DNA from: Letharia columbiana
Lineage: Eukaryota; Ascomycota; Lecanoromycetes; Lecanorales; Parmeliaceae
NCBI RefSeq assembly: GCF_014066305.1
Contig: NW_023501077.1
Span: 407,953-471,952 of the forward strand
Length of the DNA: 64,000 nucleotides
Direction: 5' to 3'
Shown here: positions 1 to 64,000 of the stretch, piece by piece
How the letters are laid out: the number at the start of each line of letters is the position of its first letter
Numbering within the stretch: position 1 is the stretch's first letter
Made by a program: the position numbers and the translations under genes
Notes under the pieces: generated by a model
The model's input: only the letters and a program-made list of their open reading frames with translations
Told to the model about the DNA's origin: nothing
Databases searched by the model: none

Positions 1-233
1 GAACGAGCATTACCTTGGGCCGCCATTAGATCCAATCGCTTCTTAAGAAGACGTGAGTGGTCGATGTGAGTGCATACCGCGGCGAGAAGGATAAGCCAGT
101 CGTCCCACCACAACTTGCTGTCTCCAACAAACCGGCCCCAAAAGCGTGCTCCGACTGCAATGTACGACAATACCCATAGTGCTGTCACAGTAGCGACAAT
201 GGTCGGGGTGCGGTTCTCCTGCTGTTCTGCCAT
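1..233 (-). CDS. SAT4-type fungal rhodopsin-domain membrane protein, N-terminal part (runs off the window)
   Basis: The gene reads leftwards from the ATG at 231-233 and leaves the window at base 1, so only about 77 codons are visible. After MAEQQENRTPT comes a hydrophobic segment (residues about 11-30, TM1). It is followed by RFWGRF and the signature LWWDDWLILLAAV, which starts TM2. The R-F/Y-x-R...WDDW-(L/V)-LL pattern is typical of the large ascomycete family of seven-helix SAT4/'Fung_rhodopsin' proteins, which are plasma-membrane proteins mostly of unknown role. Beyond TM2 the reading frame stays open, but the residues (about THIDHSRLLKKR) are poor for a helix. A GTATGC just after LLAA suggests a short intron here that I could not close with certainty. 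The gene diverges from the P450 at 1198. Family call fairly sure, exon structure unsure. Confidence 0.7.
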   Translation of the reverse strand, partial: MAEQQENRTPTIVATVTALWVLSYIAVGARFWGRFVGDSKLWWDDWLILLAAVCTHIDHSRLLKKRLDLMAAQGNAR

Positions 234-1197
234 GTTTTAAGGAAGGAACGATAGAAAACATAAAAGTCACCTGGCAGCTACATAAATGGGCGATTCGGAA
301 GGACTCCAAGCAGGGCTGCACATGTGACATAAGCCGAGGTCGAAGTAAGAATTGCCGTGCTCCTCCGTCCCATAACACTATCTACCCACGACCCAGTGTC
401 TCGGTATTGGGGCGATGGCGATTCATATGCCTGTGCCAGAAAGAGATTGGCGACCACATGGTCAACAAGACCAATCCTCAAGGTACTCCGAACGGTTTTA
501 ACGTCCGGGCCAGCTAAACCGGATGGAGGAGATCGCTCCAGGTTGTGGCTCATTTCTCGTTTCTTCTCGCATCGCTCTACAAGCAACGGGGACGCGTTGG
601 TTGAATACGTGCTCGCTCCAAGTTGAAGAGAAACTTGGGGGACCATAACATTTGCCAAGGTAGAGGTGGTGGTGGTATCCTTAGCTGTGTACTCAGATAG
701 AGTGTTAGAGCTTTATATTGTACCGTGCTTTGGTTTGGCTGGTCGGAGATAGAACCTGAGCGCGTGCCGTGTGGTGTGGAGTCGTGACTAGCGCCAACGG
801 TTGTCGCTCCCTTTCATTCGTAAATTAAATAACGATGCATCATGCATCATGCAGCCCGCCTTATTCAGCTCAATTCACTTTGCGAAGGGGCTGCTTGTGA
901 CATCATCATGCAGCCATTACCATGGCAATAGATACCTTAGTGGAGACTCCTGCAGCTTCCCTAGCTATACTTCATCTTTGGCTTGCTGACTTGCATATGC
1001 AATAAATTGCACCATTCGGGATCCTGAAGAATGTCCCGTTAGGCACTTCCAGCTTGCACATCCTCACAAATTGCTACCGCTGAATCCCTTATAGCGCGAC
1101 TTCCAACGCACCTTACCTTCGCTTCACTCATCCATTCCTATTTCTGCGCACATCCAAAAAGTGGTACCTGAAAAGATCGTCGTCTCGTCCAGTCAAC
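234..1197. promoter_or_regulatory. Divergent intergenic region between the SAT4-like gene and the P450
   Basis: These 964 bp separate two head-to-head genes and presumably hold both promoters. I see no convincing coding sequence: open frames on both strands have no family-like motifs. A short direct repeat of GCATCAT occurs at about 836-852 (GATGCATCATGCATCATGCAG), which may be a protein-binding site or simple slippage. No factor-specific motif can be assigned. Confidence 0.4.
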
Positions 1198-2842
1198 ATG
1201 GACATCAGTACTCTCCTCATGGAATGCTCCTTAGTAGCCATGATGTTGTACGCCGCGTACGGCGTCATCTATCGTCTTTATCTTTCTCCTATTGCTCATT
1301 TCCCGGGTCGGAAACTGGCAGCTCTGACCTTCTGGTACGAGTTCTATTTCGACGTCATTAAACGGGGCTCCTACGTCTGGGAAATTCAGAAAATGCACGA
1401 GACCTACGGTATTCTTCCAAACGGAGGCATGTGAGCTTCTATGTAGCTGACATCCTGACTAGGTCCAATCGTCCGCATCAATCCATACGAGCTTCACGTT
1501 GCAGACGCGGATTTCATAGATCGGCTCTATCCTACCGTCGCTAAGAATGTAGAGAAATGGTCTTGGTCCGCGGGTATGTTTGGCAGCACTGCTATGACCT
1601 TTGGGACCGTAGGCCATACGCTCCACCGCCGACGACGTGCTGCTTTCAGCAACTTCTTTTCCACAACGTCTGTCCGGCGGCTTCAGCCGGTGATCCAGTC
1701 CCGCATCGATGTTTTGTGCGAGAGACTGTCAGAGAAGATGGATACTGGGGAGCCGGTGAACATGGTTCATGCATACTCGGCATTGACACAAGATGTTATC
1801 ACAGAGTACTGTTTCTCAAACTGCAGGAATGTACTCGAGATGAAAGATTTTTCTCCGTGGTATTACGAGCTCGTGCAGAAGCCATCGGAGCTCTCCCATA
1901 TGTGCGTTTCTCTCCTAATCAGATCTCCCTCCTATGCTTTTCTCGTGCTAATTGAATACTAGGATCAAGCAATTTCCTCACATGCTTACAATACTGAACC
2001 TTCTTCCCGACTGGTGGGTGCGTGCCACGAACCCTCTATTCTCAAAACTCCGCGCACAGCAACTGGAGTACGTTTCCCAGGTTCAATCAATCCTATCTTA
2101 TCATGACGAGACCGGAACCAAATCCCATTCCACAGTGTTCCATTCGTTGCGAGATGACGATGGCCTCCCGCTCTCAGAGAAGTCACTTCCACGCCTTGTC
2201 ATGGAAGCACAAAGTCTCGTTGGTGCAGGGACTCTGACATCTACGCATATGCTGAGCATGACCACTTATCATGTCCTCATGAACCCACCGATCCTTAGCA
2301 AACTAATGGCGCAACTTGAACAAGCGTTGCCGGATGCGTCTACGCCGTGCTCATTGCAGAAACTCGAGCAAATTCCCTACCTCAGTGCGGTCATTAACGA
2401 AGGTTTACGTATCTCATATGGGTCAATTCATCGACTACAGCGTGTTCACCCAGATAACGCCTTGACTTTCCGGAACTGGACCATTCCGCCCGGCACACCC
2501 GTCGGAATGAGCTCTCTCCATATGCACAACGACCCTGCGATATTTCCGGAGCCTAGGAGGTTTGACCCTTCACGTTGGATGGGGCCGGAGAAAGAAATGA
2601 GGCAGAGACACTTGTTCAATTTTGGGAGAGGTACCAGACAATGCGTAGGTATGAACTTGGCTCAAGCGGAGTTTCACATGACGCTTGCAACAATTTTCAG
2701 AAAGTTTGGGACAAAGATGCAGTTGTATGACACCGTCAGGGAAAGGGATGTCGACGTCAAACACGATTTTTTCGTTACGAATCCGAGTCTGGACAGTCGA
2801 GGTGTGAGGGTGACCCTCCATAGCAATAGCCACCAGATATGA
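1198..2842 (+). CDS. Cytochrome P450 monooxygenase, trichodiene-oxygenase-like (three exons)
   Basis: Exons 1198-1408, 1463-1901 and 1963-2842 (introns of 54 and 61 nt, both GT-AG) join in frame to 509 residues, normal for a fungal P450. An N-terminal hydrophobic anchor (about residues 8-25) points to the ER membrane. [17 protein letters not shown], rebuilt across intron 1, is typical of the trichodiene oxygenase/CYP58-like group. The I-helix motif is AGTLTST (A305), the K-helix ExxR is EGLR (E363-R366), the PERF region is PRRFDPSRW and the haem loop is [10 protein letters not shown] with Cys444. All key residues are present, so the enzyme looks functional; the substrate is not predictable. 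It lies directly upstream of a broken PKS on the same strand, which suggests it once modified that polyketide. The ATG at 1198 is chosen because the anchor follows at once. Confidence 0.9.
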
Positions 2843-2949
2843 GTGTCCACGGAATGCAGAAAAGCGAATAATACCCAAGTCGTGGTCCCTATTCTACCCC
2901 CAGAGACCGGCGGACAGGCGCCCCTGGAGGGTAATGCACCGTCGCACTC

Positions 2950-4000
2950 ATCTGAAGCGTCAAGACTTCATTCATACTGGACAAATTTCCACAACACCGC
3001 TCCTTTACCAATCCAACAACGCTTCTGCGGCCTCTGCCTTGATTACTGCCCAGCCGGGTGTAGATTCTGCCATACTAGAGAACGATGCGATCCTCGCCGA
3101 TTCAGGCGTTAATTCTCTTCTGAATATCGATATCCAAACCAAGCTTCGAAGCGATTTAGCCATTGGTGTCCCTAGTCGCTACTTCATAAAACCTCCACGA
3201 TGGGCGCTCTGAAGCGACACGTCGAACAGACCCACGCTGCAAACCTGACTGACATTGACCTCTGAAAACACAATAGGGACGAGGACCGTGATTCTCAGAG
3301 GGAGATGATGGTGAATACCTCGTCAAAGCAATTGAATTCTCATGTCCATCCAAAGCAGCAGACCAGGCAGCTCAAGAATATTATTGCGGAGGAGCTCGGA
3401 ATCAGCTAAAGCCGCACGCGAGGCTTGTAGATTTGGGCGCCGATTCCATGCTCACTCTTTCTATCATGGGATCGGTTCAGTCCATCACTGGGCAGGATAT
3501 TCCAGGAACCGGCGACCCGGACTATACCCCAAACCCCAGCTCCTGCACGAAGAAAGACTGAAATTGAGACTCCAGCCTCGAGCAACGCGATTCGATCAAG
3601 AAAGCCGGCTCCGCCTTCGTCTCAGGTCGTCCAACCGCCTATATCGAATACACCACCCTTTCGTCGCAGCACTACACTGCTCCAATATCCTGTGAACGTT
3701 ACCGTCAATTCCCCTTCTTTGATTCTTTTGCCCGACGGAGCCGGCTCTCCAGCCCTCCATTCATGTTTACGTCTTATGGCCCTTAGCTCTTCTTGAAGAA
3801 TCCGTCCACCTTCACCCTGTCCCTCGTAGAGGGATCGACCGTCTTCTCCAATTCGATAATGCACGCCGCACCCACAGGCGCTCTAACCCTCAGTGGTATC
3901 GTCATTGGCGACGTCTACGCACACCAGATTTCAAAGCAGCTACTCGAGCAAGGAAGAGAAATCAAACGGCTTCTGCTGCTCGACTCGCCACGCCCCTAGA
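2950..4000 (+). pseudogene. Non-reducing polyketide synthase remnant: ACP-ACP-thioesterase C-terminus
   Basis: Pieces of an NR-PKS tail follow in the right order but in changing frames. ACP1 lies at about 3035-3200 with ILADSGVNSLLNIDIQTKLR (the usual D of GxDSL is N, Ser kept) and ends at a TGA at 3210. ACP2 is at about 3345-3520, with IIAEELGIS then, one frame over, VDLGADSMLTLSIMG. The thioesterase starts near 3560 with SLILLPDGAGSP, hits a stop near 3790, resumes with KNPSTFTLSLVEG and PTGALTLSGIVIG, and ends at LLLLDSPRP-stop. The family nucleophile elbow GWSAGG reads SGIVIG, so the catalytic Ser is lost. At least three stops or frameshifts make it non-functional. The upstream KS-AT-PT part is absent: the P450 stop lies only about 100 bp before. 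I infer a relic of a secondary-metabolite cluster. Confidence 0.78.
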
Positions 4001-4307
4001 TTTTGGCAGCAAACAAGCAGGACTTGCTGCTATATCATCCCAATCGTTAGTATTACGAAGGTACTATGAATTTAAGACTTGTAGCGCCTTAAAAGTGTTA
4101 CCACTTTGCGGTAGCACAATCTTTTATAATTTCTGTCGTTGTGGTGGTATCCTGAGTTGAATTGATTTATAGATTGATTAAGTCATACCGGAAAATCAAT
4201 GTTTGCGTTTTCGCGGAGACGTTTCTTCTCTTGAGCCAAACCTTTTTGTGGTTCGCAAAATGTCACGACTCTAGAAACTGGCCTGAACCCACCTGTCAAC
4301 CAGTACC
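4001..4307. other. Intergenic, presumed promoter of the hydrolase gene
   Basis: About 300 bp after the PKS remnant and before the hydrolase ATG. It is moderately AT-rich around 4020-4200. No ORF, RNA gene or repeat was recognised. Confidence 0.4.
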
Positions 4308-4772
4308 ATGGCGACGGTAGCCTCAACTGAGTCTGCTACAGCCGCTCAAATACAGGATTTACCCACTGTCGTAATTGTCCAAGGCTCCTTTCAGATCCCT
4401 AAAGTTTATGAAAAATTAGTGCGAGGGCTTGTGGCTCAAGGATATCCTACGATTCATCCCCAGCTCCCAAGTTGCAGCAATACAGACAGCACACTTTTTC
4501 CACAGCTCTCACTCGTCGACGACGCATTAGCCATCCGCACCGAGCTCATTCGCCAGATTGAATACGACGGGAAAACCGTGGTGCTGGTTATGCACTCCTA
4601 CGGCGGTCTAGTAGGCAGCGAAGCCGCAACAGAAGAGCTCAGCTACGCCAAACGGAAGGCTCAAGGTCTACCAGGAGGCGTCCTCCATCTCTTCCTTTAT
4701 TCTGCGTTCCTTCTCAATGAGGGCCAGTCCGTATTAAGCACGTTTGGCGAATCGCCCAACAATGACGTCCTA
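4308..4772 (+). pseudogene. Alpha/beta hydrolase, 5' part (split gene)
   Basis: Starting at the ATG at 4308 (context ACCATGG), about 155 residues match the esterase-like alpha/beta-hydrolase fold. Strand beta-3 is TVVIVQGSF, followed by the MHSYGG nucleophile elbow (GxSxG-like, catalytic Ser) near residue 98 and the region ending FGESPNNDVL. After codon CTA at 4770-4772 the homologous sequence stops. The frame runs 17 more codons through foreign DNA to a TAA at 4823. The missing half, with the catalytic Asp and His, lies at 8695-9078 on the other side of a 3.9-kb insertion. The original enzyme was probably a soluble esterase or lactonase-type protein of the PKS/P450 cluster. The fold is clear, the substrate unknown. 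Confidence 0.8.
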
Positions 4773-4899
4773 GTGCTGTCTCGCGTAACGTCCCACGAAA
4801 CTACACGCACAAATGAGTTCTAAATGATGATTGGCTGGGTCCTAAGGCCCAGCCGCATGCAGAAAGCGATCCACTATAAAGTTTACCTTTAGGAACTCC
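4773..4899. repeat. Direct repeat a, copy 1 (little mutated)
   Basis: It begins TGCTGTCTCGCGTAACGTCC and matches 5135-5271 closely. The differences are largely C-to-T and G-to-A in copy 2 (for example GGCCCAGCC against GGCCTAGCC, and GATGATT against GATAATT), the RIP signature. It contains an imperfect palindrome GCTGGG...CCCAGC near 4837-4855. Confidence 0.8.
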
Positions 4900-4999
4900 C
4901 TCTACATAAGATAGAAGACCTAAAGTCTAAGTACAAGAAAACGCTAAAAAACAAGGCGCGGATAGATGAGAAAAGTCCAAAAACCTCTTCTTATGACGA

Positions 5000-5118
5000 G
5001 AGAAACAAGAATAAAGAGTAAGAAACGGGGGGGATACCGCCTATTCAAGGCTCTTCCAATATAGTAATCTCGGCTATCCTGCTATAAGTATACTATACCT
5101 CTCCCTCACTAGCCCCTA
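5000..5118. repeat. Direct repeat b, copy 1
   Basis: It carries AAGAATAAAGAGTAAGAAAC, CCGCCTATTCA, ATCTCGGCTATCC and CTCCCTCACTA in this order. The same series recurs at 8527-8628 with less mutation, so this is the right-hand end of the shorter unit 4773-5135. Confidence 0.7.
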
Positions 5119-5134
5119 GTCAAGCTATAGCGAC

Positions 5135-5271
5135 TAGTACTATCTCGCGTAACGTCCTATGAAAACTACACGCACAAATAAGTTCTAAATGATAATTGGC
5201 TGGGTTCTAAGGCCTAGCCGTACGCAGATAGCGGTCCACTATACAGCTTAGCCCTAGAAAAACTCCTAAAA
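5135..5271. repeat. Direct repeat a, copy 2 (RIP-mutated)
   Basis: Second copy of the element's left end, starting TACTATCTCGCGTAACGTCC directly after CTAG. It leads into the RIP-mutated interior, whereas copy 1 leads into repeat b after about 100 bp. Confidence 0.8.
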
Positions 5272-8200
5272 TAGACTCACACCTGACGGGAACCTATTAG
5301 CTCTAAGCTATATAAGGACGCTAAAAACGACGTAATACGGCGAGAATATAGGCCGGGTGCGTTTCGATATATAGGCGGTACGAATCAGACTTCCAACGAC
5401 CAAGTAGTTAAATCTCATTATCGATTAGACCGGCGTCCCTCGCGGAGATAGCGACCCCCCTACGAAAAGAGTATCCTAAGTAGTAACCCGAATAATCGAG
5501 TGTGTGTAGGGTGCTATATAGCGTAGCGGTGATGTACTATCTTATAAAGGCCTTGCCCGGATTAAATAGCGGCGATAACCCACTAATAAAAAAGCGAGTA
5601 AATAAGTTTCGTAGCGAACGAATAGGGTAGGCGTTATTATTTACAGCGGTAATAAATAGAGTAATCCCTCTTCTAAATAGATCCGTCTTTAAGGCCGGTA
5701 GAAATAGCTTTATATAATGGCTATAAAGCGTAACTAAACGTCTTATAATATACATTGTCGAAATCGCTATTCTCGATTTAGTCTAGAACTATATAAATTC
5801 GCCCATACGAAGAAATGCAGCAAATACGAGGCAAAAGAAAGTATATAAGGTGACTCCCTCTAGAGAAGTTTTATCGAATTAGGTAAGGATATAGAGTAGT
5901 AGGTCTTGTGTGATTGGACGGTATTCTTTAGTATCGGCCTCGTCACGTAGTCTGCGAATATCGGTAATCACCCGCTATAATAGTGAGTAGTGGAAGACCT
6001 CGAGGTCCTCGAATCCTATATCCACATAGACTGACTGGACGCCTATAAGATAGGCCTTAATGGATTTAACCTGAATATAACAATCGGCTAGACGTGCTAT
6101 TTAGCCGATAAGTAATTAAATAATAGTGAAAACGCGGTAGTTCTCGATAGGGCATAAAATTCGATATAGAAAGCCTTCGCTATTTAGTAGCTACTTCTCG
6201 TTTTATTAACTAAACCCCATTAGAGATATCTCGCGGTATTACGGTTTAGAGGAGTTTTCTTATATTATAATTTAGGTAAATCGCGGCTTAATGAATCCTG
6301 CGTAGGCTGAGAGCGCTCAGTATGAATACAGTTAGCAATTTTATTAAATTTGAAGCGGAGAGTAAGTCGGCTAAAGTATTTCACTTGATAGGGATTTAAA
6401 TTACATTATAAACGATATCGTATTAAGCGAATAGTATAACTATTTGTCTAAGCGGTGCCATAGCTAATCTATATATAAAACTACTACGAATACTCTCGAC
6501 GACAGCGTCGTTATTATAGTAGAGCGTAAGATATAACTAATATAAGTGAGGTAGCCATCTGCGAATGGCCTAAAATAATAAGCATCTCTTTAAATTAGAT
6601 ATCCTTCTTATAGTAGCGGGTAGCGAAGTATATATTAAACGTATCGTCTAGTTTAGAACGAGTAGCGATATCCTCGAGAATATACCCTCTTATTTCGAGC
6701 TTATTAGAAGTATTTATCTTATATAGTCCGTACTTGCCGACTTCATTCTCCTAGATATTTGTTTCCTTTACGGGTATATAATAATATTTATTTTTTAAAT
6801 AATGCGGTGCTTCTTAAAGCCCTCTAAACTTTACTTTCGAAAATTATCTTCGCTACTTAGCTCGTTTATCTTCGCCTTTTAAGGGCTTTTATACTTTCTC
6901 CCTTTCACTTATCAAGGGACCTAATCTTTATCTCTCGCTATTAACTATTTAAATTCATAAGTACTTTTCGTTCTTAATATATTTATTTTGATTATTATGA
7001 CATATTAAGTCCTCGCTAAATTGAATTACGTCCTTCGAAGAATAGCAGTCGTCTGATAGTAATATAATGCTTTAAGAATAATAACGGTACTTAATAGCCT
7101 TGCAATAGATTAAAATAAAAGACGCGGTGCGTATTAATAGTAAACTATCATATAATGAAGCTATTCCAAAAAACCAGTAGCCAAATCTACTCGGCTATAG
7201 AATTATCTAATACGTCACAGATCTCGTTTATTTATTTCCAGTGTATGTATTATATGGTGTACTCGTGCTTTTGCCTTATAAATATGTGATTAACAGTATA
7301 GCCGTAAAAAAGATTTATCTCTTTTGTTATGCTTCGATACATACGAATAATATTTATTCGTTACCTTATTATATATTATCTCCTCTTTTAAAGGTCTTTA
7401 AATAGTATTTCATACTTAATAATACTGATAAGGTTTATTTACGTAACTAACTGGGCCTTATCGCGTGATTGTGTAGATATTGCAATACCTATCGTATCTT
7501 AGCTATTTCTTCCCTTTTCTTTAGTAACTACGTCTCTTTAATAAGAGCTCACTCGCGGATAAGCTTCAAATAACTCAGCTATCCTTAGGCCCCTCTTTAT
7601 CCGAGGTAAAAACCTTTACCCGGTTATTACTTGTTAATATAGCTATATATGTATTAACTATATATGTTCTATTTGCGTCGCGTTTGTTCTTGCATTACCT
7701 TCGTGAACATTAGGGTTTTAGATATTCTAGTAAGAAGATTGGAGTAGCACCCGATATGCCTAGGCAAGCCTAACTTGACGTGAATTGTACATGGGTAGCC
7801 TCATTAGATCTGGGTCGCTATCTCAAATTGATTTTTAAGTAATTATCGTATTCGCCACGCTGACATCGTCTTACAAAGCTAATCCTCTAACGATCTCGTA
7901 AAATGCGTATCGATTATTATTTTGATCAATATGCATAATCCGATGCTTCTTAAGGGGCTTTTATAGACAAAAATATATGATTTCCTAGACCTCATTCAGA
8001 AGCTCTTTAGTCTTATTCCTTATCGCCGCCGCGACGTTAATAAGCTATTAATAGTTTATTAAGATATTTAATATCGACGTCTTATAGTAAATTTATTTAA
8101 TATATTTCTCCCCGCTTTAAACGAGAAGAGGGCTTTATAAGATTATTATCTTAATATAAGAGAAGCGACATTACTACTTCGTCTCGACATATTGACTTCT

Positions 8201-8379
8201 CTGCTCGTAGGGCCAAAGTTAACTATGGGGCCTATATGGTACGACTGTCAATAAACACTTATACTTATATAACTATTGGCTTTATAATAGAGGCGTTACT
8301 GCGACGTCAATCTTATTAACCTCGTTTATATATGGTTCTCTCGTGTTTTTTTCGTTTTTTTTGATAGACGAATTATAAC

Positions 8380-8408
8380 TAAAAAAAAAAAAAAAAAAAA
8401 AACCGAAA

Positions 8409-8457
<49 letters not shown>

Positions 8458-8458
8458 A

Positions 8459-8516
<58 letters not shown>
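8380..8516. other. Poly-A low-complexity tract, probable sequencing or assembly artefact
   Basis: About 137 bp of almost pure A, broken only by CCGAAAATTTT and GGGAC. Homopolymers this long are rare in fungal DNA. The tract lies at the junction between RIP-mutated interior and little-mutated repeat b, so a gap-fill or consensus error is more likely than biology. A retroelement poly-A tail is possible but less likely. Confidence 0.6.
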
Positions 8517-8518
<2 letters not shown>

Positions 8519-8526
8519 CTTAGACG

Positions 8527-8628
8527 GGAGGAAAGAATAAAGAGCAAGAAACGGGACACCGCCTATTCAGCTCTCCAACATGGATCTCGGCTATCCACAT
8601 AAATATGCTTGCCTCCCTCACTACCTGG
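8527..8628. repeat. Direct repeat b, copy 2 (right end of the insertion)
   Basis: Little-mutated counterpart of 5000-5118, containing AAAGAATAAAGAGCAAGAAAC, CCGCCTATTCAGC, ATCTCGGCTATCC and CTCCCTCACTA. About 65 bp of unmatched sequence then follow before CTAG and the resumed hydrolase coding region. Confidence 0.7.
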
Positions 8629-8694
8629 CGAAAAGTAAGAACGTCGAGTACTTTCATTTTCTTTCCAAAATCCCAAAAACTCATAGACATCTAG

Positions 8695-9078
8695 CCCGAC
8701 GGCCGCTTCTACATCCTACATGGCGACCGAACGCTCTACAGCGACCTCCCACCATCCGAGGCATCGCTATGGGCCTCGCGGCTGATTCCACAATCGTATC
8801 GGGTGCAGACCACCAAGCTCACTCGCGCCGCCTGGCGCTACATTCCCTCCACCTATCTCATCTGCGAGAACGATCAGGCCGCTCCCCCTCAGTACCAGGA
8901 GATGTTCGCCGCGAGCGCGAAAGCGCAGGTGGAAAGGTGCAGCTCGGGACACTCGCCGCACCTGAGCCAGCCTGAGATGCTCGTTGGGAAGATCCACGAG
9001 GCGTCGCAGAAGGCGGTCGCGGTGGCAGTCGTGAAGGATGGAGGTAAGGGAGATCTAGTGCTCCCGGTTCAGCTATAG
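8695..9078 (+). pseudogene. Alpha/beta hydrolase, 3' part (split gene)
   Basis: This frame opens with PDGRFYILHGDRTLYSDLPP and runs 127 codons to a TAG at 9076-9078. It carries the later half of the fold: a lid region ending SLWASRLIPQS, strand-turn STYLICENDQAAP with the likely catalytic Asp (or Glu/Asp pair), and SGHSPHLSQPE with the catalytic His. It directly continues FGESPNNDVL of the 5' half at 4772. If CTAG is the duplicated target, simple excision would leave a one-base frame offset, so the gene was also damaged by a small indel or the boundary is imprecise. No start codon or promoter of its own is evident, so it should be silent. Confidence 0.78.
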
Positions 9079-10417
9079 GGGTTAGAACTATGAGACGGGA
9101 GAGGCGGAAGAGGCGTTGGTATAGGATTACAGATTGCTGCTCCTAACCCAAATCGGAGATATGCCTCACTCAACTCTCCATTCTTAGCAAATCAATACCT
9201 CAGCTCTAGAGGACGTCCAGCGTAGCTAGACGTCAACTGATAGATAGAGGAGCGCTCGAAAAGTCGTCTCGTGCACCGACTCACTCACTTAAGATCGAAG
9301 AGTCCTTCGACCCATTCCTCGAACAGCCAAGGATCATGGACGGATTGTTCGCAAGATCAAATGTAGGTGAGGGGAATGTAGCAAAAGTCATGCATAGAGG
9401 GCGAAACCCTCAATAAACCCATAAGATTCCTACGCAGCGCCAGAAAAAATTGCCATGGTTTAATAACTTTTCCAGAAAACATTATTCATAGAGAGTAAAC
9501 GCACTTGATGCAATTTTACAAGTCCTACAATTCAGGCGCGATGTCAGGAAAAAGTGATAGTCTTCATAAAGACTTTACTAAAAACCATTATTCCATCTAT
9601 GAACAAACCATTTCCCTGCACGTCAAATCCTCTCTACTTAACATTCCTCAACAGAAAATACTACTACTCGATACGCACTGCTCCATCTGCACCTCACCAG
9701 TCCCCAAACCAAATCCAGAAACACGGTGCGACCCTCATAGACCCCTGGGTCGTAGAATGCAGAATAACAGACATACGAACCACGCGACTACGGCCTCGAA
9801 GATATCGAGGGTCATCACTCGTCAGCCGGTGATGGAGGGAGGATAAGGTAGGGGTGGAGGAAGAGGGGGAGGGGAGGGACAGTCGACATATTCCGTGACC
9901 GAGTAATTTCTCATTTCTGTGCAAGTTTGTCTCCACTGATATGATGAAATATCATTCATGCCGTATTCACAACAGATATCAGCGGTGCACTTGTAAGGAA
10001 GTGTCCCGATCGAATTTGTCACCTGCAAGAACGAACGGACGAAGTACCTCGATGGAGCACAACGATAGAGACGGAGGGTTGATCTGGGCACGGACAACAG
10101 TCGACAAGAACCGCTGAGTTTGGATTACTTGGAGAGGATGGGATTTCGGACCTCAACCGTTGAGACTGCTATCTCGGTGAACGATCTCATGGGCGCCTGC
10201 TTCATTTGTAGATTTTTGTGTTTTATAGATGTTATCTGATGAGGACCGCAGTAAAGTATCGGTATGAAATGCGTTAGATAACGTTGATTGCTTATAAAGT
10301 ATATCTCTGCTCATTATGACGGGAAGAACTTTTCACCCTGGAGATCTACCTCAACAAGGAGTATATATATATAATATCCAATATGCCCAGGGCAAGTTGT
10401 ACGTACGGCCTCGACGC
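9079..10417. other. Intergenic region without confident genes
   Basis: About 1.3 kb of normal composition. Several open frames exist on both strands, but none has a recognisable domain. The only hint is a Cys-containing tail on the minus strand at 9822-10022, listed separately. Confidence 0.45.
9822..10022 (-). CDS. Possible last exon of a small cysteine-containing protein (unrecognised)
   Basis: On the minus strand, a CTTGCAG acceptor-like site at 10023 is followed by about 66 codons with the Cys pattern YKCTADICCEYGM...QTCTEM...VDC. A proline-rich end (PSPPPLPPPLPYPP) and a TGA at 9822-9824 follow. The Cys spacing recalls small secreted fungal proteins, but no named family fits and I found no convincing upstream exon or signal peptide. 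It may be chance. Confidence 0.2.
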   Translation of the reverse strand: MTNSIGTLPYKCTADICCEYGMNDISSYQWRQTCTEMRNYSVTEYVDCPSPPPLPPPLPYPPSITG

Positions 10418-11012
10418 TCAATCAATGCGAAACGCAGAATGCTCTGTTGATGCAAGTAAGTCGGTCATTAAATTTTCAATCTCCTCGTCGATATCCTTGT
10501 TATACACGCTGCCGACGCTCTCGTCATCGCCGCCTTAGAAGCAATAAAGCTCCGCTTTGAGACTCAGGATCTCGGTCCTTCCTGGTCGAGACTGTCAATC
10601 ATCACATTTTCGTCATCCAATCCGTGAAAGGCCCCCTCCGTACTCTTCCACGCTTGTCTGCAATCCTGCGACTTAGCTCCTTGGGCGGCGAGTATGCGCA
10701 TGAGGTCATCAATCTAGCTCCGTAGAAACCAGACATTGAAGTCTTCCCGAAGCTGGACGCCACCGCCTTCTTGTCCACAGGGATGCTGAGTTTGTCCATG
10801 AACGTGGTCAGGGATTAGTTCACGTGCTTGGCGTGTTCAAGATCTTTGCCGGTCTCGTGACCTCTGAAGAGCGTGTGAGGGTCCTCTCCCATGAGCACAA
10901 TGACGACAGCCGGGGCTCCCCCGCTCTCCTACCCTCTCAGGTCGACCACCATGCATTCTGGCCCATTTCTCGCGCTTCTCGGTCTTTCCACGACTGCCTT
11001 TCCTGCTGTCAT
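10418..11012 (-). pseudogene. Unrecognised fungal protein, degraded copy
   Basis: Reading leftwards from an ATG at 11010-11012, protein-like sequence continues for about 195 codons but is broken. There is a TAG after MVVDLRG, then APAVVIVLMGEDPHTLFRGH and TGKDLEHAKHVN, a TAA, and SLTTFMDKLSIPVDKKAVAS. A frameshift leads to IDDLMRILAAQGAKSQDC and GLDDENVMIDSLDQEG, another shift to LSLKAELYCF, a TAG, then DDESVGSVYNKDIDEEIENL, ending at TGA 10418. The charged, helix-forming composition and the continuity across frames argue for a genuine former gene. Several stops are TAG/TAA where CAG/CAA/GAA would fit, consistent with mild RIP leakage from the neighbouring AT-rich insert. I cannot name the family. 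It lies downstream of the NLR gene on the same strand. Confidence 0.5.
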
Positions 11013-11183
11013 GGCTAATATAACAGTCACGGCCAACAATCCTGCTTCTTAGGCGGAACCAGACAGATACAAGAGAGACGCAGCACTCAAGACGAAAAGA
11101 GGTACATGGACAAGACTATGCCGGTCCGTGTCCATGCCGCAAGATGGATCGGCCTACTTAGTGCACCTCGCCCGAGGCCTTTG

Positions 11184-14100
11184 CTACAACCGTATGTTGA
11201 ACTGCTGCTTGCCCGGCTGGTCCATCAACGGGTATCTAGCCTTCAGCGCCTCAAGCTCGTTCCACCGCTCCTGCTTCTCGTATATTAGCGAGAGTTGTTC
11301 CGCAATCACTAGTATTCGTGGACTATCTGCCGACAAAACCTTCTCCTTTGCAATGATGTTCAAGACCTTCAGGCAATCCGTCTCCGCCTTCTCCAATCGT
11401 TCCGTTGCAATCAGCACGCGTATATACCCTAGTTTGGCAACAATCCAGTCTGGATGGTCCTTTGGGACAACTTGTAGCACCTCCTTGAGCACTGTCTCCG
11501 CTTCTCCCCATCGGCCCGCACGCACGTACGCCTGCGTTAGGTTCGCCTTCGTCATTGACATGCCGGGATGCGCCTCACCCAAAGTGCGGCGAAGGATGGG
11601 CGCAACCTTATCGAGGATCGCGATGGCCTCGTCGGGACGCTGCCGTGTGGTGAGCACTCTGGCCAGATCGTTCATCGACCAGAGGGTATACGCATGCTCC
11701 TCGCCTAGTATCCTCTTTCGAGCCGCCAGCACGTTCGACACGAGCCGCTCGGCGGCTGGAAGGCGCTCTCTGGCGACGCAGAAGCTCATGCCGAGCTCGT
11801 TACGCACCATGAGGGTGTCCGGGTGGTTGGGGCCGAAGAGCCGCTTGCGTTTATGAAGGACTTCGACCAGTAAGGCGCGGCTGGCGTGCTTGTCGCAGAG
11901 GTGGTGGTATGTGCGGGCCAGGTTGAACATGGCCGTCAGGGTCAGAGGGTCGTCAGGGCCTAAACGCTTCACCAGGCCTTTGACTGCACGTTCCCCAGCT
12001 CGTTTGGACCAATCTAATTTCCCAGCGAACCAGAGGGAGAGTGTTAAGTCCGAGAGAGTAATGCAATAGGGGACGTGTTCCGGTTTCCAAGGTGGCCATG
12101 TCATCCAGTCTGCAAAGGAAGGGCGCGCATACCAGTTGGTTTCAAGGATGTGGCGCTGGGCCGAAATGCATGGTATGAGATCGAAGAGATTCAAGTTGGA
12201 CTGCGCGAGACTGCGCTGTGCCTCAATTGTGTGCATGTGGAATCTGCCGAGCTTCTCGGCCCTGAACTTGAGGACGTCGACTTGATATGAGCTTGCCCGC
12301 TTCCAAAGACCATTTTCAGCAAACACCCAGGCAAACCGCTCGATCTCTGTTGCCCTTTCCACGGTATCCGGTCCGACCGTGTTATATAGTGACTTTAGCG
12401 CTCGCAAGCAAGCCTCGATGTGCGGCAACAATGACCTCCGAAATCCCTGGCCTGATGCCTCCATGTGTGGAGATATGCATTGCGCCAGTACAGCGACGGC
12501 AGCATTGAGCCAGCGTTTTTGGTCTGTCTCGGAGAGTCTGTCCTTTGCCCATCGCTGAATTACCGGATGCAGCGACAGAAGGCCCCTCTTTGGGTCATGA
12601 TCGATGATGGAATAGTTGTAAAGAATACTCAGCGCCGTTCGTAGCCGAAATTGAGACCCTTCATCCCACTCTGATGTGGTTTCGGCTAGACCGTGAGTGA
12701 CATGGAGTTGTTTCCCTGTCTCAATGCCTTCCCAGGATCTCTGAAACATAGCCTCCGGTATAGATTCGAAGTGCATGAAGGCGGATAAATGGATCAAGTC
12801 CACAGCGTCCCTATACTCTAGAGATCTGCGACTCGCAATTCTCTGAAACGGGATCTCCCAAGTCGTGATTATATTGGCTTCATCGGCGGTGCTAATGCTC
12901 TTGGATACGATCATCTCTTTCCTGTGCCCTAGGTAGTGCCTCAGATACATCTCTAGTGTGTAAATGTTGCGACGAATACTCGTGCCTGCGTTGGCTATTG
13001 CAAGTGCCAAGTAGCCGAGCTCAGATGTAATCTTTTGTGCAGTCCGTCGACTGTCTGACTTTGGAGAAGGCGATTCATCCTTGGGAAACGCGGTTTTGAG
13101 CAAGAGGTTAACGGCATCTTCTGGCTCCAAGCCGCTAAAGCGAAGATGGCCGGCTGTGGCGTAAATTTCAGCTCCTGGATTGCGAGTCGTGATCAGGATG
13201 TGGCCGCTGCCGCCAACAGGAAAGTACTTGGAAACATCCATTTCAGGATCGTCAGCATTATCGATCACGAGTAACCATGGCTTCGTACATTGGGAGAGCC
13301 AATACATCCCGCCCGTGAAGGTCGCTCCTTTTCCCATTTGTTGGCCGAGCGAGGCAAAGCTATTCTCGGCATTCTCCTCGCTACTCGCATCAATCCAGAA
13401 CACACCCCAGTATCTTGATTTGTTGTCTTCTGCATATCTCAAGCAGAACTGGGTCTTGCCGGCACCGCCGAGTCCATATATAATAAAGATTCTGTGTCGA
13501 TTGGCTTCGTCCAGGTGGTTGACTGGACCTAGCTTCTCCCGTACGAATTCTGCGTGAAGAATCCTACCGGTAAAGTAGGTACTGGAGCAGCGTGGGATGA
13601 TGAACCATTCGTTACGATTAGGCTTGTTACCATCGCCGGACATAAGGTATCGGAGCGGTGGCTTCAACAAATCTTCTGCTTCAAGTTGCCGTTCATGTCC
13701 CAGCGCTTCCATATCCTTGTCCCATCTGTAATGGATTAAAGCAGGCGCAGTCGTGATATATCGTGCTAGTGCTTCGAGAACAACTCGGTAACCGTCATCG
13801 TGGACGTCTGAAAATTTGTTCATGACGTCGTGAGTTGCGAATATACCGCATCGTTCAGAGTTGTCCCACGTAGGCGCTGCGGAGTCCTCTTCCACAACAG
13901 CAAAGCTCACGTCGCCCGCTTTGGTCTTCCTTTGCTCCCACAGATTAAAGATAGCAAATCGTTTCATGAGCGGTGCAAACTGATCGGTGATCTCTTGTAG
14001 CATCTCTGATCCTCTCATAAGGTTTAACAAGAATTGGCTCGGGCCTAGCGTGTCGTGATGCCACAAAAGCAATTTCTCCTTCCGTACGCCATTGTGTGGG

Positions 14101-14622
14101 GTCCCAAGGAAAATAATTGAGTGTGTGGACATGAACACCGAGCGAAGGTGCTCCACCGCTTGCGCACGTCTTGTTGAGGAAAATGCGAGTGCTCGCTTCA
14201 CAAGTAAACCTCCGAAGCCATGGCACACGAAGATGATAGGCCGCTTGAATGCATCTACCAGCTGGCGATCCGCGCAGAGCTCAGCCACAAGGCTGTTCGC
14301 GAACGGCAGTATTCGATCGGCGGATGCCTCGCCAGGAGACGAGAAGACATCGGGATTGTAGTGGTAAACAAGAACTCGGGCGTTGTATCGCTCATGTGGG
14401 AACAGGTCTCAGAGCCACAGGACGCCTGAATTTATGTCCGTCCATGCCTCGAGTCCGCTCTCGAGAATACCATGGACAGCAACGATGCTACAATTTTCAA
14501 TTAGTCGGAGAAAAGGACACAAGACGAAGCATGGCAACAACTGACTCTGCAACGGGAACTCTTGTTGCATGGCACGACGAAGGCTCGAAAGTGGTGGGCG
14601 CAGTGAGCTCTGAGATGGCCAT
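11184..14622 (-). pseudogene. NLR-type STAND protein: SesB-like hydrolase + NB-ARC + TPR, with one premature stop
   Basis: Exon 1 (14546-14622, starting MAISELTAP) joins across a 58-nt intron (14488-14545, phase 2) to exon 2 (14487-11184), giving 1,126 codons. The SesB-like alpha/beta hydrolase (about residues 26-240) has IVAVHG and IIFLGTPHNG, but the nucleophile elbow is CHGFGG instead of CHSLGG, so Ser is replaced by Gly (116). The NTPase follows: P-loop GLGGAGKT (about 364-371), Walker B WLLVIDNADD (about 430-438), ILITTRNP. Kinesin-light-chain-like TPRs (about 790-1090) show repeats such as LGPDDPLTLTAMFNLA and FGPNHPDTL. Codon 52 is TGA (14409-14411) in LWL*DLFP, where family members have Arg; CGA-to-TGA fits RIP. 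The next in-frame Met is about residue 145. If that stop is real, full-length protein is lost; the remaining frame is intact. Fungal NLRs of this layout act in non-self recognition. Confidence 0.85.
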
Positions 14623-15441
14623 TCCTTACTCTGCTAAGACCCTACACGAGAGAACCATGGTGCCCAGAGCGGCAGCTGATACGCTGAAGCGTGGCTGGCA
14701 GGACGGCAGTATAGTGTCTTTGAGCAAGTGGACAGGTCCGATGGATCAAACGCGGTCCTGGGTTTACCATCGTTGCAGCCTTCGTCATATTTGAAACTCG
14801 GAGGTTTCAGCCCACGCGAGTGGGGGTGGGGGACGAAAGTGCCGGCCTCCAATCGCTTATCTCATGAACCTCAACGATTGATTGTTCATACATCTCCAGC
14901 ATTTTCCAATCCATTCGCGTAAGATTCATCACTCGTACTCTATATATGCTAAACAGCTATTGCAAGAAGCTTGGTAGAGTACTGCGAATTCTTTTCCTCC
15001 ACTTTCTCGAGGCTTCGAGGAATCGAGGCATGTCTGCATGACTGCATGAACAATCTCGATGTTGGCTAAAATATTAAGGTAGACTAGCCTCTCAGCTTGG
15101 CGCGTAGCATCGCTCCGGAGGAATCCCAGCCCCCCCCCCGGCGTTAAGGTACCTAGATAAGGTAAAGTACGACTAGCAAATCACGTTCCATACCATACCC
15201 GCCCGGGGAAGTCAACACTGCCTAGCCAAAATGCGCCTAGTCTGTTCCAGAATAGCAACGAGACCGTGCCACGCTATTCGGCCCCCGTTCGGTTCCTTAC
15301 TTTAGCTTACTGGTTCCTGGCTCAAGCGACTTAAAAGCAAGCGGATCGCGTCTGCCATTCCACGTTTATAAAGGTAGATACTTTATATATCTCGCCCCTC
15401 ACTGTGCGCTTGGTTTACACTTTATAACCTTTCCTTCAAGT
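14623..15441. promoter_or_regulatory. Divergent intergenic region between NLR and CYP52-like P450
   Basis: About 820 bp separating head-to-head genes, with no supported ORF. It contains a run of C at about 15129-15138. TATA-like stretches at 15381-15389 (TTTATATAT) and 15421-15427 (TTTATAA), the latter about 15 bp before the P450 ATG, may serve the P450 promoter and its 5' leader. Confidence 0.45.
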
Positions 15442-17155
15442 ATGGCTCAGTCTTATTACTCTCTCCTCGCCTATGTAATCCTCATCACCCTCTGTTGTTG
15501 GAGACTTATCCACAATTACCAGACTCGTCAGGTACGTCTCGTCCAGTTCTCGAATGGAATCCAGGCTCATGCGAAAAGCAGGCTCATAAGCTATTTGCCG
15601 AGCAGCATGGATGTCTACCAGCGCCTCGAATTCAGAACCAGAGGCCCTGGGGCGTAGATCGACTCGAGCAGATTTTCCGCGGCGATAGCGAGTCGCGCTT
15701 GATGGAGCTCTTTATGTTCCATTTCAGGCAGACGGGAAATACCGTTGAACAAGTCTTTATTGGTACAACAGCGTTCGACACAATTGAACCCGCCAATCTC
15801 GAAGCCTTGCTATCGACCAACTTCAAAGGTACCTCTTCCACAGACTCTCAATGACACTACTGCTCCTTGAGTCACCTAATTCCAAACAGACTTTTCCATG
15901 GGTAGACGTCGAGAAATCACATTTCCAATGTTTGGTGACGGCATTTTCAATCAAGAAGGTGCGGCATGGAAGCATTCTCGAGACTTGCTACGACCACCAC
16001 TTCAGCATAAACACTACGAAAATTTAACTGCTTTTAAACAAGGTGTGGATGACTTGATCGATATCTTATCCAGACAGTCTGCTGTGATTGATCTGCAGCC
16101 TCTTTTCTTCCGCTTAACACTTGATACCGCTACAGAATTTCTCTTTGGCGAGTCAGTGAACAGCCTCAGAGCACCCAAGTCGGCTAACGAGCAAACTTTT
16201 GGCGAAGCTTTTAATACAGCTCAAGCGACTGTGACTCAGCGCTTCCGACTTCCGGATTTCTATTGGATGATAGGAGGGTCCAAGTTCCGAAACGCTTGCA
16301 ACAATGTGCACTGCTTTGCGGATGAGATCATCGATCGCAACTTATCGCGCAGCTCTGGGGAAGGCCGCGTCTTTCTGGACGCGGTAGCTGAGAGCACAGC
16401 AGATCGTGATGCCTTGAGAGGTCAAATCATCAGCCTTCTGGTGGCGGGTCGAGACAGTACAGCCTGCTTAATGACATGGACTTTCTTCCTACTCGTTCGT
16501 CATCCAAAGGTTCTGGAGAAGCTGCGAACAGAGATCAACTGTAATTGCTCTGATCCAGCGAGTCTTACGAGGGCAGACCTTCGAAAGATGAACTACCTTC
16601 AGCACGTCCTCAACGAGACTTTGCGACTCTACCCATCTGTTCCTGTAAACACTCGTACAGCCACAAGGACGACCGTACTGCCAACAGGTGGTGGACCAGA
16701 CCGAACAGCTCCAGTGCTCATTCCGAAGGGTTCAACGGTTGCGTACTCCGTTTACGCCATGCACAGAAGACCGGACCTGTATGGCATGGACGCTGAGCTC
16801 TTCCGTCCGGAGAGATGGGACGAAGACATGCCAATGCGTCGTGATAAGACCAACGCAACGTGGGGCTACCTTCCCTTCAATGGAGGCCCCAGGATCTGCC
16901 TTGGCCGTAAGTTGCAGGTCAACCGAAAGAATCCTGGCGAATATACTGACCTCTTCTTCAGTGGATTTCGCGCTTACCGAAGCCGCGTATACAGTGGTCC
17001 GGCTCCTTCACCATTTCCCCGTCATACGATTACCAGCGGGCCAAAAGGTCGAGATCATGGGTGTGGAGAAGCAGACCATGACTCTTGTGCTTTCATCTAC
17101 GGAAGGCTGCCTGGTGGACTTTGCCTCTAGAGAAGAGCAGGAACAAGATGCATGA
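15442..17155 (+). CDS. Cytochrome P450, CYP52-like (n-alkane/fatty-acid hydroxylase type), four exons
   Basis: Exons 15442-15531, 15582-15828, 15890-16906 and 16962-17155 join in frame to 515 residues; introns are 50, 61 and 55 nt, all GT-AG. A TM anchor (about residues 5-22) suggests ER location. Family marks of the CYP52/CYP539-type clan are RPWGVDRLEQIF, FHFRQTGNTVEQ, IEPANLEALLSTNF, REITFPMFGDGIF and GAAWKHSRD. Functional motifs: I-helix AGRDST (A298), ExxR ETLR (E355-R358), FRPERW, and haem loop FNGGPRICLG (Cys449) followed by DFALTEAAYTVVRLL. Nothing is missing, so an active terminal hydroxylase of alkanes or fatty acids is likely; the exact substrate is unknown. It ends only 62 bp from the convergent SesB-like gene. 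Confidence 0.92.
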
Positions 17156-17217
17156 CATTATTCTCACAACATGTGACTTCTTCTATCTAGACTAGGTTTT
17201 GACAAATGCCACGGGAA

Positions 17218-18347
17218 CTATCGCAGCAGCTCATCCGCTTCCTGCGAGCGTTTCGAATTGAGCATGTCAACAGCATGCTTCCAACGCCGTGAGACCACCT
17301 CAGGCGCTTCCTTTGAGTACCGCAGCAAGGCAGCCACAACGAGTCTATATCCAGGGGAAGTGCGGCTCTCGAACTTGCACATGTTCCTATGATCACCTGG
17401 AAGACCGGCTCGCTCCGTATTATCCAGAATCGGAGCTGCGGAGGATTCTTCGACGACCTGCCAGACATCAGCATTAACCGTCTCATTCCGAAGAGGAGGA
17501 GCATTGACGGACGTAGTCCTGTGTAACTCCCATGTCCGTCTTCTCCTGTTCCCAGAATAAGAAGATGTGGAAATCCTTCATGAGTGGTACAAACATGTCG
17601 GTGATGTTCTGCAGCACTTCTGAACCTTCCTGCACGGCATCGAGAAGCTGCCCTTCGGTGTCTAGAATCTTAGAGGGCACCAAGGCTCCGATCATGCGAC
17701 GACTGGTCGAAGCGAGCTTGGCTTTATTGCCGCCGTCGTGAGGCGTCCCCAAGAACAAAATTCCAAACGTCGAGACGTAAATCGAATGCACATGCTGAAT
17801 GGACTTGCTGGTGCGGCTTGCGGAATACGCAATTGCCTGCGGACAGTCAATCTGTGGCTCATGGATGGCCATCTCTGTCTCACACGTTTCACGACAATGC
17901 CACCAAGTGAGTGGCAGACGAAGATTATGGGCCGTTGGGTCGCATCTTCCAGCTATTTGCTTCATCTTAGTCGCCATAGCTGAGCTCCACCTTTGCCCAC
18001 CCGACTCACCTCGCGATCTGCCACCAATTGGGCAATCAACGTATGCGCGTGCTGTAGAATGCGGTCTGACGAGGTCTTGCCGAACATTGCCGTCACGTTT
18101 GCGTCGTAGCCATAAGTTAGGATTCGAGAATTCTTCAGATTGGACGGCAGAAGATCGAGGTCCTTGAGCCACATCTTCTCGGACCCCCCCGTAGTCCATG
18201 TCCTGAAGGGGTCGCCATTGAGCCCGTGGACGGCAACGATGCTATGCGCATTAGCAGGCCTTTGCCTACGCGTGGGGTATCCTTGACATGCTCTACAGCC
18301 GGATCATCGCCTCTATACAGCTCAGTCAAACCAGTAATTGGCGTCAT
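17218..18347 (-). CDS. Stand-alone SesB-like alpha/beta hydrolase (NLR N-terminal-domain paralogue)
   Basis: Exons 18347-18292, 18241-18010, 17952-17884, 17836-17528 and 17481-17218 join to 309 codons plus stop. The first intron is GC-AG (GCATGT...CATAG, 50 nt), the others GT-AG (57, 47 and about 46 nt). The fourth donor is weak: GTTACA at 17527, or GTCCGT 15 nt further on. Motifs: GLTELYRGDD, IVAVHGLNGDPFRTWT, MWLKDLDLLP, ILTYGYDA, the intact nucleophile elbow CHSLGG (Ser111), and LFLGTPHDGG. It ends EADELLR-stop, where the NLR paralogue (EAEDLLK) continues into its NTPase, so this is only the effector domain. Proteins of this type occur alone or as NLR N-termini, presumably lipase/esterase-like. 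The gene looks intact. Its tail faces the P450. Confidence 0.8.
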
Positions 18348-19215
18348 ATATGTATTTGAACTGCTTAGTAAGTCTTGAATGACGAGTACAGAAGAAGAAG
18401 GATGATATAGGGATTAATTGCTGAAGAGCGACACAATTCTAAGAGAATTTTCTCGGCGGCTTACGAGTAAGTGCCGCGTAGAGTAGCCTCTCTGCGACTG
18501 CTACGAAAAGACTGCAGAAGAAGGCTGAGTTTCAATAGAAATCTCAAGGAAAACCACAACCGAGCACACCCAGCGCCTTGATCGTCAGCGAAGTGCATGC
18601 GTTACGGCATAATAGGAGACTGCTCCTCTTTGGCGATTCCGATATTTCCCCTGACAAGAAGGTGCGGCTGCCACCCATCACATCAGACCACAGTGCAGTA
18701 CCCCCACGCCTGAAGCAGTTCACAGCTGAACAGGGTCTTCAATCGCCCTCCTCTCGCCCGGCCAGCTCTCCATCCATCCATCTTTAGGCTGTGCGCGCTG
18801 GTGTAATAAATAGCAATGTAGAACCAAACGTCCAGCTGTTAGTAGAGGAGAGAAGAATATGGAGTGGGATCGCGCCGGGAGAAGGGCAGCGCTTCTGGGC
18901 GTTAAAACCCTGAGGTGGGTGAGTGGAAGGATGAGCGCAGAGTGTCCGTCACCATTCACCCAGAAAACATCCCCTACTCACCCTAAAAGCGGCAGCCTTG
19001 CAGGGGTCGAGTGCGACCTCCACAGGTTGTGATTGCCGAGACATGTTTCTCGGACTTAAGGCTAGCCTCGGACTCAGCATCGTATGACATCAATCCGGAC
19101 CCCCACCTCGATCTCTACATCATCGCTCCAACCTACCTTACACAACAATAACCTCGAACGTCCCTATACATCCATAAACCACCAGACAAGAATATACCAC
19201 ATCCACCTCGTCGAA
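18348..19215. other. Intergenic; promoter and leader of the small gene
   Basis: No supported ORF. The last 130 bp are A/C-rich, like an ascomycete 5' leader. An imperfect palindrome CCGAGACATGTTTCTCGG lies at about 19038-19055. Nothing else was recognised. Confidence 0.4.
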
Positions 19216-19559
19216 ATGCCCGACTCCAAAGAACAAGCCCAAGCCGCTGAGCAAGAGGCCCAAAACGCAAAAGGTAGCGTACCCTTCCCCCCCACTCTCT
19301 CCGCGATACAGCTCACTAACAGACCCACCCTCAGACCCCAGCCACCCGGCCCATCCCCAGCACCCAAAGGTAACTTTGCAATTCAACCCCCCCATCCCGT
19401 CCACCCCCACACGCCCCTCCATTGACACTACGCTGACACAAGCCCCAGCACGGTGAATGGCTCAAGAACGTCGGCAAGAAGTTCGGCAACGCCGCCATCT
19501 TCGGCGCCGGGGCCACGGCCGGTAGGGATGCCATCCAGGGCGCGATCAACCAAGTGTAG
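19216..19559 (+). CDS. Small conserved-looking fungal protein, three exons (function unknown)
   Basis: Exons 19216-19273, 19323-19369 and 19443-19559 give 73 residues; introns are 49 and 73 nt with GT-AG ends. The N-terminus MPDSKEQAQAAEQEAQNA is a charged helix, the middle is Pro/His-rich, and the C-terminus HGEWLKNVGKKFGNA, then FGAGATAG, is amphipathic to glycine-rich. It resembles small, uncharacterised ascomycete proteins ending in a GEWLKxxGKKFGNA-type motif; I know of no assigned function. A second acceptor (CTCAG at 19330-19334) would shorten exon 2 by four codons. Just after the stop, a 60-bp tandem copy of the last segment allows an alternative C-terminus ending at 19619. The coding signal across three exons is good. 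Confidence 0.65.
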
Positions 19560-19619
19560 CGTGTTCTCGTTGCGTGGCCAGGGTCGGATGCCATCCAGGG
19601 GGCTATCAGTAACGCGTGA
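19522..19619 (+). repeat. 60-bp-period tandem duplication giving an alternative last exon
   Basis: GGATGCCATCCAGGG occurs at 19526 and again at 19586. The first copy encodes RDAIQGAINQV-stop. Splicing from GT at 19522 to AG at 19580-19581 (60 nt) would skip it and instead encode GSDAIQGAISNA-stop (TGA at 19617-19619), keeping the frame. Both copies retain the D-A-I-Q-G-A-I core. Confidence 0.6.
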
Positions 19620-21214
19620 AGGCTTTCGTGACGGGAAATCGTCGGGCATGGGGGTGGAGATGGGGGAGCGGGGATGGACGCGAAGCTGATGCTGGGGGTT
19701 TTTACACAATGGGGTAGCATAGCATAGCATAGCTATGAAATGAAATATCTTACTTGAAGTTGTGCGTTTCTCTTTGGGTGCAGAGGTTCATGAACGACCC
19801 GTGTCTCACGTCAAGATGCATGCATGCTACGAGTACTCCCCAAGGGTGAAAGCTCAGATTCGTTGCTCTCAAACGGAATCCATAGCACTACAGTCGTCCA
19901 TGTGTCCCGTTAGAAGGCATGAGAGAAAAAAAACCCGCCACGGATCCTTCTTCAATCTCAGTGTCAATGTCAATCCCACCAACCAAGTCCCCAAAACAGC
20001 TCTACCGTGACGCTGTTCCCAACGCGAAAGCCAACCTAGGGACGCCACCCAGGAAGATCTCAACGCCCTCGCATCCCATCGGCCCAACCTTGGTGAACCC
20101 TTGAGTCAAATCCAAGCAACGACAGAAGCCATCCGTGCCCTTCTCGGCGCTTAATTCTTCCCCGTCCAAACCGGCGATTTACGTCGCGAGACATGTCTCA
20201 CATGCAGTTTCTTCACCCGAAAGAAGACATGCCGACCCCAAAATCTGCACGTCGGGAGCTATCGTGTGCAAAGATGGACGCCAGCGCGCGACTGTCCGCA
20301 ACGGTTTTGGAAGGATCATGAACGAAGGCCTGATATCTGAGAACAAAAGCGTTCCGCCATCTGGACGGGCCGTCCTCCTTCTGCGGGAAAAAGTGTCCAG
20401 GGCGAGAATCAAATTCCGGCGGAGGTCGTCAGGACTTTTGGCGCCTTTCCCGGTGCCGGGAAAATTCCATCCCAGGCTTTGCAGACACGCGCTTTCGGGA
20501 AGGGGGTACCATCGTCAACGCTGGCACGGACTTGATGTTCGGCCACAGACCGCGATCGGATCGAGTGCTCTTCACTTGTTTCGTGCGTCGTTTTACCAGG
20601 GAGCCGTGGGTGCAGTGCAGATGTGGGGCATGGCCTTGGGCGAGATGTGTCGCGCGTATGAGGGAGTCCGGGTCCAGTCGATCCCATAGCCTAAACGCGG
20701 GGGACATTCTTGGTTCGGAACATCACGCTGTGCATGCGGGGGGGGGGGAGGAAGTTTTTTCGATTTTGGGCAATCTCGCCGTGTGAGAGATACGAACGGT
20801 TTGACCGATTCCAGGTCAAGAACAAGACGCGATGGGGCGAGGTTGAAAGATGCACAGCGGTGGGATACAGATCTCCGTACTGTATACTCCCGTAATTATA
20901 ATCCTTATGACAGAAACTATAGCAGAGCAAAATGAATCACATTTCTCTATCCTTGGAGAGGGGCTTACCAATCCCGGTGGTTCATGTGTTTGCTATGCTC
21001 AACACCATCTGCAATCGCTTTCCCTTTTGGGCAGGCATCATGCAGGGCTCCTTAGCATCGAGGGGAAGTAAAATGAGACATGTCTTTTGGACCAAAGGCA
21101 GATAAAGCAGCTGCCTGGCCTTGAATTCTGGTTTCAAACTTCGCGTCCCCTTACGAGAACAGCTTTCCCCAACTCCCTGCTCTTCTGATCATACCGCACT
21201 TGCCAGTCGGTACC
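19620..21214. other. Intergenic region with at most a broken small ORF
   Basis: No confident gene. At 19967-20153 protein-like pieces lie in two frames: MSIPPTKSPKQLYRDAV in one, then DLNALASHRPNLGEPLSQI ending RALLGA-stop in another. This may be a frameshifted small ORF. The long frame at 20135-20689 is Arg/Ser-rich with no motif and is probably not coding. A run of G lies at about 20739-20749. GAGACATGTCTC near 20189 is a perfect 12-bp palindrome. Confidence 0.35.
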
Positions 21215-21748
21215 ATGGCGGAGCAAGCATACTTCAGTCGTTTCCAGACCTTCGCCCCAGACCCGCAAGCCACGGTCCTCGAAAACTTCGCGCAGCTTGC
21301 CATCTCGAATGGCTGGGGGAGGAAGAGCCAGGAGTACAAGGATGAGAGAAAGAGCTACATGATCGCTCTGGCCGATACCCACATCGAAAGCATCGAGAGA
21401 GGTGGCGCGGCGGAAAAGCTGGCGGGCTTGCAAGGGCTGTGTAAGGAGCTGAGGGTCTGTCCTATCCCGACATCGATCACTCAGTGCAAGAAGGTCTGTC
21501 ACGAATGCTCCGACCGGGCGTGTTGGGTTATCACTAACCCAGCTTGCCAGAAATTGAGGACGGTCCATGTCTGTATCGTCGACCTCATCGACAGTCGACG
21601 CCTCGGCGGCACTCGAGTCCATATTTTTCCCTGCCATCGTGAGCTCCAACAGCACATTAAGAAGAAAAAGCATTATTTCCCCAAGTACGAAGCGAAAGAG
21701 AAGGAAGATGGCCTGTTGAAAGTCCTGCTGCGGAAGATAAAGGGGTAG
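21215..21748 (+). CDS. Conserved ascomycete protein of unknown function (two exons)
   Basis: The ATG at 21215 (TACCATGG context) starts MAEQAYFSRFQTFAPDPQAT, followed by ENFAQLAISNGWGRKSQEY. The pattern F-x2-F-x2-(F/Y)-x-P-x-A...F-x-x-L-A...GW is shared by many short ascomycete proteins of unknown role. The second half reads CPIPTSITQCKK, then LRTVHVCIVDLIDSRRLGGT and KVLLRKIKG-stop. A 57-nt segment, 21494-21550 (GTCTGT...CTAAC...CAG), interrupts the conserved block. It is a multiple of three without a stop, so it looks like ordinary ORF sequence, but it has intron signals and codes for an unmatched Cys-rich insert. Spliced length is 158 residues. It is the last intact gene before the AT-rich block. 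Confidence 0.75.
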   Translation: MAEQAYFSRFQTFAPDPQATVLENFAQLAISNGWGRKSQEYKDERKSYMIALADTHIESIERGGAAEKLAGLQGLCKELRVCPIPTSITQCKKVCHECSDRACWVITNPACQKLRTVHVCIVDLIDSRRLGGTRVHIFPCHRELQQHIKKKKHYFPKYEAKEKEDGLLKVLLRKIKG

Positions 21749-22055
21749 AAGACCTGAGGGGGAGCGCTGGCATGATGAGAGCAAGTCGATGCTTGATAAT
21801 TGGCTGTTGAAAAAGGGAAGGGCGAGTCCTGTCAGCAGACTGCTACTTGTGTATTGAAGCAGACGAATGCTATAGCGCAATTCTAATTACAAGCTCGAGT
21901 GGTTGTTTGCCTCTTGATTTTGCGTGGAAAGTCTATGACTCTATAGTTGCAACTGCAACTCATCAAGCACATCTGGTACCTTGTGATCCAGCGCAGACAC
22001 ATTCTTCGCCGGTGTAGGAATTTTAATGGATACTCATTTTGAGCCGCGGATGTTT

Positions 22056-22233
22056 AAATTAAAAATTAAAAAAAAAATTTTGGAAAAAATGGTCCAGGCC
22101 CCCCCCCCCCCCCCCTTTTTTTTTTTTTTTATTATTAAAAAATTATTAAAAAAATTTTTTCCCCTTTTTCAAAAACCCCTCTTCCTTTTTTCTTTATTTT
22201 TTTTTTTTTATTTTTAAAAAAATAAATATTTTT

Positions 22234-22267
<34 letters not shown>

Positions 22268-22279
22268 TTTAAAAACACC

Positions 22280-22321
<42 letters not shown>

Positions 22322-22500
22322 AAACCCCCCCCCCCCCCCCCCCCCCCACCCCCCCCCCCAACCCCCAAAAAACCCATAAAAATTTAAAAAAAAAAAAAAA
22401 AATATTAGTGGTTTTTATTTTGGGGTGGAGAAATTAAAAAAAAAAAAAACAAAAAAAAATTAAAAAAAAAAAAAAAAAAAAAATAAAAAAAAAATTTAAA

Positions 22501-22552
<52 letters not shown>
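22056..22552. other. Homopolymer block at the start of the AT-rich region, probable assembly artefact
   Basis: About 500 bp of alternating long C, T and A runs (over 40 C at about 22279-22311, over 35 T, over 45 A) with hardly any complex sequence. It falls exactly where gene-bearing DNA meets the RIP block. Low-quality consensus or a forced join is the simplest explanation, so linkage of the two sides is not assured. Confidence 0.7.
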
Positions 22553-22555
<3 letters not shown>

Positions 22556-22559
22556 AAAT

Positions 22560-22830
22560 CCTCCACCTTCTCTATGACCTTCTCCCTGACCTAATCGTTC
22601 CAGAGCATAAGCATGCTGGTAAGTCGGAGTGGGCTGGTACAAGAGTGGCAAGTACGTTCTCTACAATTTTCTATGAAGGACGCTAACAAAAAGTCGGAGG
22701 CGGAGCTGGGTCAGCTTTGCCAAGCATTCTTATTTAATAGTCTCAGTAATTTAGACTCACGGCTAGCCGGGGTATCTATGGCCAGCCCTACACTCGTGCC
22801 TCGCTTCGGGGGTTAATTATATCGCAAGCT
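22560..22830. other. Short GC-normal island after the homopolymer block
   Basis: About 270 bp of ordinary composition before composition falls sharply at about 22,820. A 67-codon frame at 22613-22816 (+) contains CGGAGGCGGAGCTGGG-type sequence but no domain I recognise. It may be an unmutated fragment of a repeat or a gene edge. Confidence 0.35.
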
Positions 22831-25800
22831 CATTACGGTATACCCCTCCCTTAGAGTCTAAGTAGAAAACCCCCGAATCGCTATATAGACCGTTAATTTG
22901 TATAGGCCTACCGTAATAATCACCCCGTTATCGGAAAATCGCGACTTTCTTTATTTTTCCAGCTATTATTATATAGTCTTTTAATATTAATTAAGAGATT
23001 AATAGATCTTTCGAGATTATTAAATAAGTATATAAACTTTTTATTATAATCGGATAGCTCGTTATTATTATATAAGCTTATTCGAATATATATTCTTCGC
23101 TAACGATTATAGTATTTATCTTTAATTAATTATTCTTTAATAATTAAATTTTAGATAATAACGTATTATATTTAATATTATTAAAAGATTATATAACGAG
23201 TTAGATATAATAATTAGATTATAAATTTAATTATATTACTATTTAATAAAAATCGAGTATTAAAGCTATTTCCTCTATATATATATTTATTAACTCGAAG
23301 ATATATTACTTAGAAGTTAAAGAGAGTATAAAATATATATTTTAAATAATTTTAACGCGCTTAACGCGTTTAAAATAAACTTTAGCGGATAAAAAGACTA
23401 TAAGAAACGCTTAGATACGCGATTTTCTCTTCGATAACGATAGCGAGATATTTTTAAATTATATATACTAATCTCTTTATAGCTTATAGAAATATTCTTT
23501 CTTCTAACGAATATAAAGTTTTAAGATATTTAATAAACTAGTTTTAAAGTAAAGAAAAAAAGTTATATATTTAATTTCTAGATATAAAAGTAGAGAGAAG
23601 AATATTACTAAGCGATATTCGATTAGCTCGTTTATAATAATAATATAGACCTTTCTATATTTAAAGACGTCTTTTTCTACGTTTTATATATCTATAAGAG
23701 ACTTCGACGTCGTGCGAGATATTCTTATTTATCGATATCGCCGCTATTAATATCTAACTTTATATTAAAAGAATAAATTATCTTCGCTTCTATAAGGGCG
23801 TAGTTTACTAACGATTAGCTAGCGGACATAGCTATAAAAGACGTAGTGTCGTTATAAGATTTAATAGTATATTTAATAGTAGAACTAATCTCTAAGAAAT
23901 ACTAAAACTTCGAGATATATAAAGTAAACTTATATTCGTTAAGTTTCTAGATATATAAGATATATTATTAAAACTAGATTCTAAAAGAAATCTTAATATA
24001 GAATATATAATATCGGCGTCTTAATATAAGTAGCGCTAAGGCTTATAACGTATTAGATCTAATAATTATTTTCTCTTTTAGATTTTAATCTTTAGACGCT
24101 TAAGTAAAGATAGAACGCTTATTAAAAAATCTTTAAATTCTAATAGAGAAATAAGAGAAAAGAGTTAATTTATTACGATATCGTTTTAATAACGTAATAG
24201 AATTAACTCTTACGCGCCGTAGGCGCGTTATTAATATATTATATAATAATATTAATACTATCTTTAAGAATAATATTACTTCTATAATATTAATTAATAA
24301 TAATTTATAATAAGTTAACGCGTTTAATATTAGCGTTTCTATAGCGCTAGTTAATAATCTCTATAGCGAATAATATTAGATTTAAGAACTTATAATAAAA
24401 TCTCGAAAATCTAATAGATAAAGAAGAAAGAAGGGTTTTTTTATAGATAACGTTATTTTTATAGCGTATTATATCTATAGCGAAATAATATAATAATAAT
24501 CTTTATTATAGAGATTTAAAGAGAGTAATTAATAGAGCGACGCGTTCGCGATAATATTCTCGATTATTAATTAATAATAGTAGAAATAATAATAGTAGTT
24601 AGATAACGCGGTTTAATAGATAATAGCGAAATATTATCGCGTTATTATTATCTATATTATTAAATACTATTCGCTAATAATAGCGCTATAATAAAGAATA
24701 TAAAAACCTCTTTCGAATTATTTATTTTTATTCTTTATAACTTTTAACGTTTTTCTTATAAATGCTTACTTTAACGCTATAACGTTAATATTAATACTAA
24801 TATAAGTATAATATATCTTATTATATTAATAGTCTACTTCTCTTTATTATAAATATCTTATTATTATTAATTATATCGATATATAGACTAATAATTTTAT
24901 AATACTCTTTTTTAATAATAATAATAACTTTAATAGTAAGTATATAGTCGTCTTATAGACGCGATTACTAACTCTTAACTATTTTTATTATTATTACTTC
25001 GTATATATAATTACTAATAAGTTCTAATATCTAATTTATTATATAGAACTTACTTTTATTAAGATAATAATTTATATATTTAAGATAAATCTTCTTTCTA
25101 CGATAATTATAAGATTAAAAGATATAATATTAATCGCTATATTAAAATCTCTCTATACTTTTAAATGTAAATAAGAAAATTAATATAGCGCTATCGCCGC
25201 GTTAAATAATTTTAGAAGCTATCTTATCGATAAATTAAGCTTAATAAAAAGATTATTTAATAATATAAGTTATAGAGATATACGATAGCGACGACTTCGA
25301 TCGTTTTTATTATAATTATAGATTTTTAAAATTAGCTTATAGCGATATATAAGTATATAAAGAAATTAAAGGAAATAAACGAGTTACTAGAGAAGAAGCT
25401 CGAGAGCCTTTATCGATATATAATGAACGTCGATAAATATTAATACGAAGACTATACTTTAATTATCTTCTTATTAAAGAATTAGATTAATAAACTTAAT
25501 TCGATCTTTAACGCTAAGATAGTAAAGGATATTTAAATAGCGATCTTTTTTTAATAATAGCGTTAATATAAAGTTTTTAGATAATTCTTTAATAACTACT
25601 CTAGATAAAAATATATCTATATTAATAATATATATTCTAATATAATAAATCTTCTCTATAATAGAGTTTAATAGATAATTAAATAATATAATTATTTTAT
25701 TAATTTATATTTTAATAGTAGTAAATATAGAGGAGTATATACGTAGTATAAATATTATCTAGAAATATATCTAATCTAGTTAATAATTATATCTTATTTT

Positions 25801-26425
25801 ATCGCCTTCGCTTACTCGCCGTTAATCTATATAATTAATTAAGCTCTTTAATAATAAGAGACTTATTATTTATTATTTAATACTTTCACTTATTATTCGT
25901 TTATTTATAGATTTAAATTAACTTATTAATATTAATAAATTTATTATTTAATAGTTATTAATTATACTCTTCGTCTTAATTAGTCTATTTAATTTTATAT
26001 TAAATATCTTTTTTATACTTAATCTTATTAATAATTTCTTTAATTTTTTAAAGCTTATTATTATTAATAAGATTAAGAGTTTATATAAAGGCTTTCGCTA
26101 TATTATTATAATCGCGAAGATAATAAGACTTAAATAATAATATATAAAAGATATTATAAATTCTATATATCGGGGGTAAAAGTAGGCGGTACGCCTACGC
26201 CTCTATCTTATCTATAATTTAAAATAATTCTATAAATTTATAAGATAACTTCTTATTTAAGCGTTTTTACTTTAAATTCTTAATTATTAATATTATTAAA
26301 TCGTTTATCTTATAGCTTTAAAGTTAATATATTTTATTATAATATTTAGATTAAGTTATAACTACGCTATAAAGATACTCTACTATCTTATTTCTTAATA
26401 CTTATAACTTTTTTACCCTATTATT
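22831..26425. mobile_element. RIP-mutated repeat DNA, unidentified
   Basis: Very AT-rich, TpA-rich DNA with stops in every frame and no ORF over 60 codons. This is the expected state of transposons after RIP. No terminal repeats or domains could be read. Confidence 0.6.
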
Positions 26426-26828
26426 TATCCGATAACCTCCCACATGTAACAAATCCATTTTTCCTACTACCCCTCGTACCATCTCCACCACCACTCCACT
26501 CCCACCATATAATCTACTATGAATGGCTTGTATCTAGTCTAGAGACTACATAGCAACTACCCTATCATGAAATCGCTTCACACAGTCCCCTTTGCGACAT
26601 AAGAAGACTTTACATACACTGCACCCCCCCTTAGTCCTTGGGGAAATACCACTATTACCACTAATCTCTCTACCAAAACCCCTCCCCTTAATGTCTATGC
26701 GACATTGAACACACGTACGACTACCCTTCAAGTCCTATCAGTTATGATTACCTCGTAAATGCCTTAATAGTATGATAATAGGGGGTGGAGGTAGATTTGT
26801 TACATTAGATCCGGGAGGTTATCGGATA
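26426..26828. mobile_element. 403-bp piggyBac-like non-autonomous element (TIR-bounded, not RIP-mutated)
   Basis: The left arm TATCCGATAACCTCCC...ATGTAACAAATC (26426-26455) is the inverse of the right arm (26794-26828). 28 positions match, with a 5-nt length difference in the middle. The interior has normal composition. On the minus strand it encodes a Cys-rich tail (next entry) like that of piggyBac transposases. I do not see the TTAA target expected for piggyBac, so the TIRs may belong to another family or the flanks have decayed. Confidence 0.6.
26546..26731 (-). pseudogene. PiggyBac-transposase-like C-terminal zinc-ribbon fragment
   Basis: Sixty-one codons beginning at a TTG (no ATG) read SRTCVQC...GISPRTKGGCSVCKVFLC...CVKRFHD before the stop at 26546. 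The CxxC...CxxCxxxxC...C(x3)FH arrangement, with PRT before the second CxxC, matches the Cys-rich C-terminal domain of fungal piggyBac (DDE_Tnp_1_7) transposases. The catalytic domain is absent, so this is a remnant inside a deletion derivative. Confidence 0.5.
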
Positions 26829-29051
26829 GCAGATATTTCCCTCTTAATAAAGTTATTCTTAATCTCTTAATAAATTTTAAAATAATATTTATATATTAGA
26901 AAGAATAATATTATTTCGATAAAGGAATATTAACTATTTATATAAGCGAACTCTACTATTAATAGTTATTTTATTTAAATATTTTACTTATTATTAGCGA
27001 ATATATATAAGAAGTATTCTAGTATCTAATTTTATTACTTAATTTACTTATTAATTTATAGATAAAAGGCGATATTTAGATATCGCTTAATTTTAAAATA
27101 AAAGTAAATAGCGAATTAGAAGCTATTAGTAAATATAGAGTCTCTATTATTAATAATATTATTTAATATACTATAGCGATATACTATTTCGAAATAAAAT
27201 ACTTTTATTAGCTAAGCGATATCGATTATAATAGATATAGAAATATATCTTACTATTTTTATAAATCGATTTATTATAACTAGAATAGTATTATAGATAA
27301 TACTCTTATACTTACTCGCTAATAAGCCGATAATAAAATTTATAGAAATTTTCTTTTATAATTTAATAGCGATAGAAAGCGAGCTTAATTCGCTATATAG
27401 GCGATATCGCGAAGCTTTAATTCGCTAATAAATGTTATATATCTTAATATAATTAATAACTTACTTTAAACTTTTATTTTAATAATATTTATAAATAAAT
27501 AGCTTATACGTCTTTATAGCGTTAAAGTATTCTAATAATAAATTATTATAATATTTATTAATAAGCTCTTCTCTTAAAATCTTATCTTTAGAGATATAAA
27601 GGCGATTATTATATCTTAATAATTTCTTAAAATCTAAGATCTATATTTAATTACGTATATAATACTTAATTATTAACTTATTAATATTAATTTAAAAAGA
27701 ATTTATCTAATTATTATAGACTTATAAATCTTAAATTAATATTTTTATTAATCTTTAAGATATATTATAAGTAATCTCTTATATAATCTTAAACTTTCTT
27801 CTAGAAATAACTATCTAAATATCGATAATATAAAATATAAGCGCTATAACTATTATAAGCTTTTTATCTCTTTATAATTACTCGTCGCTAGTTTAAAGTA
27901 CGAGTTTATTCTATAGTATTAATAAAAGTTTAATATTTAATAACGAAGTTCTTTTATAATTAGAGTATCGCGATAGTAAGTCGATAGAATTTAGTTTATC
28001 TACTTAATAAAAAATCTTAAAGTTATAAATAGCTAATTTTAGTATCTAATAAGTTTATCTAGAGTTTAATTTCTTCTACTTTATAAAGTCTTTAAAGTTA
28101 TTATAGTTTATTAGAATCTTAATATAAAATATACTATCTTCTAGATAGTAATATTATTATTTTATAAATACTATAATAGCGAATAGCTCTTAGTTATAAA
28201 TCTTATAGTTTTACTTTATAAAAATTATTTTTTTAGATTAAAATATTATTAGTCGCTAGTAATTATTCTTATTTAATTATAAAAGTATAGTTTTTATATT
28301 AAAGTTAAAAGCGTTAATCTTAAGATATAGCTTTAAATTTAGATTATAGTAATATAGAAATAACGCGGTTATAAAAGTATTTTAGAGCTATTAAAACGTT
28401 AGCTCCGCGTTATCTATTTACTCTAATAATTTAAATTTTTTATTATTCTTACTTTCTTTAAGTAAGTTAATAAATAATATTATTATACTAAAATAACTAT
28501 AAATAAATCGTTAATAAAAATTAGTAAAGCTTAAAAAGATTTATATATCTCGATAATTTTTTAGTTTTAACTACTTCTTAATAATAGCGATATATTTCTA
28601 GTCTATTATAATACCTTTAATAAATATAATAAATTTTAGAAACTTAATCTATTTAATATAGAATTAATACTTCTATAAGAGCCGTAAGAGCGTAAAGGGC
28701 CTAGATCGAATATAGTTTAGAACTATATTAGATCCGGGAGAACTATTCCTCTAATATAACTACTAGTCGAAAAGATATAATATAATATAGAATATTAATC
28801 TATTATATTATACTCTAATATAATATAAATTATTAAGATTTACATAATCTCATATCTAGTATAATATGAAATCTTAGCGGGATATTCCACGATATAGTAT
28901 ATCTATAGTATTATATCATAAAATAATATATGTATAAAATATCTCGGTTAAGATTTCTATATTTAGAAGTAGCTATTCTAATTATTATTCTAATTAACGG
29001 CTACGCTGAATCAATAAGGTATAGAATTGAATGCGATTATGTTTTATTGCT
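26829..29051. mobile_element. RIP-mutated repeat DNA with stem-loop-forming stretch
   Basis: AT-rich and stop-riddled. At 28,730-28,745 the sequence TTAGATCCGGGAG recurs (also at 26,805-26,817 in the piggyBac-like arm), and at about 28,836-28,876 AGATTT...AAATCT arms could form a hairpin. No gene was seen. Confidence 0.5.
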
Positions 29052-29234
29052 CTACGTATACGAAAGAAAGCGAGCTGTGTCTGCTGGTAATAAGAAAAGC
29101 TTGTCTTCCGATGGTGCCAGCCGCGCGAAATCCGCCGGCACTTCGTAATCAAAGCCGTCGACGATGATTTTATACGCCTGTTGCGCATTTTCGACATCGC
29201 TATCTAATATAAAATCATGCGTATCATAATCATA
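29052..29234 (-). pseudogene. Little-mutated coding fragment of an unrecognised protein
   Basis: Within the AT-rich block, 60 codons on the minus strand read like real protein: YDTHDFILDSDVENAQQAYK, then IIVDGFDYEVPADFARLAPS and KLFLLPADTARFLSYT-stop (29052-29054). G+C is clearly higher than in surrounding DNA. Upstream, the frame meets a TGA that could be a mutated CGA. It may be the C-terminus of a transposon or host protein; I do not recognise it. Confidence 0.4.
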
Positions 29235-29354
29235 GCCTTTTCATTAAATCGTCGATCTAGAAAAGTTAATATATCCCTTAGTATTCTCTTAAAAGTATCG
29301 CAGCTTAATATAACAAGTCATATTTCTTTAAGCTACCTTCTCGCGATATATAAA

Positions 29355-29568
29355 AAAAAGATTAGATATAGAAAGTATATAAAAGTATATTTGATGATTC
29401 TAGAATAAATTAACGATACTTATAATGATAATTAGAATTAAGAATTAGATATACTCGAATAAGAGATAGCTTTACGCTACTCGTGTAATAGCGATAATAG
29501 TAATTAAGGTTAGAATATCGACTTAGATAACGCAGCTTTCGTAGTAAACTTTTCATTGCTATACGCCA
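29355..29568. repeat. Repeat family X, left half (interrupted copy)
   Basis: Colinear with 50858-51060, including GATATAGAAAGTATATAAAA, TTAGAATTAAGAATTAGATA and GTAATTAAGGTTA. Differences are mostly C/T and G/A. It ends abruptly at CATCTGC, where the 19-kb insertion starts; its continuation is at 48531. Confidence 0.75.
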
Positions 29569-32500
29569 CATCTGCAAATCTAAAAAGTTTCTTTCCGCAC
29601 GATTTCCGCCGGGTCCGCATTATAAGCACGATTTAATACGATTTAGCCTATTAAGTAAACTTTATCTATATTTAACTCTTTTTATTAGTTTAATAACTAA
29701 ATATAGTAAACTTCGCGTTTAATAAGCTAAGATAGTATTTATCTAAGTTAGTTAGATTTTAAAGTAATTATAAACTATTAATTTAATAGTATATATCTAA
29801 AAATTCGAGAGACTATATATAAGATAGATTTTTTAGATTATTTAAGATAGATAATGTTATTAATAATAATAATATCTATTAAAAATTTAATTCGGCTAAT
29901 TAAATATATATTAAGAAGATTTTCGAAATTATTCGAGCTAGATAGTATTATTAATTATAATAATATCTATAAAAATTCTAGATTAACTAGTTTCGCTAAT
30001 AATATTAGTATTTATAGTATATTCGAATTAAATGATATCGCCGATTATAACGACGTCTCTAGAGTATTTAATTCGAATTAAACTCGATATCTCTAGATAT
30101 CTAATAGAAGTTATCGATTTAAGATTTATCGCGGTATCTTATCGTAATATTAATAATATTTATAATCTCTAAAATATAGATTCTTAAATAATTAAAATTT
30201 TAAGCGCTATAGCGATATTTAATTCTTTATTAATTCTTATTTAATTCGCCTAATAGATAAAGAGATTAACTCTTTCTATTCTATCCACTACGCTATATAT
30301 TCTTTATATTTTTCCTCCCTATCTAGTATAATTTTATTAATCTATAAATACTTATCTTCTTTATAAGTCGTCTCTTTCTTTATTCGCTATAGTAAAGTTA
30401 TAGATAATATACTAAAGTTTAGCCTTTTTTATCTATCCTCTCTACTTACCGAGATATGAAGTATTTATACTTCGAGCTTAGAGAGATTTAAATTTTAGTT
30501 ATTATTTATTAAATTAATTCTTTTCTATTTAATTATTTTATATATTAATTATTTCTTAATAGCCCGCGAGATCCTTTCGTTATCTTCGATTAGGCTTGAA
30601 TTCAACCTCTCGAATAATTTAATATTAGCGAATCTTAGTGTAATTTCCCTTAAAGCGCTTACGAAGCCCGATTCCTCGATAATATTATTTAGCGAATTCT
30701 TATATGGGTTATTCAATTTAGAGGATCCCTATACCTTTTTTATTAATCTAAAGTATATCTTTAGAATACGCTATCGTAATATATAATATATGATAAGCCT
30801 TTTCTATTATTCTATATCTCTCTAGAACTTCTTAATATACTCGTATATTTCTAAGAAGTATTATAATTATACGAGTAGTGGAATAATAGTAAAGAGCTTA
30901 TCTTCGACTTTCTTACTATTTCATTTTTTAATATAAAAATATCTAGAACTATAGTTCTTTAGATTATAATCAAAGGCGGTTACTATAAGAACTATAGTAT
31001 TATTAAATAAAAGTGATTAAAAATACTTACTTCTTTGCCTAAATCCGAGAAATACTCTTTTACTATAAAAGAAAATTTTATATAACAATATAACTATTAA
31101 TTAAAATAAGAAGTATTTCTTATTCTAGAGACTATTAGCTAAAGAAGTTAATTAACTTAAGTTTCATAAAATATATTATATTCTATCTATTTTATAAATC
31201 TTAATATATAAATTAAAGGTCGATTAATAAGTCGCTAACTATCGTCTTTAGATCTTTAGATAATAACGTTATATAAATCTTAAGATAAGATTAAATAATA
31301 TCTCGAATTTTCTTTATTAAAGTTAAACGAAAATCGCCTATATAATCGAAAAGCTATATTCTTATTAGAAAGAGTCTAAAGCATTAATAATAATAATTAA
31401 TTAAGAGTATTAATATCTTTCTCGTCTCGAAATATATAGGTTAATTATCGATACTTCGTATAAATCGAGTATTCTTATAAAGTTATTATCTCTAATCTCT
31501 TTATATTTTAATTATTACTTAATTAAACGCGTTAATATAATACTTCGACTAAGAACTTAGCTCTTAAAGACTTAGATATTTAAGATCTTCGCTAGTTATA
31601 ATTATTATAAGTAAGATAATTCTTATCGCCTCGAATATATTAAGATACTCTTTCTTAATATTATAATCGCGTTTTTCTCGTTATATTAAATTATTTTAAA
31701 GCGCGATCTAACAATTATCTTTATTCGAGCCACCTTGTAAAGTATAATCTATATATCTTTCTTTATTCTAATCTATCGATAATATATAATTCGATATTAT
31801 TAGAGATATTAATGAAGCTCTAAATTTTCTTATCTTATTTAATAGATATATCGATAAGGGGCTTAAACGAGCTATATACTAATAACGCGGCTTTAATATA
31901 ATAACGTCTAACGACTCTATTTAGCGTAATACTTTTTAATATTAAATTACTTATAGCGATTTAATTATTATTCTACTATACTTAGAATATATACTTATTT
32001 TTATACTAAAGCTCTATATAAAGTATTCTAGCTTCGTTATTATAAAGATAGCTTCTCTTAATAGATTATTTCCTATTTCGACTTAGTATATATTTATTAA
32101 TCTAAATATTTAGTTATATAATATATTCTTATTTTACTCTATTAATTCTAATTCTTCGTCGCTAATAAGAATTACTCTAAATTCTATAATTTATATCAGC
32201 TAGTTTATATCGATATTACTCGATTTTAAAACTAATTAACTAATAATTAATATTATTACTTTTTATTCTAGATTTAATAATCTTAATACTCGATCGAGGT
32301 TTAAATAGAAGTCTTTCTACCGCTTTCTATTAAGGTATTAGCCCGATAAAAAATATAAATTAAATAAGAATATATCGAGTTTATAACTTTCGCCTTTATC
32401 TTCGACTTTAAAAGAGAGATCTTTTCTAATATTTATAATAGTATATAAAATTAAGAGAGTACCGTTAATGTTAGAGGGAGCTTTATTATATATAATAATT

Positions 32501-35344
32501 ATAATTATTAACGACTTCTTTATCTTCTATAGATTAATAGAGTTATTTAAGAATTTATTATCGTCGTAGTTAGATACTATATATATACTCTTTTTAGATT
32601 TATATATTCTATAACGTTTAAGCGATCTAAGATCTACTTATCTATATTCTTCGATATGTCTTTTCCTTTTATTAGTTTTCTTTATTTTATTTACTTTCTA
32701 CTAATATATAGTTAATAATATTTTCGCGAATAAGTAGACTATGATTTATATTTCCTATCTTCTTAGCTTCCTTCTCCCTTCTAATATTTTTAACCCTCTT
32801 TATCGCTATCCTCTTTTTTATATTCTACTTTAGAGTTTTTATAATCTCTATAATTTAGATATAATAAGCTTATTTAATAAAATACGAAATATTATAAATC
32901 TTCTATCGTTATTAGAAGTTAGAATAAAATCGATATTAAACGCTAAAGACGATAATAAATAAAATATAAAAATAAATATATTTAAATAGATAAAAAAATA
33001 AAAGAATAGAGAAAAGTTATTAATTTGAAAAGGGGGGCTGTTAATTAGCGCGTTTTCAACTTATTTAAATTAAAGCGCGTTGAATCTCTATTTAAATTCG
33101 ACTGCCTATTTAACTTAAACACTCTATTTAAACTAAATAACGTTTCCGCTAATAATCTTTATTCGAATTAAATAAATTTTCTATTAATAATTAACGTTAA
33201 GTTAACTATTATCTATTATCAAATATTATTACCCTAATTACACTTCCCTATTTACTTTTCTATTCTCAAATATTTTTCTATAAATAATATCTATTTTAGT
33301 ATATATAATTATAGATCTTCTAGTATAAATACTTATTAATAACGATTACTTCGATATATTAATAATATATTCTATTCCTTAGATAGCGTTATATATAAAG
33401 TTATAATTTACGTAATTATCGATAACGATATTATTATAAACTTTATAACTATTAAAAATAACGTATAATTCTTTTTAGCGACTCGAAGTTATTTTATATA
33501 TAATAATATATTTCTACTATAGTTGATACCGCCTTTTTATAATCTCTATTAATAGGATATAGAGGTTAAATATCAGCTTTAGCGCTTTTTATATTACCTC
33601 TCTCTATTTAATAAAGGTCGCGTATTTTTTCTAATTGAAGTCTACTGAGATATAGTCTATAAAGAAAATTTATATTAGCGAATTTTCTAGAAGTTATTCG
33701 AGTTTAACGCTATTAAATAACGCGAGGCGCTAATTATATTAAAGATAAAGATCTTATATCGTATAAAGCGTAGGGAGATATTTAGAGAAAGTAGAGATTA
33801 TAGATTATTTTAGTAAGATAGACTTTTTATATTATAGAATTTCTCGAAACTAATTAAGCTTTAGAGAATATAACGATTATAGTATAAATATCTAACTATT
33901 TCTTATATATATATATATTACGGCTCTAAATTCTTTCGCTAACAGCGAGAATAATCAATTTAGACTATTATATCGCTTTACGTATTTCTCTTAATATCTT
34001 TATCACCTTTTTCTTTTTTTAAGATAAATAATCTCTTCGCATATTAGTAATAGTAGATATATATAAAAAATAAATATTTATCTATCTAATATTCTTTAAT
34101 TATAAAGAATATAGAATTTTAACTTTACTTATATATCGATAATACGATTATCTTAAACTTTCGAAAATAATTAATCTTAATATCTTTATTATCGATACGA
34201 TATATAATTCGATCTATTATAGCGTTATATACTTTATCTTCTTTTAATATATTTATAAATATATCGAAATCGATATTATTTATCGTAATGCGAATTAATA
34301 TCTAGATTTTAATAATATTAAAAGGCGATATTAGTATATCGATTATAGTTCTTTTTAAATATATATAAAAACTAGCTCGATTAAAGATATATAATTATAA
34401 TATAAAGTTAACGTTATTAATAAAGATAGATCGTTCGTTTAGTCGTCTATATTTATAAATCTATATATATATATAGTTAATTTTTATAGCTATACTTAAT
34501 TCGTAATTACTTAATTATTCTCTTAAAATATTAGATATAAAAACTCTCGAGAAGATATTCTTTAGTTACTTAAAGGTCTCGTTAAGTTTTATTTAATTAT
34601 AAAGAACGTTAAGCGCGCTTCTAATTAGATATCTCTTTTTTATCTCTTACTTTAAAAAAAAGCGAATCTTTTTATAACTAGACTCTTCTATTATTAAATC
34701 GCGCGAGATAATTAATATCGTTTAAATTCTTAAATTAATATTAATATAAAACGATTTAGATAAAATAAGTAAAGATAATACGACGCTAATTTATAAAGAT
34801 CTATATTTTATATCTAAAATTAATTAAATTATAGAATTCTAAAAAAAATAGAATAATTCTAGAGGAGAATATATTAGAAAGAATATTATAGAATTAATAG
34901 AGATTTTAATTTAGAAATAGATTTTACGAGCTAACCTTTATCTAATAAACTCTATTATATTATTTATTCTATCTATTTAAGAAATTAATTAATAATTAAG
35001 TTAAATAGTCGAAGTTGAATAATATAATACGAAGTCGAACTATACTATATATTATTTAGATATTTAAAATATCTATTTAAGAATAATATATATCTTTTCT
35101 AATTTCTCTATCTATTATATATCTAAATTATCTTATCTTTTACTTCTTTACTTATATCGTTATTCTTATATCTATTATAAATATTAACCTTTAAATTAAG
35201 TATCTTTTATTCGATCTTCTTATTTAGAATCTTTTTATTTAGATCTTATAAGTTATTTAATATTAAATTATAATTATATATTAAAATAGTATAGAAGCTT
35301 TAGAATAATTAAGTATACTTATAAATAGCGTATTTAAAAAGATA

Positions 35345-38200
35345 ATATAGTATTATTATATATCTAAAAACGAACTATCTCTCTTTATATATTTCTATTT
35401 AAAATCTTATTATCGAGGCTTTTTAAATTATCTAATATTAAGTAGTAGTTATATATCTTTTTATTTTTCTATAATAGTTATATTACTCTCTTATCTATTT
35501 AAATATTCTATTATTTCTTCTAATTAGTATTTAAATTAATAAAATAAAAAACTCTTATTAGCGTTATATCTATATTTATAAAGCGCTTAATTAAGATAAA
35601 AAAGCGAAATTTATCGTTATCCTTAAAAGATTATACTATTAAACTATTATAATTCTTAAGTTAAATAGCTAAAAAGTACTAGAGAGTTTTATTATCTAGA
35701 TACTCTTACTTAAATTACTATAAGTTTATTAATATTATTTAAGATTAATAAAATAAAGAAGAAGACTATATTAGAGCGATAATTAGATTAATTATAGAGG
35801 AATTTATAAATATTATTAGCTTTTTAGAACGTTCGTAGATATCTTTATTAAGAATATCGATTAGCTATTTTAATACGATAAATTTAAAAGTATTTTTTAT
35901 TAAGTCGTATAAATAGTAATTATATATACTATCTTACGAATACTATAATTAATTCTCCTTTATATTATCTAATTTAAAAGATTAATCGCTATTATTTAGA
36001 TTTATAATAATTCTTATTATTACGATACTTAATATCGATTAACTTCAATTAATATATCTTAGAGAATTCGAGAATATTAGAAATAATAGTTACGGCGTAT
36101 AATTTATAAATCTTATTAAAGTATAATCTATATATAAATTTAAATAGGTTATACCCTTAGTTTTAGATCTTCTTATATTATATAAGATATTTAACTTTAA
36201 TCTAATCTTAAATAATTTAATTAGTATCTTAAAGAATTTTTCTCTAATCGTTGTTTAATAAGTAGATAATCTTTTTTATCTTATAAAGTAAAAGCTTTAT
36301 AAGCAAAGCGTCGCTATTAATAATTCTCGATTTTATTATTTATTTAATTATTAGCTTATCTAGAATTATTTATATTTTATCGATATTTCTCTTTAACTTC
36401 TTATTCGATAAAGCGCGTAAACGAAACTTTATATTCTTTATACACTTTTTAATATTATAATATTTCTTCTCTATTATCTTAGATAAAACGATATTTATCT
36501 TTTATTATAACTACTTAATTAATAAAATTATCGTCGCTATATTAATAAAGAATATAATTTATAATATAGCTAAATATCTATAAACGAATAATAGATAATA
36601 TTTAAACTTCTTCGCTATTCTATTATAATATACTTACTTCTTCTTACTTAAATTTTATATATAAATAAGATCTTCGATAATAATTCTAAATTACTCTATC
36701 TTATAGGCGGTAATTATAGATTACTCTATCTTATAAATAATAATTAATATAGGCGTTAAGAAGATATTCGACTTTATATTATAGTACTCGTCGATATAAA
36801 TCTATTTAATAGCGAAGTTATATATAAATAAGCCCTTTATCTTAGCTTAAATATAATTCTTATAGAACTCGAGTATTATTAAGATTAAAAACCTCTCTTA
36901 TCTAGATTAAGCTTTATCGTTAATTATATATTTAAATAATTTAATATTCGTAGAAGTTAAAGGCTTTAAGCTAATATTATAATATCGAACTAATTTATAT
37001 ATATAAAAGACGCGAAGTTATATTATATTATAATCTTCGAGATTTATTAGCTTAGTAATTTCGATAAGTTAATTCGCGAAAATTTTAGCTAGAACGATTA
37101 TTAAGAAGAATCTTAATTTAAATATTATTCGAGTTATATAGTTAGCTTCGTTTTCGTATAAATATATAATATTAAATATCTCGATTGAAGGGTATTAAAA
37201 CTATCGATTCTTCCGAATAAATCTTAATATAAGATATTTATCCGCGAAGGGAGACTTCTTAAAGACTTTAATAATAATAATATTTTAGTATTCTTTAAGG
37301 ATATTAAATTATAGAGTAAGTTATTACTTAAATATCGAACTTATTAATAATATTAAAGTCTAAAGAAATATTTATATTAGCGAGTTAAATAAAAGAATTA
37401 GATATATTTATCTTATTAAAACTAGGCTTATTTATATTAATTACTCTACTATAAAGATTTATCTAAAGATGTCTTTATATTAAATTATATAGCTAATAAA
37501 TTTTTAAGATAATAAATATTAAGGTTTCTTACGAACTTAAGATATATTCTAAGCCTTTAAAGATATAAGTATTTTTAATACTTCTATTACTATGATTAAG
37601 TTATAGAACTTACTTTATAATTTTCTAAGTCTAATCTAATTATTATAATCTTCCTTTCTTATTAAGCTTAATCTTTCTATTAAATTAATTAATATAAAGA
37701 GTAAATAATTAATAATATTCGAATATATACTCTAATATTAGATCTTTATCGCCGACCTTTATATTATTCTATATCTTTCTTTAACTTATAATTTTATTAA
37801 TCTTAATATTATAAGAGTTAGTTAATTAAAAGATGTAATCTTATTTAATTAAAAGCTTTATTAATATAGTATCTTTTATTATTAAACGCCTCTTCTCTTA
37901 TAATAAAAATGCGTTATTACTTTTATAAGTTTTAAGTATAACGACGTTATCTATTAAATTATTAATAGACTTCTTTTATAGAGAACGATAATGGACTTAT
38001 AGCCGAGAATTACTCTTATTTAAACTAATACTAATAAATTAAGAATTTATCTTATTTTCTTCGTAGATATTAAATAGATTAAGTAATAAGATCGAAGGCG
38101 AAGCGATAGTAGAATAGAAAGAAAGCGGAGTTTTAATAGATTTAGATTAAGGCGGGGTATTAGCAAGTCTAAAAGAAATTAAAAACTTCGAGATTTTCTA
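35345..38200. repeat. 2.85-kb direct repeat, copy 1
   Basis: Colinear with 38905-41745 over its whole length (offset about 3.54-3.56 kb). Shared blocks include TTCTTATTCGATAAAGCGCG (36405 and 39960) and TATTTA(T/C)CCGCGAAGGGAG (37237 and 40774). Differences are mostly transitions. Both copies are RIP-mutated. No coding domain was identified; on the minus strand long frames appear if TAA/TAG are read as mutated Gln codons. Confidence 0.7.
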
Positions 38201-38904
38201 AAAATCTTCTTATACGAAGTATAATAAAAGAAAGATATAAAGAAGAAGAATATTAAGGGTTAGAGTTAAGATTAGAGTACTTTAATAAATAGCTTAATCT
38301 TCTTCGTAGATAAGAATTTATTTAATAATTTACTTTAGTAGTAAATAAAGTTTAAAAGAAGAATATAATATATTATTAATAATCTATTTAGACCGAAAGC
38401 TAATCTTAAAAGTTGAGATAAAAAATTTATATTAGATAGAACTCGATATTAAAATTAAGAGTAACTTCGATAAAGATTTTATTAAATATTATTTATAGTA
38501 TAAAGTTTATAAAGTAAATATTAAATAATAAATTATAAAGGGAAAATAGTAGAATATAATATTATAAGCGTTAATAACTAGCGCGATAATCGATTATCTA
38601 GCTTCGATTCGATAGTTTATTAACTATTTAAATCGTCTATTCGATTTAAATATTCGATTATAATTTATATTATCTAGAAGCTAGATTAGAGATTATATTA
38701 ATAATTAGAGATTATAATTAAAAGAATTATAGATATTTAGTAGAAGTTAAATATTAAATCTATTATTACTATTAATTAACTCGAATATATTACTTATTTA
38801 ATTCGAATACTAAATATAGTAGTAGTATCGAAATCGAATAAGCGATATCTAAGTTATCTATATATTCGCGTTATCTACATTTTTAGTATTATTATCTTTA
38901 TCTC

Positions 38905-41745
38905 TAATATTATTATATATCTAAGATTAAATCATCTCTCTTTATATATTTCGATTTAATATCTTATTATTAAGACTCTTCGAGTTATTTAATATTAAGT
39001 AATAATTATAGATCTTTTTATTTTTCTATAATAGTCGTATTACTCTATTATCTACTTAAATATTCTATTATTTCTTCTAATTAATATCTAAATTTATAAA
39101 GCGAAAGAATCTTATTAAGATTATATCTATATTTATAAGACGTTTAATAAAAACTAGAAAGTAAAATTCGTTATTATTCTCGAAAGGCTATATTATTATA
39201 TTATTATAATTCTTAAAAAGAATCGCCGAGAAGTATTAGAGAGTTTCGTAATTCGAATATTCTCGTTTAAGTTACTGCGAGTTTATTAATATTACTCGAG
39301 ATTAATTAGATAAAGAAGAAAAATATATTAAATTAATAATAAGATTAATAATAAGAGAATTTATAAAAACGATTAATTTTTCAATACGTTTATATATATT
39401 CTCCTCGAGAATATTAATTAGTTACTTTAAGACGATAAGCTTAAGAGTATCTTATATTAGCTTATCTAGATAATAGTTATAAATACTATATTCTAAGTAT
39501 TAAAGTTAATTATTTTTCTTATTATCTAGCTTCGTAAAGTTTAATTATTATTATCTTATTCTATAATAATCTTTATTATTTCGATACTTAGAATTAATTA
39601 ATTTTAATTAATATTATTTAGAAAAGTCGAGGATATTTAAAATTACTATTACTATTTAAAGCTTATAAGCTTTATTAAAATATAAGTTATAGATAAAGTT
39701 AAAGATAATATAGTCTTAGATTATAACTTTCTTATATTATATAAAATATTTCGCTTTAGTCTAGTTTTAAATAGTTTAATTAATATTCTATAATATCTTT
39801 CTCTAATTCTCGCTTAATATATAAATAATCTTTCTTATCTTATATAGTAAAAGTTTAATAAGTAAAATATTATTATTAATAATTCTCGTCTTCGCTATTT
39901 ATTTAATTATCAATTTATCTAGAACTATCTATATTTTATTAATATTTCTCTTTAACTTCTTATTCGATAAAGCGCGTAAACGAGATTTTATATTCTCTAT
40001 CCGCTTTTTAATCTTATAATATACTTTCTCTATTATCTTCGATATAATAGAATATATTTTCTATTATAATTACTCTATCGAGAGAACTATTATCGCTACT
40101 ATATCTATAAAGAATTTAATTTATAATATAGCTAAGTATTTATATATAAATAATAGATAATACTTATACTTCTTCGCTAGTCTATTATAGTATACTTACC
40201 CCTTCTTACGTAATTTTTATATACTTATAAAATCGTCGATTATAATTCTAGATTACTCTATTTTATAGATATTAATTAATATAAGAATTAAGATAATATT
40301 TAACTTCGTATTATAGAATTCGTTAATATAAATCTAGTCGATAATAAAATTATATTCGAATTTTTCTTTATCTTTAATTATAGCTTTTATATAATTCTTA
40401 TATAATTTGAAGATTATTAGAATTAAGAATCTCTCTTATCTAGATTAAGCTTAATCGTTAATTATATATTTAAATAATTTAATATTTATAGAAGTTAAGA
40501 GCTTAGCGCTAATTTTACTATATCGAGTTAATTTATATATATAAAATATATAAAGTTATATAACGTCGTAATCGTCGAGATTTATAAGCTTAATAATTTT
40601 AATAAGCTAAATTATTAAAGTCTTTACTAGAATAATAATAAGAAAGAATTTTATTTTAAATATTATTTAGGCTATATAATTCGCTTTATTTTTATATAGA
40701 TAAATAACGTTAAGTATCTCGATTGAAGGGTATTAAAACTACTAATCCTTTCGAATAAATCTCGATGTGAGATATTTACCCGCGAAGGGAGACTTCTTAA
40801 AGACTTCGACGATAGTAATATTCTAATATTCTTTAAGGATATTAAATCGTAAAGTAAGTTATTATTTAAATATTCAACTTATTAATAGTATTAGAGTTTA
40901 AAGAAATATTTATATTAGCGAGTTAAATAAAAGAATTAGATATATTTATCTTATTAAAGTCGAGCTTATTCGTATTAATAGCTTCTTCGTAAATATTTAT
41001 TTAAAGATATTACTATATTAAATTATAGAGTTAATAGATCTTTAAAATAATAGAAATTAATATTTCTCGCGAATCTAAGATATAGTCTAAGTCTCTAAAT
41101 ATTTGAATATTATTAATATTTATATTATTATAGTTAAGCTATAAGACTTACTCTATAATTTATTAAGTTATATTAAATTATTAAGACCTCTCTTTTTATC
41201 GAGCTTTATCTTTCTATTATATTAATTAATATAAAAAATAAATAAATAATAATACTCGAATATATACTCTAATATTAGATCTTTATCGTCGGCCTTTATA
41301 TTATTCTATATCTTTCTTTAACTTATAATTTTATTAATTTTAATATTATAAGAGTTAGTTAATTAAAAAGCGTAATTTTATTTAATTAAGAGCTTTATTA
41401 ATATAATATCTTCTATTATTAAACACTTTTTCTTTTATAATAAAAGCGCGTTATTACTTTTATAAGTTTTAAGTATAATAACGTTATCTATTAAATTATT
41501 AACGAACTTCTTTTATAGAGAACGATAACGAACTTATAGTTAAGGATTATTCTTATTTAAATTAATATTAATAAGTCGAAAATCTATTTTATTCTTTTTA
41601 TAGATATTAAGTAAATTAGATAATAAAATTGAAGGTAAAGTAATAATAGAATAGAGAGAAAGTGAAATTTCGATAAAATTAAATTAAGATAAAGTATTAT
41701 AAAAATTAGAAAAGATTAAAAACTTTAAGACTTACTTTAGCTTAA
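38905..41745. repeat. 2.85-kb direct repeat, copy 2
   Basis: Second copy of the repeat at 35345-38200, in the same orientation, separated from it by about 700 bp that do not align. It ends near AGAAAAGATTAAAAACTTTA. Confidence 0.7.
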
Positions 41746-44700
41746 TAGAAGAAAAAACTAAATACTCGAATATCTTAAAAGATTATTAAGATTAAGAATA
41801 TAAGTGTATTAATAAATCTCGCGAAGTTTTAAAGATACTAGCTTCGATATCTAACGTCTTAATTAAAGCTAGAATTAATATTAATACTTATTATTAATAT
41901 AGAGAAGCGAGATAAATAAATCTTTAATTACGCGCTATAAGAATATCCGCTATTTAAATATATATACTCGCTCTTAATATTTATACGCCTCTTATAAGTT
42001 ATTATTATTATTTATAGTTAAGCTTATATTATTTACTCTATAGATTAAATAAAATAATACTATAGAATTTTTATTAATATTACTTTAAAATTATTTCGAT
42101 TGAAGATAGATAATAAGAGCTTTAAGATTAAGTTACTCTTAGAATTAAGAGATTACTATTAAATTATTTATTAACTTCTAAATAAAGACGAGTTTATACT
42201 CGTTTAGATTATTAATAATAATAAGTTAAAGAGAGTTAATATTAGGGGGGTTTTTAGTCGATAGTTTACTAAATTAATAGAGATTTATTAATCTCTCAGT
42301 TGTTAAGAGCTTCTAGATCTTCGCATATTCATCTTTTTATATTTTTATCGATTCCCTCTTAAATAATCGCTTCTCTTACTTTATAGACGCCTCGTTAATT
42401 AATAAGATTAATTTATATAAGAATTTAAGAAGAAAGTTAAGGTCTTATACGACTATATAATTAAGAATAAGTAGTAATTAAATAGTCTCGCTTACGATAA
42501 TATTAACCTTTCTCTTATACGATCTTATAAACTTTTTCTAAAGGTCTTTATATCTTAATTAGCGCGAGAACTTCTCTTTTATTACTTTAAATATAGGCTC
42601 TGAAAATCGAAGTCCTTTATAAATATTATCTTAGTTCGCAATAACGCCTAACTTAGTAACGCCGATTTTAAAATAGAAATTAATTTCGATAGACGCTACT
42701 ATTATAAGTATATCGTTTAGAGAAAATATAGATATTAATATAATAGTATATATAATACGATAGTAAGAAAACGCGCGTTAGATTAAGTAAGATATAAGAT
42801 AAAAAGAAATTTAAATAAGACTATAGAGTTCGAGTTAGATATTCGATATTATTTCTTAAAATATATATTGTATCTTCGATTAACTTTAACTAATTATAAG
42901 TAGACTTCGATTAATATTAACTTTATTAATGACTATCTTAATAGCCTTAATTAAATATTAATATATTATATCTTTAATTAACTTTAATTAATTATTAGTA
43001 GAAACTTCGATAAAAGCTTTAACTAGCGTTAAAATTAATAACGCGTATATCGATAATAAGAGTGCGAATTTTGCTACTATATCTGCTAGGGATATAAATT
43101 TATTTAATAATAGCATAAATTTTCTAAGATCTATTCTCTATTAATAATTTCGAAATTAATAATCTTCGATAAAGTTTAAGTAATAATGATTACTTTAATA
43201 ATTAGTATTTCGAAAATTAATATTTATTTTAATTCTTCGATATAAGAGATAATAGTAAGATATAGTAGTTAATAAATATTATATCTATATAATTTTTATC
43301 TACTCTTCGATTAATTAGTAGATAATCGAGTTCCTTTTTTAGTAGATATACTAATCTTCTTTCTTCTTTATATCTATAAAAATCGATTAATTAGATTATC
43401 TTCTCTTCGAATATATATAACTTTTAATAATTCGTTCGGCTTCGATCGTTTATATCTAAAAAGCTTTTATTCTAATAGTTTCTTTTATGCAAAATATATA
43501 CTCTTAAATTATATACTCTATAGACGGCTTTACTATTTTAAAGTAAATATATAAATATAGTTTTATATATATAAAAGCGCTTTAATTATATACGCATTAA
43601 ATACGAAGAAACGTTTAAAAATAATAAAAGTATTTCTCCCCTAAATAGCTCGTTATAGACTCTTCCTTTTTATAAATATCTATTAATATAAGATATTTTT
43701 TATATATAGATTTATAAATATCTTTAATATAATTATAAAGAATATAAAGTTAAAATTAAGCTTTATAATAAGTAAGGCTAGAGTAGTAATATACGTTCGC
43801 TAAGACGTTAACACGTTATCGATTACTAAAAAACGCGTATCTTATAATTAATCAATAACAGATAAGAGAATATATATCGAATATATCGCTTTTATAAAAA
43901 ATAATACAAAAATAGTAGTGAACTTATTAGATATCTACGAGGTTATAAAAAGCGAAAACTAATTCTTTTATACGCGTCTTTCGATATTACAAATTGCGAT
44001 ATAATTAATAATATTAATAATTTAATAGCTCTAATTATCGTAAAAGAAGAAGATATATATTTACTCGAAGATAATATAATTACGAATTTAATATTATAAT
44101 AGTAATTAAATAAGTAGAAGATAGAGAAAGAGGGAATAAACGCGGTGTAAATAATAAACCTAAATAATAAGATAATAATATTCTCTATCTCTATAATAGA
44201 CTTAAGTTATAGTACTATAATTTTATCTTTAATAATTAACTCTATAGAATTATATTTAAAAAAGCGAGACGCTAAGAGATTAATAAAATTATAATTTAAA
44301 TTAAAGTCTCTTAGTTAAATAAAATCGATATTTAATTATTAAACTAAGTTAGACGTTAAGTCGATATTCGATATAAATAATTTTTAAAATTTATTTAAAT
44401 CCTAGGAAGATTATGCGCTGGCGCTATAATTTCTTAAATCGAAACTCTTCGATAATAATATTAATAAATTCTTTCGCGATATTTATTTATAGCGATTTCG
44501 AGACGACTATAGCTTTAATAACGCGAAATTATTAAGATATAAAATATAGAATATACGTGGCAATAATATCGACGGCGGCTAGATTAGTTAGTCTTTTAAA
44601 ATCTATAACTTTAAACCCGAATTAAGATCGAAGATATATTACGTTATTTACTTCGATATTATAAGTATTATTAAAGCGTTTTTAATATATAAATCTTTTA

Positions 44701-47097
44701 GTATAAGCTTATATTATCGATCTATATACTAAAGAAACGCTAATAAAGCGAGAGTCTATAACGAGATATATACTACGAATTAATAGTAGAAAACGTAAAA
44801 TAAACTATCTAATAACTCTATCGTCGTTCTTATTATTTTAATATTAAATAAAACTTATCTCTCTTAAATATATAAGAACTAATATACTTAATTAATTTAT
44901 ATTATAATTAAGAATCTTTAATAAGACGCGTAACGCGCGTATAGTAGATCGAATATAGCGATTCTAGAAATAATATCGATTATTATAAAAAAAGAAGCTA
45001 AGACCTAGATCTATTACTATATCTTAAATTTAATAATCGAAGATAACTTCTTATACTCTCGCGATATATTATCTACTAACGAAGTATATTTAATAATTAA
45101 AAGATACTTCGAATATAATATTAATATATAATACGCGGATAGTCTAATTCGAAGATATTATTTAATATTAGCTACTATAATATTAAATTATAAAAAATAG
45201 ATAATAATTACTTTAATCTTAAGCGATAAATATTATTCTATATATATAATCTTACTTATAGAGAGAGAGTAATTATACCTCTTAATTCTATATTCTAAAT
45301 AAATATTTAAGTATACGATTAAGTAGCTGAGACTATAAAAGAGATATATTAATAAAATATCGAAATATTTATAGAATATAGTACTCTATAACCGTTATCC
45401 TTTTATCGATAATTATTTCGCTATTAATATATATCGACTATAATATTTTAATATCTTATACTTTTTAATAATTAAGAGACTTATAGACTATTTACTTAAA
45501 TAATAGATTAAATATATTAAAATTATAAAGATAGAGAATAAAATAAATAAGCTTTTTAATACTCGCTTTCGGGCGATTTCTAGCTATATTAATCTAAGAT
45601 ATATTAAGTCTCTAAGTAAGAAGATATAGTAAATAAAAGAGAACGATCGAACTCTATAGAGGACGATAATAATTATCTTTATATCGATCTTAATTAAATT
45701 AAATTCGAATACGCTATATATAGATCGCGCTATTTTTAATCTTATTATATTAGCGAGATATTATTCTTATAATAATAATACTATTCGATATCTACTCGCG
45801 ATCTTAACTCAAATTAATTTATTAAAAGAGATTTTTCGAGTATATAGATCTCTAAATAAAATAACGAATAAAGGTTACTTTAACTTCTTAAAGTTTTATA
45901 ATATTAGTTACTTACTCGAAATAATATAATTATTTAATTTATCCGATAAATTAACTATTTAAATAAGAGAAAAGGCGTATATTAAATTCTTTAAAAAGTA
46001 TTATAGATTAACGAATAAGTATAATAACTATATTAAATAGATTATACGTTATAATATCGTATATTAGAAGATAATTACGATATATAATCTCGTTAAGCAC
46101 TAAAATATAGAAGTATTATTATTTATAATTAAGAGATTATAAAAAAAAGAGAAAAAGATTAAGATGAGAATTTCTTTAGATCTTTATATCTAAGATTAGT
46201 AGGCGAATAATAAAAAGTGTAATATTATAAGATAAATCTATTATTATAATAGTCGTTATTAATAATTAATAAAGGTTATTACTAAATAATTAGAGTTAAA
46301 TACTTTTTTTAAAACTCTAGTCGCCTTTATTCGAATAGATTAAACGAAATTAAGGGAATATTATCTATCTAAAAAAGATAATAATATCGATATATATAAG
46401 GCGAACTGTGAATAGATATATCGATATCCAATTTATATCTATTTTAATATTCGATATTAAAAGACTCTTAAAGAAGATTCTCTAAATATAGCTCGTCTAT
46501 TTAAAAACGTCGTCGTCTATAGACTTATTAATTAATTCTTTTAAAAAAGATAGCGTAGAAACTACGCTTAGATCTATAAATATAATTAATAAATCTTTAA
46601 TATTAATAAGATTTTTTTAAGGAAATTAATAGAGAAAGTACTAATCGTAATAAAAGTAATAAATCTAGCTCGTAGAGATTTCAAATAAAGATCGACTTAT
46701 CTATAAGATATTTTTATAGAGATATTTAAGTATCGATATAATAAATAAGTTTAGAAATATTATAATATAGTAAAAATAAAAAAGGCGTAGTTATTAATAG
46801 CGCGGAATCTAAAAATTCTCGAAAAACGACGATTCTATAGCCTCGTAAGTATAGAGAGAAGTATATATATTATACCCGCGTCGGTAAAAGATAAGAAATT
46901 TTATTATATTAATAGCTTTATTGACTTTAATTAATATAATAGTATTTATAATTTAAACTTTCTAAATAAAAGCTATAGAGTAGTAAAGAAGATTAATATA
47001 CGCTATACTATAAGATAATAGAGATATTAAGAATCTAAATCTTAGGATATTAGAAATAAGATTAAATATATAATAGGTAAAATCGGTTCTAGTTACC

Positions 47098-47169
47098 CTT
47101 CTTAACTCGAATATCTTTCTCAATTCGAATACCCTTCTCGACTCGAATATCCTTCTCAACTTAAATAAC
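47098..47169. repeat. 18-bp tandem repeat, four units
   Basis: Units such as CTTCTCGACTCGAATATC stand at 47098, 47116, 47134 and 47152. On the minus strand they encode a six-residue repeat of the type ELRKIF/ESRRVF within a 65-codon frame. A low-complexity coding relic or a minisatellite. Confidence 0.7.
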
Positions 47170-48060
47170 TTTCGAATTATCTTTAGAGTTTATTAAGTGA
47201 AAAGAGATTCTATAATTATAGAATATATACGTAAATATCGTAATTAGAAAGAGAAGAGAGGGCGGACTTTTCCCTAATTAGAAAGACGTTAATACACTTT
47301 AAAAAGTATTTAATTAAGTATTCTAGCGCCGAAGACTACTATTAGACTAATTCGCGATTTCTTATAATTTAAAGAATACTATCGCCCATAATAAGGGCTA
47401 TCATTCAAAGTTTCTTTAAGTTATTAATAATCTATACGATAATATTAAAACCGAGATACGTTATTTTAAAAATATGATAAACTAGAAGAAAGCCTTAACG
47501 TAAGATATTATAAGAGGAGATTTATATATACTACTACTCGCTATACTCTTATATATATAATTATTTAAAAGTCGAAACTTCTAACTTAAGAAAGTCGATT
47601 TCGATTTTATAAGAAAAATGTCTAATACTTTAACGAGTATTAATACGCATAAATCTTAAAGGGATTTAGATATTAAAAGAAGAGGTTAGTAGAGCTAAGG
47701 TCGAGTAATAAAGATATAAATATATATTATTAATCTTTATATATATTATATTAACTTTAACGCGATTATAGCGATAGAAGAGCGTACTAACAACGATTTT
47801 CCTTCTTAGATAATTAGCGCTTACGAGATATATTATAAATAATAATATTCTTATCTTTAGTAGAGAAGGTAGATTACTCGATATAGTAATATAAACTTAT
47901 ATATATAAACTCAATATCTGACGATAGCATTATTAAGTTAAATCGAATTAGACTTATAGTATAACTAAGTTAAGTCGAACTCGACTTATAGAGTTAAGTC
48001 AATATCGCGAATTATAGAAATAATAAAATATTAATATAAGACGATTATTATTTTTAAAAA

Positions 48061-48480
48061 AATTATTTAAATAGTATATAGTAATTATTAAATTAGCGGA
48101 TATTATTTAAATAGTATATAATAATTACTAAATCGGCGAATATTATTTAAATAGTATATAGTAATTACTAAATCGACGAATAGTATTTTAATAGTAAATA
48201 GTAATTATTAAATCGGCGAATAGCGTATAAAAAGTAAACTATAGTTACTAATTAGGCGGAATTTAAGCGAATTTAAATTAGATTTATTAATTCGACGAAT
48301 TTTATTTAAATAGTATATAGTAATTACTAAATTAACGAATAGCATTTTAATAGTAAATAGTAATTATTAAATCGATAAATAGCGTGTGAAAAGTAGATTA
48401 TAATTATTAATTAGGCGGAATTTAGACGGATTTAAATTAGATTTACTAATTCGGCGGATTTTATAATTTCCGCGATCAAC
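48061..48480. repeat. 40-bp minisatellite with a 160-bp higher-order unit
   Basis: The unit ATTATTTAAATAGTATATAG followed by TAATTACTAAATCGGCGAAT is repeated with variation from 48061. A larger block, which adds an AATTAGGCGGAATTTA segment, occurs twice (about 48130-48295 and 48296-48460). It lies just inside the right TIR of the 19-kb insertion, a typical position for subterminal repeats. Confidence 0.7.
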
Positions 48481-48530
48481 GCGCGATTAGTAATTTCAAA
48501 TTTTGTAGAAACTTTTCAGATTTGCAGATA

Positions 48531-49003
48531 TAGATTAATTACGTGCGAGTAAAGATTTATAATTTCATCTTTTAGACGTAATCGCGCTTAATATTTTGAG
48601 ATTTCTATAATAGCTCGATGCTTATTAGCTAGCGCGTTAATATTATTATATCTAAGCTATAATAGCGCTTATTATTAAGTTCTATATTACGCTCTCGAGT
48701 AATTTAAAAGATAAGATTTACTTAATTATTAACGCGTATAATAGAATTATTCTTAATACTTATATTTTATTTAGTTTTAATATTATTTATTTCCTTTTAA
48801 TTCGAGCTTTTATCTTTATTTATATATATGATAGTTCGCGTAATAAGCGAAACTTTAGACTTCTTCGCAATTACGCTCGCGTGCTTTTTTTATATAATAT
48901 TATTAAAATATAAGTTTACTAAAATAATAACTAGAACTAGAAGTTATTTATCGCTTATCTATTATATCTTATCTAATCTATTTAAAAACTTACTTCTATT
49001 ATA
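48531..49003. repeat. Repeat family X, right half (interrupted copy)
   Basis: Colinear with 51061-51525: both carry ATTTCTATAATAGCTCGAT, ATTATTATATCTAAGCTATA and TTTATATATAT(G/A)ATA. It continues the left half at 29568 if the 19-kb insertion is removed. Confidence 0.75.
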
Positions 49004-50857
49004 ACGACGATATATCGATATATTTAATTTTATATTTTTTAATAATTATAGCGTAATTAATAGCTAAGATATCGATTTTCTTTACTTTTTTAATTAGTTT
49101 CTTCTTAAATATAAACGTATTTATTCGCTATCGCGATCTCTTAGTATTTTTATTTTAATTAAGCTTATTCTTCGCTTTTTATTTTAATTAAGAACCTAGT
49201 CGTTATCTAATTAACTTATATCGAGACTCTTTAATATCGCTATTATTATTAGTATTTAATACTTATTATAATAAATTATTAGACTTAATCTCTTTTACTT
49301 TAATTATTATAAAAAGATAAATTAGTAAATATATATAAAAGAATTAAAGGGTTTATACGGATATCTATAAATATTAAGCTATCCTTAATTTTAATTAAAG
49401 CTTATTTTATTAAAAAGTGCGTTAATTCTAGTAAGTATCGATATTAGAAATAAAGAGAATATATATTACGCGTTATTATAAGTATATTATTATAGAGTTT
49501 AACTTAAAGAATAATTATTTCTATAAAGATAGTAAGACTTAAAGATAAGAAAGTAAAAATGAAATATATGAAAACTTTAATAAGTTATAGTAGTTTAGCG
49601 TTAGCTAAATTAAATAAAGATAGTTATTTACTAGCTCGCTCTCTTAGATCTTTTATTTTTTAATTTATACGGGCTATAATAATAATTATAATTATTATAG
49701 AAGTAATTAAGATCGTATTAGATAATAACGCTTAATATATATAATTCGCTTAAGCTTAAATCTTTAAAATTAAAGAGAAAGTATTTTATTAATATCTAAT
49801 TTAAGCTAGATAATTTAAAGTAATTTAAAAATTTAGTATACGCGATAGATATCTAAGCTTTTCTTCCCCTCTTCTTTCTCTTTAAGACTTTCTTTTTTAT
49901 ATTAACTCTTCTTATTATTAGATTATCTTCTTTATATATTAAACTTCTATTTAAATAATTTAATATTATTATAGCGATATTAAAAGTATAACGTAGTTAT
50001 TAAGTTATATATTTATTTTTTATTTTTTAATAACTTTAAGCTAATATATAGATAAACCGCGTGAAGAGCTTAACTTATATACGCTTAATCTATCGTTAAT
50101 AGATCTTTAAAAAAGCTAATATTATTCTAGAGTGCTAAATATAGCGTTAAAATAAAGTTTTTATTAAATATCACCGCCGCTTTAACTGCTATTGTCGCCG
50201 CTTTAATAGATATTACTTCTATTTTAATAATATTAAGATATCGATAGAAACTAGATAGTATATTCTTTTAGTTATTATTATATTTATTATATATAACTAA
50301 CGCGAGCTATAGCTTAAGCTTTACGCGAGATTTATTATTATTAAAAGTCGATTAATTTTATAATCTCGAAGCTTTTTTTTTAATATCTAGTTTATTAGAT
50401 TATACTTAATTAAAATCTATTAAAGCGCTATTATATTTAAAGATTTATTTTTAAAGTATTATATAAGATAATAAAAACCTTTCTAGTTCGTTAGTTTAAG
50501 AGTAAACCTTTTATTACTACGCTTTATAATTAGCTCTAATAATCTCTATTTAAATAGATATTTATCTTTATACGATATATAAAAAGCGAGTTACGTTATA
50601 GAAAAAGAATCTAGATCTCGCGATTATCTTAGTTAAGTCGTTTAGATTAAAGATAAGAGTATATTTATCTTTAGTTATTAAATTAATTAATTATTATAAA
50701 TATAACTATAAGATATAATTATATATTATCGATTATTCTAGTAATTATAAAAAGTATAAGAAAAATAAAATTATATAATTAAGTATTTATAAACTTTTCT
50801 CTTCTAAATATTTATTTTAATTTAGAGTTTAATTGCTATCTAATTAAAAAAAGGGTA
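49004..50857. mobile_element. RIP-mutated repeat DNA, unidentified
   Basis: AT-rich DNA between two copies of repeat family X. No ORF, terminal repeat or RNA gene was recognised. Confidence 0.5.
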
Positions 50858-51525
50858 AGATATAGAAAGTATATAAAAGTATATTTAATAATTCTAGAAT
50901 GAATTAACGATATCTATAATAATAATTAGAATTAAGAATTAGATATACTTAAATAAGAGATAGCTTTATATTATTCGTATAATAGTAAGAGTAGTAATTA
51001 AGGTTAAAATATTAATCTAGATAGCGTAGCTTTTATAGTAGATTTTTTATTATTATATATTAAATTAATTATATATTAATAAAGATTTATAATTTTATCT
51101 TCTAGGCGTAATTATATTTAATATTTTAAGATTTCTATAATAGCTCGATATTAATTAGTTAGTATATTAATATTATTATATCTAAGCTATAATAGAGCTT
51201 ATTATTAAATTTTATATCGCGCTTTTAAGTAGCTTAAAAGATAAAGTCTATTTAATTATCAACGCGAATTATTTTTAATACTTATATCTTATTTAACTTT
51301 AATATTATTTATATTTTTATAATCTAAACTCTTATCTTTATTTATATATATAATAATTTACGCGAAGAGCGAAACTCTAGACTTTCTTTAAATTATACTC
51401 GCGTATTTTTCTTATATAATATTATTAAAATATAAATCTATTTATTAGAATAATAATTAGACTTAGAAGTTATTTATTGCTTATCTATTATATTTTATCT
51501 AATTTACTTAAAAGCTTACTTCTAT
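50858..51525. repeat. Repeat family X, uninterrupted copy (empty site)
   Basis: About 670 bp whose first 200 bp match 29355-29568 and whose remaining 465 bp match 48531-49003 without a gap. It is more strongly RIP-mutated than either half of the interrupted copy (for example TATACGCC against TATATATT at the junction). Confidence 0.75.
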
Positions 51526-53682
51526 TTTCCTATTAAGTCTATTAATTAGATTAAAATTTATATATTATTTTTATATAAATATCTAATCGCGTATTAAATA
51601 ATATCTTATTATTTAAGACTTTTAAATATAATCTAGCTAAAAAAAAAATCTATTATATAAAAAATTATAAATCGCGATATATATTTTTATAGCGGTAGAG
51701 AATTCTAATTATCTTTATAATTATCGTTATTTAAAAATAATTATAATAGCGAAAAATACTCGTATTCTTATTTTTAGTCTAGAATTAGAATTATGTAATT
51801 AGCTTATTAAGATTTTAGACTTAGATAATTTATATCTTTATAGAAATACTTAGATCGCTTAAGTATATTAGCGATATTCTTATATATTAATTTAGTATTA
51901 ATAAGTTTAAAAGCCTCTTATATCTCTTCGCTCGCCTTATTAAATATAAATCTATATTTTATTATATTATAATTCTTAGATTATTATCTAGCCGATTCTA
52001 ATAGCGATATCTATCCTTTTTTATTCTTAAGCGCCTATATTATATAGTTTCTAAGAACTATATATTTTATTCTAGTAAAAAATATATATAAAAGAGGAAG
52101 ATAATAAACTTTTTTAGACTTTATAATCGAAGATAATTAATAAGTAAGTTCGATATAAATAAGATTAATATATAAATAATAAGTTTATTTAAATATAAAT
52201 TAGAATATTAAAATTAAAATTAATATAGAGAAAAACTTATATTAATAAATATTATTTTAATAATTCTTTTTTAAGAAAATTTTTATAAATTATACGAGAC
52301 TCCCACGTAATAAGAATAAATATTCTTTTAAGAGTTTATTATATCTTCGAAAATTTCTAGATATTTAATCTTCTTTCTAATAGATTTAATTATAGTTTAC
52401 TATACTCGTTATTGCAGTAAGAAGATATCGATAAATACTTCGATCTTTTATACTTATATCTTATCTATTAACATTATTTAAGAATTTATATTCTTTAAAA
52501 AAAGTTAAGAATTTTCGAATTACTTAATTTTTTAATTAATAATATTTAATTATATATCGATAATTATATCTTTATCTTCTTTCTTTATATTAAATTACTT
52601 ATCGCGCTTTATATTAATATTCTTAGTAAAATCTAGAATTAAAATTATATCTAATAAACTTAATCGTTTATAGAGTTTATTATCTTCGATATAATATATA
52701 AAATATTATATATAAATATTAGCTATAATATTAGAAAGATATTAGAATAATTATAATAATAATTAGAATTTATAATAAGTATATCGATTATATATAATAT
52801 ATTCGATAATCCTCTTTTTATTTCCTTTTTTTCTTAGAAATAGCTTTTTAATATTTAGAGAAAGCTAGAAGTCTTTTCTTAGCTATTTATTTCGCTATCG
52901 TATTTATATTATTTTATTTTCTTAAGATTACTCTTAATAGTTTATATATATTTAGACTTATTAAATACTAACGCGATTTTACTATATTCTTATTTCTAAA
53001 ATATTTATCTACTATTTTTTATATCTTGCTATTACTTAAGCTTTTAGAATATTTTTATTTCTTTAGAGGTAATATAATAGAGCGAATTAAAGCTATTATC
53101 TTTATTAATAATATTAGCTTTTATAATATTAAGAGATAATAGAAAGTACGTAAATTTACTTATTTAATTAAATTCTTACTTAAGATAATTATAACGATGA
53201 TTTTCGTATAAAAAGCTTATTATAAGATATTAAAAAATATATTATAAAGAGTATATTAGTATTATAATAGAAATAGTAAGAAAATTTAAGTAGAATTATA
53301 TTATTATAGAAGATGATATAATTAGAAAGAGTATTAGAAAAAGCTAAAATATAAGAAAATATAAGAATACGTTAATTAAAAAATAGGCTAGTTTATTAAC
53401 GCGTTTTCGCGTTTTTTCGAATTCTTATTTATAAAGAAATTCGATACTAATTTTTAATATTATAAAGTTAGATTTTAATCGAATTTTTTTAAATTTAATA
53501 ATCTAATTAGAATAGTTAAGGATTATTATTAATAATAGACTTTTCTTAGTTTTTATATAATAATAGATATCTATTTTAAGCTTCTAAGAATCTAGATCTA
53601 AGAATCTTATAAGATAAGTTTATCTTTTTTTAGATTTTATTTTACGCCTTCGATTTATTATATATATTTTCTCTTTTAAAGA
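51526..53682. mobile_element. RIP-mutated repeat DNA, unidentified
   Basis: AT-rich, stop-riddled, without recognisable domains or repeats. Confidence 0.5.
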
Positions 53683-54822
53683 ATAATTAGAAAGATAATT
53701 AGAATATTAATTAGATCGCTTACTTTTAGAATACTATTTATTCTATATTTACGTTTAAAAAGATATAGTAATAAATATAAATACTTCTAATTAAGGATTT
53801 TTATTAATAAACTTTTAACTAGCTGCTTAGTTTCTTAATAGTAAAGAAATATTAAGTTAGTTAGAAGATTCTAAAAGTAATAAATTAAAAAGTTCTCGAA
53901 GTAATTAATTAGAAAGTTCTAGAGATAATTAGTTAGAAAGTTCTAAAAGTGATTAGCTAGAAAGTTCTAGAGATAATTAATTAAAAAGTTTTAGAAGTAA
54001 TTAATTATAAAGTTCTAGAAGTAATTAGATAGTAGATTTAAAGAGTAGTTTATTAATAAATTTAATTATATTAGAAGAAGAAGAGATAGACTTTACTACG
54101 AAAGAAGCTTAAGATTAGAAACTTTTAATATATAATAAGAATAGTAATATTATAACTTAGCGGTAAGTTTTATAACGAATTTATATAAATTTATTAATTT
54201 TAATATATAAGTAATTAGTGCGGTTAGAAGAAGAAGAAATAATTTTTATAATTTTAATTATTATAATAAGAGAGAATTTAGATATAGTTTTCTCTTTTCT
54301 AATTATTATTATAATTATCTAACTTTCTAAATTAAATAGATTTAAGAATATATTAATAAGAATAAAGAGTTAATATATATATTTAATAATAATATATCTA
54401 GCGATAATAACGTAATTTTATTTTAAGATTAAATTATCTTTTAAGCTTAAGATATTATTTATAAAAATAAAAATTTTAATAATATCTAAAGTAAAAATAT
54501 AAAAATTATAGTAGTTAAAGGACGTCTATCTACGCGTAAATTATTAAAAAAGAATATATATAATAAGAAACTTAGAAAGAGGAAATCTAATATACTTCCC
54601 GCGGCGATCGCGATAGATGAAATAATATCTCGAGTATCGTTAGTAGTAAAAGTAGCTAGAAAGTTAAGTAATAAGATTTCTAGAAAATCTATTATAAGTG
54701 GAAAGAGTATAGGTAAGAGGAAAAGCGCTATTAAGTATATATTTAAAATAAAGAAAATATAAAGATATTATCTAGATAATAAGTTTAGTCTTATATATAC
54801 TTCTAATTATCTTTCTAATTAT
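53683..54822. mobile_element. 1.14-kb element with perfect 22-bp terminal inverted repeats
   Basis: ATAATTAGAAAGATAATTAG plus AA at 53683-53704 is exactly inverted at 54801-54822. The element contains the 24-bp minisatellite at 53856-54030. The arm core AATTAGAAAGATAATTAGAA also occurs singly near 59847, and close variants occur near 56873 and 58443, so the motif is dispersed. The low complexity of the arm leaves some chance of coincidence. Confidence 0.5.
53856..54030. repeat. 24-bp tandem repeat, about seven units (octapeptide-coding relic)
   Basis: Units of the type AAGTTCTAGAAGTAATTAGT follow each other at a 24-bp period. On the plus strand they read SSRSN*LE, where the regular stop TAG would be CAG (Gln) before RIP. 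This suggests a former octapeptide repeat in a coding region. Confidence 0.65.
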
Positions 54823-55330
54823 AGCCTATTAGCTATCGCCCTTCGCGAAATTAAATACTTTTAGAAGTCGACTACGCTATTAATTTTAAAAGCTTTATTT
54901 TAAAAATTTATTTAAGAAATTTTATTAAATATAAGAAATAATATTAAGTATTAATAATAAAGTTTTATTATTAAGGCGATATAGAAGACGATAGAAACTT
55001 TTCTATCTAATGATTTTTTAAGTAAAACTTTTTATTATTTTTATATAAAATTCGTTAATAATAGAATATAGATATTTAATTATTAGCAATTTATAGAAAA
55101 CGCGTAATATTATAGATTAAGAATATATTACTTTTATATAAGTTTCTAAAATTATATAATATTAAGCTATATATAAGTATAATAATAAATTAAAAGCTTA
55201 TAGTTTAATTTAGATAGGCTATTAAACTACTATAAGTAATAGAATAAAAAACTTTATAATTAAATTATTAACTTTCTTAACTTATAATATAATTTTTAAT
55301 TATAATATTACTTATAAGATTATATTCTAC

Positions 55331-56150
55331 TTCGAATTTTAGTTATCTTTAAAATTAATATTATATAATAATATATTTAATTTATAATTTAAAAGATTTA
55401 TATTATACTAAAGAATTAATAATTTTTATTATTATAAAATTATTTATATTATAATTATAGTTTTAATATAAATATATATTATATTTTTTTATCTAATTAT
55501 TAATAATTATATATTTTTATAGATTCTTATTATTATCTTAAAAAATAAAAGATTTTATTAAAGTTTATATATATTTAATTATTATATTAATCCTCGATTT
55601 AGAATTCTAATTATCTTTATAATTAATATTATATAAGATTATTAATTTATAATTCTAAAAAATTATATTATATTAAAAAATTAAAATAAGTTATTATTAT
55701 AAAATTATTTATATTATAATAATAGTTTTAATATAGAAATATATTTATTATACTTACTTATTTAATTAATAAATACTATATTTATATAATAGATTCTTAT
55801 TATTATCTTAAAATATAAAAGATTTTAATTAAAATCTATTAGATATTTATTTATTATATTAATCTTAGATTCGTATTTAACTTAGAATTCTAATTATCTT
55901 TATAATTAATACTATATAAAGTATTTAATTTATATTTTTAGAAAATTATATTATATTAAAAATTATATTTTATTAAATTATAAAAAGAATCTATTATTAT
56001 GAAATTATAAGTATTATAAGTATAGTTTAAATATCTTATTTTCTTATTTAATTAATAAGTATTATATTTAATAATAGATTTCTATTATTATCTTGAAAAA
56101 TGAAAGATTCTATTAAAATTTATAAGATATTATATTTTTTATAAGTAAAG
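55331..56150. repeat. Tandem array of three units of about 270-283 bp
   Basis: GAATT(T/C)TA(G/A)TTATCTTTA begins units at 55334, 55602 and 55885. Each unit also has AGATT(C/T)(T/C)TATTATTATCTT(A/G)AAA followed by a purine-rich AAAGATT near its end. Confidence 0.6.
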
Positions 56151-58989
56151 GTTTATAAATTAAATTTATAATTATTTTTTTAATTAGAACTATCGAGTAA
56201 ATAGATAAGTAATCTTTAATAAGCGAACTTTAATAAGCGGGCTATTCGGCTGTCGAGCGAACTTTAATAAGCGATATTTAAATTTCTTGCGCTTTAATAA
56301 TTATTAGACTAAATTTAGAAATTCTTTTTTTATCTAAAAGTTCTTATTTTGTTCTATAATTTTAGAAAGAAATCTTAAAATTTTAATAGAAAATAAAAAA
56401 GTTATTCTAAAATTAAATAATATATATCTATTTTTTAATTAGAGTTATTCGACTATATTTTTTTTATAATTATAAACACTAATTTATTTATTTATAATAA
56501 TTTAGTCGATTTAATTAAAAAGCGTAGTAACTCTAAATTAATAATTAACTGTATATATAAATTTAAGATTTTTAAGCTTAGTTCTATCTTATTCTATTAT
56601 ATATATTAATAGAATTAATTACTAATCGCTAACTAATTTATTAGTATATAATTAAGCTCGCGAACTTTTTTTAAGATTTAAATTAAAATTCTTCTTTAAA
56701 TCTTTTATTATATCTATTTTATTCTTCTTTATCTAAAAACTTTATAATTTTATAATATTAATTATTATCTTAAGTTTTACGCGAGTACTATAAATTAAGA
56801 TAAGAATAATAAACTTTTTATATACTACTTTCTTTTTTTTTTTTTTTCTTTTATTTATTATAATATTATAATAATTAAAAAGATAATTAGAAAGATATTT
56901 AGAAGTTATATCTTATTTTCTTCTCGTAAAATATTTTTTAAATATTATCGTTTATAGGTCTAGTAAATATATATATTATAAAATTAACGTAATAGTAATT
57001 TTATATAGCGAGAAGATGAATAATAATAGAATTATAAATAATCTATTATTAAAAGTAGAAGATAAGATTCTCTATTATTATAAAGTAAAATTAAATTTAT
57101 AATTTTAATTATATATATAGAAGTGGACGATATAGACGATCTTTAGCGAATACTTCGCGATAATAGTCTTTTAATAAAATCCTTCTTATTTCTATCGCTA
57201 TTAAAATCCCGTAATTATTTAATTAATATTAAAAATCGTAAGCGTAAAGCGATAGAAGAGCTCTTATAAAATTCTTATACTATTAAATCTCGTTGATATA
57301 CGATAGCTCTCGAAGTATATAACTTACTTAGAGCTCGCTTATAAAAGTTATCTATTATCGATCTTAATACGATATTAATTATAAGAGATAAAGTTAAAAA
57401 TATAGATAGATTTAAAAGCGTAAGTTTAGAGGAGTAGAAAAAGATATTATAAGAGGTTAAAGATATATACTTCTATAAATAATAAGACCGACTATATCGT
57501 AGTATTATTAGATATTAATATATATAATTTTTTTATTTAATATTCTAGAGGGAAAGTATATATTTATATTAGCTATATAATTAAGTCTAGATAATTAAGA
57601 ATAGAAAAGCGCTATTAATAATAATAAGAGTATAAACTCGTAATAAAAAGATTTAATAGAGGAGGAAATATTAAATAATTTTATTTATCTTGTAACTTTA
57701 AGATAAATAGAAAAAGAGGAAGAATAAGAGATAAGTATATTATTAGATAATAACTCGAAGTTATTAATTAGATTATCTAATATAATTAAGTAATCTCGTA
57801 AATAGAGATTACTTCTTATCTTTATAATAATCTAAAAGTTTTAATAAAGGGCTTAATCGACTTTTACGACTACGAATCTTATTATATAATTAAGAAATAT
57901 AAGTATAGAGGTTTTACGATATAGGACTATTCTTCTAAGATCGATTATAAGATATACTATTATTATTCCTCGCGTATATAAAATTATTAATTTATAATTT
58001 TTAGACTAGAAAAATATATAATTATATATAAACGGATTCTATAGTAAATATTCTTTTTATTTATTACTCTCTCTCTAATAAAAGTATACTAAAAATTACC
58101 TAGACTGATTAATTAAAATTCGATCTATTACTTTTATATATTTATTTTAATAAGGTTGAGCGCGTAATATAGAGGAATTTAATAGTATAATAATTTAATA
58201 TGAATAATAATAATTTTCTAGATTTATTAGACTTAGCTAAATAATAGCTAAAGAATTATAATTATATATTAAATAAATAAGAGTTAAATAAAGATAATAA
58301 TAGAGTAGAAGAGGCCTTTTAAATAATAGCTAATAATTATAATAGTAAAATTTCGAATCGCTTTTTATTTTTATTATTAGAATATAAATGCTTAAGTATA
58401 AGAGCTTAAAAGAAGAGATTATAATAAATTTCGCTATCTGTTAATTAGAAAGATACTTAGAATTTTATAATATAAATTTTTTTCTCTTATATCGAACGCT
58501 AATTTTTAGAGTCTATAAATCTTTTTTAAGATAATTAAGAGGTAATAGATTTACTAATATACCACTTAATAGCTCTTTATCGCCGATCTCTTAATTCTTT
58601 ATAAAAGCTATTTCTTATACTTAATAATAATAAAGTAATAATTTTATACTCTTAAGTTTTTAGTCGTTTACGCTATCTATCTTATAAGCCCCTTTAATAT
58701 TTCTATTAAGAGTTATAGTTAATTTTAAGATATAATTCTTTTCGACTACGATATCTTTTTTACGCGATTAGTACTTTCTATTTATAAATATATTTAGAAA
58801 TAAATAATACTTCTTAATTAAGGTTTATATCTTAGATATTTATATTTATTAGACGTACGTTTTATTCTCTTTAAACCTTTCTTCTTATTAGCTTTAGCAT
58901 TTCTATTAGATTTACTCTTATCTTTCTTTCTTAATTTTTTAACTTTTTCTTCTTCGATCTTATAAATAATATCTTAAACTTTTACTATT

Positions 58990-59745
58990 ATATTAAATTC
59001 TTACTTCTAATTTAATTTATATTAAATTCGTTTATAACTATTATTTAGCTTATAATACTATAAGATTTAAGAATCTAAGATCTTATTTTATACTCTTAAT
59101 ATATATATATAATTAATATTATTACTTAAGACTCTCTTTTAAAGTAATTATTATTACGCCTTAAGTATCTCTTTACTTACTTATCGCTAATACTTTTTTT
59201 TTATCTTATACGCGTAATAGACGTAGTCGATTTTATAATCTAGATCTTAAATCTTAAACTTCGCGTAGAGCTAAAATAATACTTTATAGTAATTAAGTAT
59301 AAATTTCTAATTCTTAATATCTAGTTAAGTTTTAAACGTACTTTTATAAATTAGAAAGAAATATTTATCGATTAAGTCTTTAATTAAATCGATATTTTTA
59401 TTTTATTAAATATCTTTATAAATAAAGCTATCGACGATATAAGAACGTAGAAATAATAGAGATTTTATACTCTCATAGATTATCTTAATAAGCTTTCGTG
59501 AAAAAAATTTATATTTATAAATTATTCGAATTCTTATTTAATTTATAAGCGCGTTTTATAATTCGGCTATATTCTATTTATATACATCGATACTAAGTAG
59601 TATCTCTTTCTTAGTAATCTTCTTATTAATAATAGAGATTATATTTAAATTCTTACTTCTAATCTAGTTTATACTAAGATTATTTATAATTATTATTTAA
59701 CTTACGATACTTTAGAATCTAAGAATTCGAGATTTTATTTTTCGT
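58990..59745. repeat. Pair of direct repeats of about 100 bp, 650 bp apart
   Basis: AAATTCTTACTTCTAAT and AGAATCTAAGA with the intervening sequence occur at about 58990-59095 and again at about 59648-59750 in the same orientation. Confidence 0.5.
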
Positions 59746-61144
59746 ATTAGAATTATTAGCTATATATTTATTTAGATAAGAAGTTCTTACTAATAAAGGG
59801 GATATAAAGAGATTATCGTTAGAAGAATAAATTTATACGTTTTTCGGTAATTAGAAAGATAATTAGAATTTTATTCTATATTAAATATTTTAACTCTCTT
59901 CTATCTAAGTAAAGTACTTTTAACTATCTTATTTTTATTATTTACGCACTCCCTCTTATTATATATTAATATATTATTCATATAAGCTTTATATCTTTAA
60001 TTATTAATATAACTCTTTTATTATAAATAGCGTAGAGGTTATTAACTATATAATTTATTAATAAAATAATAACTTAATAGAAAGCTAATATACGATAAAA
60101 TTTCGATATTAAAGCCGCTTCGATAGCTTCTTATAACGTATTTAATATAAAAATCTAAATTTATATAATACGATAAGATGATAATATTATATTAATAATC
60201 TCTCGTATTATATAGATAAAAGATCTTTTTAAAAGAAGTAAATTAATTAATTTCTAATATTTTTTAATCTCCTATAAAGTAATAGCTAAATTATTATTAA
60301 TTATATATACGTATTACTTAATAAAATATTATATTATTATACTTACTTTCTTATTTCTAATATCGATTTTTAGTTTTTATAAGTAAAGACTCTAATATAC
60401 TCTTTCTTATGATCTTTATATCGAAAGCGCGAATAACTAAAGACTTATCTTATTCGATTTTTTTCGTAATTATCTTTTTATAACTAGAAGACTTTAAGAT
60501 TTTCTTTTAACTTAAAATTTTAATATAAAAATTAAATAGATAATTATTCGGCTAATTATTTATATCGTTAAGAAGATTATTAAGATTTATATTATCTTTC
60601 GAATAGATTAACTTAGTATATAGATCGATATCGCTATCTCTATATAATAATAGTATAATAAAATCGCTATTAAGATTAATAATTATCGGCGATATATTAT
60701 TATTAAGTTAGATTAAGATAAATAAGATAAAATAGTTATAATATAAAATATCGGTGAGAGAAAATATTTAATTTATAATAAAATGCTAAGAAAGAAAGAA
60801 AGAGAGAATTTCTACTCGTAGCTTTAATATCTTAAAATTTATCTAGCGTTATACTAGCGAAGTCTATTAAATTTAATTTATTAAATAACGCTATATAATA
60901 TAATAATTATACTTCTAATTATTATTATAATTATACTAGTTAACTTTAAAGAAACTAATCTTTTAATTAGAAGATTTATATCTAGATATTTAATAACTAT
61001 ATATTAAAATATACTTACTTTAAATTCTAAATATAAATATCTTTATTTTTAGACGAGATAAAGAAGCTATAGATTTAAGATCGAATATTGCTAAAAGTTA
61101 TCTATTATTTTCTATTATATTTTAGCTATTTACGATTATTAATA

Positions 61145-61512
61145 TACTCGCTAATAAGAAAGATATACTATTACTATATAAATTTAATTATAATATTAAT
61201 AATAATTATAAAAATTAAAGTTATCGAATATAAAGATACCCGCTAATAAGAAAGGCGTACTATTATTATACGAATTTAATCGCAATATTAATAATAACTA
61301 TAGGAACTAAAGCTATCGAACATAGGAATATTTATTAATAAGAAAAATATGCTATTGCTATATAAATTTAATTATAATATTAATAGTAATTATAGAAACT
61401 AAAGCTATCGAACGTAGGAATACCCGCTAATAAGAAAGATATATTATTACTATACGAATTTAATCGCGATATTAATAGTAATTATAGAAACTAAAGCTAT
61501 CGAATATAAGAA
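61145..61512. repeat. 92-bp minisatellite, four units
   Basis: Units starting TACCCGCTAATAAGAAAG (or RIP variants) stand at 61145, 61237, 61329 and 61421, exactly 92 bp apart. Each contains a GAATTTAATCGC-type and an AACTAAAGCTATCGAA-type block. 92 is not a multiple of three, so it is not a protein repeat. Confidence 0.8.
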
Positions 61513-64000
61513 TATAATCTTTAATTTAGTATAGATTTTAGAATGAGAAGCCTCTTTTATTAAAGTAGTGATATTTTTATAAATATATATCTATATTTAA
61601 ATTAATTTAAAAAGTTTTATTTTATAAATATAAAATATATAAAGTTATTAGATTAAGTATAATAGCTAAATATTATTAATTAAGCGTAATAAGTAGAATA
61701 ATAATTAGAATATCTTATTCTCAACTTAGAATAGTTTTTCTTTTATTTATTATATATTTTCTTTTTATAAAAACTATATCTAGATTTTAATAATACTATA
61801 TTATTACTTATAAACTTATATCTTATTATAATTATTTAAAAAGCTATATATCTTTTAATTATAAAGTAATTCTTTTTATATAAAATATATATAATTAAGC
61901 CGCTAGATATTAATTAGTAATTTTCTTTATTTATAATTACTAAAAAGTAAGTTATATTATTAAAATCGCTTACTAATTTTATCTCTATAGCTTCTTAAAA
62001 TATTTATAATATAGAGATTTAAATTCGAAGTAAATTAATCGATTTTAAAGTTATATAAATTAAGATTTTCTTTACTACTCGAGCGAATATAATCTAAAAA
62101 ATAATTAAGTTTATTAATTTCTATAATCCGCGGATTTTCTTTAATATATAAATTTTAAAGTTTAATTAGTAATAATATAATTAACGCGTATAATTAACTT
62201 ACTATCTAATTTAGATATATATAATTAATATAATTACGCACTTTTTTTATTTATAATTATACTTCTTAAACTTCGCGTATAATCTTCTAATTTTTATTTT
62301 CGTAAAGTTTTATCTTTACTTCGCTTCGATAATTTAAATAAGTCTAAATTAGTAGTTAATAAATTATTAAAAAAAATTTAAATTTCCGCGATTATCGAGT
62401 TAATAACTTTAATAGATAATAATATTATATATTAATAAATTATATCTAATATTATAATTAATTATCGTATTAAGAGATATAGCGCTATTAGATATATACT
62501 TACTTTATAAAAATAATATTATTAATTTAATTTAATTATAAAATATAGAAAAAATAATTTTATTTTCTTTAGATATAGATAATATTATAATAAACGAGTA
62601 TATTATAATATAATTACTATAATAATAAAAAGAATTTTTAAAAAGAAGAGAATAGATTAGAAAAGAATAATATTAAATATTTATTATTAAATTAATTAAT
62701 ATTATATAACTAAAATCTTATTAGAATAAAATACTATTTAAAGATAAGTTAAATTTAAATATTAATTAGAAAGCTAATTAGAAAAAGAGGTTAATTTCTT
62801 TTTTATTAATACGTATCGTAGAGCTATATATAAGCGCTTCTTTCTATATTTTAAATATATTTTAGATATCTATAGCTATATATATACGCCCTCTTCTATA
62901 TTTCATATATATTTCATATATTTTAATATTCTTTATATACGCGATATATTTATTAAAGATAATCTTATTAATTTAATTAATTTTTATTTAATCTTACATT
63001 TATTAGTTATAAAAAAAACTCTTTATTCTAATATTATAATTTTATTAATTTATTATTCTTAATTATCGAGTCGTTTATAGCTTATAATTAATTTACTTAC
63101 TCTCTTCTCTTCTTCTATTCTAAAGATAGAAGAAGATATTATTTCTTTTTCGCCTTCGCCTATAACGAATTAGTTATTATTTTTATAAGATTAAAGATAT
63201 CGACTTAAAGACGATATCGTTTAATTAAAAGCGGAGAATACGATATTTTAATATTTTAATACTTAAATAAAAGATATTATAATATTACTCGAATAGAAGA
63301 GAGTTATATTAATAAGAAAGATATCGATATTTAAGAATAATCTTAATGTAATAAAAGGTTTAATTCTTATATATAGAAGATTTAGATAATAATTAGTCTA
63401 GTTAATTAAATTATTAAAGCGTTTAAGTTAGATTCTAATTCTATATTAATATCTAATAAAATAAATTTAGTAGTTTTAAGATATTAATATACGCTTTTAT
63501 TAATATAATTAGCGATTAGAATATTAATTAAATAGATATAATCCTTAATCTTAATAATTAAAATAGTATAATAATAAATAAGTACTAATATTAAAGTAAA
63601 TAAAGTATATATTATATTAAGTAAGAAAGCGTTAATAACTAGATTAATTAGAGTTTCAAATTAATAAAGTTAAATATTAATTCTATATTAGCGTTATTAT
63701 ATACTCTTAAATATATAATTATTAATTATAATATTAATTAGAAAAGATTAATCTTTAATTTAAAATATCGAGAATAATATAGCGATATATTATTAAAGCG
63801 ATATAAGTTATTAAAGCGATATAAGTTTTTATTATAATAAGAAGATAGAATTTATATATTAAATATTAATCTCATTTTATTTCTAATATTTTATTTATTT
63901 ATATATCTCTTTTAATTTCTTTTTAAATATTTTAATCTTAAGATATTAATTAGACCTTTATCTAGCGTAAACTTAATTTTTTTAATTAACGATACTTAGT

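What the first reader, a model, noticed from the sequence alone, without database searches (positions are those of the whole stretch)
29569..48530. A 19-kb TIR-bounded insertion with its own empty site 2 kb downstream
Seen: repeat family X is split between 29568 and 48531, and the unsplit paralogue lies at 50858-51525. The insert edges are inverted copies (ATCTGCAAATCT...AGATTTGCAGAT), and CA/TA fits a 2-bp target duplication. Inference: a very large DNA transposon, or a smaller one enlarged by nested insertions, that was later silenced by RIP. Fungal TIR elements of this size are uncommon, and the ends do not match one I know.
Basis: partly seen in the sequence, partly recalled or inferred. 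Interest (0 to 1): 0.75.

Follow-up and report, generated by a model that had tools for sequence, protein, structure and literature searches.

The report
Giant Plavaka transposon, silenced, lichen fungus
A 19,000-base jumping gene of the Plavaka type sits here in a lichen fungus; about 35 large copies and many miniature ones share its ends, and the large copies that were read have been wrecked by the fungus's own mutation defence.

Summary
The 18,962-bp insert 29569-48530 has inverted ends (CATCTGCAAATCT...AGATTTGCAGATA), a 2-bp target duplication (CA/TA) and an unsplit copy of its target repeat 2 kb downstream. It is a true giant DNA transposon, not a small one swollen by nesting: 35 of 35 left-end probe matches (short fragments set aside) pair with a right-end match, and 12 of 13 copies with both ends clearly found have identical 2-bp duplications of varied sequence. 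The genome is Letharia columbiana, a lichen fungus. A 1,050-codon frame at 43866-47015, full of stops, matches the Plavaka transposase family (PF18759), a CACTA-like group; un-RIPped relatives on two contigs match with 197-205 bits. Miniature elements of about 550-670 bp share its ends and 2-bp duplication. The insert also carries a near-orphan minus-strand gene, a duplicated 2.8-kb module, a BTB-gene piece, subterminal repeats, and about 6 kb on the left where I could name no gene. Four copies compared over 6.5 kb differ almost only by transitions (4,757 against 67 transversions), so they spread recently and were then mutated by RIP. A known kind, in an unusually large variant; lineage within Plavaka unsettled.

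The parts
29569..48530 (+). Giant Plavaka-type transposon, 18,962 bp, RIP-mutated copy
   Evidence: Ends and 2-bp duplication; colinear copies elsewhere in the genome
29567..29568 (.). Left target duplication (CA)
48531..48532 (.). Right target duplication (TA)
29569..29592 (+). Left terminal inverted repeat
48507..48530 (-). Right terminal inverted repeat
29570..29690 (+). Left end shared with the miniature elements (87-89% over 112-121 bp, two elements compared)
48388..48529 (+). Right end shared with the miniature elements (83-86% over 116-144 bp, two elements compared)
43866..47015 (+). Transposase gene (Plavaka, PF18759), one continuous frame of 1,050 codons with many in-frame stops; the two conserved D read as N
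   Evidence: tblastn with un-RIPped relatives; hmmscan with X at stops, 34.0 bits, cut-off 26.3
41225..43308 (-). Near-orphan companion gene: ORF-B (42777-41884), a same-frame match upstream (43308-42892) and an adjoining different frame B2 (41884-41225)
   Evidence: tblastn; ORF-B gives 57 matches in the genome; one homologue found
35348..38199 (-). Module copy 1 of a 2.8-kb duplication; holds a B2-like piece at 38197-37688 (-)
38905..41736 (-). Module copy 2 (78% identical to copy 1)
47186..47518 (+). Piece of a BTB/POZ-domain frame that is open in the un-RIPped relatives
   Evidence: tblastn; BTB 24.3 bits, cut-off 20.5, in the relatives
48062..48464 (+). Subterminal tandem repeats, about 40-bp unit
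   Evidence: un-RIPped motif count
30244..30918 (+). Left-half stretch with 2-3 stops per 150 codons shared by four copies in one frame; coding-like, unidentified
   Evidence: no Pfam match, no homologue
32044..32943 (.). Second coding-like stretch of the left half (4-6 shared stops per 150 codons in one plus frame; one minus frame is low as well), unidentified
   Evidence: no Pfam match
29351..29568 (+). Target repeat X, left part
48531..49000 (+). Target repeat X, right part
50845..51526 (+). Unsplit copy of repeat X (empty site)

Best explanation
A giant cut-and-paste DNA transposon of the Plavaka group (CACTA-like DDE transposases). Shown: inverted CATCTGC ends, 2-bp target duplications of varied sequence, about 35 large copies, a Plavaka transposase gene inside, ends shared with a miniature-element family, heavy RIP-type mutation. 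Inferred: the element-encoded transposase recognised the ends, with the subterminal repeats as likely accessory binding sites, cut out the 19-20 kb unit and joined it to 2-bp staggered target cuts; it also moved the miniature elements in trans; after the burst RIP mutated the large copies and destroyed the transposase.
For: Ends and duplications: 12 of 13 large copies with both ends scored at least 19 of 21 have identical 2-bp duplications (TA 7, AA 2, CT, TT, AG), this window CA/TA (23 copies examined, 10 lacked a clear end in the stretch read); 23 of 26 miniature elements too. Copy number: 35 of 35 left-probe matches pair with right-probe matches on the same strand. Transposase: PF18759 at 197-205 bits in the un-RIPped relatives and 34 bits in this copy, tblastn E 5e-117 and 1e-156; two RIP-mutated PF18759 matches, on C5 and C22, lie inside the large copies there. 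D, D, C(2)C, H(3)H and E are kept in the relatives and in homologues, P0004 showing all of them in one protein; motifs as described in PMC12730594. First four terminal bases and the 2-bp duplication fit PlavakaB. RIP: (CA+TG)/(AC+GT) is 0.04-0.19 in the nine 2-kb bins wholly inside the insert against 1.17-1.35 at 10-22 kb, where GC is 51-54%; four copies differ by 4,757 transitions and 67 transversions in pairwise comparison.
Against: No intact transposase was found: only four PF18759 matches over E 0.001 in the genome, two un-RIPped but in left-truncated elements with the gene split over several frames, two RIP-mutated. That search did not even list the window copy, so it is blind to most mutated copies. 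Activity is therefore inferred. Termini are CATCT..AGATG, not the CATCA..TGATG given for PlavakaB. I made no tree of the transposase. No gene could be named in about 6 kb of the left half, so part of the size is unexplained.
Confidence: 0.93

Rival explanations
1. A ~600-bp miniature element that grew to 19 kb by nested insertions.
For: Miniature elements with the same ends are common, and at least one large copy does hold a nested one (C1:318455-319037 lies inside the C1 copy 300718-320956).
Against: Homology between this insert and other large copies runs far past the shared ends, e.g. one alignment of 12,764 columns with the C1 copy; 35 of 35 left matches have a right partner; the large units have their own 2-bp duplications at different sites; a transposase of a fitting kind lies inside.
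Confidence: 0.02
2. A Tc1/mariner or pogo element with TA duplication.
For: Window duplication CA/TA; TA is the commonest duplication, 7 of 12 identical ones in large copies and, by my count, 8 of 23 in miniature ones.
Against: Other duplications are AA, CT, TT and AG in large copies and AA, AG, AT, CG, GA, GT, TG and TT in miniature ones; the transposase is Plavaka.
Confidence: 0.01
3. The Plavaka gene is a passenger and another enzyme, encoded in the unread left half, moves the unit.
For: No gene identified in the left half; coding-like frames exist there.
Against: The un-RIPped relatives have the same right terminal sequence and keep the transposase, but not the left half (they are truncated, so this is weak); ends and duplication size suit Plavaka.
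Confidence: 0.04

Closest known systems
PlavakaB transposons of Agaricomycetes (Kojima 2025, PMC12730594; abstract, section 3.2.2 and passages read)
   Same: Plavaka transposase with C(2)C and H(3-4)H motifs, 2-3 bp target duplications, termini beginning CATC
   Different: Here CATCT..AGATG instead of CATCA..TGATG; ascomycete lichen host; no Tet_JBP match over cut-off in the genome; extra frames. I saw no published Plavaka lengths in the passages read, so the size contrast with them is not measured.
Enlarged En/Spm (CACTA) families of the red alga Chondrus crispus, 16-20 kb with 4-5 ORFs (cited in PMC6431247, passages read)
   Same: Related superfamily, same size class, several ORFs
   Different: Different transposase lineage and host; here about 35 copies, RIP-mutated, with a miniature family
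Plavaka giant repeats of Amoebidium, up to 50 kb (PMC11244446, passages read)
   Different: There described as tandem clusters of genes, many for tyrosine recombinases; here ends and target duplications are resolved
Plavaka elements of Marasmius oreades (PMC8290104, passages read)
   Same: Autonomous ones defined by PF18759, with TIRs
   Different: Basidiomycete; TIR details are in a supplement I did not see

Membership tests
Plavaka superfamily | Transposase with the PF18759 domain | tested here: met
   34.0 bits in the window copy with X at stops, 203.3 bits in the C86 relative; cut-off 26.3
Plavaka superfamily | Catalytic D, D, E with C(2)C and H(3-4)H between second D and E (PMC12730594) | tested here: met
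   Met in the un-RIPped relatives (first part from C86, second from C112) and in P0004, P0009 and P0011, precomputed as PF18759; which D and E are catalytic is my reading of that alignment. In the window copy both D read N and the C and H read Y
Plavaka superfamily | 2- or 3-bp target duplication | tested here: met
   12 of 13 large copies identical at 2 bp; 23 of 26 miniature ones
PlavakaB lineage | Termini 5'-CATCA..TGATG-3' | tested here: inconclusive
   First four bases agree, the fifth is T instead of A
PlavakaB lineage | Position in the transposase tree | not tested
   No tree built
PlavakaA lineage | Termini 5'-TGT..ACA-3' | tested here: not met
   Termini are CATCT..AGATG
Tc1/mariner | TA target duplication (recalled) | tested here: not met
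   AA, CT, TT and AG duplications
Maverick/Polinton | Long TIRs and 5-6 bp target duplication (recalled) | tested here: not met
   TIR about 24 bp, 2-bp duplication
Starship | Captain tyrosine recombinase (recalled) | tested here: inconclusive
   No Pfam match in six frames of window 29570-39171, but RIP blunts that test
TET/JBP-bearing Plavaka | TET/JBP gene in the element | tested here: inconclusive
   No PF12851 match over cut-off in the genome; one weak match at C19:432826, outside the large copies; RIP blunts the test

The most novel reading that the evidence does not exclude
A Plavaka lineage that became a multi-gene giant: the duplicated minus-strand near-orphan genes, the BTB gene and the unidentified left-half genes are working helpers (for example DNA-binding subunits for the subterminal repeats, or counter-silencing factors) that let a 19-20 kb unit move at high copy number in a RIP-active ascomycete, while its miniature derivatives, short enough to be hit less by RIP, persisted.
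Probability: 0.25. Interest if true: 0.65.

Novelty: new variant of a known kind. Interest (0 to 1): 0.45.

Why it matters
DNA transposons in fungi are usually far smaller (general knowledge, not measured here); this one is present as about 35 units, 20 of them 18.5-21.5 kb, in one genome, offers a likely parent for a miniature-element family, and its RIP damage shows the order of burst and silencing. Resolved ends and target duplications for an ascomycete Plavaka element would help to annotate AT-rich blocks in lichen fungi, which are otherwise hard to read.

Tried and rejected
Nested-insertion, Tc1/mariner and Maverick readings were rejected (see rivals and membership). Six-frame Pfam scans of window 29570-39171 with X at stops found nothing; as a positive control the same reading of the mutated transposase gave 34.0 bits where the C86 relative gives 203.3, so the scan is weak. 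A homologue search with the best left-half frame found nothing among 3,349 candidates. A Tet_JBP search found no match over cut-off. ORF-B has one homologue, unnamed, among 750 candidates. The un-RIPped relatives on C86 and C112 do not cover the left half. A whole-element DNA query scored only 2 of 421 candidates and undercounts. Literature: searches for Plavaka, Letharia repeats, large fungal TIR elements and lichen transposons showed no title or abstract start about Plavaka in Letharia or a lichen fungus, and the Letharia paper PMC10512270 does not hold the word (passages); the library holds open-licence papers only. Papers: abstract and outline, one section and passages of PMC12730594; passages only of PMC11244446, PMC8290104, PMC10512270, PMC6431247 and PMC11075540.

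Dropped rows: of 23 large copies, ten were left out of the duplication count because one or both ends were not found in the stretch fetched, were degenerate or read N; of these one weak case shows identical bases and one a transition. The 26 miniature elements come from loci fetched with largely unmutated end patterns, so they are biased to less mutated ones. One search used 35 of the 41 rows (left out: three fragments of counted copies and three 46-bp matches) and 37 of the 85 rows (left out: smaller pieces); both searches scored 40 candidates of 48 and 45, so 35 is a lower bound. Pairing allowed 10-60 kb between probes.
Full report
What is there. The insert runs from 29569 to 48530 (18,962 bp). 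Its edges are CATCTGCAAATCTAAAAAGTTTCT and, inverted, TATCTGCAAATCTGAAAAGTTTCT. The flanks end in CA and begin with TA, a 2-bp duplication that differs by one C/T transition. The target is repeat X, whose two halves match the unsplit stretch 50845-51526 at 82%. X is common in the genome: 310 candidate places, 40 scored, the 39 besides the window copy matching all or all but a few of its 682 bases.

Whose genome. A protein of an un-RIPped relative is identical, over the 80% of the query that aligns, to HO173_012249 of Letharia columbiana, on a contig of 163,804 bases; contig C86 of the window's own genome has exactly that length. The lineage is Ascomycota, Lecanoromycetes, Parmeliaceae. It is a lichen-forming fungus.

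One unit, many copies. A left probe (window 29950-31000) and a right probe (46500-48000) found many copies. With short fragments left out, 35 of 35 left matches pair with a right match on the same contig and strand; the two unpaired right matches are the relatives on C86 and C112. Estimated sizes run from 15.1 to 46.7 kb, 20 of 35 between 18.5 and 21.5 kb. A second left probe (31100-33300) again found copies on the same contigs. The C1 copy is colinear with the window insert to both ends, C3 nearly so, and C27 as far as my fetched stretch reached, each with local insertions. In one search I examined 23 copies; 13 had both ends scored at least 19 of 21, and 12 of these have identical 2-bp duplications (TA 7, AA 2, CT 1, TT 1, AG 1), the thirteenth being the window copy. 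So the large unit itself moved, and the target is not TA-specific.

The miniature family. The 12-base end occurs 115+106 times (control 4+3). Many pairs lie about 550-670 bp apart. Of 26 such elements, 23 have identical 2-bp duplications of varied sequence (the label TA-TSD in that output means any identical pair). The two compared with the window share only about 112-121 bp at the left and 116-144 bp at the right with the giant element. A search with one of them gave 272 candidates, 40 scored. GC content ranges from 0.26 to 0.43 in the 26, so some are barely touched by RIP; the sample is biased that way.

The transposase. Contigs C112 and C86 hold un-RIPped relatives of the right half, 99.9% alike over 5.6 kb and 99.1% over 4.5 kb, and their likeness (88%) runs about 130 bp past the right end into the flank, so they may be one insertion held twice, as haplotypes or as a duplication. 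They are 67-79% identical to the window insert by aligned block. Their proteins match PF18759 (199.2 bits; 204.5 and 197.4 bits; 203.3 bits). Aligned to the window they give one continuous frame 43866-47015 of 1,050 codons, matched by tblastn with E 5e-117 for the first half and 1e-156 for the second. Read with X at stops, the window frame itself reaches 34.0 bits over the cut-off of 26.3. In an alignment with proteins annotated as Plavaka, among them those of Mycena venus and an Auriculariales fungus (names), the relatives keep both D, the C(2)C pair, the H(3)H pair and the E (the first part read from C86, the second from C112; P0004 has all in one protein). In the window copy both D read N and the C and H read Y, as C-to-T and G-to-A changes would make them. 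Which residues are catalytic is my reading, guided by the motif description in PMC12730594.

Other contents. On the minus strand lies ORF-B at 42777-41884, with a same-frame match upstream at 43308-42892 and an adjoining different frame at 41884-41225. ORF-B gives 57 matches in the genome (60 candidates, all scored); by my comparison of coordinates they fall in 34 of the 35 large copies, the one on C60 having none. Only one homologue was found, unnamed. A module of 2.8 kb occurs twice (35348-38199 and 38905-41736, 78% identical) and the first copy holds another piece of the adjoining frame. A piece of a BTB-domain frame lies at 47186-47518. The last 500 bp hold tandem repeats of about 40 bp. 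In the un-RIPped C112 relative a pattern YYGGMGGA occurs five times in the last 1.4 kb, four of them 40 bp apart, and once in the 16.7 kb of contig before that; in one miniature element it occurs three times at the right in one orientation and twice at the left in the other. Such subterminal repeats are a feature of CACTA elements (recalled). The left 6 kb has stretches with few shared stops in one frame (30244-30918 and 32044-32943), so it was probably coding, but I could not identify any gene.

History. The insert has lost most of its CA and TG (ratio 0.04-0.19 in the 2-kb bins wholly inside it). Four copies aligned over 6.5 kb differ in pairwise comparison by 4,757 transitions and 67 transversions among 38,928 compared cells, so apart from RIP they are nearly identical: a recent burst, then mutation. 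The two module copies differ by 145 transversions in 2,819 positions, so that duplication is older than the burst. Four PF18759 matches were listed in the genome, two un-RIPped and two RIP-mutated; the window copy itself was not listed, so that search misses mutated copies. The un-RIPped ones are truncated at the left and their transposase lies in more than one frame, by introns, frameshifts or assembly errors, with a 7.6-kb insertion in C86. No intact transposase was found.

Mechanism. Shown: ends, duplications, copy number, transposase domain, RIP-type mutation. Inferred: the transposase bound the ends and subterminal repeats, cut out the unit and inserted it at 2-bp staggered cuts; it moved the miniature elements in trans; ORF-B may be a DNA-binding helper. 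The last point is a guess.

Comparison. Kojima (PMC12730594, section 3.2.2 and passages read) gives PlavakaB termini as CATCA..TGATG with 2-3 bp duplications, and PlavakaA as TGT..ACA with 2 bp. This element is close to PlavakaB but for one base. Elements of similar size are known in a red alga (En/Spm, 16-20 kb, cited in PMC6431247) and as Plavaka giant repeats in Amoebidium (PMC11244446). I saw no report of a Plavaka element in a lichen fungus in the searches named. I file it as a Plavaka-type element, lineage unsettled, and as a new variant because of its size and extra frames.

Noticed in passing
window 26427-26827: An about 400-bp island inside the RIP-mutated block keeps CA and looks bounded by inverted repeats (ATCCGATAACCTCCC...GGGAGGTTATCGGAT), perhaps another miniature transposon (seen by eye).
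   Followed up: no
window 50845-51526, 29351-29568, 48531-49000: Repeat X is itself a high-copy repeat (310 candidate places); its own nature is unknown.
   Followed up: partly
L053, L056, L058 (C86) and L052, L054 (C112): Two un-RIPped, 99.9% alike relatives of the giant element on different contigs that also share about 130 bp of right flank; the C86 copy has a 7.6-kb insertion inside its transposase gene with retrotransposon-like frames.
   Followed up: partly
window 53857-54063, 55334-56143, 61133-61515: Tandem arrays with units of about 24, 265 and 92 bp in the AT-rich block right of the element.
   Followed up: no
window 8346-8522 and 22186-22560: Long homopolymer-like runs (A, T and C; for the second place); similar runs lie just beyond the right end of the C1 giant copy, in L007.
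   Followed up: no
G000:C19:432826-433059: The only Tet_JBP match listed in the genome, weak (17.2 bits, below cut-off), in an open frame of 678 aa.
   Followed up: no
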